From the NCBI GenBank assembly GCA_017415185.1, contig JAFQHZ010000010.1:1-41120 (forward strand): DNA of 41,120 nucleotides, read 5' to 3'. Made by a program: the position numbers and the translations under genes. The notes beneath the pieces were generated by a model. The model was not told the DNA's origin and did no database searches. It was given only the letters and a program-made list of their open reading frames with translations. This stretch comes from Candidatus Gastranaerophilales bacterium. Its GTDB lineage: Bacteria; Cyanobacteriota; Vampirovibrionia; Gastranaerophilales; Gastranaerophilaceae. How positions within the stretch are numbered: the stretch's first letter is position 1; each line of letters opens with the position of its first letter. Shown piece after piece: positions 1 through 41,120 of this stretch.

Positions 1-511
1 ATCTTCATCAGGAACAATAACAGTAGATGGTTGTGAAATGTCTAAATCCCTCCTTGGAATCATAACAGTAGACATCAATGGCGAAGAAGAACCCAACACC
101 CCCTACAAAGACCAATTCAACTTCCCCATAAGCTCCAAGGGTATTGAATATGAAATGATGTGTCAGGAGGGAATTTTGGCAAGCTTGCCTGAAATATTTA
201 AAGAAGAGGAATCTCCTAATCTTGATGGGTGTGTTTATAGTTGTTGTGGATACTATAAAATATATTCTGCTGCGGGATGTGGCAGCACTCCTATTGCAGA
301 AGGCGAGCGCATTGTTGGTGATTTATATTTTGCTGACATGGATGGAAGTGATAAATGTAGTGCTGATAATCTCGGAGCTTTGAATGTGTGTGAATCAGTT
401 CCGGGTACTGAAGACCCATATGCATTTGCTCATTTTGCAAATTCCTATGAAGGTTCTAAAGCATTTATGTTTACAAAATATTATCCTTGCGATATTAGAT
501 GTAATCCATAA
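1..511 (+). CDS. C-terminal part of a pseudopilin-like protein (5' end outside window)
   Basis: An open frame enters from the window edge and stays open from base 2 to the stop at 509-511. The ATG at 38 is therefore probably internal, because the upstream codons read through with no stop. The segment TVDINGEEEPNTPYKDQFNF resembles the C-terminal 'VDVNG..GPN..GKD.F' stretch of type II/IV pseudopilin-like proteins that are abundant in Gastranaerophilales (recalled, not searched). The visible part is cysteine-rich (about 8 Cys), which suggests disulfides in an exported protein. The N-terminal prepilin signal is not in the window. It may belong to the same family as the genes at 3101 and 40964. 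Confidence 0.55.
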   Translation, partial: SSSGTITVDGCEMSKSLLGIITVDINGEEEPNTPYKDQFNFPISSKGIEYEMMCQEGILASLPEIFKEEESPNLDGCVYSCCGYYKIYSAAGCGSTPIAEGERIVGDLYFADMDGSDKCSADNLGALNVCESVPGTEDPYAFAHFANSYEGSKAFMFTKYYPCDIRCNP

Positions 512-552
512 AAACTTGTCTCTAATTTTTCTTAATGATATTTTTTTTGTTA

Positions 553-564
553 TATAATTTTTCT
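553..564 (+). promoter_or_regulatory. -10 box placed for a leaderless transcript of the rluB-like gene
   Basis: TATAAT at 553-558 is followed by exactly 6 nt and then the ATG at 565. No Shine-Dalgarno sequence is visible. Transcription would be expected to begin at or within a base or two of the start codon. The surrounding TTTTTTGTTATATAATTTT is also found in front of zupT (minus strand, 38540-38557). Confidence 0.5.
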
Positions 565-1290
565 ATGAGAATTAATAAATATATTGCTCAAAGTGGTTTT
601 TGCTCAAGAAGAAAAGCTGATGAATATGTACTTGCAGGTCGTGTTAAGGTTAATGGCGAAGTTGTTGTTATGCTTGGTTATGAAATTCGAACCAAAGACA
701 AAGTAACCATTGATGACAAGCTTCTTCGCGCAGATAAACTTGAATATTTTAAATTTTACAAGCCAACTGGTTATATCACTACAAAATCCGACGAAAAAAA
801 CAGAAAAACAATTTATGATGTATTACCAAAAGAATATCATCATTTGAACCCTGTTGGTCGTTTGGATAAGGATTCTTCAGGCTTAATTATTATGACAAAC
901 GATGGCAATTTGGCTTATGAATTGACACATCCAAGCATTAAAGTTGCAAAAACTTATCTTGTTAAAGTTGACGGGAAATTGACTGACGACAAGCTTCAAA
1001 AATTAACTGACGGAATAGAAATTGAAAAAGGAAAAGTTGCATATTGCGATTGGGCGATTTTGGAAGAAGACAAAACTTCAACCTTGTTTGAAATAATTTT
1101 ATATCAAGGTTTGAATCGCCAAATTAGAAAAATGTTTGAATTTTTGGGCTATAATGTTATAAACTTAAAGCGAATAAGACATGCAAACATTGAATTGACT
1201 GGCTTAAAAAAAGGACAAATTAAACAAATTAAGCCAAGACAAATAAAAGAATTAAAAGCATATTTACAAAAAATTAAAGAGGAAAATTAA
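565..1290 (+). CDS. rluB: RluB/RsuA-family 16S/23S rRNA pseudouridine synthase
   Basis: This enzyme isomerises a specific uridine in ribosomal RNA to pseudouridine. The N-terminus (MRINKYIAQSGFCSRRKADE) begins an S4 RNA-binding domain covering about the first 60 residues. The catalytic motif GRLDKDSSGL follows, with the nucleophilic aspartate at D101, then NRQIRKMFEFLGYNV near the C-terminus, as usual for RsuA/RluB/RluE/RluF enzymes. An in-frame ATG at 535 would add ten hydrophobic residues that the family lacks. The ATG at 565 matches the family start and lies 6 nt after a TATAAT. The stop directly abuts the serS start, so the two are probably cotranscribed. RluB versus RsuA specificity cannot be decided here. 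Confidence 0.88.
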   Translation: MRINKYIAQSGFCSRRKADEYVLAGRVKVNGEVVVMLGYEIRTKDKVTIDDKLLRADKLEYFKFYKPTGYITTKSDEKNRKTIYDVLPKEYHHLNPVGRLDKDSSGLIIMTNDGNLAYELTHPSIKVAKTYLVKVDGKLTDDKLQKLTDGIEIEKGKVAYCDWAILEEDKTSTLFEIILYQGLNRQIRKMFEFLGYNVINLKRIRHANIELTGLKKGQIKQIKPRQIKELKAYLQKIKEEN

Positions 1291-2553
1291 ATGCTAGACA
1301 TTAAATTAATCAGAGAAAATCCAGAAAAAATTAATGAACTTTTAAAAAGAAGAAACCCAGAATTGTCGGTTGATTCTGTTATAAAAATTGACGAAGATAG
1401 AAGAAAAATTCAATTTGAATTAGACAACCTTAGAGCAACAAGAAAAACTGAATCAAACAAAATTGGTGCTATGAAAAAAGATGGCATTGATACAACTGAA
1501 CTTCAAGCTCAAATTAGAAAAATGGGCGATGATATAAAAGTTTTGGAAGAAAAATTAACCGAACTTGATTCAGCTCAAAAGGAAGCTTTGTTGTTTATTC
1601 CAAACACTCCTGATGAAACAACTCCAATCGGGGCGGATGATAGCGCAAATGTTGAAATTAAAAAATGGGGCGAACCAACAAAATTTGGATTTGTTGCAAA
1701 AGCTCATTGGGATTTGTGTCCTGAGTTAAATATGCTTGATTTTGAAAGAGGTGTTAAACTTGCGCACACTCGTTTCACTTTATATCGTGGAAAAGGCGCT
1801 CGTTTGGAACGTGCAATTATTAACTTTTTCTTAGATACACATTGCGAAACTCGTGGATACGAAGAAATTCTTCCTCCTGTAATGGCTAATTCAAAAACAA
1901 TGACAGGAACAGGACAACTTCCAAAATTTAAAGACGACATGTTTAAATGTGTTGATGAAGATTTGTATTTGATTCCAACAGCAGAAGTTCCTGTGACAAA
2001 CATTTATCAAGACGAAATTTTAGAAGAAGATATGCTTCCAAAATATATGACCGCTTATACTCCATGTTTTAGACGTGAAGCAGGTTCAGCCGGAAAAGAC
2101 ACTCGTGGTTTAATTAGACAACATCAATTCAACAAAGTTGAACTTGTTAAATTAACAAAACCAGAAGAATCCGCAGAAGAACACGAAAAATTAACCCGTG
2201 ACGCTGAAAATGTTTTAGAATTGCTCGGGCTTCCATATCGCCGTGTTGCGCTTTGTTCTGGTGATATTGGCTTTTCTGCTAAAAAATGTTATGACCTTGA
2301 AGTTTGGATGCCTTCGTATAATGCATATAAAGAAATTTCTTCTTGTTCTAATTTTGGTGATTATCAAGCTCGAAGAGCAAATATTCGCTTCAGAAGAAAA
2401 GACGGCTCTGTTGAATTTGTTCACACATTGAATGGTTCAGGGCTTGCAGTTGGAAGAACATTGGCTGCAATTTGCGAAAATTTCCAAACAGCCGATGGTC
2501 ATATAATTGTACCAGAAGTTTTGAGAAAATATACTGGTTTTGATATAATTTAA
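1291..2553 (+). CDS. serS: Seryl-tRNA synthetase
   Basis: This cytosolic class II synthetase charges tRNA-Ser with serine. At 420 aa it has the usual bacterial SerRS length. Residues 1 to about 105 form the antiparallel coiled-coil arm that grips the long variable arm of tRNA-Ser (basic/acidic heptads such as [21 protein letters not shown]). Motif 2 is seen as [20 protein letters not shown] around 258-280, and motif 3 as [14 protein letters not shown] around 381-394. The ATG follows the previous stop with no gap and is preceded by a clear AGAGGAAAA ribosome site, so it is probably translated from the rluB-serS transcript. Nothing unusual is seen. Confidence 0.97.
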
Positions 2554-2579
2554 ATTAAGATATCCTAGGAGATAAATTT

Positions 2580-2981
2580 ATGAAAAAAATTTTAGTATTG
2601 TTTATGGCGCTAGTTATGGCAGGCTCTTTGGTTTATGCTGCTAATGCTACTAAAGCTGAAAAGCAAGCATTAAAAGCTCAAGCAAAAAAAGAAAAAGAAA
2701 TCATCAAAGCTCAAAAGAAACATCAAAAAGAATTAAAAAATGAATTAAAAAACAAAAAAGATGTTTTGGGTGATGCCGAATATAAAGAAATCAAAACTCA
2801 ATATTTCAACGCAGAAGGCTATGGCGACACATATAATTGCAAAGTTGCGCAACAAAGATTTTGCAAGGTTAAAGACCTAGACACTGGCGTTTATGTTCTT
2901 TGTGATAGAGAAGTTTCAAGAACACAAATGGAATCAGCTAAGATTTTTTATAAATTAGGCAGATGTACTAAATTGAATTAG
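2580..2981 (+). CDS. Small secreted Lys-rich protein of unknown function
   Basis: The product is 133 aa. MKKILVLFMALVMAGSLVYA is a typical Sec signal peptide, with probable cleavage after VYA. Residues about 22-65 are a lysine/alanine/glutamate-rich helix, probably a coiled coil. The C-terminal 60 residues contain four cysteines (YNCKV, RFCKV, VLCDR, GRCTK) that could make two disulfides in the periplasm. I do not recognise a family. A good AGGAG site lies 7 nt before the ATG, 26 nt after serS, and a strong terminator follows. Its build (signal plus charged helix) is like that of the protein at 38662, but no sequence similarity is obvious. Confidence 0.75.
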   Translation: MKKILVLFMALVMAGSLVYAANATKAEKQALKAQAKKEKEIIKAQKKHQKELKNELKNKKDVLGDAEYKEIKTQYFNAEGYGDTYNCKVAQQRFCKVKDLDTGVYVLCDREVSRTQMESAKIFYKLGRCTKLN

Positions 2982-2996
2982 TTAATATTTTTACAT

Positions 2997-3028
2997 AAAA
3001 CCCCTCTTATTTTAAGAGGGGTTTTGTT
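2997..3028 (+). terminator. Rho-independent terminator
   Basis: Perfect 8-bp stem CCCCTCTT/AAGAGGGG (3001-3008 and 3014-3021) with a 5-nt loop, flanked by AAAA upstream and TTTT downstream. It ends the rluB-serS-secreted protein unit. Confidence 0.92.
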
Positions 3029-3049
3029 ATATATAATTTCTTTGCGAGC

Positions 3050-3091
3050 TTGCAATATATATATATATTAGAATGCTTCCAAAAAGGAGTA
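3050..3091 (+). promoter_or_regulatory. Pseudopilin leader: (TA)6 promoter tract and SD hairpin
   Basis: TTGCAA (3050-3055), then (TA)6 plus T, then TAGAAT (3069-3074) read as -35, spacer and -10. The spacer is 13 bp, short for a sigma-70 promoter. Downstream, TGCTTC (3074-3079) can pair with GGAGTA (3086-3091), which hides the AAGGAG ribosome site (3084-3089). The same arrangement, with (TA)7, precedes the pseudopilin gene at 40964. Confidence 0.5.
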
Positions 3092-3100
3092 TTTTGATAT

Positions 3101-3880
3101 ATGAAAAAAGCTTTTACTTTGGCTGAAGTTATGATTGTGCTTGTAGTTATCGGTGTATTAACTGCTGTTCTTCTTCCTGCTGCCCGAAATGCAATGCCTA
3201 AAGAGGATGTTATTAAATTTAAAAAAGGACATAATACTTTGCTTTCGGTTGTTCGAGAGCTTGTCACATCTGATAAATATTATCTTGATGGGGATTTGGG
3301 GATTAGGACTAATGGGCAAGTTTTAAATCAGAGCAATGAAGACAATCACAGTTATTTAATTTCAACTTTTGCAGACATATTGTCATTGAATTATATGTCG
3401 CCAAAAGTTGGTTCTTTGACTAATGTAGCGTGGTTTCCAACATACGATTATGATTGTTATGGGAATACTATATCGCAAGAGCTTGATACATGTTCTGGGC
3501 AAGAAGTGACTAAGGATACAATTGATTTTATAAAAGCACATATAAATACAGCTTGCAAAAAGGGCTCAGTAGATCAAGTCAAACAAGTGGTAACTAATGA
3601 TGGGATTTGGTTTTGGGACCCTGCTCCATACTTTACTCTTGGAATGACTGAAAATCCTAATGGCACAGGCAGAAGAGCTTTTCACTTGAAGGATAAAAAC
3701 GGTTTCTATGCATTGTATAAGCTTTTTTGCATGGATATAGATGGCGTTCCGGATTCTGCAACTGATGATGATTGCGTTAATGAATGTCCTTTTAGTTATG
3801 GAATTAGTGCGGATGGAAAAATTTTTACTTCCAAGCGAGTCGATGAATGGCTTGAAAAGTCAATACAAGAAAAAGATTAA
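3101..3880 (+). CDS. Type IV pilin-like / pseudopilin protein
   Basis: The product is 259 aa. The N-terminus is a class III prepilin signal: short MKKA leader, cleavage expected before FTLAEVMIVLVVIGVLTAVL, with the conserved Glu at mature position 5 and a hydrophobic alpha-1 helix. The residue before the cut is Ala, not the usual Gly, so processing by a prepilin peptidase (PilD-like) is inferred. The rest is a soluble domain with an Asp-rich, Cys-containing C-terminal part (for example DIDGVPDSATDDDCVNECPF). It probably sits in or exports through a type IV pilus/type II secretion-like assembly; no pilus machinery gene is in the window. The ATG is 11 nt after AAGGAG. Exact role unknown. Confidence 0.8.
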   Translation: MKKAFTLAEVMIVLVVIGVLTAVLLPAARNAMPKEDVIKFKKGHNTLLSVVRELVTSDKYYLDGDLGIRTNGQVLNQSNEDNHSYLISTFADILSLNYMSPKVGSLTNVAWFPTYDYDCYGNTISQELDTCSGQEVTKDTIDFIKAHINTACKKGSVDQVKQVVTNDGIWFWDPAPYFTLGMTENPNGTGRRAFHLKDKNGFYALYKLFCMDIDGVPDSATDDDCVNECPFSYGISADGKIFTSKRVDEWLEKSIQEKD

Positions 3881-3897
3881 GATATTTTTCTCTTTTA

Positions 3898-3926
3898 TTG
3901 CCAAACATTAACTACCATGATTTAAT
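3898..3926 (+). promoter_or_regulatory. Sigma-70-type promoter for yebC
   Basis: TTGCCA (3898-3903), 17-bp spacer, TTTAAT (3921-3926). It lies about 30 nt upstream of the yebC start, which has its own AGGAAG site. Confidence 0.5.
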
Positions 3927-3956
3927 TAAAAATGTATAGCTAAAAAAGGAAGTTAA

Positions 3957-4751
3957 ATGGCAGGACATTCAAAATGGGCAAATATTAAGCACAAAAAAGC
4001 AAAGGCTGATGCTGCTCGTGGCGCAAATTTTGCTAAGTTTTCAAGAGAAATAATAATGGCAGCAAAAATTGGCGGAGGAGATTTAAACGGAAATTTCCGC
4101 TTAAGAACTGCCGTTGAAAAAGCAAAAGCAGGTGGACTTCCAAACGATACAATTAAGCGTGCTATTGATAAAGGCTGCGGAAATCTTGGCGCAGACAATT
4201 ATGAAGAAATCACATACGAAGGCTATGGCGCAGGCGGTGTTGCGATATTTATCGAAGCTGCAACAGATAACAGAAACAGAACCGCAGGCGATATAAGAAG
4301 CTATTTTACAAAATATAATGGAAACCTTGGCGAAACTGGTTGTGTTGGTTGGATTTTCGAACCATGCGCAATGATTGCCATTGATAAACCGGTTGAAGCC
4401 GATAAGCGTTCAAAAGAAGTTGTTAAAATGTTTGATTTTGACAAACTTTTTGAAGATTGCATGGATTTTGACCCTTTGGACGTTTACGAGGATGAAGACG
4501 AAGACGATTACAAAATTAAAACTTCTGTGGAAAATTTTGAATCAACAGTTAAAGGTTTAGAAGCTCTTGGCTATACTTTAAAAAGCGCCGATTATACAAG
4601 AATTCCTTCTAATTCTTGCGAAATAACTGATTCTGCAATTGCTAAAAAAGTTATGCTTTTGTTAGAAAAATTAGACGAACATGATGATGTTCAAAATGTT
4701 TATTCAAATTTTGAAGCAGACGACGAAATCATGGCTTCGCTTGATGTATAG
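3957..4751 (+). CDS. yebC: YebC/PmpR (TACO1) family protein
   Basis: The opening MAGHSKWANIKHKKAKADAA is the family signature, followed by FSREIIMAAKIGGGD and NFRLRTAVEKAKAGGLPNDT. At 264 aa it is slightly longer than the usual 240-250. The extra length is an acidic insertion around residues 175-190 (DVYEDEDEDDYK). Members were first described as DNA-binding regulators (PmpR). TACO1 and some YebC proteins are now linked to easing ribosome stalling at proline stretches, so the molecular role here is open. It is followed after 15 nt by the membrane protein at 4767, so they may share a transcript. Confidence 0.95.
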   Translation: MAGHSKWANIKHKKAKADAARGANFAKFSREIIMAAKIGGGDLNGNFRLRTAVEKAKAGGLPNDTIKRAIDKGCGNLGADNYEEITYEGYGAGGVAIFIEAATDNRNRTAGDIRSYFTKYNGNLGETGCVGWIFEPCAMIAIDKPVEADKRSKEVVKMFDFDKLFEDCMDFDPLDVYEDEDEDDYKIKTSVENFESTVKGLEALGYTLKSADYTRIPSNSCEITDSAIAKKVMLLLEKLDEHDDVQNVYSNFEADDEIMASLDV

Positions 4752-4766
4752 ATAATTAGGAAATTT

Positions 4767-5837
4767 ATGAGTAAAATTTTTACACCCGACATACTTAGTT
4801 TGATAGCGATAGCGGTTGCTTTCCTACTTTCGTTGGGGCTTGATCCAACAGTATTTAGCTTTGGAATAATGATAGCAGGGTTTATATTATCCTTGTATTC
4901 TTGCGTTTCAAACGATTCAATACAAACATTAGGAACATTTTTAAATACAACGAAAGACCGCCCAGCTTGGCAAATTTGGCTTTATGTTAGTGCTGTAATG
5001 GCTACAACTTTTGCAGTTGGTTGGGTTATGAATGATGGAGATATGGCATTTGGAAGGTTGGATAGAATTCCTCATGCGCAAATTTTTTATTGGTGGCATA
5101 TTTTACCTCCATTGATTCTTTTGTTTTTAACCAGAAAAGGAATTCCTGTTGCAACGGCGTTTTTGATTGTTAGCGTATTTTCTTCAACAACAGTTGTTGG
5201 CTTAATGATTATGAAATCTTTTGTTGGCTATGTTATGGCTTTGATTTCATCAATGATTCTATATTTCTTTATTGCAAGACGTGTTGAAAAAGTATTTTTA
5301 TATTTAAAAAATAAACCTATTTCAAAAGGTTGGATTGTTGCAAAATGGCTTTCAACAGCCTTTTTGTGGAGTGCTTGGCTGTTGCAAGACGGAGCAGTTT
5401 TGTTTATTTATCTTCCTCGTAAATTGACTTTGTTGCAAATGATATTAAGTTTAAGTGTTTTTGCTCTTTTGCTACTTCTTCTTTGTTTTAAACGAGGCGG
5501 AGAGATTCAAAACATTGTTAAATTAAAAACAAATACGCAAGATGTTCGTTCTGCTACTTTGATTGATTGCGTTTATGCTTGCATTTTGTTATATTTCCAA
5601 ACCGTGAATAATATTCCAATGTCTACAACTTGGGTATTTTTAGGGGTATTAGCAGGAAGAGAAATTGCTCTTTATAATCGTTTAAGATTTATTACAGAGA
5701 AAAAAGTTTATAAGCATTTAATTAAAGACTTAACAAAAGCAATCATCGGGCTTGTTGTTTCAATTGCAGTTGTTTTTGTTTTGAACAATCATCATAAAAT
5801 TATTGAAGTATTAATGCACTATATTAGTCTTCATTAA
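4767..5837 (+). CDS. Polytopic membrane protein, possibly PiT/PHO4-like
   Basis: The product is 356 aa with about nine or ten hydrophobic segments. Two short motifs recall the inverted repeats of PiT inorganic phosphate permeases: SNDSIQTLGTFLNT near residue 48 (compare GANDVANA) and NNIPMSTTWVFLGVLAGRE near residue 283 (compare N.P.STT...G...G). This match is by eye and the rest of the sequence is not diagnostic, so an ion or phosphate transporter is plausible but unproven. It starts 15 nt after yebC. Its 3' end overlaps the 3' end of the opposite-strand gene by 14 bp with no terminator between. Confidence 0.6.
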   Translation: MSKIFTPDILSLIAIAVAFLLSLGLDPTVFSFGIMIAGFILSLYSCVSNDSIQTLGTFLNTTKDRPAWQIWLYVSAVMATTFAVGWVMNDGDMAFGRLDRIPHAQIFYWWHILPPLILLFLTRKGIPVATAFLIVSVFSSTTVVGLMIMKSFVGYVMALISSMILYFFIARRVEKVFLYLKNKPISKGWIVAKWLSTAFLWSAWLLQDGAVLFIYLPRKLTLLQMILSLSVFALLLLLLCFKRGGEIQNIVKLKTNTQDVRSATLIDCVYACILLYFQTVNNIPMSTTWVFLGVLAGREIALYNRLRFITEKKVYKHLIKDLTKAIIGLVVSIAVVFVLNNHHKIIEVLMHYISLH

Positions 5838-6651
5838 TTTTTGAAGATAAAAATTTAATAGCTTTATTAAGTTCAGAGTTGAATATGTCGTTATCGCCAA
5901 AATCAGCTCTGAATTCTTCATTTTGAAGGATTTCTTTGAGCTCTTCTAAAGCTAAAAGTGCTGTTTCGTTTGTTGATTTGTTAGGAGAAATTTTTAATAA
6001 ATATTCGCCTTCGTCATAAATTGGAGTTTCAAACCAAGAATTTTCGCTTTTGCCAAAATAAGTTATTTCTATTTTGCCTCTTTTTTCGTCTGACGGGGCT
6101 GCAAAATAAACCAAAAGGGAATCGTTTTTGCCATTTTTTCTCATGGCTATTGTTGGATTATTTTTCCAATCTTTTCCGTGATTTCTTGAGATTGCAAAAG
6201 GGACATTGTATTTTGTTCCTGAAGGATTAAAACCGTCAAATTTTCTTACAGTTGTTCTTTTTTTGGATATGGAAGCTTTATTGAATACATCTTCATATCT
6301 GTCCTCTTGAACAAGCTCTCCGTTTTTATATCTGTTTATAATAAATTTTGCGCCATTGTTGTATGTTGTGTGTCTAATGATTTCACCTTTGGCGTTGTAT
6401 TCATCAAGACAAGCGCCATAGGGAATATAGCTATCTTTGCCTTTGATAAATAATCTATTTCCTGATTGCATAAACATATCAGGGCTGAATTCTTGTTTTC
6501 CTCTGTAATATTTTCTTGAAACGGCAACATCATCGCCGATATTGCGCTCAAAAGTATCTTGCCCTTTAAAATTAATTGGGTTTGATTTTGCTGAGTTGTT
6601 TTTATATTGAAAATTATTTCTAAATATATTTTGAATACTTGTTATTTGCAT
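5824..6651 (-). CDS. Hypothetical protein with N-terminal 'INFKG' motif
   Basis: The product is 275 aa, unrecognised. The first 30 residues are Asn/Ser/Phe-rich and disordered-looking and end in PINFKGQDTF, after which an ordinary mixed domain follows. The middle (YGACLDEYNAKGEIIRHTTYNNGAKFIINRYKNGELV) resembles the loose beta-repeat style of proteins that report text-like 'YN..G' strands. No classical signal peptide and no membrane span are seen. Similar N-termini occur at 9818 and 28733. No Shine-Dalgarno is evident before the ATG. It converges on and overlaps the gene ending at 5837. Confidence 0.65.
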   Translation of the reverse strand: MQITSIQNIFRNNFQYKNNSAKSNPINFKGQDTFERNIGDDVAVSRKYYRGKQEFSPDMFMQSGNRLFIKGKDSYIPYGACLDEYNAKGEIIRHTTYNNGAKFIINRYKNGELVQEDRYEDVFNKASISKKRTTVRKFDGFNPSGTKYNVPFAISRNHGKDWKNNPTIAMRKNGKNDSLLVYFAAPSDEKRGKIEITYFGKSENSWFETPIYDEGEYLLKISPNKSTNETALLALEELKEILQNEEFRADFGDNDIFNSELNKAIKFLSSKINED

Positions 6652-6675
6652 AGTTGTTTAAAACATAAAAATATT

Positions 6676-7710
6676 TTATTTTGTTAGTTCATTGTTAATG
6701 AAGTCTCTTAATTCGAGGGTTTTTTTGAAATTAAGGGAGAATAATTGATTAAATCTTAAGCCCATTGTGCAGGAAGGGCAGGCTGTTAAAATTAAATCAG
6801 CTTTTGAATTTTTAATTGTCTTTGCTTTTTTAAGAGCGATTTTAATGGCTATTATTGGATGATAAACAAAATAGCTTCCGCCAAAACCGCAACAAGAATC
6901 AATATTGTCTAAGCGAGAATATTTTATTTCATTAATTGAAGACAAAAATTCTTCAATTTTTTCAAAGTCCTTTTTTGCTAAATGGCAAGGTTTGTGGAAA
7001 GTTATGGTTTTATTTTTATATTTTGAATTTTCTTTTAATTTAAAATTGTTTTTTAAATCTGTTATAAAAATAAGCTTTTTTTTGTCTTCTTCGGTTAATT
7101 CAGGATAATTTTCGACCGCTGATTTGCAACTTGCGCAATCGAAAACAACTTTGTTTGCTTTTTTGATTAATTCGATATTTTTGTTTTTTGCTTTGTTGTA
7201 GTTTTTCAAATCTCCACAAGTTAAATAGGGTAAACCGCAACAAGCAAAATTTGGATTAAACAAAATTTCATCAAGATATGTTTTTTTATGTTGCGCTTGA
7301 GCAATGCAACCTTTGAAATATAAGACGTTTGTTTCGAGATTATTTTTTGGCTTTTTTTTGAAAAAATTTAAAAAATATAAAATTTTAATTGGCAAAAGTT
7401 TTGTTGCAAGAAGAATTCTTTGGCTGATTTTTGATGGATTCAAAACAGCGTTTTTATATGCAAAAATTGAACTTGTTTTGACTTTTGATGGGCAATTTGT
7501 TTCGCATTTTGAACAATTTAAGCAGATTTTTAAGTCTTTTTTGATTTCGGATTCTAAAAGATGTTTTTTGTCGTATCCTGATAATTTGCAAATTAAGCCT
7601 CTTGCGGTGTTGTTTTCGTCTTTTTTAATTTCATAAATTGGACAATTTTGAATGCATAAAGCGCAACGAGTACATTTTTGGATATTCTTTTTTATATCTT
7701 CATCAAGCAT
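6676..7710 (-). CDS. GlcF/HdrD-type Fe-S oxidoreductase subunit
   Basis: The product is 344 aa. Two 4Fe-4S ferredoxin motifs lie at the N-terminus (C13-x2-C16-x2-C19-x3-C23 and C63-x2-C66-x2-C69-x3-C73). Two CCG-type domains follow (CIAQ...FACCGLPYLTCG and HKPCHLAKK...DSCCGFGGSY...CPSC). This is the layout of glycolate oxidase GlcF, LutA-like and heterodisulfide reductase D proteins, which pass electrons from an FAD-linked dehydrogenase. No such flavoprotein lies next to it, so the substrate is unknown. It is transcribed divergently from the MDR dehydrogenase pair, which may hint at a shared polyol or hydroxy-acid pathway (inference). Confidence 0.82.
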   Translation of the reverse strand: MLDEDIKKNIQKCTRCALCIQNCPIYEIKKDENNTARGLICKLSGYDKKHLLESEIKKDLKICLNCSKCETNCPSKVKTSSIFAYKNAVLNPSKISQRILLATKLLPIKILYFLNFFKKKPKNNLETNVLYFKGCIAQAQHKKTYLDEILFNPNFACCGLPYLTCGDLKNYNKAKNKNIELIKKANKVVFDCASCKSAVENYPELTEEDKKKLIFITDLKNNFKLKENSKYKNKTITFHKPCHLAKKDFEKIEEFLSSINEIKYSRLDNIDSCCGFGGSYFVYHPIIAIKIALKKAKTIKNSKADLILTACPSCTMGLRFNQLFSLNFKKTLELRDFINNELTK

Positions 7711-7747
7711 AGTTTATAGTATAATTTAAAAGTTATGAAATGTGCAA
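7711..7747. promoter_or_regulatory. Compact divergent promoter with overlapping -10 boxes
   Basis: Only 24 bp separate the two start codons. Minus strand: TTGCAC (7742-7747), 18-bp spacer, TATACT (7718-7723), then 7 nt to the ATG at 7710. Plus strand: TATAAT (7720-7725), then 9 nt to the ATG at 7735, with a weak -35. The two -10 hexamers overlap by 4 bp, so polymerase could serve only one direction at a time, and both transcripts would have little or no leader. Neither gene has a visible Shine-Dalgarno. Confidence 0.5.
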
Positions 7748-8727
7748 AATTAATTAATGGAAAAATTCAAATTATAGATGTTTTTAAGCCAGTTTTAACA
7801 ACTAAAGGTGCAATAATTAAGGTTCTTGGTTGCGGGCTTTGTGGTTCTGATATTGTTAAAATTAAACATTCAACACCTGAAAACGAAGAAAATATTGTTT
7901 TAGGACATGAAGTTGTTGGCGAAATTGAAGAAATTAATTGTAAAGTAAGAGATTTGAAAGTTGGCGATGTTGTTGCTCTTGGACATCATTATGCTTGCAT
8001 GGATAAGGAAAATTGCCAGTTTTGTAAAAATGAATCTTATTCAATGTGTCCTACTTTTAAAAAATCAAATATTTATCCTGCCGGTTTTGCGCAATATATT
8101 AAAGTTGACGAAAATCATTTAAGACACACAGTTTTTCGAATGAATCAATTTTTGAAAGACGATGAAAAGGCATTTTTGGAGCCTCTTTCTTGTTGTTTAA
8201 GAGCAATTAGAAGAGCAGGATATAAATATAATGAAGATAATTCAAAGCATAATGCGTTAGTTATTGGTCTTGGTTCTATTGGGCTTTTAATGCTAAAAGG
8301 ATTAAGAGCATTTGGGGTTAATCCTTTTGGTTTTGATATTTCTCAAGAGAGGATGATTTTGTCTGCTTCGCATGGATTTTGTTTTGAAGAAAACCGCAAA
8401 TATGACACCGTTTTTTTAACTGCTGGAAACGAAAAAGCGCTCAGAACTGCGCTTGATTATGTTGTTGACGGTGGAAAAATAATTGTTTTTTCTTCTGTTT
8501 GGAACGATTTATCTGGCTTTTCAAATAACGAAATATATTACAGAGAATTATCCGTTATAGCTAGCTATTCGCCTGCTGCGGAAGATATTAAGCTATCGAG
8601 CGAATTGTTGAACAACAAAATTGTAAGGGTTAATGATTTGAGTGCGCATTATTCTCTTGACAATTTGGCATCTGCGGTTGATGATAGTTTAAAAGGAAAT
8701 GTGTTTAAGGCTTATATTGAGATATGA
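7735..8727 (+). CDS. Zinc-dependent MDR-family alcohol/polyol dehydrogenase
   Basis: The product is 330 aa, of the medium-chain dehydrogenase/reductase type. Catalytic-zinc motif GCGLCGSD near residue 36, GHEVVGE near 64, and a four-Cys structural-zinc cluster (YACMDKENCQFCKNESYSMC). A Rossmann stretch ALVIGLGSIGLLMLKGLRAFG follows. This fits NAD(P)-dependent dehydrogenases of the sorbitol/threonine dehydrogenase type; the substrate cannot be read. It overlaps the next MDR gene by ATGA and so is probably translationally coupled to it. The two proteins share the family fold but are clearly diverged, suggesting successive steps or a heteromer rather than a recent duplication. Confidence 0.85.
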   Translation: MKCAKLINGKIQIIDVFKPVLTTKGAIIKVLGCGLCGSDIVKIKHSTPENEENIVLGHEVVGEIEEINCKVRDLKVGDVVALGHHYACMDKENCQFCKNESYSMCPTFKKSNIYPAGFAQYIKVDENHLRHTVFRMNQFLKDDEKAFLEPLSCCLRAIRRAGYKYNEDNSKHNALVIGLGSIGLLMLKGLRAFGVNPFGFDISQERMILSASHGFCFEENRKYDTVFLTAGNEKALRTALDYVVDGGKIIVFSSVWNDLSGFSNNEIYYRELSVIASYSPAAEDIKLSSELLNNKIVRVNDLSAHYSLDNLASAVDDSLKGNVFKAYIEI

Positions 8728-9761
8728 AAATGAAAGCTGTTCGCTATTACGCTCCAAACGACATACGTTATGAAGAAACAAGAATTCCAGAACTTCAAGA
8801 AGGCGAAATTCTTGTTAAAGTTGAGGCAGCACTCACTTGCGGAACAGATGTTAAAACATTTAGACGTGGTCATCCTGTTTTAATTAAAAAAACGCCTAGC
8901 GGTTTTGGGCATGAATTTTCTGGCATTGTCGAGCGAATTGACGAGGCAGTAACTAACGTTAAAATTGGAGACAGGGTTGTTTGCGCAAATAGCGCTCCTT
9001 GCGGAGAATGTTTTTATTGTCAAAGAGAAGAATATGAACTTTGTGAAAATTTAAATCTTTTAAATGGGGCGTATGCTCAATATATCGTTGTTCCAAAACG
9101 AATTGTTGAAAAAAATACTCTTATAATTCCTTCGAATTTAACTTTTGCACAGGCTGCATTTGCTGAGCCATTGTCTAACGTTGTCCATGGAATTGCAAAA
9201 ACTCCAATTAAAAAAGGTGACGTTGTTGGGGTTATGGGGATTGGTCCAATTGGGTTAATGTTTGCACTTTTGGCGAAATTAAAAGGCGCAAAGGTTATTG
9301 CAATGGGAAGAAATCCTCTTAAATTGAAACTTGCAAAAGAATTTGCGCATGCTGATGTTGTGATTGATATTACAAAGCATGACGATCCAACCGATATTAT
9401 CATGTCTCACACAACAGAAGGTAGAGGGCTTGATGTTGCAATTGAATGTGTTGGGTTGCCTCAAATGTGGGAAAAAATGTTTAGTTTAGTGCGAAAAGGT
9501 GGATATGTTCATTTCTTTGGCGGCTGTGCTTCAGGAAGCAGTGTGAACCTTGATACTAGAAGATTGCATTACGATGAAGTTAAGATTATTAGCTCTTTTC
9601 ATCATACACCACTTTATTTCAGAAAAGCTTTGGAATTAATTTCCAATGGTGAAATTGATGTTGATAAGCTTATAACTAAAAAAATGGATATGAAATATGC
9701 TAAGCGTGCAATAGAAATGCATCGAGACGGCGAAGCTATTAAAATATTACTAGAAAACTAG
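8724..9761 (+). CDS. Zinc-dependent MDR-family dehydrogenase (second of pair)
   Basis: The product is 345 aa. The catalytic zinc region reads LTCGTDVKTFRRGHP and GFGHEFSGIVE, the structural zinc lobe CGECFYCQREEYELC, and the nucleotide-binding loop GVMGIGPIGLMFALLAKLKGA. It resembles L-threonine/sorbitol/galactitol-type dehydrogenases. The start at 8724 overlaps the upstream stop (ATGA); an in-frame ATG two codons later (8730, MKAVRYY) is equally possible. C-terminal half: typical MDR FFGGCASGSSVNLDTRRLHYDE region. No transporter or kinase is adjacent to reveal the sugar or polyol. Confidence 0.87.
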   Translation: MKMKAVRYYAPNDIRYEETRIPELQEGEILVKVEAALTCGTDVKTFRRGHPVLIKKTPSGFGHEFSGIVERIDEAVTNVKIGDRVVCANSAPCGECFYCQREEYELCENLNLLNGAYAQYIVVPKRIVEKNTLIIPSNLTFAQAAFAEPLSNVVHGIAKTPIKKGDVVGVMGIGPIGLMFALLAKLKGAKVIAMGRNPLKLKLAKEFAHADVVIDITKHDDPTDIIMSHTTEGRGLDVAIECVGLPQMWEKMFSLVRKGGYVHFFGGCASGSSVNLDTRRLHYDEVKIISSFHHTPLYFRKALELISNGEIDVDKLITKKMDMKYAKRAIEMHRDGEAIKILLEN

Positions 9762-9817
9762 CAAACATATTTTTTTACGAGTTTTATACAATTACCCGTT
9801 AAATTCATGAGGTTAAA

Positions 9818-10225
9818 ATGAAAGTTTCTAATAATTTTAATACAAATTTTGGTGCGCTTTTTGGCAAAAAAGAAGTAACATCAACATATATGAAAGATAG
9901 AAGTGTTAAGATTTCAACCCTGCAACATGTTTATCCATTTAAAGATGAGTTCAAAAGCAAAGAAGAAATGTATAACTGGCTTGAAGAATTAAAAGAATCA
10001 AGCTTTTATAAAGAACAAAATAATTCATCACATGGTGTTATAAAGAATTTTTCTGTGGTTATAGAGCCAGAATTGCCTTTTACTAAAGAAACATTTGAAT
10101 GTGCAAAAAGAGACGGTGTTCAATTATTGCATAATCCTTCAGATTTTTATTCTGTTACATCAAAATATTACGGTTATTACCCTTCTTATACCTTTGAAAA
10201 CGGAAGATTTGATTGTATTATTTAA
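9818..10225 (+). CDS. Hypothetical protein with N-terminal 'NFGALFGKK' motif
   Basis: The product is 135 aa, unrecognised. The N-terminus MKVSNNFNTNFGALFGKKEV carries the Asn/Phe-rich 'NFGA' type of start shared in style with the proteins at 5824 and 28733. A mixed, aromatic-rich domain follows (YYGYYPSYTFENGRFDCII at the end). No membrane span and no classical signal peptide. GAGG lies 7 nt before the ATG. Next to tRNA-Phe; single-gene unit. Confidence 0.6.
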   Translation: MKVSNNFNTNFGALFGKKEVTSTYMKDRSVKISTLQHVYPFKDEFKSKEEMYNWLEELKESSFYKEQNNSSHGVIKNFSVVIEPELPFTKETFECAKRDGVQLLHNPSDFYSVTSKYYGYYPSYTFENGRFDCII

Positions 10226-10229
10226 ATGC

Positions 10230-10257
10230 TTGACTAAAGTGTTTTATTTGTTATGAT
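10230..10257 (+). promoter_or_regulatory. Strong sigma-70 promoter for tRNA-Phe
   Basis: TTGACT (10230-10235), 16-bp spacer, TATGAT (10252-10257). It lies about 50 bp before the partial tRNA copy at 10309 but nearly 150 bp before the intact tRNA. This suggests the extra segment separated the tRNA from its original promoter. Confidence 0.6.
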
Positions 10258-10292
10258 TAGATAGCTGGGTTTTGAGATTCAGTTAATTTTTT

Positions 10293-10319
10293 AAAATTGA
10301 ATAGATTTGCCGCGTTAGC
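10293..10319 (+). repeat. Direct repeat: partial copy of tRNA-Phe 5' end and flank
   Basis: 27 bp identical to 10388-10414: the flank AAAATTGAATAGATTT plus the first 11 nt of the tRNA (GCCGCGTTAGC). After this point the copy diverges completely. It looks like one arm of a duplication or an attachment-site remnant. Confidence 0.75.
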
Positions 10320-10353
10320 CTAGGCGAGTGAAACGGAGCCTTTTAAAAGTTCC

Positions 10354-10368
10354 ACCAACTGAGCTAAC
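10354..10368 (-). repeat. Inverted tRNA D-arm fragment
   Basis: On the minus strand this reads GTTAGCTCAGTTGGT, identical over 15 nt to the D-arm of the intact tRNA-Phe (10409-10423). Continuing on the minus strand, CTTTTAA followed by a T-arm-like GTTTCACTC suggests a decayed tRNA, possibly tRNA-Lys(UUU) (tentative). In the tRNA-Phe precursor this segment could pair with the tRNA's own D-arm. Confidence 0.6.
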
Positions 10369-10403
10369 ATGAGCAAAAGAATAAATGAAAATTGAATAGA
10401 TTT

Positions 10404-10476
10404 GCCGCGTTAGCTCAGTTGGTAGAGCAAGGGACTGAAAATCCCTGTGTCCTTGGTTCGATTCCGAGACGCGGCA
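10404..10476 (+). tRNA. tRNA-Phe (GAA)
   Basis: Full cloverleaf: acceptor GCCGCGT/ACGCGGC (7 bp) with discriminator A, D-arm GCTC..GAGC, anticodon stem GGGA/TCCC with loop CTGAAAA (anticodon GAA), T-arm CCTTGGTTCGATTCCGAG. Length 73 nt; CCA is not encoded and must be added enzymatically. TTTGC after the gene gives no clear terminator hairpin. Confidence 0.97.
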
Positions 10477-10613
10477 AATTTTTTGCATTTAAATTTTTGA
10501 TTTATCGAATATGTTGTATGAAGAAAAGCTTAATAATATGTTATGAAACATGAATCATGATATGATTTATATATAAATAAAAGATAACGTGCAGCATTAA
10601 TATAGAGGGAAGC

Positions 10614-12014
10614 ATGGAAATAATAGAACAAATTCATAATCGTCTAGAAGAATTTGTTAGTTCTGATGATTTGAGAAATGATTTTACTAGTACAGCGGTT
10701 GAAAAAAACAAAAGAGTTTATCCTTTATTTAATACAAATACAAAAACATTGAACACATATTGCACATATTTATCTGATGTTTTTAATAATCCAAATGGTG
10801 ATCATCATCAAAAAATTAGAATATTAAAGAAATTAAGAGTGTATTATGCTGCGAGCGATAATATTTCAGAAGAAGAAAAAAAACATATTCTCGCTCGTCA
10901 ACAAATATTGAAAAAATGTTTATCAAGGTTTGAAAATCCTTCTTCTTTTGTAAAAAGCTTTGTTATATTTTTGCTTTCTTTGAACAGTGCTTTTAATCCA
11001 CATAAATCTTCGCAAGAAATTTTTGACACTCTTGATGATGAATTGAAAGACGACTATGATTCATATTTGTCTGATATTTTATTATATTCTGATATTGATT
11101 TGGCAAACCCAATTTTTGGAATCTATGTCTTATATAGTGATAAAACTTTATTAGATTTATATTTGGATTTGTATAAGCAAGATAGACAAGCTTTCTTGAG
11201 TAATATTAAAATTTTCAATGATAATCAAGATGTAAAAAAAAGAATAGCCAACTGCCAAAAAAGTGCACTTCGCTCTGAAGCATTGTTGTTTTCTTTATAT
11301 ACTCTTATTGATTCAATTAATGTTAATGATAATTATGAAAACATAATAAATGACATTATAAACAAATTGCAAATTAAACTTAATAAGCTTAAATATACCA
11401 AAATTGAAAGATTGCTTCATTTTGAAGATAACTGTTTTATAAAATTAAGGGAATTTTTGTTGGATTTAAGCGAAAGTGAAAAAGAAGAAATTATGCTTTC
11501 CATAGGAAAAGGCGAAAATTCAACATCTTCAATTGCAATTAAAAAAAGCAATAATCTTTCAAAAAATTTGAAATCTGTGGCAAAAATTTCAAATGAACGT
11601 GGATATGACGTTTTAAGAACAACAAAAAGTAGACGTGGGCAAAACATTTTTAAACGCAATTTGGTTAATATGTTGGACGAAAATGAGCATAAGTGTGCAA
11701 TATGCGGATGTAATGTTTCAGGAGATCAATATTTGATTGCTTCCCATATTTATCCTTGGAAATATTCAAATGATGAACAAAAAACAGATGGAAACAATGG
11801 ACTGTTGTTGTGTCCAAATCATGACTTTTTGTTTGATTCGTTGCTTATAAGCTTTGATGAAGAAGGTAAAATTTTAATTTCAGAAGAATTATCACAAGAA
11901 AATTGCGAAGCTTTTTGCTTAAAAGAAGAGCTTTATATTAATATTTCGTCTCAAAAAGAAACGTATATGAATAAGCATAGGCAAGCTTTTAAAAACAAGG
12001 GATGGGAAAAATAA
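10614..12014 (+). CDS. HNH endonuclease, probable type II restriction enzyme
   Basis: The product is 466 aa. The last ~110 residues form an HNH domain of the HNH_2 (PF13391) kind: C361-AI-C364, ASHIYPW with H378, then NNGLLLCPNHDFLFD (C400, H403), ending in the usual 'ISFDEEGKI'. The first ~350 residues are helical and charged with no motif I can name; by position they would recognise the target sequence. It starts after GAGGGA. Its stop is 1 nt before the TTG start of the first methyltransferase, so this is a restriction gene leading a modification pair. The three genes look more AT-rich than their neighbours and sit just downstream of a scarred tRNA-Phe, consistent with horizontal acquisition. 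Confidence 0.85.
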   Translation: MEIIEQIHNRLEEFVSSDDLRNDFTSTAVEKNKRVYPLFNTNTKTLNTYCTYLSDVFNNPNGDHHQKIRILKKLRVYYAASDNISEEEKKHILARQQILKKCLSRFENPSSFVKSFVIFLLSLNSAFNPHKSSQEIFDTLDDELKDDYDSYLSDILLYSDIDLANPIFGIYVLYSDKTLLDLYLDLYKQDRQAFLSNIKIFNDNQDVKKRIANCQKSALRSEALLFSLYTLIDSINVNDNYENIINDIINKLQIKLNKLKYTKIERLLHFEDNCFIKLREFLLDLSESEKEEIMLSIGKGENSTSSIAIKKSNNLSKNLKSVAKISNERGYDVLRTTKSRRGQNIFKRNLVNMLDENEHKCAICGCNVSGDQYLIASHIYPWKYSNDEQKTDGNNGLLLCPNHDFLFDSLLISFDEEGKILISEELSQENCEAFCLKEELYINISSQKETYMNKHRQAFKNKGWEK

Positions 12015-12015
12015 T

Positions 12016-13335
12016 TTGATACATGTACTATTAAGATATATAGGAATAAAAACCAAATTAATAGACAAGATAAAAGAACAAATTGATTTAATTACCCCAA
12101 AAAATGGTTGTATATTGGATTTGTTTGCTGGTTCTACAATTGTTGGGCAATCCTTAATGGATGATTATGTTGTTTATTCTAACGATATTCAACAATATAG
12201 CTGTGCTGTTGCAAAGGCAACATTAAAAATAAGTTCAAATATTGATTATTCTTTAATTGATTATAAAAAAATTATCGAATCAGATTTTTTCAAGCATAAT
12301 CTAGATTATTTGAAAATGATTTTTAAGAATCCATATTCTTATGAGAAAGATTTATTGAATAAATTAAAAACAAACGAACCAGATTTAAAAACGCTATTAG
12401 AATTTAAAAATTATTATGATAATACTCCATATTTAAATAACTATAATGATAAGCTTTCGTGTTTTAAGGATATGGAGAAAATTTATTCTTTTGAATTTTA
12501 TAATGATTTAAAAAAAACTCGCAAAAATTATGCATTGTTTTGCATTAATTATGCTTGTCCATATTTTTCGATAAAGCAAGCTATGTTTATCGATTCCTAT
12601 CGATTTGCACTAGACAAATTAAAAGAAAATAAGATTATATCTCAAGAAGAATATTATATTTATTTGTCAATGTTAATTTATTATGTTGGAAATATTGTTA
12701 CAAGCGTTGGGGACCATTATGCTCAACCGCAACGATTAAAAATTTCAAGCGAAAAGCGTTTGCAAAGAGAAGTTATAAAAATAATTAAGAAAAAAACATT
12801 GGATGTTGAAGCTTGCTTTAAAAATATACAAGAAGAATTTCAAAAAATAACTTATAAGGATAAAAACAAGGAAAATAAGGTTTTTTGTTGTGATTATAAA
12901 GATTTGTTTGAAGAAGAATTTAAAAAATATATGGAAAAAGTCGACACAATATATATAGATCCTCCATATACAAATGCGCATTATTCACGTTTTTATCATA
13001 TACTTGAAACTCTTGTAAAATATGATTATCCGAATATTGAGTTTTTTGGAAGATATAGAAATGATAGATATCAATCACCGTTTTGCATTAAAAGCCAAGC
13101 AGGTAATGAATTTGATAACATAATTAAATTATCAAATGCGAATAAAAAAAATTTGGTAATAAGCTATTCAGATACTTCTCAATGCATTATTACAAAAAAC
13201 GAAATTATAGAAATATGCAAAAAGTATTATAATAATGTTTTGGTTAATGAAATCGATTATTTGTATAGAAATTTTGGTCAAAAGCCCAATAAAGTTACAG
13301 GGAATGAATTGCTGATAATTTGTCAAAAGGATTAG
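12016..13335 (+). CDS. Adenine-specific DNA methyltransferase (D12/COG3392 type), M1
   Basis: The product is 439 aa. SAM-binding motif I: CILDLFAGSTIVGQSLM. Catalytic motif IV: DPPY at 315-318 within IYIDPPYTNAHYSRFYHILE, typical of N6-adenine methyltransferases. The N-terminal RYIGIKTKL matches the 'KYIGSK.KL' opening of the D12 class. No ATG fits; the TTG at 12016, 1 nt after the upstream stop, gives the expected N-terminus. The ~200 residues between motifs I and IV form the target-recognition region. With the next gene it would methylate both strands of an asymmetric recognition site, protecting against the HNH enzyme (inference). Confidence 0.85.
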   Translation: MIHVLLRYIGIKTKLIDKIKEQIDLITPKNGCILDLFAGSTIVGQSLMDDYVVYSNDIQQYSCAVAKATLKISSNIDYSLIDYKKIIESDFFKHNLDYLKMIFKNPYSYEKDLLNKLKTNEPDLKTLLEFKNYYDNTPYLNNYNDKLSCFKDMEKIYSFEFYNDLKKTRKNYALFCINYACPYFSIKQAMFIDSYRFALDKLKENKIISQEEYYIYLSMLIYYVGNIVTSVGDHYAQPQRLKISSEKRLQREVIKIIKKKTLDVEACFKNIQEEFQKITYKDKNKENKVFCCDYKDLFEEEFKKYMEKVDTIYIDPPYTNAHYSRFYHILETLVKYDYPNIEFFGRYRNDRYQSPFCIKSQAGNEFDNIIKLSNANKKNLVISYSDTSQCIITKNEIIEICKKYYNNVLVNEIDYLYRNFGQKPNKVTGNELLIICQKD

Positions 13336-13339
13336 TGTT

Positions 13340-14779
13340 ATGGAAAAATACATGGGAAATAAGGCAAAATTTTGCAATAATATTTACCAGGAAATTGAAA
13401 AAATTATAAATATTAAACCTAATATGACATTGTTTGATGCTTTTTGTGGAACAACAAACGTTGGTCGTTTTTTTAAAAAGAAAAAATTTAATATAATTTC
13501 AAACGACATTAATGATTTATCTTTTGTGCTAGGAAAAGCATATATAGATTGTTGTCAAATGCCTGTTTTTGAAAAACTATATTCTAATGAAAAATTTTCT
13601 ATAATTTTAAACAATATAAAACAACATTCTAATTTTAAAAATAATATACAAAAATTAATTAAAGAAAACCAAAATACAACAGCAAAAGATTTTTTAAATA
13701 AAAATGAAAACAGTAAATTATTCGAAGTTTTGACATATTTAACATATTATTGTGATTTTAGCGATTATGATGATGTTAAATATAATTTTTTTGCTGATAA
13801 CTATTGTGCTGGTGGCAAAAATTCAAGATATATTAATCTTGTATATTTAAAAACTTTGAAAAATATTCAAAAAAAATATGCAAAAACTAAAATCGAGGAA
13901 ACTTTGGAGTCTTTTTTTGAATATCCTTTCGATGAAAAATATATTCAAAAAGCAAAAAAATATTTAGAAGAATTAAATGATGGTGTTTCTGTTCAAAAGA
14001 TAAAAAAAATGTTGGACAAGAAAAATTTAACAGGCGAGCGTTTGTTTTTTTCATTAGAACATGCAAAAAGACTTGATAACATTTTCAATACTATTTGTTA
14101 CTGGAAAAATAATAATCTTTTAAATGAATCAGAATATTATATTTTATTGACTTCTTTAATTGAAACTGTATGTATATTTTCAAACACAAGTGCAACATAT
14201 CAAGCGTTTTATAAAGAGCTTAGAGCAAACACTTTGCAAGATTTTAGATTAATTATTCCTGCAATAGATACGACTAAAATAGATTCAAAAATATACAAAA
14301 AAGACGCTTTTGATTTAATTGCAGAAATAGAAGCGGATATCATATATCTTGACCCTCCATATAATTGGCGACAATATGATTCAAACTATCATTTATTAAA
14401 TTCCATTGCAAAATTTAACGATATTAAAGACAAGGAATTATTTCAAAGTCAAATTATTGGAGCTTCAGGAGAAAATAGAGTTCAAAAATTGCAATACACA
14501 AGCTTTAATGTTAGAAACACATTTAAAGAATTGTTGTTGAAGCAATTAGAAAAAACAAAATGTAAATATATTGTTCTTAGTTATTCTGATAGTTCAAGTA
14601 ATCACGAAAGGGAACAAATTAACGATACAATATTTGAAATTGAGAACTTTTTTTCAAACAAAAGTTTGTTTGAATTTTATAAGGTTGTAAAAATAAAAAG
14701 TCAGAATTTTGAAAGTCGAAAAGGAAATAAAAAAGAAAATATTAATGAACTTTTGTTTATTGCGAAAAAATCCAATTAA
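13340..14779 (+). CDS. Adenine-specific DNA methyltransferase (COG3392 type), M2
   Basis: The product is 479 aa. Opening MEKYMGNKAKF is the D12-class start; motif I is LFDAFCGTTNVGRFF; motif IV is DPPYN at 338-342 within IIYLDPPYNWRQYDSNYHLL, the characteristic COG3392 form. It begins 4 nt after the M1 stop. It shares layout but little central sequence with M1, so the two probably recognise the two different strands of a non-palindromic site. No specificity subunit, controller protein or integrase is visible beside it, and no clear terminator follows. Confidence 0.85.
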   Translation: MEKYMGNKAKFCNNIYQEIEKIINIKPNMTLFDAFCGTTNVGRFFKKKKFNIISNDINDLSFVLGKAYIDCCQMPVFEKLYSNEKFSIILNNIKQHSNFKNNIQKLIKENQNTTAKDFLNKNENSKLFEVLTYLTYYCDFSDYDDVKYNFFADNYCAGGKNSRYINLVYLKTLKNIQKKYAKTKIEETLESFFEYPFDEKYIQKAKKYLEELNDGVSVQKIKKMLDKKNLTGERLFFSLEHAKRLDNIFNTICYWKNNNLLNESEYYILLTSLIETVCIFSNTSATYQAFYKELRANTLQDFRLIIPAIDTTKIDSKIYKKDAFDLIAEIEADIIYLDPPYNWRQYDSNYHLLNSIAKFNDIKDKELFQSQIIGASGENRVQKLQYTSFNVRNTFKELLLKQLEKTKCKYIVLSYSDSSSNHEREQINDTIFEIENFFSNKSLFEFYKVVKIKSQNFESRKGNKKENINELLFIAKKSN

Positions 14780-14967
14780 GCAAGTGTTTTCCTGACTTTG
14801 ATGACTTTTTTATTCATATTTTATTACTGTTATATTTGCGAAATATATATCAAATATATAATTTCTTGTTACATTTCTTAATAAATGCCTTAAATTTTGT
14901 CAATAAAAAATAAAATTTATTTTTTATTAATATGTAAACCTAAACCCCAAGAAAAGAGAGTATTGAT
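14780..14967. other. AT-rich intergenic region with long palindrome
   Basis: Contains a near-perfect AT palindrome (14902-14914 pairing with 14916-14928) and the element ACATTTCTTAATAAA (14871-14885), which recurs upstream of the next paralog. No gene is supported. Confidence 0.45.
14871..14885 (+). promoter_or_regulatory. Shared upstream element of the EF-hand paralogs, copy 1
   Basis: ACATTTCTTAATAAA lies 97 bp before the ATG at 14968. The identical 15-mer lies 96 bp before the ATG of the paralog at 16650. A second CTTAA follows 12 bp later. Identity plus conserved distance suggest a common regulator site. Confidence 0.5.
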
Positions 14968-16437
14968 ATGGCATTAATTTCCCAAGAAGTTTTAAAACAA
15001 GCTCAAGCAGCAACGGTTGCTGCTAATCCAAGCGGAAATGCCGGTGGAACAACTGTTTATTCTGCAACTGCTGTGACTATGGGTCAAAGCTATGATGCGA
15101 ATATCTATGATGATTTTTATGGTAAAACAGACGAATACACTGGATACAATAGAGCTTCTGATGCAGCCTTTGATTTACAAAAACATGGCGACGGCTTATT
15201 TGATAGAACAATCATGGATAGCGTTTGCAATGTTGAACATAACTTGATTAACAACCAAGACTGGAGAGTTGATTTAATTGAAGAAGATGCAAATGGCGAT
15301 GGCGTTCTTGACGAAAGTGATGCTAAAAGCGTAGCTTTGCTTGATGCAATTGTTGATTCATTTGATTCAGAATTAGACTTATACATTGAAAATAGATTAC
15401 AAGAAGTAATTAGCGCTTATGGTCCAGGATGTAATTACAACTTAAAAGCAATTTTTGGTTCTCCAAATTCTCCTGCAACTATTGAACTAGCAAAACTTGG
15501 TATCAGAGCAGACGCAATAGGTGATCATGACGCTTGGCAAAACAGAACTTATTCCTTCTCTTTAGTTAATATGGAAGGTACGGACGGAATGAGTGATGAA
15601 GAAATTTTGGCTCATGTGTATGCTGAAGATGCTGAAATTTTAGAAGATTCAAACGGCAAAAAAGGTAGCATTATTTTTGCAGATTGTTTAACAGCAGACG
15701 GCACTGCACAAGGCGCAGAAACTAATATATCAAGTATTTTAGACCAATTAGGATATGAATGTATATCTAAAGCAGACTTTATGGGCAATAGACAAGGATA
15801 TGAAGATTTAATTGCAAATATTCAAACTGGCTTAGATAACAATTTATATGCTGGCTCAGGTCAAACAATTAACAATAAATACGGCAGAACTCTAACAATG
15901 GCTCAAGGTGTAAGCGCAGTATTTGGCGGTATTAACGGTAATGCTTATGGTAATAAAGGATGGTTCTGTAAAGCCTTGACATTTGAACATACGTTAGATG
16001 CTGTTAATGCAAGAGGTGCTTCATTATACCAAGGCGGAAGAGCTGTAAGAGGCGCTGCAGTTAATTTCGGTATAACAAATTCAAAACCTGATTTTGGCTC
16101 AATTGAAACGCTTTCTGATAAATATGCAGAAACAATTGCGATTGCAAATGATGAAAATGTTGATTTACAAACAAGAATGGAAGCTCAAAAAGAAGCTGAA
16201 GAAATCCAAAGACAAATCGCAGAAAAATCAATGAACTTAACAGAAGCTGAAAAGCAAGATATTCAACAACAAATCGCTGTGGCAGGACAAGCAAACTTCA
16301 ATAGTGCAGTTAAAGACGCACAAGCTGCAGTTGACGAAGCAATCGAAAATGGCGAAGATGTTGATGAAGTTATTGAAACAATTGCTTCTCAATACGGAGT
16401 TGATGCTGACAAGCTTGCTGATGAAATAGATATGTAA
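14968..16437 (+). CDS. Hypothetical protein with EF-hand loop, tandem paralog 1
   Basis: The product is 489 aa, unrecognised. It opens MALISQEVLKQAQAAT with no hydrophobic signal peptide. A canonical EF-hand calcium loop (DANGDGVLDESD) sits near residue 112. A conserved core shared with the next gene includes RTYSFSLVN and AQGAETNISSILDQLGYEC. A helical, Glu/Gln/Ala-rich C-terminal region follows, ending with VIETIASQYGVDADKLADEI. The gene lies alone between a long intergenic region and tandem terminators. The Ser/Asn/Asp-rich composition and the absence of a Sec signal suggest export by a non-Sec route or a structural role. Both are guesses. Confidence 0.7.
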   Translation: MALISQEVLKQAQAATVAANPSGNAGGTTVYSATAVTMGQSYDANIYDDFYGKTDEYTGYNRASDAAFDLQKHGDGLFDRTIMDSVCNVEHNLINNQDWRVDLIEEDANGDGVLDESDAKSVALLDAIVDSFDSELDLYIENRLQEVISAYGPGCNYNLKAIFGSPNSPATIELAKLGIRADAIGDHDAWQNRTYSFSLVNMEGTDGMSDEEILAHVYAEDAEILEDSNGKKGSIIFADCLTADGTAQGAETNISSILDQLGYECISKADFMGNRQGYEDLIANIQTGLDNNLYAGSGQTINNKYGRTLTMAQGVSAVFGGINGNAYGNKGWFCKALTFEHTLDAVNARGASLYQGGRAVRGAAVNFGITNSKPDFGSIETLSDKYAETIAIANDENVDLQTRMEAQKEAEEIQRQIAEKSMNLTEAEKQDIQQQIAVAGQANFNSAVKDAQAAVDEAIENGEDVDEVIETIASQYGVDADKLADEIDM

Positions 16438-16461
16438 TAAAAATAAACGGTATATCTTGAT

Positions 16462-16488
16462 AAAAAGATGGCGAAAGCCATCTTTTTT
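16462..16488 (+). terminator. Rho-independent terminator
   Basis: AGATGGC/GCCATCT stem (16466-16472, 16477-16483) with a GAAA tetraloop, preceded by A's and followed by T6. Confidence 0.93.
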
Positions 16489-16512
16489 GTTTTGTTTTTT
16501 GTAACAAGTTCT

Positions 16513-16537
16513 AAAAGCCCCTATTAGTGGGCTTTTC
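16513..16537 (+). terminator. Second, tandem terminator
   Basis: AAAAGCCC (16513-16520) pairs with GGGCTTTT (16529-16536) across an 8-nt loop. It follows the first terminator by 24 bp and fully insulates the two paralogs from each other. Confidence 0.75.
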
Positions 16538-16553
16538 GCTTTTTAATTACTTA

Positions 16554-16568
16554 ACATTTCTTAATAAA
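16554..16568 (+). promoter_or_regulatory. Shared upstream element of the EF-hand paralogs, copy 2
   Basis: ACATTTCTTAATAAA, identical to 14871-14885 and at the same distance from its start codon. Here it is part of CTTAACATTTCTTAATAAA, two CTTAA units 10 bp (one helical turn) apart. Confidence 0.5.
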
Positions 16569-16592
16569 AAACAAAGCAAAAAGGCAATAATT

Positions 16593-16619
16593 TTATATAT
16601 ATAAACTTTATATATATAA
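16593..16619 (+). repeat. Pair of 12-bp palindromes
   Basis: TTATATATATAA occurs twice (16593-16604 and 16608-16619), 3 bp apart, immediately upstream of the ribosome site of the second paralog. It may be promoter -10 material or an operator. Confidence 0.4.
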
Positions 16620-16635
16620 GAAACAACTAATATAT

Positions 16636-16649
16636 AAGGAGTCCCCCCC
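16636..16649 (+). promoter_or_regulatory. Ribosome site with C7 tract before the start codon
   Basis: AAGGAG (16636-16641), one T, then seven consecutive C's (16643-16649) directly abutting the ATG. A C7 run is conspicuous in this AT-rich DNA. Its length sets the spacing between the ribosome site and the start codon (8 nt as read). Confidence 0.6.
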
Positions 16650-18209
16650 ATGGCTTTAGTCAACGAAGAATTATTAAAGGCTGCGCAACCAGCAGCTAAA
16701 CCTGTTACATACACCCCTCAAACAGTATCAGATCCTGTTGCTACTACAAATTCAACACCTTCAGGTGCTGGTAGTGCAAGTTATCCAACTGTAGTAATGG
16801 CACCATCTACTTCAGATTTTTATTATGATAATGTTGATATTCACACTGCAACTTATGGTAGTAGCAGCAGTAGCAGCAGCAATGATGATGACGATGATAC
16901 AAATAATGTAAATAATGGTCTTCCAATTTGGTTTCAAGCTTCAAGCTTTAGAGATGAAAATGATAATATCACAAACGAGCTTGTTGATGAAAAAATGGCA
17001 AATGGCGAAGATCTGCAAGGTATTGTAACAAAAGATATGGTAAATCAAACGGTTGACGATTTAGCAACGTTTGAATTAAATGAAAATGGCGAATATACCC
17101 TATTAAAATCTGATTGTTATGCAGGCGGATTAACTTGGGGTGGCGGCATTGTAAATAATGGCTGTACTCAAAGAGGCGTTTATACTGTTGCTGCTGGTGA
17201 TACAAGAACAATTACTTATGTTGATGATAATGGTAATACTGTAACTCGTTATGCAGCGGCTGCAATGGCAGATTCATTCGATTGTGCGCAAGACTTATAT
17301 ATTGAATCAATGATTCCTCAATTGGTTAAAGAATACGGCGCATGGACTTATGCAAAAGAACACAATGGCGTAACTCATGATGGTATGATGCAAAATGCAA
17401 AAGAAATTGAAGAAAAATATGGCATTAGAATCACAGAAATTGAATGTGAGGATGTAGCTGGAAAATATAGAACATATTCATTTTCATTAGTTGATAACGA
17501 AGGTAATGTAATTGAAAATACAGATGGTTCAAAAGCAAGTATCATTTGGGGCGATTGGGTAATTCCAGACGGAAATGCTCAAGGCGCAGAAAACAATTTA
17601 TCAAGTATTTTAGACCAATTAGGATATGAATGCGTATCTAAAGCTGACTTTATCAATAATGAAGCTCTTGGTGGCGCAGAAGGATACCACGAAATGTTGG
17701 GTATGGTTGCTCAAGATGTTGAAGCAATAAGAAATGGTCAAGAAGGCAAGTTCTCAAGAGCTGGTTCAGTTAAAGACACAGATTTATATCTAAGCTCAAC
17801 ATTTATTTGGGGCAATATTGAAAGCGGCGGATTTGGCTCAAGCAAATATGGTAATGCAACCGTTCCTGCTGGAAGCTCTGGAATATATGCAGACCTTGAT
17901 GGCGATAATTTAGTAAGCGATGGCGAAGCTGATATTGAAACAGATCCAACTGCTGAAGGCGCAGATGGCGCTAAAGGCGAAGACGATGAAGACGGCGAAA
18001 ACCAAGGAACAACTCAAACAAATGGCGAAGCGCAACAAACTGGAGATGGTCAGCAAGCAGTTGCAATCACAAATGCTAATGTTAATGAACTTGAAGATTT
18101 AATTGCAGCAGCTCAAGAAGAAAATCCAGAAGTTGATGTTGATGATATTATCGCAGAATATGCTGAAGATAATAATTTAGACGAAAAAGAATTAGCAAGA
18201 ATGCTATAA
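16650..18209 (+). CDS. Hypothetical protein with EF-hand-like loop, tandem paralog 2
   Basis: The product is 519 aa, unrecognised. It starts MALVNEELLKAAQPA, parallel to the upstream paralog, and has no Sec signal. A Ser/Asp simple-repeat linker (GSSSSSSSNDDDDDTNN; AGY and GAT trinucleotide repeats at about 16858-16900) separates the N-terminus from the core. Shared core: KYRTYSFSLVDNEG and AQGAENNLSSILDQLGYEC. A calcium-type loop DLDGDNLVSDGE lies near residue 418, at a different place from that of paralog 1. An acidic Gly/Glu/Asp linker and a short C-terminal helix (DIIAEYAEDNNLDEKELARML) follow, the latter resembling paralog 1's end. Probable surface or secreted protein (inference only). 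Confidence 0.72.
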   Translation: MALVNEELLKAAQPAAKPVTYTPQTVSDPVATTNSTPSGAGSASYPTVVMAPSTSDFYYDNVDIHTATYGSSSSSSSNDDDDDTNNVNNGLPIWFQASSFRDENDNITNELVDEKMANGEDLQGIVTKDMVNQTVDDLATFELNENGEYTLLKSDCYAGGLTWGGGIVNNGCTQRGVYTVAAGDTRTITYVDDNGNTVTRYAAAAMADSFDCAQDLYIESMIPQLVKEYGAWTYAKEHNGVTHDGMMQNAKEIEEKYGIRITEIECEDVAGKYRTYSFSLVDNEGNVIENTDGSKASIIWGDWVIPDGNAQGAENNLSSILDQLGYECVSKADFINNEALGGAEGYHEMLGMVAQDVEAIRNGQEGKFSRAGSVKDTDLYLSSTFIWGNIESGGFGSSKYGNATVPAGSSGIYADLDGDNLVSDGEADIETDPTAEGADGAKGEDDEDGENQGTTQTNGEAQQTGDGQQAVAITNANVNELEDLIAAAQEENPEVDVDDIIAEYAEDNNLDEKELARML

Positions 18210-18230
18210 AAATAAATTTTTGGGGGACAT

Positions 18231-18268
18231 AATAAGCCGAGTGCATTTCAAGCATTCGGCTTATTTTT
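18231..18268 (+). terminator. Rho-independent terminator
   Basis: AATAAGCCGAGTGC pairs with GCATTCGGCTTATT (one G-T pair) around a short loop, followed by a T-run. Confidence 0.9.
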
Positions 18269-18310
18269 AATCATGAAATATGTGCTAATATAAAGAAAAG
18301 AGGGATTAGC

Positions 18311-20122
18311 ATGAAAGTATTATTTTTGTTTCCACCGCAATGGATGCCAATAAGTCCGCATTTTGCTATTGCAACATTAATGGGGCAATTTGAAAATTCG
18401 CCTTATGAAGCAACTATGATGGATTTAAATATCGATTTTTATAATAAAATTTTGACTCGAAAATATGTTTCAAATGCTTTGCAAAGAGCAAAAGCAATGC
18501 TTGGCGAAACAAAAGAAGAGATAAAAACAATTTATCAAAAAGGCAAAAAATTTGAAGATTATCCTTTTGAATGGAGAAACAAAATCGCAAAATCTTCAAT
18601 GCTTTTAAATATGTTTCAAAAATATGAACGTCAGCTCGATAGAACGCCAATATTGGTTGAACAAGCGGTTGAAATTATGAAATCAAAAGAGCATTTTTAT
18701 AATCCAAAATTGTTTGTTAATGCGGTTAATACGATAAATACTGCTCTAGAAATATGTTCAGCCCCTTATTTCCCTACAAAACTAGGATATATTAGCTACT
18801 CTAATGATTTAATGAAATTAGATTTTGAATCTATAAAATATTATGTTTTTGATAAAGAATCTAATATATTTAGGGATTATTACGAAAGTGTAGTTGGCGA
18901 TATTGTTAAGCAAAACGCCGATTATATCGGAATTTCAATTAATTCTTCAAGCCAAATTGTTGCGGGTTTAACTTTGGCTAATATTTTAAAACAAAAAACA
19001 AAAGCCCATATTAGTATCGGCGGAAATCATTTTGGACGTGTCGCAGACGCCATTGAAAAACATCCAGAATTTTTTGATTTGTTCTGTGATTCCGTTGCTC
19101 TTGAAGAAGGGGAAATTCCTGTTTATAAACTAGCACAACATGTGAATGGCGAAATTCCTGTTGAAGAAGTTCCAAATTTAATGTATATAAAAGACGGAAA
19201 AGTTTGCAAAAATGAAATCATTGAACCTTTAAAATTGAACGATATGAAAATGGCAAGTTTGAAGGGATATGACTTATCAAAATATTTTATTCCCGAAATT
19301 GTAATGCCGTTTCAAACTTCTCGTGGCTGTTATTGGAGAAAATGCAGCTTTTGCGATCATGATTTTGGAATGTGTTATAACATAAAAGATTTGGATAAAT
19401 TGATTGATGAAATAAAATATTTCAATCAAAATTATGGAATCACAAAATTTGAATTTATTGATGAAGCAATCAGTCCTTCATATATGAAAAAAATGTGTCA
19501 AAGAATAATTGACGAAAAATTGGATATTCAGTTTTTCTGCGATGCTCGACTTGAAGAAGGGTTTGATAAAGAATTGTTCGAACTTGCCTCTCGTGCTGGG
19601 CTAAAAATGGTTCTTTGGGGTTACGAATCTGGTTCTCGAAGGATTATGGATTTAATCAATAAAGGAATTGATATCGATAATCGTTTGAATATTTTAAGGG
19701 CGGCAAGAGAAGCTGGAATATTCAATTTTGCGTTTATTTTCTTTGGTTTTCCTGCTGAAACAAAGCAAGACGCTATGATGACCATCGATGAAATATGCGC
19801 TAATACAGACATTATTAATACTTATGGGAAAAGTATGTTTACCATGGGCAAACATACAAAACTCAGAGAAGCTCCTGAAAAATATGGCGTAATTGGAGAG
19901 ACTTATCAAGAAGCTGAATTTTCGCCAACTTATGTTTATGAAGCTGTTGGAATGAGCAAAAAAGAGCTTAATGAAATGATGGATTTGTGCTCTAAAAGGG
20001 CAAATGAAGCTTATGGCAATGCCTTAACTTTTCATTTGTTAAGCAGGGAAATTATATTGCTATATTTGTGTAAATATACAATTGATCAAGTGTGTGATTA
20101 TAAATTTGAGGATGTAAAATAA
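18311..20122 (+). CDS. B12-binding-domain radical SAM protein
   Basis: The product is 603 aa. The N-terminal part (LFLFPPQWMPISPHFAIATL; later DYIGISINSSSQIVAGL and ISIGGNHFG) matches the cobalamin-binding-like domain of this family. The radical SAM cluster site is C340-x4-C345-x2-C348 in SRGCYWRKCSFCD, a spacing one residue longer than the textbook CX3CX2C but seen in this subfamily as I recall it. Partner motifs FEFIDEAISP, GYESGSRR and FIFFGFPAET follow. The substrate is unknown. A GAGGGA site precedes the ATG, and it overlaps the next gene by 1 nt (TAATG). Position at the head of a surface-polymer cluster hints at a lipid, sugar or peptide modification. Confidence 0.85.
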   Translation: MKVLFLFPPQWMPISPHFAIATLMGQFENSPYEATMMDLNIDFYNKILTRKYVSNALQRAKAMLGETKEEIKTIYQKGKKFEDYPFEWRNKIAKSSMLLNMFQKYERQLDRTPILVEQAVEIMKSKEHFYNPKLFVNAVNTINTALEICSAPYFPTKLGYISYSNDLMKLDFESIKYYVFDKESNIFRDYYESVVGDIVKQNADYIGISINSSSQIVAGLTLANILKQKTKAHISIGGNHFGRVADAIEKHPEFFDLFCDSVALEEGEIPVYKLAQHVNGEIPVEEVPNLMYIKDGKVCKNEIIEPLKLNDMKMASLKGYDLSKYFIPEIVMPFQTSRGCYWRKCSFCDHDFGMCYNIKDLDKLIDEIKYFNQNYGITKFEFIDEAISPSYMKKMCQRIIDEKLDIQFFCDARLEEGFDKELFELASRAGLKMVLWGYESGSRRIMDLINKGIDIDNRLNILRAAREAGIFNFAFIFFGFPAETKQDAMMTIDEICANTDIINTYGKSMFTMGKHTKLREAPEKYGVIGETYQEAEFSPTYVYEAVGMSKKELNEMMDLCSKRANEAYGNALTFHLLSREIILLYLCKYTIDQVCDYKFEDVK

Positions 20123-20517
20123 TGAGTTTTGAAGATTTTAATCAATTTCAAGAAGAGCTTGAACGTGCGCAAAAAGAGCAAGAAGAGCTTTCAAAATTAA
20201 ATAAAAAAAAGGAAGAAGGCGCAAACGATTGGGGCTTTGGCGAAGTTTTAAAAGAAAGACAAAAGCATAAAGATGCCCTAAGGGAAAGGCTTTTGGCACA
20301 AAATTTCAGCGAAAAAGAAATCGAAAAATTATTTAAAATTATTTCAAAAGCTGAAGAAGAAATGGAAGAAGTTAAATCTAAATTTGATTATAAGGCAAAA
20401 ATTCGAGGTTCAGGAGTTAAACTTCATAATGATTTGATTGAAATACAAAACAAAATGAAAAAAGACTTTGATGAAGAATTTAATCAAATGCTTAAAAATA
20501 AAAAAGGAAATCAATAG
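20122..20517 (+). CDS. Small coiled-coil protein
   Basis: The product is 131 aa, highly charged and helical throughout (EELERAQKEQEELSKLNKKKEEG; EKEIEKLFKIISKAEEEMEEVKSKF), with one short non-helical GANDWGFGEV. No family recognised. Its start overlaps the radical SAM stop by 1 nt, so it is translationally coupled and may be a partner of that enzyme. Confidence 0.7.
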   Translation: MSFEDFNQFQEELERAQKEQEELSKLNKKKEEGANDWGFGEVLKERQKHKDALRERLLAQNFSEKEIEKLFKIISKAEEEMEEVKSKFDYKAKIRGSGVKLHNDLIEIQNKMKKDFDEEFNQMLKNKKGNQ

Positions 20518-20525
20518 GGGTTTTA

Positions 20526-20921
20526 ATGCTTGAGCATAAAGAGCTTTTGAAAAAAAATAATTTTGAAAGCCAATTAAATAAGCTTTGTTGTAAATTAAAA
20601 AATAAAAAAATCTTAATTTATGGCGCTGGCTTGTTTTTAAAAAGCGTTAAAGAAAACTATGATTTAAGCTCTTTAAATATTATTGGAATTTCTGACAAAA
20701 AATATAAAATTGAACAATATAACGAATTAGATTTTGATTATAAAATCGTCCCTTATTCAAAAATTAAAGAAATCGAATTTGATTGCGTTTTGATTGCAAC
20801 TTTAAACACATTTAATATCTATCAAAATTTGAAAAAAGATTTTAAAAATAAAAAAATAATCATACTTCCATTAATGGAAAAAACATTTTTTGAATTATTA
20901 AAAGAGGCGTTTTTCTTATGA
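20526..20921 (+). CDS. Stand-alone Rossmann-like domain of surface-polymer clusters
   Basis: The product is 131 aa. KKILIYGAGLFLKSV is a nucleotide-binding turn; the rest alternates beta strands and helices (NIIGISDKKY, FDCVLIATLN, KIIILPL), like the small NAD-binding-type domains that accompany glycan and CDP-polyol transferases. The same domain appears fused at the N-terminus of the transferase at 23855-25354. AGGGG precedes the start. It overlaps the cytidylyltransferase start by 4 nt, so it is probably part of that pathway. Catalytic activity is uncertain. Confidence 0.65.
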   Translation: MLEHKELLKKNNFESQLNKLCCKLKNKKILIYGAGLFLKSVKENYDLSSLNIIGISDKKYKIEQYNELDFDYKIVPYSKIKEIEFDCVLIATLNTFNIYQNLKKDFKNKKIIILPLMEKTFFELLKEAFFL

Positions 20922-21637
20922 ATATAGCTATTATTTTTGCGGCAGGTATCGGGCAAAGATTAAACAATAAAGAAGACGATTTACCAAAACAATTTTTAGA
21001 AATCGAAGGCAAGCCGATTTTAATATATACACTTGAGCATTTTGAAAAACACGATAATATCGATAAAATTTATATCGCAACTTTAGATAAATATATTAAT
21101 TATGTTTATAATTTAGTACAAAAGTTTAATATAAAAAAAGCTTGCTCAATTGTTCAAGGGGGAGCTTGTGCAATGGAATCAATCAAAAATGCGCTTGATG
21201 TTGCAAGCAAGGAAAATCCTTCTGATTCGATTGTTTTAATTCATGACGGAGTAAGACCAATAATTAATTCAAGAGTGATTGATGATAATATTAAAAGCGT
21301 TATTGAAAACGGCAATGCAATTACAGCAATACCATGTTGTGAAACAATTGTTGAAAGCAAAAATGGCAAAATAGCGCACCATGTTCCAATTAGAAAAGAA
21401 ACCTTTAAAGCGCAAGCGCCTCAAAGCTTTAGACTTCAAGATGTTTTAAATGCTCATAATGAAATTGAAAATTATGATGATATAGTCGACAATTGCACGC
21501 TTTACACAAAGCTTAAAAAAGAAGTATATTTAGTTGAAGGCAATTTTGGAAATATTAAAATAACAACGCCTGAAGACGTCTATATTTTAAAAGGCATTTT
21601 GGAATATGTTAAAGTAAAGGAAAACAAACTTGTTTGA
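20918..21637 (+). CDS. IspD/TarI-family cytidylyltransferase
   Basis: The product is 239 aa. The nucleotide loop FAAGIGQRLNN...LPKQFLEIEGKPIL, the central IHDGVRPII and the C-terminal ITTPEDVYILKGIL define the family. IspD makes CDP-methylerythritol for isoprenoids; TarI makes CDP-ribitol for wall polymers. The setting (SDR enzyme plus two CDP-glycerol-type transferases) favours a CDP-polyol or CDP-sugar role here. Housekeeping IspD cannot be excluded without knowing whether another copy exists in the genome. Overlaps both neighbours (4 and 8 nt). Confidence 0.82.
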   Translation: MNIAIIFAAGIGQRLNNKEDDLPKQFLEIEGKPILIYTLEHFEKHDNIDKIYIATLDKYINYVYNLVQKFNIKKACSIVQGGACAMESIKNALDVASKENPSDSIVLIHDGVRPIINSRVIDDNIKSVIENGNAITAIPCCETIVESKNGKIAHHVPIRKETFKAQAPQSFRLQDVLNAHNEIENYDDIVDNCTLYTKLKKEVYLVEGNFGNIKITTPEDVYILKGILEYVKVKENKLV

Positions 21638-22679
21638 AGTTGGAAATAAAATTTGGCAAGAAGATATTGATTCAATTGTTAAAGATTCAATATTTGGTGA
21701 TTTTAAAAATATAAATTTTTTAATAACCGGCGCAAATGGTTTAATTGGAAGCGAACTTGTTTTTTCTTTGCTTGCGCTTAATCGAACTAGAAAATCAAAC
21801 ATTAAAGTTTTTGCTTTAGTAAGAAATATCAAAAAAGCAAAAGAAAAGTTTAAGCAAGTATTAAATAATGAAAATTTTAAATTTATCGAACAGGATATTA
21901 AAAATCCAATCAAATGCGAAGAAAAAATTGATTATATAATTCATTGTGCAAGTATTACTTCTTCAAAAGAAATGATAGAAAAACCAGCCGATGTTATATT
22001 AACTTCTTTTGAAGGAATGAAAAATGTTTTAAATTTTGCTTTTGAAAAAAAATCCAAAGTGCTATATCTTTCTTCCCTTGAAGCTTATGGAATTATAAAT
22101 AAGGAAGAAAAAATTAAAGAAGAAGATTTTGGCTATATCGATTCAACAAATCCAAGAAGTTCATATCCGCAATCAAAAAAAATTGCTGAAAATCTTTGCG
22201 CTGCATATATTTCTCAATATGGCGTTGATGTTAAAATAATTCGATTAACTCAAACTTTTGGTGCTGGAATATCAATAAATGACAATCGTGTTTTTGCGCA
22301 ATTTGCAAAAAGCGCTCTTGAAAAGAGAGATATAATTTTATATACCAATGGTGAAACTACAAGAAATTATTGCTATTTGACTGATGCGATTGTTGGAATG
22401 TTTTATGTTTTAAAATATGGAAAAGTTGGCGAAATATATAACCTTTCAAACGAAAAAACTGCAATATGCATTAAAGATATGGCAAAAATGTTAGCTGAAA
22501 AACATGGCTTAAATTTAAAATTTGAAATTGATTCAACAAATCGAGGATATAATCCAACAATAAAAATGTGTTTAGATTCTTCAAAATTGCAAAAATTGGG
22601 TTGGTGTTCAAAAATTGGAATTGAAGAAATGTTTGAAAGAACAATTGAATATTTAAAGGAAAAAGAAAATGTTTTTTAG
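21630..22679 (+). CDS. NAD-dependent epimerase/dehydratase (extended SDR)
   Basis: The product is 349 aa. Rossmann motif FLITGANGLIGSEL, then IDYIIHCAS, LYLSSLEAYG and the catalytic YPQSKK (YxxxK), followed by RLTQTFGAG and TRNYCYLTDAI typical of nucleotide-sugar epimerases. It starts with TTG at 21630, 9 nt after AAGGA, overlapping the cytidylyltransferase by 8 nt. It likely works on the CDP-linked product of the preceding enzyme or on a sugar used by the same polymer. Confidence 0.85.
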   Translation: MFEVGNKIWQEDIDSIVKDSIFGDFKNINFLITGANGLIGSELVFSLLALNRTRKSNIKVFALVRNIKKAKEKFKQVLNNENFKFIEQDIKNPIKCEEKIDYIIHCASITSSKEMIEKPADVILTSFEGMKNVLNFAFEKKSKVLYLSSLEAYGIINKEEKIKEEDFGYIDSTNPRSSYPQSKKIAENLCAAYISQYGVDVKIIRLTQTFGAGISINDNRVFAQFAKSALEKRDIILYTNGETTRNYCYLTDAIVGMFYVLKYGKVGEIYNLSNEKTAICIKDMAKMLAEKHGLNLKFEIDSTNRGYNPTIKMCLDSSKLQKLGWCSKIGIEEMFERTIEYLKEKENVF

Positions 22680-23874
22680 TGTTAAATTGAAATATTTTCT
22701 TGTTTCTTTTTTGTGTGGTTTTTATAAAAAAACAATCAATTTTTGTTCAAAATTTTTAAATAAATTTAACAGTGTTCAAAAAAACAAAATTGTTTTTTGT
22801 TCTTCTCAAGGGCGCAGTGTTGGATGTAATCCAAAATATATTGCAAAAGAAATTTTAAGACAAAATTTGCCTTATGAGCTTGTTTGGCTTGCTTATCCCG
22901 AATTTTCAAAAAATATTTCCGATTTAAAAGGGGTTCGATTTGTTGATTATTCGAATATTTCTTTAAAAATGAAAGAACTTTCAAAAGCAAAAATCTGGAT
23001 TGATAGTTCATATAAAATTGAAGATTTAAGATTGGGTTTAACAAAGAAAAAAAATCAATTTTATATTAATACCTGGCATGGGTCTTTGGGTATTAAAAAA
23101 ATGTTTTATGATTCCCAAACAAGCATTTTGACTGATTCATTTATGCATTGGTTTGATAAGGATTTCAAGAATTGCGATCTGATGATTGCAAATTGTGATT
23201 GGGAAAAAGAAATTTATAAAAGCGCTCTTGGCTTTAAAAACGAAATTCAAATATTAGGACATGCTAGAAACGATATTTTTTTTGAAGATTCAAAAAAATA
23301 TAAAAAGATGGTGTTGGATGAATTAGAGCTTGATTCTAATATTAATATTGCGCTTTATATGCCTTCTTTTAGAGATTCGCTTGATATTGAATGTTATGAT
23401 TTAAATTATGATATTTTAAAAAACACTCTTGAAGAAAAATTTGGCGGAAAATGGGTTGTTGCGACAAGATTTCATTCAACAAATGTCAAAAAAGATAAAA
23501 AAATATTAGAACAAAAAGCTTCTTTATATGATTTAACTTATTATTCTGATATGCAAGAATTGCTTGCTGGGGTGGATGTTTTAATTTCTGATTATTCAAG
23601 TTGCATGTTTGATTATATTTTGACAAATCGCCCTTGTTTTGTATATGCAAGCGATATTGAGCAATATAATACAACTCGTGGTTTTTATTATCCTTTAGAA
23701 AAAACTCCTTTTTTGATTTCAAAAACAAATGATGAATTAAGAGAAAATATTTTAAAATTTGATATTGTTCAATATCAAGCTGATTGCAAAAAATTTCTTC
23801 AAGAAAAAAATGTTGTTGATGATGGAAATGCTTCAAAAAGAATTGTTGAATTAATTAAGAAAATAATCGATTAA
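22669..23874 (+). CDS. CDP-glycerol/ribitol glycerophosphotransferase family protein
   Basis: The product is 401 aa, TagF/TarF/TarL-like catalytic domain (PF04464). Marker segments: INTWHGSLGIKKM (His of the WHG motif), YMPSFRDS, TRFHSTN (R-x-H), and the substrate-phosphate loop LISDYSSCMFDYI. A hydrophobic N-terminus (FFSVKLKYFLVSFLCGFYKK) suggests inner-membrane association. It transfers polyol-phosphate units from CDP-polyol to a growing glycan or lipid anchor. Last gene of the plus-strand cluster; its end overlaps the facing gene by 20 bp. Confidence 0.85.
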   Translation: MFFSVKLKYFLVSFLCGFYKKTINFCSKFLNKFNSVQKNKIVFCSSQGRSVGCNPKYIAKEILRQNLPYELVWLAYPEFSKNISDLKGVRFVDYSNISLKMKELSKAKIWIDSSYKIEDLRLGLTKKKNQFYINTWHGSLGIKKMFYDSQTSILTDSFMHWFDKDFKNCDLMIANCDWEKEIYKSALGFKNEIQILGHARNDIFFEDSKKYKKMVLDELELDSNINIALYMPSFRDSLDIECYDLNYDILKNTLEEKFGGKWVVATRFHSTNVKKDKKILEQKASLYDLTYYSDMQELLAGVDVLISDYSSCMFDYILTNRPCFVYASDIEQYNTTRGFYYPLEKTPFLISKTNDELRENILKFDIVQYQADCKKFLQEKNVVDDGNASKRIVELIKKIID

Positions 23875-25354
23875 CAATATAAGAATGTATTTTTTTGTAT
23901 GTTAAATCATCCATAAAGAATTCTTTTTTGATTATTTTTTCTCTTGTTTTGAATAATTTGTCGTTTTTTATTATTTCTTTTATTAAATTTTCAATTTCAT
24001 TAAAGTTTTGAACTTCATAAAACCCTTTTTTAAGTTTTTCGCCAAAGCTATCAAAAGGGGCTCTATCTTTGCGGTTTAAAAAGATTATTGGTTTTTTTGT
24101 TGGGTAATATTCTGCTAAAAAAGAAGAGCAGTCTGTAATTAAAATGTCAGATGTTTTAAATAAATCAAAATATTCGCCTTTATTATATATTGAAGAATTT
24201 TTCAGATTTTGCCATTCTTTTGAATAATTTTCATATTCTTCTTTTATCATTAAATTATGTTCGACTACTGCATTTTTAAGCATTGGATGTGGCTTAAAAA
24301 CAAAAGAATAATTTTGATTATTTTTTGCAAAATCAAGAAAATTTTTATAATTGACATCAAAAGTTGACATTTTTAAGCCATCTAAACCAAGGGAATGATG
24401 TGGGGCATAAATGATTTTTAGATTTTGCGGATTTTTCCAAGGATTTTGCTTGATTGGTTCAAGATAATTGTCTAATTTTAAAGACCCAAGGGCAACAAGG
24501 TTGTTTTTCATTTTTGCTGCTTTTTTATAAAATTTGACATGATAAGGACTTTCGGCAAAAAATAGCCATAAATTTTGATAAATTTCTTTTGTGCTATTGC
24601 TTCCCCAATTTTTTTCGCTTAATGTTGTATAGCCATAAGGAGACATAATTGTTAGCGCATAATCGGAAACGAATTTTGGATGGTTGCAGTTGTTTAAATA
24701 CCAAGGTTGTTGATAAAAAACAATGTCAGGTTTAAGGGTTTTAATATCAATATTTTGTTTTTTTTCATAATCAAAACAATCGATTGAATCAATATTTAAG
24801 TTATTAAAAAAGTTTTTATTTTCTTCTTGTGTATAAATAATTTCCCCTTTTGAAGTTACAGGAAATAGGGCGATCGGAAGGACTTCAAACTTTTCGTCGT
24901 TTTTAAAAGCTTTGTATAAATTTGTGTAGCTCCATTTTTCGTTTTGTTCGCAAATGAATAAAACTTTTAGTTTTTCTTTGTTTTTAAAGTTTTTAATTAT
25001 TTTTTCATATTTTTTTTGAGAGTTAATTTTTTCTTTTTTTTGTTGAATATTTAATATTTTGGTTTTTTTGTTCAGGAAATTGTTCTCTTTTAAAAATTTT
25101 TCTTTTGTATCAAAATCAGGGGAAACTATGATTAAATATTCAAAAGAAATGTCTTTAAGCTCTTTTGTTGGAATAGAAGGAAAGCCTTTATAAAAGCCAT
25201 TTGATTCAAATTTGATATCGCATAGTGCTTTGATATTAAAGAGCTTATTTAAATTAAAATTTTCGTATATTTCTTCAAACAAATTTCCAATGCAATAAAA
25301 AACAACAGATTTATTTTTGCATTTTTTGGATAAAATTTCGATATTTTCCTTCAT
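23855..25354 (-). CDS. Rossmann domain fused to CDP-glycerol-type transferase
   Basis: The product is 499 aa. Residues ~1-100 are the small Rossmann-like domain (SVVFYCIGNLFEEI, FEYLIIVSP) also found as a separate gene at 20526. Residues ~150-499 are a TagF-type transferase: IIYAPHHSLG, FKPHPML, and the loop DILITDCSSFLAEYYPTKKPIIFL. The expected His and DxSS-type elements are present. It faces the plus-strand cluster and is probably a second polymerase or primase for the same polymer. Upstream is a TATAAT exactly 6 nt before the ATG and no Shine-Dalgarno, so the mRNA may be leaderless. Confidence 0.8.
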   Translation of the reverse strand: MKENIEILSKKCKNKSVVFYCIGNLFEEIYENFNLNKLFNIKALCDIKFESNGFYKGFPSIPTKELKDISFEYLIIVSPDFDTKEKFLKENNFLNKKTKILNIQQKKEKINSQKKYEKIIKNFKNKEKLKVLFICEQNEKWSYTNLYKAFKNDEKFEVLPIALFPVTSKGEIIYTQEENKNFFNNLNIDSIDCFDYEKKQNIDIKTLKPDIVFYQQPWYLNNCNHPKFVSDYALTIMSPYGYTTLSEKNWGSNSTKEIYQNLWLFFAESPYHVKFYKKAAKMKNNLVALGSLKLDNYLEPIKQNPWKNPQNLKIIYAPHHSLGLDGLKMSTFDVNYKNFLDFAKNNQNYSFVFKPHPMLKNAVVEHNLMIKEEYENYSKEWQNLKNSSIYNKGEYFDLFKTSDILITDCSSFLAEYYPTKKPIIFLNRKDRAPFDSFGEKLKKGFYEVQNFNEIENLIKEIIKNDKLFKTREKIIKKEFFMDDLTYKKIHSYIVNRLFS

Positions 25355-25366
25355 AAATATATTATA
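25355..25366 (-). promoter_or_regulatory. -10 box 6 nt before start codon (leaderless)
   Basis: On the minus strand TATAAT (25361-25366), 6 nt, then the ATG at 25354; a -35-like TTAAAA lies 17 bp further up. Confidence 0.5.
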
Positions 25367-25395
25367 GTTTTTCGGTATGATTTTTTTAAAACTCG

Positions 25396-25423
25396 TTACA
25401 AAGTTTAATAAATATGCTATAAT
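25396..25423 (+). promoter_or_regulatory. Sigma-70-type promoter for fliD
   Basis: TTACAA (25396-25401), 16-bp spacer, TATAAT (25418-25423). No convincing sigma-28 (TAAA-N15-GCCGATAA) box is seen, although fliD is a late flagellar gene in many bacteria. Confidence 0.5.
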
Positions 25424-25491
25424 AATGTAGTAGCGTGGAATAGTGTCCTATATAATATATGGATATAGTTTAGAAAAAAAGGATTTTTAGA

Positions 25492-27315
25492 ATGTCGTTT
25501 TCTATTACAGGCGTAGGCTCAGGATTTGATATATCGGGAATTGTTTCGCAGCTTGTTGCTGTGAAAGAAGCTTCCATTCTTACTCCTCTAGAGGATAAAT
25601 TAAGCACTCTTGAGACTAAAAACACTGCCTTAACAAGTTTGAAAGGCAAATTTTCAACTTTACAATCTGCGCTTCAAACTTTTACTAAAACGATTTATAA
25701 TTCTTCTTCTGATATGTGGAACAATACCAAAATTAGCTCCACAAACGACGCTTATGCAACAGCGACATCTTCTGGAAGCGTGGCAGCTTCTCAAATAGAA
25801 TTATTTATTGAACAAATTGCAACTTCAACTACTGCAAAAAGCGTTCATAGCCTTGGTGCAACATCGAAAGAAGGACTTGAAGGCGCAAAATTTATTAATC
25901 TTGCAAATGGGCAAGCTAAAAGTGGCGAATTTTCAATGTTTTTAAATGGAAAAGAATTCAACATTGAAATTTCTGATGAAGATTCTCTTAAAGATGTAAT
26001 GGATAAAATCAACACTGCTTCAAAAGGTCAAATTAAAGCTGAAGTTGATGAAAACGGAATGTTTTCAATAAAAGCCCATAAAGAAGTTGACGGCGAATTT
26101 GTTGTTGATAATGAAGCTTCTTTAATTTTGGGGTCTTCTGGTGATACTTCAAATTTGGCTTCTGCTCTTAAATTGCACACAAAAGTAGAAGGCGGATATG
26201 AAAGCGCTTATGCTGTTAGCGCAGTGAATACTACTCAGGCAATGAATTCTGCTGAATCGGGCTTAGCTGATTTAAGGTTTTATGATTCTGAGGGAAATCC
26301 TGCTGAATCTGGAAAAATAATTATTAATGGCAAAGAAATTGAAGTTAATGGCGATATGTCGATTAACGATTTAATTTCGAAAATTAATTCAAATTCTGAT
26401 GCTAAAGTTAAGGCTTCTTACGATGCTTTGACTAACAAAGTTATTTTGAGCGCAACTCAAACAGGACAAAGCAATATCAGCCTTGCAAGCGAAGGAACTA
26501 ATCTTTTAAATATTCTTGGTTTAACACATGGCGAAGGCGAAAACGAGATTTTGGCGGCTGGTTCGCAAGAGCTTGGTCAAAATGCAATTGTGCATATTAA
26601 CGGAAATAAAGTTATTTCTAATTCAAACACAATTACAGGCGAATCTTCTGGAATTGCTAATTTGTCTTTGACTGTTAAAAAACCAACAAGCGATTATTCA
26701 AACAATAAAGACGACGAAAAATCTGTAACATTGAATATTGATGCTGATTATTCTGCAATTAAATCTGCATTGGAAAAATTTGTGTCTTCTTATAATGATG
26801 TTGTTTCAACTGTTGAAACAATGACTCAATCGGGCGGTAAAATTGGAAGAGATGCTTCGCTTAATTCAATTCTTTCTCAAATGAGAAGCATTACTTCTAA
26901 AGTATTTAGTGGCGAAGGCGAATTTTCAATGCTTGCGCATATCGGCATATCTTCCGATAAGGATGATTTATCTAAATTGAAAATTGATAGTTCAAAATTA
27001 GATAAAGCGTTAAATGAAAATTTGGATTCCGTTAAAAAGCTATTGTCTGATGGATATACTTCAAAAGAAGATAATGGTTTATTTGATGGAATGTTAAACA
27101 CAATTAATGGCGTTTTAGATGTTGAGCGTGGATATTTTGCAACGCAAACAGAAAGCGTTCAAGCAATGATTAAGAGCGTTAATTCAAGAATTTCTCGTGC
27201 GACTGATAGATTAACAAATTATGAAACAAGAATTGCAAATCAGTTTAACAAAATGGATTCTACAATTGCAGCGCTTAATTCTCAATTAAGTACATTTACT
27301 TCTTATTTAGGGTAG
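25492..27315 (+). CDS. fliD: Flagellar filament cap protein FliD
   Basis: The product is 607 aa. The N-terminus GVGSGFDISGIVSQLVAVKE is the FliD_N signature, followed by the coiled-coil stretch (PLEDKLSTLETKNTALTSLKGKFSTLQ). The C-terminal FliD_C region has ADYSAIKSALEKFVSSYNDVVSTVE, MRSITSKVFSG and the terminal coiled coil ending NQFNKMDSTIAALNSQLSTFTSYLG. It caps the growing filament and helps flagellin fold. AAGGA lies before the ATG. No other flagellar structural gene is adjacent, so the flagellar genes are scattered; the matching sigma factor is at 39174. Confidence 0.95.
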   Translation: MSFSITGVGSGFDISGIVSQLVAVKEASILTPLEDKLSTLETKNTALTSLKGKFSTLQSALQTFTKTIYNSSSDMWNNTKISSTNDAYATATSSGSVAASQIELFIEQIATSTTAKSVHSLGATSKEGLEGAKFINLANGQAKSGEFSMFLNGKEFNIEISDEDSLKDVMDKINTASKGQIKAEVDENGMFSIKAHKEVDGEFVVDNEASLILGSSGDTSNLASALKLHTKVEGGYESAYAVSAVNTTQAMNSAESGLADLRFYDSEGNPAESGKIIINGKEIEVNGDMSINDLISKINSNSDAKVKASYDALTNKVILSATQTGQSNISLASEGTNLLNILGLTHGEGENEILAAGSQELGQNAIVHINGNKVISNSNTITGESSGIANLSLTVKKPTSDYSNNKDDEKSVTLNIDADYSAIKSALEKFVSSYNDVVSTVETMTQSGGKIGRDASLNSILSQMRSITSKVFSGEGEFSMLAHIGISSDKDDLSKLKIDSSKLDKALNENLDSVKKLLSDGYTSKEDNGLFDGMLNTINGVLDVERGYFATQTESVQAMIKSVNSRISRATDRLTNYETRIANQFNKMDSTIAALNSQLSTFTSYLG

Positions 27316-27589
27316 TTTTGTTGCTCAACTTCGCTCGAGTTTAGTCCAGTGTCCGCACTAGCCCACCGCTTCATCAGCGCTGTGCAAGTGCTTCACATCC
27401 TTATGCTCTCGCTTTGCTCAGCTAGTCCATCGGACTACGCTTCGCTTCGCTCGAGTTGCTCCTGTGAAATCAAAGATTTCTACGTCGCCCATCTAAGGTC
27501 TGCGTGCTCGTCGCCTGCTCAACGCAGCCGCCGTCGCACTTCGCACAGTTATGCTCTCACTTGTTTCGCCAAGCTCAGCAGAGCTAGGC
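27316..27589. repeat. GC-rich hairpin-rich spacer between fliD and rlmN
   Basis: This 274-bp stretch is far richer in G+C than everything around it. GCTCAACTTCGCTCGAGTT (27323-27341) recurs with one mismatch at 27588-27606 and more loosely at 27439-27457. Perfect small hairpins occur at 27423-27437 (TAGTCC/GGACTA), 27466-27480 (GAAATC/GATTTC) and 27572-27585 (AGCTC/GAGCT). The last repeat copy overlaps the end of rlmN. An open frame across it is low-complexity and not credible as protein. Confidence 0.6.
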
Positions 27590-28623
27590 TCAACTGCGCT
27601 CGAGTTTGCCTGCTAATTGTCCGCAAGCAGCGTCAATATCGGCGCCACGCTCAAGGCGGATTGTAACTTTTTTGCCTGAAGCCTCAAGGAGATATTTAAA
27701 TTTCAACATATCTTTTTTGATTGGTTTTTGAAACCATTACCATCATCAACTGGATTATATGGAATCAAATTAATATTGCATTTAATATCTTTTAAAAATT
27801 CAATCAACTCCAAAGCACATTCTTTTGTGTCGTTTAAACCGCCAATTAAAATGTATTCTATTGTAATTCTATCTTTAGTGGCTGAATTATATTCTTTTAA
27901 TGCTTTTTTTAATTCTTCTATATTGTATTTTTTCTCAATTGGCATAATTTTTTCTCTTATTTCGTGGTTTGGCGCATGGAGAGAAATTGCCAGCGTTGGG
28001 ATTAAATCGTTTTTGGCTAATTCATAAATTTTTGGAACAATGCCTGAAGTTGAGAGTGTCATTCTGCGAATTGAAATTTGAAGATTTTTATTGATTAGCT
28101 CGATTGCTTTTTTGATGTTTTCGAAATTGTCGAGCGGTTCGCCTTGACCCATAAATACAACATTTGTGATTTTTAAATCTGTATCATTTTGAGCTAATAA
28201 AATTTGCGAAACGATTTCATTAGCTTCTAAATTTCTTTTGAAGCCATTTTTGCCTGTTGCGCAAAATTTGCAACCCATTTTGCATCCAACTTGGCAAGAA
28301 ACACACATTGATAGATTGCTTCGATTATCGAATCGCATTAAAACCGTTTCAGCACAAAGTCCATCTTTAAATTCAATTAAATATTTAATTGTTCCATCAC
28401 AGGATATTTGGCGAGTTTTAATTTTGCAATCTAATATTTGACAATTTTCGCTTAAAAATTGTCTAAATTCTTTTTTGACATCTGTCATATCATCAAAAGA
28501 TTTTGCGTTTTTTGCCCAAATCCAAGAGTGGATTTGCTCTGCTCTGAATTTTTTTTCGCCTTGCGAAACAATATAGTCGCATAGTTCTTCTTTTGAGAAT
28601 TTTGAAAGGGTGATTTTTTCCAT
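27590..28623 (-). pseudogene. rlmN: rlmN, 23S rRNA/tRNA m2A methyltransferase, with 1-nt frameshift
   Basis: This radical SAM enzyme methylates A2503 of 23S rRNA and A37 of some tRNAs. Visible residues: E92 in GLCAETVLM, C107 (equivalent of catalytic Cys118), and the cluster C114-x3-C118-x2-C121. The frame from the ATG stops after 306 aa in NGFKNQSKKIC. Shifting one base at the A5 run (T5 on the plus strand, 27725-27729) restores FKKPIKKDMLKF and then GADIDAACGQLAGKL, the conserved end carrying the methyl-accepting Cys (codon 27623-27625), giving about 344 aa, the normal length. As read, the protein lacks that essential Cys. This is either a homopolymer sequencing error or a real inactivation. 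The upstream TAATAT lies 6 nt before the ATG. Confidence 0.9.
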
Positions 28624-28732
28624 AATGAAATATTAACATAAAAGCTTTATAAAATTTTGTAATAAAAAATAAAAGCAAAAAATAAATTATTTTTGTTTTG
28701 TATGGATATATAAAAAATGAAAGGTGTTGTAA

Positions 28733-29287
28733 ATGAATATTTCTCCAGTTAGTTGTTTAAATTTTAAAAATGTAAATTTTTTAAATAATGCAAATAATAC
28801 TGTTTCAAATGCGTACAATAGTCAAATTTCTTTTTGTGGTAACAAAGAAATTGCAGACAAAAAAGCAAGTGAAACTCTCGAAATGCTAGAATATATTGAT
28901 TCAAAATCTCAGGAAGTATTTAAAAAAGCTCAAATGTTTAAAGAAAAACAAGCTGCTCAATATCGTCCATGCGGAAATGCTTTTTATTTTTCTAGAGAAG
29001 ATGGAAAAGAAGATTCATATTGGTTTAATGGAGATAAATTAATTGTATCCTTAGGAAGAAAAGATTACAGTGGAATTTTGAAAAGCGTTGATGAAAGATT
29101 TATATTTGAAGATGGTAAATTAATTGAATATAGAAAAAATGAAAAAGGCGCAACTGGCTATGGTTTTGATTTTTCTCAAGCAGAGGTTCATTATTTAGTT
29201 GACAAAAATACAGGCAATGTAGATATCCATTTTAATGAACAAGAGCCTTTTGATGATGCGCTTAAAGCTTTAAGAAAATGGTATTAA
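28733..29287 (+). CDS. Hypothetical protein with N-terminal 'ISFCGNK' motif
   Basis: The product is 184 aa, unrecognised. An Asn-rich N-terminus (MNISPVSCLNFKNVNFLNNA) leads to QISFCGNKE at residue 31, the same type of junction as INFKGQD in the protein at 5824 and NFGALFGKK at 9818. Then a helical stretch (LEMLEYIDSKSQEVFKKAQMF) and a beta-rich domain (FYFSREDGKEDSYWFNGDKLIVSL). No Sec signal or membrane span. Single gene, divergent from rlmN. Confidence 0.62.
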   Translation: MNISPVSCLNFKNVNFLNNANNTVSNAYNSQISFCGNKEIADKKASETLEMLEYIDSKSQEVFKKAQMFKEKQAAQYRPCGNAFYFSREDGKEDSYWFNGDKLIVSLGRKDYSGILKSVDERFIFEDGKLIEYRKNEKGATGYGFDFSQAEVHYLVDKNTGNVDIHFNEQEPFDDALKALRKWY

Positions 29288-29307
29288 TTTATAAAATTTA
29301 ACATCTC

Positions 29308-29368
29308 TTGCAAATTCATCATGTTTAAAATAAGATATTAATTACCTAAAGTGGCTTTGGTATGCCAC
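29308..29368 (+). promoter_or_regulatory. rpmI-rplT promoter and leader hairpin
   Basis: TTGCAA (29308-29313), 17-bp spacer, TAAGAT (29331-29336); the transcript would start near 29343. The leader then holds a hairpin GTGGC/GCCAC (29351-29355, 29364-29368). Its position fits an autoregulatory target for L20, which is known to control rpmI-rplT in other bacteria, but the specific fold cannot be verified by eye. Confidence 0.5.
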
Positions 29369-29400
29369 AAGGGATTGTATAACACAAAAGGAGAAACAAA

Positions 29401-29613
29401 ATGCCTAAAATGAAAACACACAGATCTGCAGCAAAACGCTACAAAATCACTGGATCTGGCAAAGTTTTAAGACAAAAAGCTGGCAAAGGTCACTTACTAG
29501 CTCACAAAAGTCCTGCTAGAAAAGGAAGACTTTCAGGAACTACTGAAGTTTTCGAAGGAAATTTAGCAATGATTGCTAAAGAATTACCGTATGCAAAGAA
29601 ATACACTAGATAA
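29401..29613 (+). CDS. rpmI: 50S ribosomal protein L35
   Basis: The product is 70 aa; MPKMKTHRSAAKRYKITGSG followed by KGHLLAHKS is the L35 signature. AGGAG precedes the ATG. It is followed 15 nt later by rplT. infC, the usual first gene of this operon, is not present upstream; the promoter lies directly before rpmI. Confidence 0.96.
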   Translation: MPKMKTHRSAAKRYKITGSGKVLRQKAGKGHLLAHKSPARKGRLSGTTEVFEGNLAMIAKELPYAKKYTR

Positions 29614-29628
29614 GGAAGGTTGTGAACT

Positions 29629-29976
29629 ATGAGAGTTAAACGTGGTAACGTATTAAGAAAAAGACATAAAAAAATCTTAAAATTAGCTAAAGGCTTTTTA
29701 GGTGCTAGATCTAGAATCTTTAAAGTTGCTAACATCGCTGTAATGAAAAAATTAAAATATCAATACAGAGACAGACGCGTTCTTAAAAGAAATATGCGTT
29801 CACTTTGGATTGTTAGAATCAACGCAGCTGTTAGAGAAATGGGCTTAAGCTATTCTAAATTTATGAATATGCTTAAAAAAGCAGATATTCAAGTAAACAG
29901 AAAAATGTTGGCTGAATTAGCTGCTAATGAACCAGAAGCATTTAAAGTTTTAGTTGAAGAAGCTCAAAAAGCTTAA
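29629..29976 (+). CDS. rplT: 50S ribosomal protein L20
   Basis: The product is 115 aa; [22 protein letters not shown], then [20 protein letters not shown], matches L20. It is an early-assembly 23S-binding protein and, in several bacteria, a repressor of its own operon. The ribosome site is GGAAGG before the ATG, and a strong bidirectional terminator follows. Confidence 0.97.
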
Positions 29977-29994
29977 TTTTACTTTAAAACATTA

Positions 29995-30027
29995 AAAAAA
30001 TAGCAATGCATTTGCATTGCTATTTTT
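29995..30027. terminator. Bidirectional terminator between rplT and the facing operon
   Basis: AAAAAATAGCAATGCA (from 29995) pairs with TGCATTGCTATTTTT (from 30013) across a 2-nt loop, with A's on one side and T's on the other, so it can act in both directions. The stop codon of the minus-strand acyltransferase gene (30020-30022) lies inside it. Confidence 0.92.
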
Positions 30028-30700
30028 GTTTTAAATAAGTTTTGTAATTTTCTTTCAAATCTTTATAAAGCTCATGCATTTTATCTTCGATTTGTTTTCT
30101 TGTTGTTTCGATTTCTTCGTCTGTTGGGTTTTCGCTGACTGGAATTGGGTCTCCAAAAACCATAACAAGCTTTGTTCCGATTAATGGGAATCTAAATTTA
30201 TCCCAAGAGTTAAATTGCAAAAATCTTTTTTGCGGACTCCAATAAACAGCAGGAACAATTGGGGCGCCAGTCAATCTTGCTATTTCGATGATTCCTTTTT
30301 TAACAACCCTGTTTGGTCCTCTTGGTCCGTCGATTGTCAATGCACCGTTTAGATTTTCTTCTTTTATTTTTTTAATTAATTCCAAGCTCGCTTTTGCACC
30401 GCCTCTGTTTTGAGAGCCTCGAACTGTTTCAACGCCAACTGCGTTTGCTGCTCTTGAAATAATTTCTCCATCTTGTGAATTTGAAACCATTATGCAGGTT
30501 TTTCTGTGCATATTGCAAGAAAAAACGCCGCATTGGTGCGCATGCCAAAGGGCAAAGATGCATTTTTCTTTTGGATAATTTATACATTTGCAAGTGTAAA
30601 ATATTTTTTCTAATTTAAATAATGCGGTTACAAAGCCTGAAATAACTTCAAAACCATATCTTTTTCTAAATCTGTTTAGTTTTAATTTTAATGATTCCAA
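30020..30700 (-). CDS. DUF374-type lysophospholipid acyltransferase family protein
   Basis: About 226 aa from a TTG start at 30700, preceded by AAGGAG on the minus strand. A longer frame from 30790 runs through the end of hisD and is not credible. Motifs: IFALWHAHQ (His active-site region), SNSQDGEIISRAANAVGVETVRGS, and DGPRGPNRVVKKG, all typical of the DUF374/LPLAT group that acylates lipid A precursors or glycerolipids at the inner membrane. It overlaps hisD by 13 nt, so translation is coupled although the pathway is unrelated. Substrate unknown. Confidence 0.82.
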   Translation of the reverse strand: MESLKLKLNRFRKRYGFEVISGFVTALFKLEKIFYTCKCINYPKEKCIFALWHAHQCGVFSCNMHRKTCIMVSNSQDGEIISRAANAVGVETVRGSQNRGGAKASLELIKKIKEENLNGALTIDGPRGPNRVVKKGIIEIARLTGAPIVPAVYWSPQKRFLQFNSWDKFRFPLIGTKLVMVFGDPIPVSENPTDEEIETTRKQIEDKMHELYKDLKENYKTYLKQK

Positions 30701-31956
30701 TTTTCTCTCCTTAAATCGCTTGCAAGTTTGTGGGCGTACAATCCTTCCGCTTGAGCTAATCTTGAAGCGCTTTTTGACAATTCTATGCAATAATTTTTTG
30801 ATATATTTTGATATGTTTGTATTTTTATAAAATCAAAAACACTCAAACCTCCTGTATATTTTGCGCATTCGTTTGTTGGCAAAACGTGGTTTGTTCCTGA
30901 GCAATAGTCTCCAAAGACTTCAGCGCAATATTTACCAATAAATAAAGAACCATAATTTTTGAATTCATCAATCACTTCATCAGGATTTTTAATCAACAAT
31001 TCAAGATGTTCGGGTGCTTTTTTGTTTGATAAATCGATTGCCTGTTCGATATTATCTACAATAATACACATTGATTTTTCAAAAGCAATTGTTGCAATGG
31101 GTGATGTTTTGAGTGTTTTTAAAAATTCTTTTGCTTCTTTTTGAACTTCGAGCGCTAAGTCTTTGTTTGTTGTAATCAAATATGCTCTTGCGTCTTTGTC
31201 ATGTTCACATTGTGCAAGCATATCTGCTGCAATAATTTTTGAATCTTTTATATCATTGGCAACAATTAAAACTTCACTTGGCCCTGCAATAAAATCAATA
31301 TCGCATTGACCATAGATTGTTTTTTTTGCGCTTGCAACAAATTTATTTCCAGGACCGACAATTTTATCAACTTTTTTAATGCTTTCGCTACCATAGGCAA
31401 ATGCTGCAATTGCCTGCGCCCCGCCGAGCTTATAAATTTTTGTTGCTCCTGAAAGATGAGCTGAAACTATAACTTCTGGCGAAATTTTTGGACTTGTGAC
31501 ATAAATTTCCTTAACGCCAGCAACAACTGCAGGAACAACTGTCATATAACATGAGCTTAAAAGCGGATAATTCCCTCCGGGGCAATAACACAAAACTTTT
31601 TCCATTGGGATGATTTTGTGTCCTAAAATTGAATCGTTTTTTTTAATTTCAAGCTCTTTTATGGATTTGAATTGTTCAAAAGCAAATTCTTTTACGTTTT
31701 TAATTGCGTATTTAAGAGATTCTAAAAGCTCGGAGTCAATTTTTTTATAGGCTTCATCAATTTCCTGTTTTGAAACTATAAAATCGTTTGAATTTTTAAA
31801 ATCTCCATCGTTAAAGCGCTTTGAATATTCCATCAAAGCGCAATCGCCATTTATTTTTACTTTTTCGATTATTTCTTCTATATTTTCAATTTTTTCAAGA
31901 TCAATTTTTTGAAAAAAATTTGCTTCCTCAATATCTTTATAGCTAATTATTTTCAT
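30688..31956 (-). CDS. hisD: Histidinol dehydrogenase
   Basis: The product is 422 aa. It catalyses the last two NAD-dependent oxidations, histidinol to histidine. Signature VDKIVGPGNKFVASAKKTIYG and IAGPSEVLIVAN; zinc-ligand regions MLAQCEHD (Gln, His), the conserved GDYCSGTNHVLPT (Asp) and EGLYAHKLA (His near the C-terminus). The start overlaps the upstream his fusion stop by 1 nt (TAATG). Complete and unremarkable apart from its operon partners. Confidence 0.96.
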   Translation of the reverse strand: MKIISYKDIEEANFFQKIDLEKIENIEEIIEKVKINGDCALMEYSKRFNDGDFKNSNDFIVSKQEIDEAYKKIDSELLESLKYAIKNVKEFAFEQFKSIKELEIKKNDSILGHKIIPMEKVLCYCPGGNYPLLSSCYMTVVPAVVAGVKEIYVTSPKISPEVIVSAHLSGATKIYKLGGAQAIAAFAYGSESIKKVDKIVGPGNKFVASAKKTIYGQCDIDFIAGPSEVLIVANDIKDSKIIAADMLAQCEHDKDARAYLITTNKDLALEVQKEAKEFLKTLKTSPIATIAFEKSMCIIVDNIEQAIDLSNKKAPEHLELLIKNPDEVIDEFKNYGSLFIGKYCAEVFGDYCSGTNHVLPTNECAKYTGGLSVFDFIKIQTYQNISKNYCIELSKSASRLAQAEGLYAHKLASDLRRENWNH

Positions 31957-33185
31957 TATTTTGTCCTTGATTTTAAATTGTTTCTTATATCTTCAATTGT
32001 TACGTCGTGGTGTACCATAAAAACAGATAAGTGATATAAAAGATCAGCAGCTTCCCAAGCAAGCCCGTCTCCTTGTTCAAAGTTTACCGTTTCAAAAGCT
32101 TCTTCCATTATTTTTCTTTTTAAATAAAATTCGTCATTAAACAATTTTGTTGTATAACTATCAAGAGGCATTTTTTCTTTTCTATCATTAATGACATCAA
32201 ATAGTTCTTCAAATGTGAAGTGTTTATCTTCAAAACAGCTATATCTATCTAAATGACAAGCATTGCCTTTTTGATTTACACTAAAAAGTATTGCGTCTTG
32301 GTCGCAATCAAATTTTGCATTTAATAATTCTTGCGTATTTCCAGAGGTTTCGCCTTTTGTCCAAAGAGCATTTTTTGAACGAGAAAAATATGTTGCAAGC
32401 CCTGTTTGAAAAGTTTTTCTTAATGATTCAGGGGTTGAATATGCAAGCATTAAAACCTGTCTTGTTTTTGCGTCTTGAACAATTGTTGGAATCAAACCAT
32501 TCATTTTTTCAAAATTTAAACAAGAGCAAAAGGCTTCTTCGAGATTAATTTTCCCTGTATAAATAGCCATTCCTAATTGACAATCAATATTGTTTTTAGA
32601 TAGTTCAACAATCTCTTCAACAGAACTTATGCCTCCTGCTGCGGTTATTGGTTTTATGGTTGATGAAGCGATTTCTTTAATAAAATCAATATTTGTTCCT
32701 TGCATCATTCCTTCACGTTCAACAATTGTGAAAAGAAAACCACAACAATAATTTTCAAAGCGTTTAACGTAATCTAGTGTTGTGAATTCTGATACTTCTT
32801 GCCAGCCTTTTGTTGTAATTTTTCCATCACGAGAATCAATTGCAACCATTGTCCTATTTTGTGGCAATTTTGATAAAAATTCTTCGCTTGCTGCTGTTCC
32901 AATTATTATTTTTCTTGCGCCCCAAGAAAGAACTTTTTTTGCTTTTTCAATTGTTCTTATTCCTCCGCCTACTCGACAAGGAGCAACTTTGCATATTTTT
33001 TTGATTAATTCTTCATTATTTTTTCCAGTATTAAGTGCGCAATCAAGGTCGATTACTGCAACTTCTCCGAAACGAGCATAATATTTTGCTAATTCTAAAA
33101 CATTTTCACGCTCTAATACTTTTGTTTTGCCTTGTTGTAGTTGTACGGCTTTGCCGTCCATTAAATCTATACTTGCTACTAACAT
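31956..33185 (-). CDS. hisA-hisIE: Trifunctional HisA-HisI-HisE fusion
   Basis: The product is 409 aa with three domains in order. Residues 1-~222 are HisA (ProFAR isomerase): SIDLMDGKAVQL with D7, VGGGIRTIE, AIDSRDGK with D117, AAGGISS. Residues ~228-315 are HisI (phosphoribosyl-AMP cyclohydrolase): LMLAYSTPES, FSRSKNALWTKGETSGN, DCDQDAILF (Asp/Cys metal ligands 293-297), GNACH. Residues ~322-409 are HisE (phosphoribosyl-ATP pyrophosphatase): IMEEAFE and WEAADLLYHL. All key residues are present. It would carry out steps 2, 3 and 4 in one chain. HisIE fusion is common; joining HisA in front is unusual. AAGGAG precedes the ATG; 15 nt after csaB. Confidence 0.92.
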   Translation of the reverse strand: MLVASIDLMDGKAVQLQQGKTKVLERENVLELAKYYARFGEVAVIDLDCALNTGKNNEELIKKICKVAPCRVGGGIRTIEKAKKVLSWGARKIIIGTAASEEFLSKLPQNRTMVAIDSRDGKITTKGWQEVSEFTTLDYVKRFENYCCGFLFTIVEREGMMQGTNIDFIKEIASSTIKPITAAGGISSVEEIVELSKNNIDCQLGMAIYTGKINLEEAFCSCLNFEKMNGLIPTIVQDAKTRQVLMLAYSTPESLRKTFQTGLATYFSRSKNALWTKGETSGNTQELLNAKFDCDQDAILFSVNQKGNACHLDRYSCFEDKHFTFEELFDVINDRKEKMPLDSYTTKLFNDEFYLKRKIMEEAFETVNFEQGDGLAWEAADLLYHLSVFMVHHDVTIEDIRNNLKSRTK

Positions 33186-33200
33186 ATTTTCTCCTTAATT

Positions 33201-34211
33201 TTATTTATTTAATTCTTTGTCTATATTTTCCCATTCAAATTTACGGTATGGATGGACTTCATTTAGGCAATGATTAAAAAATTCATCAAGTTTGTTGTCG
33301 AGTTCTTCTGCTTTATAATTAAAAATATCTATACTTTTTAAATTTAATTCATTAACAAGGGTTTTAATTTTTTCATCGTAACAAATTGCAAAAGTGTTCG
33401 AATTAAGAGCGTTTGCAACAATTAAACCATGCAATCTTGTTGAAATAACATATTTTGCATTGTTTAAAATATTAATTGTTTCATCAATTTCTTTGTTTGA
33501 AATATAGTTTGCTTGAATATTGTATTTCTTTAATTCCTCAAGAAAATCAAAACATATCTTTTCGTCTAATTCATTTTGAAAAGAAAAAACACTTATATCT
33601 TTTTGAAAATTTTTGGAAATTGAAAAAGCCAAAGAAGAAAGGAATTCTTTTGTCATTCCTTTAAAGCTTCTTAATTGAACAATTAAACCTTCTTTTTTGT
33701 CTGAAATTTTTGTATTTTGAGCAAGTGCATAAGCAGGGTCTGAAACCAAAGTTGAATTAATGCCCCAACTTTTAAGAAGTTTTCTTGAATTATTGTCTCT
33801 TACACTAATGAAATCAACCATTTTTAATATGGTTTTTGTTATTAATTCGGGTTTTTTGCCTATTATTGGCTCTATTCCTTGAGCAAAAATTACAACTTTT
33901 TTAAAGCATAATTTTGCTAATAAAATTATACAAAGATAATAAAACAGGCTTGAATTGCTTGTTTTGTTTTGCAATAAGCTTCCTCCGCCAGAAATTAAAA
34001 TGTTACAATTTAAAATCGCCCATAAAATTTCTAGGGGATTTTTATAATAATAAGACTTTACTTTGTATTTTTTAGCTACTTCTTTTTTGTTATTGCAAAG
34101 CACGCTAACTTTGTGATTAAGGCTTTTTAAGTGATTAGATAAAGCATAAAAAATTGCCTCGTCTCCAAAATTATTAAAACCGATATAGCCCGATACAAGA
34201 ATATTTTTCAT
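33201..34211 (-). CDS. csaB: CsaB-type polysaccharide pyruvyl transferase
   Basis: The product is 336 aa. The opening ILVSGYIGFNNFGDEAIFYAL is the hallmark of CsaB, with ISGGGSLLQ, FAQGIEPI, VSDPAY and the C-terminal STRLHGLIVANALN. CsaB adds a ketal pyruvate to a surface polysaccharide, which anchors SLH-domain proteins in Firmicutes and Cyanobacteria. This fits a cyanobacterial relative. First gene of the operon with the his fusion, hisD and the acyltransferase. The TATAAA lies 6 nt before the ATG and no Shine-Dalgarno is visible. Confidence 0.85.
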   Translation of the reverse strand: MKNILVSGYIGFNNFGDEAIFYALSNHLKSLNHKVSVLCNNKKEVAKKYKVKSYYYKNPLEILWAILNCNILISGGGSLLQNKTSNSSLFYYLCIILLAKLCFKKVVIFAQGIEPIIGKKPELITKTILKMVDFISVRDNNSRKLLKSWGINSTLVSDPAYALAQNTKISDKKEGLIVQLRSFKGMTKEFLSSLAFSISKNFQKDISVFSFQNELDEKICFDFLEELKKYNIQANYISNKEIDETINILNNAKYVISTRLHGLIVANALNSNTFAICYDEKIKTLVNELNLKSIDIFNYKAEELDNKLDEFFNHCLNEVHPYRKFEWENIDKELNK

Positions 34212-34223
34212 ATTATTTTTATA
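34212..34223 (-). promoter_or_regulatory. -10 box 6 nt before csaB start (leaderless)
   Basis: Minus strand TATAAA (34218-34223), 6 nt (AATAAT), ATG at 34211. Confidence 0.45.
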
Positions 34224-34310
34224 GCATATTTTGCGTATTTTTAAAACTTTTAAAGTATTTATTAACTTTAATTAACTATTTATAATTGTATCAATATTTA
34301 TGAGGTTTTT

Positions 34311-35465
34311 ATGGTTGATGAATTAGATATTGAAACAAAATTTTTTGCAAATAGAGGCGTTATCGGAAGACGAGATTTTGCCCTTAACTTCGTTATATTA
34401 GGAATTATTGTCTTTGCTTTGGCAATGCCTATTAATTATCATATAGCTTCTAATATTTTTAATATGAACAATATATTAAAAATTAATGTTGTATTTTTTC
34501 AATCTCCTCTTTGGATGATTGCGCTATATATGCTGAGTGCTGCTTTTTTAATTGTTATTGGAATTTCAAATGTAAAAAGAAGAATCACAGATATTTGCGG
34601 AAGAGAAAATGATGTTTTAAAATATATTTTTTCTTCAATAATTATCTTGAATTCAATAGGCTTATGTTTTGGTTTGATTGAAATATCTATAATTAGCTTT
34701 TTATATATTGGAATTTTACTTTTTTTAGTTTGCAAAAAAGGCAAAATCACTTCAAAACTTCCTGATGATGTTACAAAGCTTTTCAACTTTGGAGCTTTTT
34801 TTGGAGGATGGATTTGGGGTTTGATTAATAAAGTATATTATCCTTTATGGCAATTTTTGTTGTTTTTCACTCCTTTTTCGTTTCAATTTTCGCTAATTTG
34901 CGGATTAAAGGGAAACGAATGGGCGCTTAAAGCAAAAAAATATGATGATATTGAAAAATTTAATTCTAAGCAAGAAACTCAAGGTATAATTTTTTCAATA
35001 ATATTTTTATTTGTTTTGCCAACTTTGATTATGGTTTTATATATTGCTTTAATTTTTCTTTTAGTTACTTCATTTAATTCAGAAAAAGCTCAAAAAGCAT
35101 TTAGAAATTTGCAAACCTATTATATGGAATCGACATTTGAAAAATGCGAATTCAAAAAAAGCAAAAATGTTTGCTATGTTAAAAATGATGTTTGGAAAAA
35201 TAGCAATTACGAAGACAAAATAAATATGATGAAAATTGCTGCACAAAGCGCTGCTGATGAAAAAAATGCAAAGCTCACACTTGATAATCAAGAATATAGA
35301 ACTTATAAAACCGATGAATTAAAAATTACCAAAATATATACTCAAGACGGAAGACAATTAGTTGCAGAGTTTGATTTTGATGATGAAGTGTTTAAAAGTG
35401 ATGATTTTAAAAAAGTTCTTAGTGCTTCAATGAAAGCATATAAATTTTACCCTATATCAAAGTAA
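34311..35465 (+). CDS. DUF805-type membrane protein with extra C-terminal domain
   Basis: The product is 384 aa. Residues ~10-130 look like a DUF805 domain (FFANRGVIGRRDFALNFVILG... then RRITDICGREND). A second membrane module follows (FNFGAFFGGWIWGLINKVYYPLWQF, as in DUF2628-like proteins), then one more hydrophobic span near residue 235. The last ~130 residues are soluble, with two cysteines (KCEFKKSKNVCYVKND). Function unknown. TATAAT at 34281-34286 and GAGG before the ATG give it an ordinary leader, unlike the divergent csaB. Confidence 0.7.
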   Translation: MVDELDIETKFFANRGVIGRRDFALNFVILGIIVFALAMPINYHIASNIFNMNNILKINVVFFQSPLWMIALYMLSAAFLIVIGISNVKRRITDICGRENDVLKYIFSSIIILNSIGLCFGLIEISIISFLYIGILLFLVCKKGKITSKLPDDVTKLFNFGAFFGGWIWGLINKVYYPLWQFLLFFTPFSFQFSLICGLKGNEWALKAKKYDDIEKFNSKQETQGIIFSIIFLFVLPTLIMVLYIALIFLLVTSFNSEKAQKAFRNLQTYYMESTFEKCEFKKSKNVCYVKNDVWKNSNYEDKINMMKIAAQSAADEKNAKLTLDNQEYRTYKTDELKITKIYTQDGRQLVAEFDFDDEVFKSDDFKKVLSASMKAYKFYPISK

Positions 35466-35490
35466 ACATGTTTAAGATAGAATAGGAATT

Positions 35491-36291
35491 ATGGATAAAA
35501 ATATATTAATTATCGGATTAAATTCCGAACTTGCCCAAGACACCATTGCGGAATTGAAACAAAAAAATTGGAACATATATGCCACATCTCGCCAAGTTGG
35601 AATGATGGACGACAAAGTTCGAGAATTTAGCTTGGATGTGACAAATGAAATGAACTTTATTCATTTAAGAGAAAAATTGCGTGATATAAAATTCGATGTA
35701 ATATTAAATTTTGCAGGCATTGCAATTGCAGGAGCTGTTGAGGAACTTGACGAATTAGAATTAAGAAAGCAATTTGATGTAAACTTTTTTGGTTTGTTGA
35801 GAATAATTAAATATATTGCGCCTAATTTAGCAAAAGATGGAAGATTAATTAATGTTAGCTCGATGGCTAGTTATGGAATTTTTCCTTTTTTATCGCCTTA
35901 TTGTGCTTCTAAACAAAGTGCCGATATTTTATTAAATGCGTATTCTATTGAAACAAATACAAAAGTTGTTTCAATTCGTCCTGGTGCAGTTGCAACAAAA
36001 TTTTGGGAAACTTCAATCGAAGTTAATAAAAAAACGCTAGATAAAGCCGAAGGAAAATTCAAAACCGAAAAAGAATTTTTGGTCGAAAATGCTAATAGAA
36101 ACTCTTTGCATGCAACAAGCCCAATTTATGTTGCGAAAAAAATCGCACAAATTGTTGAATTGAAAAATCCAAAACCAGTTTATAATATTGGAGTTGATGC
36201 AAAGTTTGCAAAATTGACAAGATTTTTGCCTCAAGGTTGGGTGAATAATTTAGTCAAGTTTGCGCTTAAAATGCGACTTAAGAAGAAATAA
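35491..36291 (+). CDS. Short-chain dehydrogenase/reductase
   Basis: The product is 266 aa. The cofactor loop reads IIGLNSELAQD rather than the standard TGxxxGIG, so cofactor use may be unusual. ILNFAGIA replaces NNAG; the catalytic set S (NVSSMAS) and Y-x3-K (YCASKQS) is intact. SIRPGAVATKFWE matches the classic post-active-site segment. It is followed after 2 nt by a radical SAM gene, so the two are a pair. Substrate unknown, perhaps a lipid or sugar. Confidence 0.85.
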   Translation: MDKNILIIGLNSELAQDTIAELKQKNWNIYATSRQVGMMDDKVREFSLDVTNEMNFIHLREKLRDIKFDVILNFAGIAIAGAVEELDELELRKQFDVNFFGLLRIIKYIAPNLAKDGRLINVSSMASYGIFPFLSPYCASKQSADILLNAYSIETNTKVVSIRPGAVATKFWETSIEVNKKTLDKAEGKFKTEKEFLVENANRNSLHATSPIYVAKKIAQIVELKNPKPVYNIGVDAKFAKLTRFLPQGWVNNLVKFALKMRLKKK

Positions 36292-36293
36292 TA

Positions 36294-37703
36294 ATGAAAC
36301 AAAAACAAAAAATATTTTTTGTATATCCCCCTGCTCCCATTATGAACAGAGAAGATAGGTGTCAACAGCCAACGAGCGAGTTGGTTGTCATTCCGCCTTT
36401 GCCTCCTGTTGATATGATGAGTTTGTCTGCAATTGCCAAAAAAAGAGGTTACGAAACTCAATTTAAAGATTATAGCTTAAAAGGCGAAACGGTTTATGAT
36501 TTTCTTAGAGATTTAAGAACCTATAAACCTGATTTTCTTGTTTTAAATATTGCATCAACTACGCTAGAAAAAGATTTATCTATTTTATCTAACGCTAGAG
36601 ATTTATTGGAAGACACCGTTGTTATTGTAAAAGGAGCAATATTTAACTTTAGCTCTTATTCAATTATGCAAAAATATCCAGAAATCGATGTTGCTCTTAG
36701 GGGTGAAATTGAAGAAGCTTTTGATGAAATAATTCAATATAAAAATTTTAAAGAAATTAAAGGAATTACTTATCAAATAAACAATAAAATAATTTCAACT
36801 GCTGATAGGGAATTGAAGGCTGATATTGATAATTTGCCAATATTAGATAGAAATTTAATCGATAATTCGATTTATATTCGTCCCGATACTAAAAAACCAC
36901 AAACGATAATCAGAGTATCAAAAGGTTGTCCTAATCATTGTTTCTTTTGTCTTGCAAGCCCTTTGAACGGCAAAATGGTTAGATATAGAAGCCCTGAGTT
37001 AATTTTGGATGAAATCAAGGAATGTGTTTCTTTGCACAATATTAAAGATTTTATTTTTTGGTCAGATATCTTCAATTTGAACAAAGAATGGGTGCAAAAG
37101 CTTTGCAGATTGATTATTGAATCTGGTTATAAAATCAATTTTTCCGCTAATACAAGAGTTGACACCGTTGATTGGGAAACTCTTTGTTTGATGAAAAAAG
37201 CTGGTTGCAATTTAATTTCTATGGGCGTTGAGTCGGGTTCTCAAGAATTACTTGATAAAATGGGTAAAAAAATTACTCTTGAACAAATCAAAAAAACTGT
37301 TTCAATGATTCATCGTGCAGGAATTCAAACTTATGCATATTACGTTATAGGTTTGCCTTGGGAAACGCGCGAAACTCTTAAAAAAACATTTGATTTTGCA
37401 AAAAAATTAAATACTCATTATGCAAGTTTTTATACTGCAACTGCGCTTCAAGGGACAAAATTTTATGAGTATGTCAATAAAAATCGACTTGGAGAAATTA
37501 GCCTCGAAAAACCATATATTTTCCCAAGTGTGAAGAGCTATGAATTATCAAGCCAAGAAATTTTTGAAGCAAATAAAAAATTTAATAAAGAATATTATTT
37601 AAGGGCGTCATATATCCTGAAAATGGCGTTTAGTGTTAATTCGTTGACTAAATTTAAAACTTATTATGATACTTTTATTCGTCTTTTAAAAGCTAAAAAT
37701 TAA
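36294..37703 (+). CDS. B12-binding-domain radical SAM protein (second)
   Basis: The product is 469 aa. The N-terminal cobalamin-type domain (FFVYPPAP, IPPLPPVDMMSLSAIAKKRGYE, FLVLNIASTTLEKDL) is followed by a canonical cluster motif C212-x3-C216-x2-C219 in SKGCPNHCFFC. Then DFIFWSDIFNLN, INFSANTRVD, MGVESGSQELLDKMGK and YYVIGLPWETRET. This is a typical B12-binding radical SAM methylase-like or lipid/quinone-modifying protein. Starts 2 nt after the SDR stop. Its stop overlaps the stop of zupT on the other strand. Confidence 0.88.
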   Translation: MKQKQKIFFVYPPAPIMNREDRCQQPTSELVVIPPLPPVDMMSLSAIAKKRGYETQFKDYSLKGETVYDFLRDLRTYKPDFLVLNIASTTLEKDLSILSNARDLLEDTVVIVKGAIFNFSSYSIMQKYPEIDVALRGEIEEAFDEIIQYKNFKEIKGITYQINNKIISTADRELKADIDNLPILDRNLIDNSIYIRPDTKKPQTIIRVSKGCPNHCFFCLASPLNGKMVRYRSPELILDEIKECVSLHNIKDFIFWSDIFNLNKEWVQKLCRLIIESGYKINFSANTRVDTVDWETLCLMKKAGCNLISMGVESGSQELLDKMGKKITLEQIKKTVSMIHRAGIQTYAYYVIGLPWETRETLKKTFDFAKKLNTHYASFYTATALQGTKFYEYVNKNRLGEISLEKPYIFPSVKSYELSSQEIFEANKKFNKEYYLRASYILKMAFSVNSLTKFKTYYDTFIRLLKAKN

Positions 37704-38539
37704 TGAAGGAAAATCAAAGCGCTTCCCATTATCATCAGCCCCAAAACAACGCCACTAATAGAATAGTGTCCTGTGTCGTAGTCTTTTGAAAGAGGTAAAA
37801 GTGTATCTAGGGAAATGTATGTCATAATTCCTGCTACAAGTGCAAAAAGTAATCCAACGCACAAATTTGGAAATAATGCTGTTATTAAAAGATATCCAAA
37901 AATCCCGCCAATTGGTTCAGCCATACCTGAAAGGAAGGAATAAAGAAAAGCTTTTCTTTTGGAGTGGGTTGCTTGATAAACAGGAATTGAAATTGCCATT
38001 CCTTCGGGGATGTTGTGGATTGCAATTGCAAAAACTACGCCCAAACCAAGCATAACGTCTTGCGATGTTAAAGTGAAAGTTGCAAGACCTTCGGGTAGGT
38101 TATGAAGAGCAACAACAATTGCTGTGATTAAGCCTGCTCTTTTAATTTTTCCTATTGAAATAACTGCGTTTTCGTCTTCTTTGCAATCGGTGCTATCGAT
38201 GCATTTTTCATTTGCGCCAATTTGTTTTGTGAACATTTGAGCTTGAATGTGGTCAGGGATGAAATAGTCGATTAATATTGCGGTTAAAATTCCAAGACCA
38301 AAGAAAGCAATTGCAAGCCAAGCGTAATTAGCGCCCATTTGTGTTTTAATCATTTCACCTGCTTCAGGATATAAATCAACCAATGAAACAAAAAGCATAA
38401 CGCCTGCTGACAATCCAAGCCCAAAGGATAAATATTTTAGCGAATTTCCTTTGATGAAAAATGTAACAAATCCGCCAACTACTGTTGAAAGACCTGCTAT
38501 TGTTGAAAATATGAATGCTATTAAATAATTGTTTTCCAT
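37700..38539 (-). CDS. zupT: ZIP-family zinc transporter ZupT
   Basis: About 279 aa with eight hydrophobic segments. The metal-site motifs HNLPEG (from H146) and HNIPEG (from H175) lie in predicted spans 4 and 5, as in ZupT. A Cys/Asp/Glu-rich loop (EKCIDSTDCKEDEN) between spans 3 and 4 may bind metal. An upstream in-frame ATG at 38557 would add six residues. The ATG at 38539 is preferred because it lies 6 nt after a perfect TATAAT and gives MENNYLIAF. No Shine-Dalgarno, so the transcript may be leaderless. Confidence 0.9.
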   Translation of the reverse strand: MENNYLIAFIFSTIAGLSTVVGGFVTFFIKGNSLKYLSFGLGLSAGVMLFVSLVDLYPEAGEMIKTQMGANYAWLAIAFFGLGILTAILIDYFIPDHIQAQMFTKQIGANEKCIDSTDCKEDENAVISIGKIKRAGLITAIVVALHNLPEGLATFTLTSQDVMLGLGVVFAIAIHNIPEGMAISIPVYQATHSKRKAFLYSFLSGMAEPIGGIFGYLLITALFPNLCVGLLFALVAGIMTYISLDTLLPLSKDYDTGHYSISGVVLGLMIMGSALIFLH

Positions 38540-38551
38540 AAGAAAATTATA
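38540..38551 (-). promoter_or_regulatory. -10 box 6 nt before zupT start (leaderless)
   Basis: Minus strand TATAAT (38546-38551), TTTCTT, ATG at 38539. The context TTTTTTGTTATATAATTTT is the same as before the rluB-like gene at 565. Confidence 0.5.
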
Positions 38552-38591
38552 TAACAAAAAATAAAATCAAATAAAAGGAGTAATTATTCCA

Positions 38592-38723
38592 ATGTGGTTT
38601 GACCCAAAAGAACATAATCAAGTAAGATGGTTATTAAGGTTAGAATTATTTGGAGTTAAATATGAAAAAGTTATTAATAAGCGCAATGGTTTTAGGTTTA
38701 AGTTCAGCTATGGTTTTTGCTGA
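38592..38723 (+). CDS. Possible small ORF (43 aa) overlapping the secreted-protein gene
   Basis: ATG at 38592 is preceded by AAAAGGAG (38573-38580, 11-nt spacing). The frame runs 43 codons (MWFDPKEHNQVRWLLRLELF at the start) and ends inside the signal peptide coding region of the next gene in another frame. The first 25 residues are less Lys/Asn/Ile-biased than expected for random AT-rich DNA. It could be a leader peptide coupled to the next gene, or chance. No homolog known to me. Confidence 0.3.
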   Translation: MWFDPKEHNQVRWLLRLELFGVKYEKVINKRNGFRFKFSYGFC

Positions 38724-39075
38724 TAATGTTTTTGATTCAATGGATAAAGCGACTGAGGTTAAATTAGCGCCAGCTATCAAAACAACTCCTCAAACACAAG
38801 AAGCTGTTAAAAACGTTAATTCAGTATATCGTTCTTCAATTAAAGAACAAAAATTTAACTCTGCACTTGTTAATCTTGACGATGCTCAAGTTGAATTAAG
38901 ACAAGAGCTTGCAACTGTTACTGCGAAATATAATGAAGCAGTTATGGAAAAAAATAAAATGGTTGCAAATTGCAAAGAATTAAAAAAAGAAATTAGAGAA
39001 ATCAACAAAAAAATGAAAAACGTTGAAAAATCTAAAAAAATTATCAATAAAAATTTGGAAACTACTGCTCAATAA
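38662..39075 (+). CDS. Small secreted coiled-coil protein
   Basis: The product is 137 aa from the ATG at 38662, with GGAG 6 nt upstream. A TTG at 38650 would put residues before the signal peptide and is less likely. MKKLLISAMVLGLSSAMVFA is a Sec signal, cleaved before DNVFD. The mature protein is mostly a long helix (LVNLDDAQVELRQELATVTA onwards, then Lys/Glu heptads), so an extended periplasmic coiled coil is likely. Only one Cys. Unrecognised family. Confidence 0.7.
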   Translation: MKKLLISAMVLGLSSAMVFADNVFDSMDKATEVKLAPAIKTTPQTQEAVKNVNSVYRSSIKEQKFNSALVNLDDAQVELRQELATVTAKYNEAVMEKNKMVANCKELKKEIREINKKMKNVEKSKKIINKNLETTAQ

Positions 39076-39173
39076 TACATTAGTATTTTTAGATGATGAC
39101 ATGAGGGCATTATTCTAAGAGAATAACTATTGTGATTTAAATTTAGCGACATTGGGGAAATCAAGAAAATAAA

Positions 39174-39998
39174 ATGAGTCAGACAGTAGACATTGATTCA
39201 TATAAAAAAATAAATAGACTTTCAGACGAAGAATTAAATGCCCTTTGGGAAAAATATTTAGAAGATAAGTCAAATAAAGCGGTTAGAGACAAATTAATTG
39301 TGCAATATATCTATCTTGCAAGATATGTTGTTGGAAGAATTAAGGTTAATTTACCGCCAAGTTTTTCTTTTGAAGATATTGTTTCTTTCGGGATTGAAGG
39401 TCTTATTGATGCAATTGAAAAATATCACCCTTCAAAAGGCGCAAAGTTTGAATCTTATGCTCTTATGAGAATTAGAGGTTCAATTATTGATAAAATTCGT
39501 TCTTCTGATTGGCTTCCAAGAACTTTAAGAAGAAAAATCAAAGAAGTTAAAATTGCAACTGAAAGATTAAAACAACAAATTGGACGTGCACCAACAACAA
39601 AAGAAGTTGCTGAAGTTATGGGGCTTCCAGAAGAAAAAATTGTTGAAATAATGTCTAGCGATGTTAGCGTTAATTCAATTTACGATAAAAAAGGAACTGG
39701 CGAAGATAGTGTTGAAATAATTGATACAATTGAAGACGAAAATTCAACTCGTCCTGAAGATGCCCTTGAAAAAGTCGACGCCAAAAAAGAATTAGAACAA
39801 GCTCTTAAAAAGCTTCCTGAAAGAGAAAGAACCCTTTTGGTGTTCTATTATCACGAAAATATGACATTAAAAGAAATTGGCGAAGCAATTAATGTTTCCG
39901 AGTCTCGTGTTTGTCAGCTTCATGCGCAAGCAATTATGAAATTAAGAAACATTTTAAGTTCAAACAGAAGCGAAAGACTTAATAAATCTATAATTTAA
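39174..39998 (+). CDS. fliA: FliA/WhiG-family RNA polymerase sigma factor
   Basis: The product is 274 aa. Region 2: LIVQYIYLARYVVGRIKVNLPPSFSFEDIVSFGIEGLIDAIEKY, with YALMRIRGSIIDKIRSSDWLPRTLRRK, which is the FliA/WhiG form of region 2.3-3. Region 3: IGRAPTTKEVAEVMGLPEEK. Region 4: ALKKLPERERTLLVFYYHENMTLKEIGEAINVSESRVCQLHAQA. It directs late flagellar (and sometimes other motility) promoters. With fliD at 25492 it shows that the organism makes flagella. The Shine-Dalgarno is weak (GGGGAAA, far upstream). No anti-sigma FlgM gene is adjacent. Confidence 0.88.
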   Translation: MSQTVDIDSYKKINRLSDEELNALWEKYLEDKSNKAVRDKLIVQYIYLARYVVGRIKVNLPPSFSFEDIVSFGIEGLIDAIEKYHPSKGAKFESYALMRIRGSIIDKIRSSDWLPRTLRRKIKEVKIATERLKQQIGRAPTTKEVAEVMGLPEEKIVEIMSSDVSVNSIYDKKGTGEDSVEIIDTIEDENSTRPEDALEKVDAKKELEQALKKLPERERTLLVFYYHENMTLKEIGEAINVSESRVCQLHAQAIMKLRNILSSNRSERLNKSII

Positions 39999-39999
39999 T

Positions 40000-40027
40000 T
40001 TGCCCCAAAATACCTTTGTGCTAGAAT
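40000..40027 (+). promoter_or_regulatory. Promoter for tpiA
   Basis: TTGCCC (40000-40005), 16-bp spacer, extended -10 TGC-TAGAAT (40022-40027). It shows TAGAAT used as a -10 in this genome, which supports the same reading in the pseudopilin leaders. Confidence 0.55.
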
Positions 40028-40060
40028 AACTCTTGTAAGTAAATTTTAAGGAGTTATATT

Positions 40061-40834
40061 ATGGCAAGAAGACCAATTATTGCTGGTAACTGGAAAATGC
40101 ACAACAATAAAGCTGCTGCAAGAGAATTAATGGATGGCATAAACTATGGAATTTCTAAATTAGATGCTTCAAAAATGCCTGAAGTTGTAGTAGCTCCAAC
40201 TTATACTGCTTTATGGCAAGTTTATGAATTAATTAAAAATGAACCAAAAGTAGCCCTTGCTGCTCAAAACGTTAATCCAAATCCAAAAGGCGCATATACA
40301 GGGGAAATCTCTCTTGAAATGTTGGCTGATTTTAATGTTAAATTTGTTATTATTGGACACAGCGAACGTCGCCAAATGTTCAATGAAACTGATGAATTTA
40401 TTAATCAAAAAGCAATTGCAATTTTAAATGCTGGTTTAATTCCAATTATTTGTTGTGGTGAAACACTTGAACAAAGAGAAGCTGGCGTTACTGACGCTCA
40501 TTTAGAAGCTCAAATTACAAAAGCATTAGCTGGAATTTCAGCAGACGACGTTGCAAAATCTGTTATTGCTTATGAACCAATTTGGGCAATTGGAACTGGA
40601 AAATCTTGTGATGCTGTTGAAGCAAATAGAACAATTGGCGAAATTAGAAAAGTTGTTGCTAAATTGTATTCTCAAGATGTTGCAGATAAAATCAGAATTC
40701 TTTACGGCGGTTCTGTAAAACCTTCAACAATTGTTGAACAAATGGCTCAGCCAGAAATCGATGGCGGCTTAATTGGTGGAGCTTCATTGGAAGCAGAAAG
40801 CTTTGTTGCATTAATTGAAGGCGCTATGCAATAA
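40061..40834 (+). CDS. tpiA: Triosephosphate isomerase
   Basis: The product is 257 aa. It interconverts dihydroxyacetone phosphate and glyceraldehyde-3-phosphate in glycolysis. GNWKMH near residue 9 (Asn, Lys), catalytic His in IIGHSERR, catalytic Glu in AYEPIWAIGTGK, loop 7 ILYGGSVKP and GLIGGASLE are all present. AAGGAG site before the ATG, own promoter, and terminator after. Ordinary. Confidence 0.97.
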   Translation: MARRPIIAGNWKMHNNKAAARELMDGINYGISKLDASKMPEVVVAPTYTALWQVYELIKNEPKVALAAQNVNPNPKGAYTGEISLEMLADFNVKFVIIGHSERRQMFNETDEFINQKAIAILNAGLIPIICCGETLEQREAGVTDAHLEAQITKALAGISADDVAKSVIAYEPIWAIGTGKSCDAVEANRTIGEIRKVVAKLYSQDVADKIRILYGGSVKPSTIVEQMAQPEIDGGLIGGASLEAESFVALIEGAMQ

Positions 40835-40851
40835 GATTTTTTATTGATTTT

Positions 40852-40878
40852 AAAAGAGGCTCGTTGAGCCTCTTTTTT
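40852..40878 (+). terminator. Rho-independent terminator after tpiA
   Basis: AAAAGAGGCT (40852-40861) pairs with AGCCTCTTTT (from 40867) across a 5-nt loop, followed by T's. Confidence 0.92.
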
Positions 40879-40912
40879 AATACTTCAAAATATTCAATTT
40901 CTCAAAATCAAC

Positions 40913-40955
40913 TTGAAATATATATATATATATTAGAATGCTCCTCAAAGGAGTA
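40913..40955 (+). promoter_or_regulatory. Pseudopilin leader: (TA)7 promoter tract and SD hairpin
   Basis: TTGAAA (40913-40918), (TA)7 plus T, TAGAAT (40934-40939): spacer 15 bp. TGCTCC (40939-40944) pairs with GGAGTA (40950-40955), covering the AAGGAG site. Compared with the leader at 3050, the third base pair from the loop changes from T-G to C-G, so pairing is kept. Confidence 0.55.
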
Positions 40956-40963
40956 TAGTTTTC

Positions 40964-41120
40964 ATGATAAAAAAATCTTTAACCCCTGCCTTCACCATGG
41001 CAGAAGCAACATTAGTTATGACAATCCTCGGTATCATAGCAACAATCATGATAACAACCCTAAAACCTGCAGAATTTAAAGAAAAAGCCCTTAAAACCCT
41101 ATACAAAAAAGTCCTCTCTG
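40964..41120 (+). CDS. Pseudopilin-like protein, N-terminal part (runs off window)
   Basis: 52 codons are visible. MIKKSLTPA followed by FTMAEATLVMTILGIIATIM is a class III prepilin signal with Glu at mature position 5. The ATG lies 10 nt after AGGAG. The following LKPAEFKEKALKTLYKKVLS matches the helix that continues alpha-1 in such proteins. Third member of this family in the window (with 1-511 and 3101-3880). Confidence 0.8.
   Translation, partial: MIKKSLTPAFTMAEATLVMTILGIIATIMITTLKPAEFKEKALKTLYKKVLS

Follow-up and report, generated by a model that had tools for sequence, protein, structure and literature searches.

The window, a 41,120-nucleotide stretch of DNA from Candidatus Gastranaerophilales bacterium that forms contig C4 of a 1.87 Mb metagenome assembly in 43 contigs (genome G000), carries two prepilin-type genes on the forward strand, each preceded by the same promoter-like arrangement. 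The first gene (3101..3880) encodes a 259-residue protein of the FTLAE subfamily; the second, of the FTMAE subfamily, starts with the ATG at 40964 and is truncated by the contig end (40964..41120). Upstream of the first gene, also on the forward strand, lie a -35-like hexamer TTGCAA (3050..3055), a pure (TA)6 tract (3056..3067), a single T and a -10-like hexamer TAGAAT (3069..3074), with 13 bp from hexamer to hexamer. The corresponding elements of the second gene, on the same strand, are TTGAAA (40913..40918), a pure (TA)7 tract (40919..40932), a T and TAGAAT (40934..40939), 15 bp apart. The initial annotation had reported TTGMAA, a pure TA tract and a T before both starts, with spacings of 13 and 15 bp that differ by one TA unit, and re-reading of the window returned the same sequences, coordinates and counts. 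A hairpin scan placed an intrinsic-terminator-like hairpin on the forward strand at 3003..3021, between the upstream gene and the first promoter copy, and AAAAGAGGCTCGTTGAGCCTCTTTTTT near 40853 is a terminator-like hairpin just 5' of the second. With one gene in the FTLAE and the other in the FTMAE subfamily, common gene ancestry is not a simple cause of the shared layout. Chance repetition in AT-rich DNA was ruled out by three observed (TA)6 tracts in the window against 0.01 expected and by reversed controls that gave zero. An alternative promoter from the consensus scan, with TTGCGA at 3042, a spacer of 16 and TATATT, was rejected because other copies do not conserve it.

The protein encoded at 3101 scores 22.5 bits with the N_methyl family PF07963 (cut-off 21.2) and 23.7 bits with TIGR02532 (cut-off 16.3); it possesses the prepilin cleavage/methylation motif, in which FTLAE is invariant among 26 relatives, and its family has about 36 matches in G000. 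The AlphaFold model (pLDDT 85.7) features a long N-terminal helix. A fold search for a clear relative yielded none, as Foldseek returned no solved structure at E <= 0.001 and the sole structural alignment with Z above 2 was to the pilin FimA (Z 3.6).

The arrangement recurs throughout the genome. The pattern TATATATTAGAATGCT occurs 16 times and TTGNNATATATATATAT 26 times in G000, against zero for the reversed control of each, and looser patterns, TA searches and inspection of prepilin upstream regions bring the promoter core to about 29 loci, most of which retain TTGNAA. The initial annotation spoke of two genes; both sites are as it described them, and the actual scale is about 29. A prepilin gene lies downstream of every copy with readable downstream sequence. 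Each TA count being one consensus of a metagenome assembly, the tracts comprise two of (TA)6 (window 3050 and C18), 23 of (TA)7, three of (TA)8 (C17:15164, C40:85219 and C21:281) and one that is interrupted (C7:34949). Three of the loci form a second class (class B) with CTCTTGA(TA)7TTATAAG or similar, and the copy on contig C43 has TAACAT in place of TAGAAT. Another (TA)6 tract among the matches listed, C3:19552, is unrelated to the core, and the tract-free prepilin genes of G000 have ordinary-looking promoters such as TTGACA-17-TATAAT. Four copies (C15:357, C36:26569, C21:281 and C25:64933; L225, L227, L298 and L299) carry TTCTAA instead of TTGNAA, so that TTCTAA(TA)nTTAGAA forms a perfect palindrome and the -35 TTG is lost. 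At least seven FTMAE copies with near-identical 5' coding sequence lie at or near contig ends (C4:41120, C15:1, C17:1, the end of C18, C21:1, C35:1 and C36), where an assembly would be expected to break off at a multi-copy gene.

Among the 28 genomes of the genus, TTGNNA(TA)5+ is found in three only: G000, G005 and G017, the last a metagenome-assembled genome named 'Cyanobacteria bacterium SIG27' that NCBI places in the Cyanobacteriota/Melainabacteria group. Alignment of prepilin upstream regions and counting of TA units, as the initial annotation had proposed, gave 6, 7 or 8 units in G000, 6 or 7 in G017 and 8, 9 or 10 in the variant core of G005. The core with TTAGAAT was not found in any other of the roughly 380 genomes of the order (383 scanned), which excludes a general feature of the whole group; the few remaining TA matches in this set are scattered in other genera and lack the rest of the core. 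G008 and other members of the genus have equally large prepilin families with upstream sequences that contain neither tract nor hairpin. G008, a sister species, has 33 prepilin matches; their upstream regions (L334-L353) are all different, and several contain inverted repeats around TTGACA-like promoters. The matches in other phyla were discarded as ordinary promoters or chance, and six matches on viral contigs as chance sites that lack the TTGNAA part. One Firmicute, Candidatus Oscillibacter excrementigallinarum, has CTTGAAA(TA)7TTAGAAT (L182, 5929-5957) before an unrelated 347-residue ORF. The goat-caecum co-assembly genome RGIG1918 is no independent sample of TA counts, because two of its contigs (L302 and L303) are 100% identical over their whole length to C23 and C41 of G000; one goat-caecum co-assembly contig set appears to have been binned twice, and G000 very likely derives from that goat-caecum dataset as well.

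The core TTGNAA-(TA)n-T-TAGAAT is likely to be a promoter. At about 29 loci a pure dinucleotide tract lies between consensus-like -35 and -10 hexamers, the layout of a repeat-spacer promoter of the hif type. TTAGAAT has a mean pairwise identity of 97.6% over 24 copies, compared with 50.8% at the third codon positions of the G000 prepilins, whose median amino-acid identity is 41%, and the TA tract is pure in all G000 copies but one. CTTGNAA(TA)nTTAGAAT is the only part retained in the G017 copies; the sequences that flank it, immediately 5' of CTTG and immediately 3' of TTAGAAT, differ, and inserted repeats of about 50-170 nt separate the core from the ATG. Such inserts, which include GTCATTCTGAG-type palindromes, also lie between core and ATG in G000 (C8:42661-42826, C42:7-172 and others), with several in G017, and they replace the leader in both genomes and leave the core unchanged. 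Three FTMAE copies (C18, C35 and C21) read TTAGAATCTTGCCATG, with the ATG about 6-7 nt 3' of TAGAAT and the TAG of TTAGAAT as an in-frame stop, and have neither Shine-Dalgarno sequence nor hairpin; this layout fits a leaderless RNA starting at the ATG (+1). In the tract-free prepilin upstream regions of the genus (n=79), pairs resembling TTGACA and TATAAT peak at a spacing of 17 bp (9 versus 0.94 in shuffles); a genome-wide survey of exact TTGACA/TATAAT spacings gave 12 matches against 7 in the control and no usable peak. On the 17-bp scale (TA)8 would be optimal, (TA)7 2 bp short and (TA)6 4 bp short, and (TA)8 is probably the strongest promoter state. The conservation of the core amid replaced flanks, the leaderless-type ATGs and the genus peak at 17 bp uphold the promoter elements named in the initial annotation, as an assignment made from sequence. 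Several features count against it. The spacer of the class B element TTGA(TA)7TTATAAG comes to 13 bp with TTGATA taken as the -35, the G005 variant has no clear -10, and the four TTCTAA copies lack the -35 TTG; a spacing of 15 bp is also short for a sigma-70 promoter, which would make most copies weak.

An inverted repeat occupies the segment from TTAGAAT to the ATG, with the Shine-Dalgarno sequence as its 3' arm; the initial annotation had missed this hairpin. In the first window copy the 5' arm ATATATTAGAATGCTTC (3063..3079, forward strand) spans the end of the TA tract, the -10 and the discriminator, and the 3' arm GGAGTATTTTGATATAT (3086..3102, forward strand) contains the Shine-Dalgarno GGAG and extends into the start codon; the resulting stem of 16-17 pairs, G-U pairs included, begins in the TA tract and reaches the start codon. 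The second window copy has the common form, ATGCTCCT-CAA-AGGAGTAT (40938..40956, forward strand), with GGAG sequestered in the predicted fold, and the class B leader reads ATAAGCTCTTT-TCA-AAGGAGTTTAT. Variant arms occur in matched form, as with ATACTCC..GGAGTAT in a G017 copy and TGCTCC..GGAGCA in L016, and copies with long inserts often retain end-to-end pairing, for example TATATTAGAATTTCAT with ATGGAGTTCTAATATA in G017. The arms coevolve: matched arms fold at -10.0 kcal/mol, swapped arms at -7.3, and none of 500 permutations was as low. The same test gave 0/500 within the short G000 leaders and 0/500 within G017; the excess was not seen in four G000 insert copies or in three G005 copies. 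The predicted probability that the Shine-Dalgarno sequence is unpaired averages 0.10 in the core leaders versus 0.70 in 23 other genes of the window, so by folding prediction the inverted repeat sequesters the ribosome site, as in systems that protect against read-through. No Rfam family was found at the leader. With the RNA start placed at the predicted +1, 7 nt 3' of TAGAAT, the transcript lacks the 5' arm, and the predicted hairpin disappears from nearly all short leaders.

These hairpins could also be explained by a start site further upstream, with the TA tract and TTAGAAT themselves transcribed, the 5' RNA hairpin controlling translation as a thermometer, an attenuator or a regulator target, and the TA number secondary. 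The coevolving arms and the almost complete predicted sequestration of the Shine-Dalgarno sequence would be expected of such an RNA, as would the 14-17 pairs that run through TTAGAAT into TATAT in the first window copy, in class B and in G017; pairing that enters TAGAAT and the tract, as it does in several copies, is easier to understand if these are transcribed and counts against a start after TAGAAT. However, no conserved promoter is present upstream, where sequence replacement extends as far as CTTG, the 5' arms mostly end 5-8 nt past TAGAAT, where transcription is expected to start, and the three copies with the ATG about 6-7 nt past TAGAAT, devoid of Shine-Dalgarno sequence and hairpin, fit a start at the ATG. 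We consider a transcribed tract improbable.

If the core is a promoter, its spacer has changed length repeatedly. TA tract lengths differ by whole units only, both between copies and among the three species, as in hif-type promoters, and in G000 such whole-unit spacers (13, 15 and 17 bp) are frequent. Mapped on a tree of 27 prepilins, the length classes require 8 changes, compared with 7.5 for shuffled labels, so that tract length carries no phylogenetic signal and shows no inertia; the tree groups the window gene at 3101, of 6 units, with its closest relative, of 7 units, at a support of 100/98. A difference of one unit separates L298 from L299, whose 37-nt upstream flanks are identical, and likewise L277 from L298 and, in G005, L202 from L205, whose 37-nt downstream flanks are identical. 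These sequence comparisons lend good support to repeated slippage by whole units in the course of evolution; of the possible slipped-strand switch suggested in the initial annotation, it is the slippage that finds support, on this evolutionary scale, in whole-unit changes between copies and between species.

Whether such slippage serves a switch is a separate matter. The sharp mode at seven units (23 of 29 tracts; 15 bp in the main class) speaks against a simple fast switch and is as expected of a fixed spacer, and 6-8 units are short for a hypermutable dinucleotide tract, a further point against fast switching. The tract may instead be a structural spacer conserved within an atypical promoter, 15 bp long with easily untwisted TA steps, spread by duplication and conversion, its length differences being rare slips that play no part in switching. 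Exactly seven units in 23 of the 29 tracts, lengths of 6-8 units below the (TA)9-11 of hif, and flank modules common to many copies, which imply recent copying, are all in keeping with such a spacer. Yet a plain spacer need not stay pure TA while neutral neighbours diverge to about 50% identity, and the length changes are as frequent as those of a shuffled label, occur between identical flanks and are found in three species. We regard the structural spacer as a serious contender that falls short of being probable. The shared flanks also raise the idea that the core acts chiefly as a recombination joint, at which upstream and downstream modules are swapped between pilin genes and whose conservation homologous exchange requires. 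The same upstream module does occur with different downstream modules and vice versa (L298/L299 and L298/L277; also L272), and many contigs end at these pilin genes, as repeats cause in assemblies. All such cases, however, come from the ends of contigs in a short-read co-assembly, and repeat resolution there could produce the pattern; a joint also leaves the position before start codons and the coevolving arms unexplained; of the readings discussed here it seems to us the least plausible.

We propose, with about even confidence, a multi-locus pilin promoter cassette that combines a slippable spacer with a filter against the translation of read-through RNA. In this cassette reading a dispersed prepilin gene family would be driven by copies of one unit consisting of the -35 TTGNAA, the pure TA spacer and the -10 TAGAAT. 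Each TA unit gained or lost by slipped-strand mispairing, possibly in a reversible manner, would shift the -35 relative to the -10 by a step of 2 bp (13, 15 or 17 bp), and the spacing would be expected to set promoter strength gene by gene, with seven units and 15 bp as the usual state. The -10 and the next 5-8 bases would double as the 5' arm of the hairpin, with the Shine-Dalgarno sequence as its 3' arm. RNA from the cassette's own promoter would start past the 5' arm and be translatable, while read-through RNA from upstream would retain the arm and hide the ribosome site, which would make pilin output dependent on the state of the local promoter. A more far-reaching version, a genome-wide contingency array in which about 29 dispersed pilin promoters are set singly by TA slippage, read-through RNA is made untranslatable by the hairpin and the population displays shifting sets of pilins, is put forward tentatively and we think it somewhat doubtful.

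The closest known system appears to be the hifA/hifB promoter of Haemophilus influenzae, a TA-repeat promoter (van Ham 1993; see PMC2651432 and PMC3899988). Like hif, the pilin cassette has a TA tract between -35 and -10 before a pilus gene, and the unit count changes the spacing of the hexamers. The two differ in locus number, gene type, tract length and the Shine-Dalgarno hairpin: in hif a divergent promoter serves hifA and hifB of a chaperone-usher fimbria, the tract is (TA)9-11 and switching is proven, whereas here about 29 separate one-way promoters precede unrelated type IV-like prepilins, the tracts are mostly of seven units, a Shine-Dalgarno hairpin is added and switching is a proposal. 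In Neisseria meningitidis the -35/-10 spacer of porA contains a poly-G tract (PMC3899988). The porA promoter resembles the cassette in having a simple repeat of variable length inside the spacer, but its repeat is mononucleotide and confined to one porin gene, as opposed to dinucleotide tracts at many loci. In the transposase genes of IS10 and IS200, the ribosome site is hidden by an inverted repeat when the RNA comes in from outside, and only then; RNA from their own promoter lacks the 5' arm. The pilin leaders would work alike, the 5' arm being present only in incoming RNA, as far as sequence can tell; in IS10 and IS200 it is insertion sequences that are protected, whereas here chromosomal pilin genes are proposed to be guarded. 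What appears to be new is the double role of the -10, which together with the bases following it serves as 5' arm in a hairpin whose arms coevolve and which pairs the Shine-Dalgarno sequence. Our literature search found no published report of such a promoter in this bacterial group. A slippable promoter joined to a hairpin that blocks read-through translation is a clear and testable design, and the TA tracts are short enough to be covered by ordinary metagenome reads. If the tracts do switch, a single genome outside the well-studied pathogens would contain TA-spacer promoters in large number, which would offer an explanation for surface variation in an uncultured gut lineage.

Elsewhere in the window, the leader (40025-40063) of the ORF at 40061, which likely encodes triosephosphate isomerase, is predicted to fold over its own Shine-Dalgarno sequence (-8.4 kcal/mol; probability of being free 0.0).

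Follow-up and report, generated by a model that had tools for sequence, protein, structure and literature searches.

A fast-evolving protein family of Candidatus Gastranaerophilales encoded beside a probable cobalamin-type radical-SAM enzyme

Candidatus Gastranaerophilales contig JAFQHZ010000010.1, whose first 41,120 nucleotides form the window analysed here, carries two neighbouring genes for proteins of about 500 residues that raise a simple question: what do these proteins, P1 (489 aa; 14968–16437) and P2 (519 aa; 16650–18209), do? Both genes, like the other window features given with coordinates below, lie on the forward strand. A preliminary description made from the sequence had picked them out as paralogs of an unknown family. 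The open reading frames are as it gave them, residues 127–285 of P1 and 205–353 of P2 are homologous by BLASTP (40% identity, E 1e-27), and the shared MAL[IV] start, RTYSFSLV and AQGAE.N.SSILDQLGYEC segments are all found in both proteins. A similar C-terminal helix had also been proposed; both ends are predicted to be helical, but BLASTP leaves the C-termini unaligned. The two proteins are acidic, with 82 (P1) and 95 (P2) Asp plus Glu residues versus 32 and 26 Lys plus Arg. Neither contains a Sec-like stretch, as previously noted, the top hydropathy over 19 residues being 0.98 in P1 and 0.74 in P2. When the window's own genome (1.87 Mb in 43 contigs, the window being contig 4) is queried with P1, P1 and P2 are the sole matches at E ≤ 10.

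The assignment to an unknown family also holds. Pfam and NCBIfam searches of P yielded nothing above cut-off, a PDB sequence search found no relative, Foldseek with the whole P1 and P2 models gave no match at E ≤ 0.001, and a viral structure library contained no match; HMM search and structure prediction were the checks suggested in the preliminary description. The lone Pfam row, Ntox50 at E 0.53, is attributable to chance, and the fold-search matches are unconvincing, the top Z scores (6.0 with P1, 3.3 with P2) coming mainly from the C-terminal helices. The AlphaFold2 model of P1 has a mean pLDDT of 77.0, with residues 61–320 at 81–97 in blocks of ten. For P2 the mean is 64.5: the middle is folded, the C-terminus is helical, and confidence is low over residues 1–86 and 388–469.

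Invariant positions are central in an alignment of 29 members of the P family, hereafter type A. They include S131, D133 and D137 of an S-x-D-x-x-x-D helix motif, which reads SFDSELDLYIE at P1 residues 131–141 (15358–15390) and SFDCAQDLYIE at P2 residues 209–219 (17274–17306), followed in P1 by S198-L199, G230, D239...D244-G245...E251, D259, G262-Y263 and D270-F271. The D-x4-DG-x5-E loop within this set, present in 29/29 relatives at the positions equivalent to P1 239–251 (15682–15720) and P2 302–314 (17553–17591), can be read as resembling an EF-hand. Canonical EF-hand-type loops are real as well: DANGDGVLDESD occupies P1 residues 107–118 (15286–15321) and DLDGDNLVSDGE occupies P2 residues 415–426 (17892–17927). 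The first of these is not family-conserved, and the second lies in a linker with pLDDT below 50, inside the 388–469 stretch. Such loops occur at shifting positions in 12/29 type-A relatives, and no Pfam EF-hand family matches P at E ≤ 1. The earlier label of EF-hand proteins is therefore only partly right, since it describes a sporadic feature. The loops had been said to sit at different places in the two proteins; they seem to do so because both canonical loops are the non-conserved ones. The conserved loop is co-located in P1 and P2, and the site of the P1 canonical loop recurs in P2 in a degenerate form (invariant G112/G195).

The best clue to function is the radical-SAM gene and helper gene that adjoin P2. 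P2 is followed by a 603-residue cobalamin-type radical-SAM protein (18311–20122) and then by a 131-residue helper (20122–20517), which recurs beside homologs of the enzyme and belongs to no known family. The preliminary description made no mention of either gene. The enzyme contains a radical-SAM domain (PF04055, 50.3 bits against a cut-off of 29.5), while its B12-domain match stays below threshold (PF02310, 17.3 bits against 32.1). It matches 18 NCBIfam families, many of B12 type and all below cut-off, including HpnJ, BchE, PhpK and BzaD; the best is TIGR03975, at 114.5 bits. Its closest PDB match is OxsB (5ul2), at E 1.4e-8 over residues 193–478. The cluster motif CX4CX2C (here CYWRKCSFC) is found in 39/41 enzyme rows, the other two being contig-edge rows with none in the stretch scanned. 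From these matches, the enzyme is probably a class-B-like, B12-dependent radical-SAM protein.

Most homologs of this enzyme adjoin either type A or a second family, type B, whose members are about 270–390 residues long and share the order of parts seen in type A: low-complexity sequence at the N-terminus of the longer proteins, an SFDxExDxxxQ helix and then DxxTGAEIKIxDANGNGxxExEE. Comparison of A with B by hhalign gives 72.7% at E 3.2e-5. Reversed or shuffled sequences, 20 controls in all, reached 0.16 at best; the A–B signal is weak but exceeds every control and points to remote homology. Type B was found in 27/288 genomes of the taxonomic family, 25 of them strongly; the weak profile matches in two enzyme-less genomes (G068 and G103, E about 1e-4) were left out of the strong set. 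Two genomes from another family of the order also hold the enzyme, a B gene and the helper. The A and B neighbours of the enzyme range from 267 to 543 residues.

Linkage is tight. The 288 family genomes contain 43 radical-SAM matches, and 38 of these lie no more than about 260 bp from a gene of type A or B, as tallied by eye from match coordinates; of the remaining five, one is truncated where its contig ends, and four lack both types. The 42 fetched enzyme-homolog loci divide into 21 with A, 14 with B and seven with neither, and the helper is present in 36. Type-A genes lie upstream of the enzyme on the same strand, apart from two divergent cases (L032 and L054), while type-B genes are on the opposite strand in all 14 loci. 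Two of the seven loci with neither type (L040 and L042) have an enzyme cut at the contig end. Contig ends do not explain the absence at the other five: L033 is a second enzyme copy in a genome with a complete set elsewhere (L031), and L061, L062, L063 and L064 hold enzymes of 35–42% identity. At L061, a different EF-loop protein adjoins the enzyme homolog. More distant radical-SAM homologs (~28–35% identity) have other neighbours among the matches listed and were dropped from the system. Counted by genome, the enzyme is present in all 13 A genomes and all 25 strong-B genomes, A or B is present in 30/32 enzyme-holding genomes, and eight sampled genomes contain both. An enzyme tree, built from 41 loci after a short fragment had been dropped from the 42, places the 14 B-linked enzymes on one side of a branch with 95/90 support and 20 A-linked enzymes in a 100/99 group with three unlabelled rows. 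A- and B-linked enzymes form separate clades, though several genomes carry both.

Adjacency of P and the enzyme is not proof of a substrate relation. We infer that relation because the linkage is both tight and partner-specific, on the model of Mmp10 and methyl-coenzyme M reductase, and with it the chemistry, metal binding and export of P. The reading we favour, to which we assign an even chance, is that the adjoining cobalamin radical-SAM maturase is dedicated to the P proteins, which it takes as large, folded substrates. The enzyme would post-translationally modify P2, and P1 as well, with the helper serving as a chaperone or accessory protein. Modification would fall within the conserved core that holds SFDxExDxxxQ and the D-x4-DG-x5-E loop-helix, and C-methylation would be the likeliest chemistry. 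A regulated promoter of its own and termination ahead of the enzyme gene would let the substrate P2 be produced in excess of the enzyme. The mature, acidic and probably metal-binding protein would then serve a fast-evolving function, for which the cell surface or the space outside it is the simplest location. More tentatively, and with somewhat less than even confidence, we propose a dedicated system in which a slowly evolving cobalamin radical-SAM enzyme and its helper install a carbon-centred modification on fast-evolving, folded, acidic metal-loop proteins working on the cell surface or outside the cell; the partner lineages would number two or more (A and B), each with an enzyme clade of its own.

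Type A is present in 12/28 genomes of the genus and in 13/288 sampled genomes of the family, representing 3/41 genera; the genomes searched sample larger groups and are for the most part drafts or metagenome assemblies, in which absences may be gaps. A contig scan with P1 alone as query found no loci, and one with the family alignment found 25. The closest named relatives are metagenome-assembled genomes of Candidatus Gastranaerophilales and 'Cyanobacteria', several from rumen or gut samples, and gut relatives of cyanobacteria are the only bacteria in which the P family has so far been found. The P1 gene falls in an old subfamily of eight rows (support 100/99), together with six copies located apart from the enzyme and a single unresolved row. 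Its position beside P2 is therefore a local arrangement, and recent tandem duplication is ruled out by the tree. Relative to three related genomes, identity is 86–88% for the enzyme, 69–72% for FliD, 62–74% for the helper, 49–62% for P1 and 36–41% for P2, and RlmN is 90% identical in two related genomes; P2 is thus the fastest-changing gene among those measured.

This divergence bears on the main rival explanation, in which P is a partner or regulatory subunit of the enzyme, such as a metal sensor, and the enzyme really acts on RNA or on a lipid, sugar or cofactor. Class-B radical-SAM enzymes do take small molecules, as do OxsB and the families matched below cut-off here (HpnJ, BchE, PhpK and BzaD), and at the seven long-gap loci P and the enzyme are probably not on one transcript. 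P2, however, changes much more rapidly than the enzyme that it would regulate, and the second P protein, P1, lies away from the enzyme in related genomes. We regard a regulatory subunit as unlikely.

The two P genes are under separate control, as had been proposed from tandem terminators and a repeated upstream element. Terminator-like hairpins follow P1 at 16462–16487 and 16513–16536, and exact copies of ACATTTCTTAATAAA lie 97 bp before the P1 ATG (14871–14885) and 96 bp before the P2 ATG (16554–16568). Only three exact copies occur in the 1.87-Mb genome. Within the window alone, a search allowing two mismatches found three, a number reached by 11/100 shuffles and not significant, so support for the element rests on the genome count and on relatives. 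Matches of at least 12/15 to TTACATTTCTTAATA were found in 10/22 type-A upstream regions, or 8/20 without the window pair; these 22 starts are a subset of those available, include near-copies and place the P2 start at one locus (L020) 60 bases inside the open reading frame. All ten matching elements lie at −90 to −99, and control open reading frames from the same loci gave 3/166. The element is not clearly seen before B-type genes, where 3/11 reach 12/15 at scattered places. The sequence of the element can be read as repeats that contain TTA and recur about every ten bases, a pattern suggestive of binding sites for PhoB/OmpR-type activators. A sigma-70 promoter scan remained at background level (13 found, 14.5 expected), and an Rfam search of 14700–18350 gave no match.

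Separation extends to the enzyme gene, from which P2 is divided by a predicted terminator hairpin (18231–18265, folding z −4.55). A strong hairpin with a T-run was found between P2 and the enzyme in 7/7 long-gap loci folded (z −3.8 to −5.2), with stems that differ in sequence among the seven. The window hairpin is followed by TGTGCTAATAT (18281–18291), an extended −10-like sequence read by eye, and by the same means extended −10-like TATGnTAAAAT sequences were seen after the hairpin or before the enzyme in many loci. Together, the hairpins and −10-like sequences indicate that P and the enzyme are probably separate transcripts at the long-gap loci, which would allow an excess of the presumed substrate over the enzyme.

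The preliminary description had also put forward flagellar export and surface-layer roles. Flagellin (PF00669) has no match in four of the five sampled type-A genomes outside the genus (G062, G240, G250 and G316; these are drafts and gaps are possible), which weakens the flagellar candidate, and the link of P to flagella is weak overall. The enzyme-helper pair is followed by fliD in three genomes and fliD lies 5 kb downstream in the window, an arrangement that would fit P as a flagellar or S-layer structural protein; this linkage is missing at most loci, P lacks a Sec signal, and neither an SLH nor a flagellin domain matches it. Together with the flagellin-less genomes, these observations make a structural role the least probable of the explanations considered, and very improbable in itself. 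Export by a flagellar-type apparatus, in which P would act on a neighbour or host while its radical-SAM gene simply travels along, is somewhat less remote but still improbable. Consistent with it are the missing Sec signal, the low-confidence and probably disordered P N-terminus and the small helper gene. FHIPEP export genes are present in 57/57 genomes tested, flagellin-less ones included, and the window genome has a second flagellar-type set with FliE, FliF, FliH and FHIPEP (G000:C20). The apparatus is, however, as common in genomes without the P/enzyme system (30/30) as in those with it (27/27), and so neither supports nor excludes export, and a mere passenger gene would not show a linkage this close and this partner-specific.

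The closest NCBIfam model of the enzyme, a RiPP C-methyltransferase subfamily, suggests one further explanation, in which P is a very long RiPP precursor from which a small modified piece is released as a peptide natural product. The conserved part of P is instead a predicted folded core in the middle of the protein (P1 61–320) rather than a short leader with a variable core, and the neighbour tables contain no recurring protease or exporter. We consider a precursor role very unlikely, if less so than a structural one.

Returning to P as a folded substrate, the set of P, enzyme and helper suggests an undescribed protein-maturation system in Candidatus Gastranaerophilales. To our knowledge, few such radical-SAM enzymes acting on large proteins are known, and a literature search at the level of paper listings found none on a P/radical-SAM system. 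In about 30 of the genomes sampled, spread over both lineages, a presumed protein substrate is encoded beside its enzyme, which makes the substrate, the site and the role of the helper directly testable. The system would also offer a molecular handle on the products of mostly uncultured gut bacteria.

Several known systems invite comparison. P1, P2 and the sister type B share canonical 12-residue loops with EF-hand proteins but differ from them in that the conserved loop of the family spans 13 positions and the canonical loop appears in only 12/29 type-A members. OxsB (PDB 5ul2) has the same CX4CX2C spacing as the enzyme in alignment; its substrate class presumably differs from the presumed protein substrate proposed here, and we know of no linkage between OxsB and any P-like protein. 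The PoyB/PoyC kind of peptide C-methyltransferase, modelled by TIGR03975, resembles the enzyme as its closest NCBIfam family and in being encoded beside a presumed substrate (PMC5682303). The enzyme nevertheless falls below the curated cut-off of that model (114.5 vs 281.85), its CX4CX2C differs from the Cx7Cx2C motif given there for PoyB/PoyC (PMC5682303), and its partners are proteins of 267–543 residues with a folded core, with no short precursor peptide adjoining. The nearest parallel in kind of substrate is Mmp10, a radical-SAM enzyme that depends on B12 and C-methylates an arginine of methyl-coenzyme M reductase (PMC8828468). In both cases a cobalamin radical-SAM enzyme would act on a large folded protein and not on a short peptide, the P case being our proposal; compared with the Mmp10 case, the presumed substrate P is unrelated, its gene adjoins that of the enzyme and evolves fast, and a helper gene is present.

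The cobalamin-type radical-SAM enzyme that adjoins the acidic paralogs has a homologue, 42% identical to it, at a locus (L061) with neither a gene of their family (type A) nor one of the sister family (type B). Its neighbour is a 405-aa protein carrying the loop DANGDGQLNGMD, and a small gene of 120 aa lies upstream (L061 entry 8732-9949 and 6290-6652). This 405-aa protein would be a third kind of partner. The window also encodes a separate B12-type radical-SAM protein (36294-37703), which scores 200 bits against the HpnJ model, under the cut-off.

Immediately upstream of P1, the first paralog (14968-16437), lies a restriction-modification-like trio (10614-14779). An HNH endonuclease (PF13391, 47.7 bits) comes first, and after it come two adenine DNA methyltransferases of the D12 class, which score 54.7 and 68.1 bits; among the relatives compared, no shared homologue of the trio was found beside the type A family.

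Between fliD and rlmN is a GC-rich stretch with repeated words (27330-27680), where most 50-base steps have a GC content of 46-68% versus ~31% for the window; an Rfam search of this stretch gave no match. The adjoining rlmN (27703-28623) encodes 306 aa compared to 343 aa in relatives. Because its missing C-terminal end abuts the GC-rich stretch, this rlmN is a broken gene or a misassembly.

By eye, several unrelated-looking proteins share an N-terminus in which the start is of the MQI/MNI type and, ~10-35 residues in, F-KG or F-CG follows (window 5824-6651 and 28733-29287; loci L033, L053, and L105). It may be a lineage-specific sorting motif.

The window's genome (G000) carries two flagellar-type export sets: a FliE-FliF-(unnamed)-FliH-FHIPEP set (G000:C20, L114:5638-11616), whose FHIPEP class also occurs in genomes without flagellin, and an apparent FliP/FliQ/FliR/FlhB-FHIPEP set (G000:C17, L117:4441-10427), with FliP, FliQ, FliR, and FlhB named by eye. 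ORFs resembling a further, 483-aa protein (G000:C40, L115:9306-10757) are present in most of 57 genomes; this protein matches FHIPEP only over the second half (321-654 of 657), the membrane half being missing.
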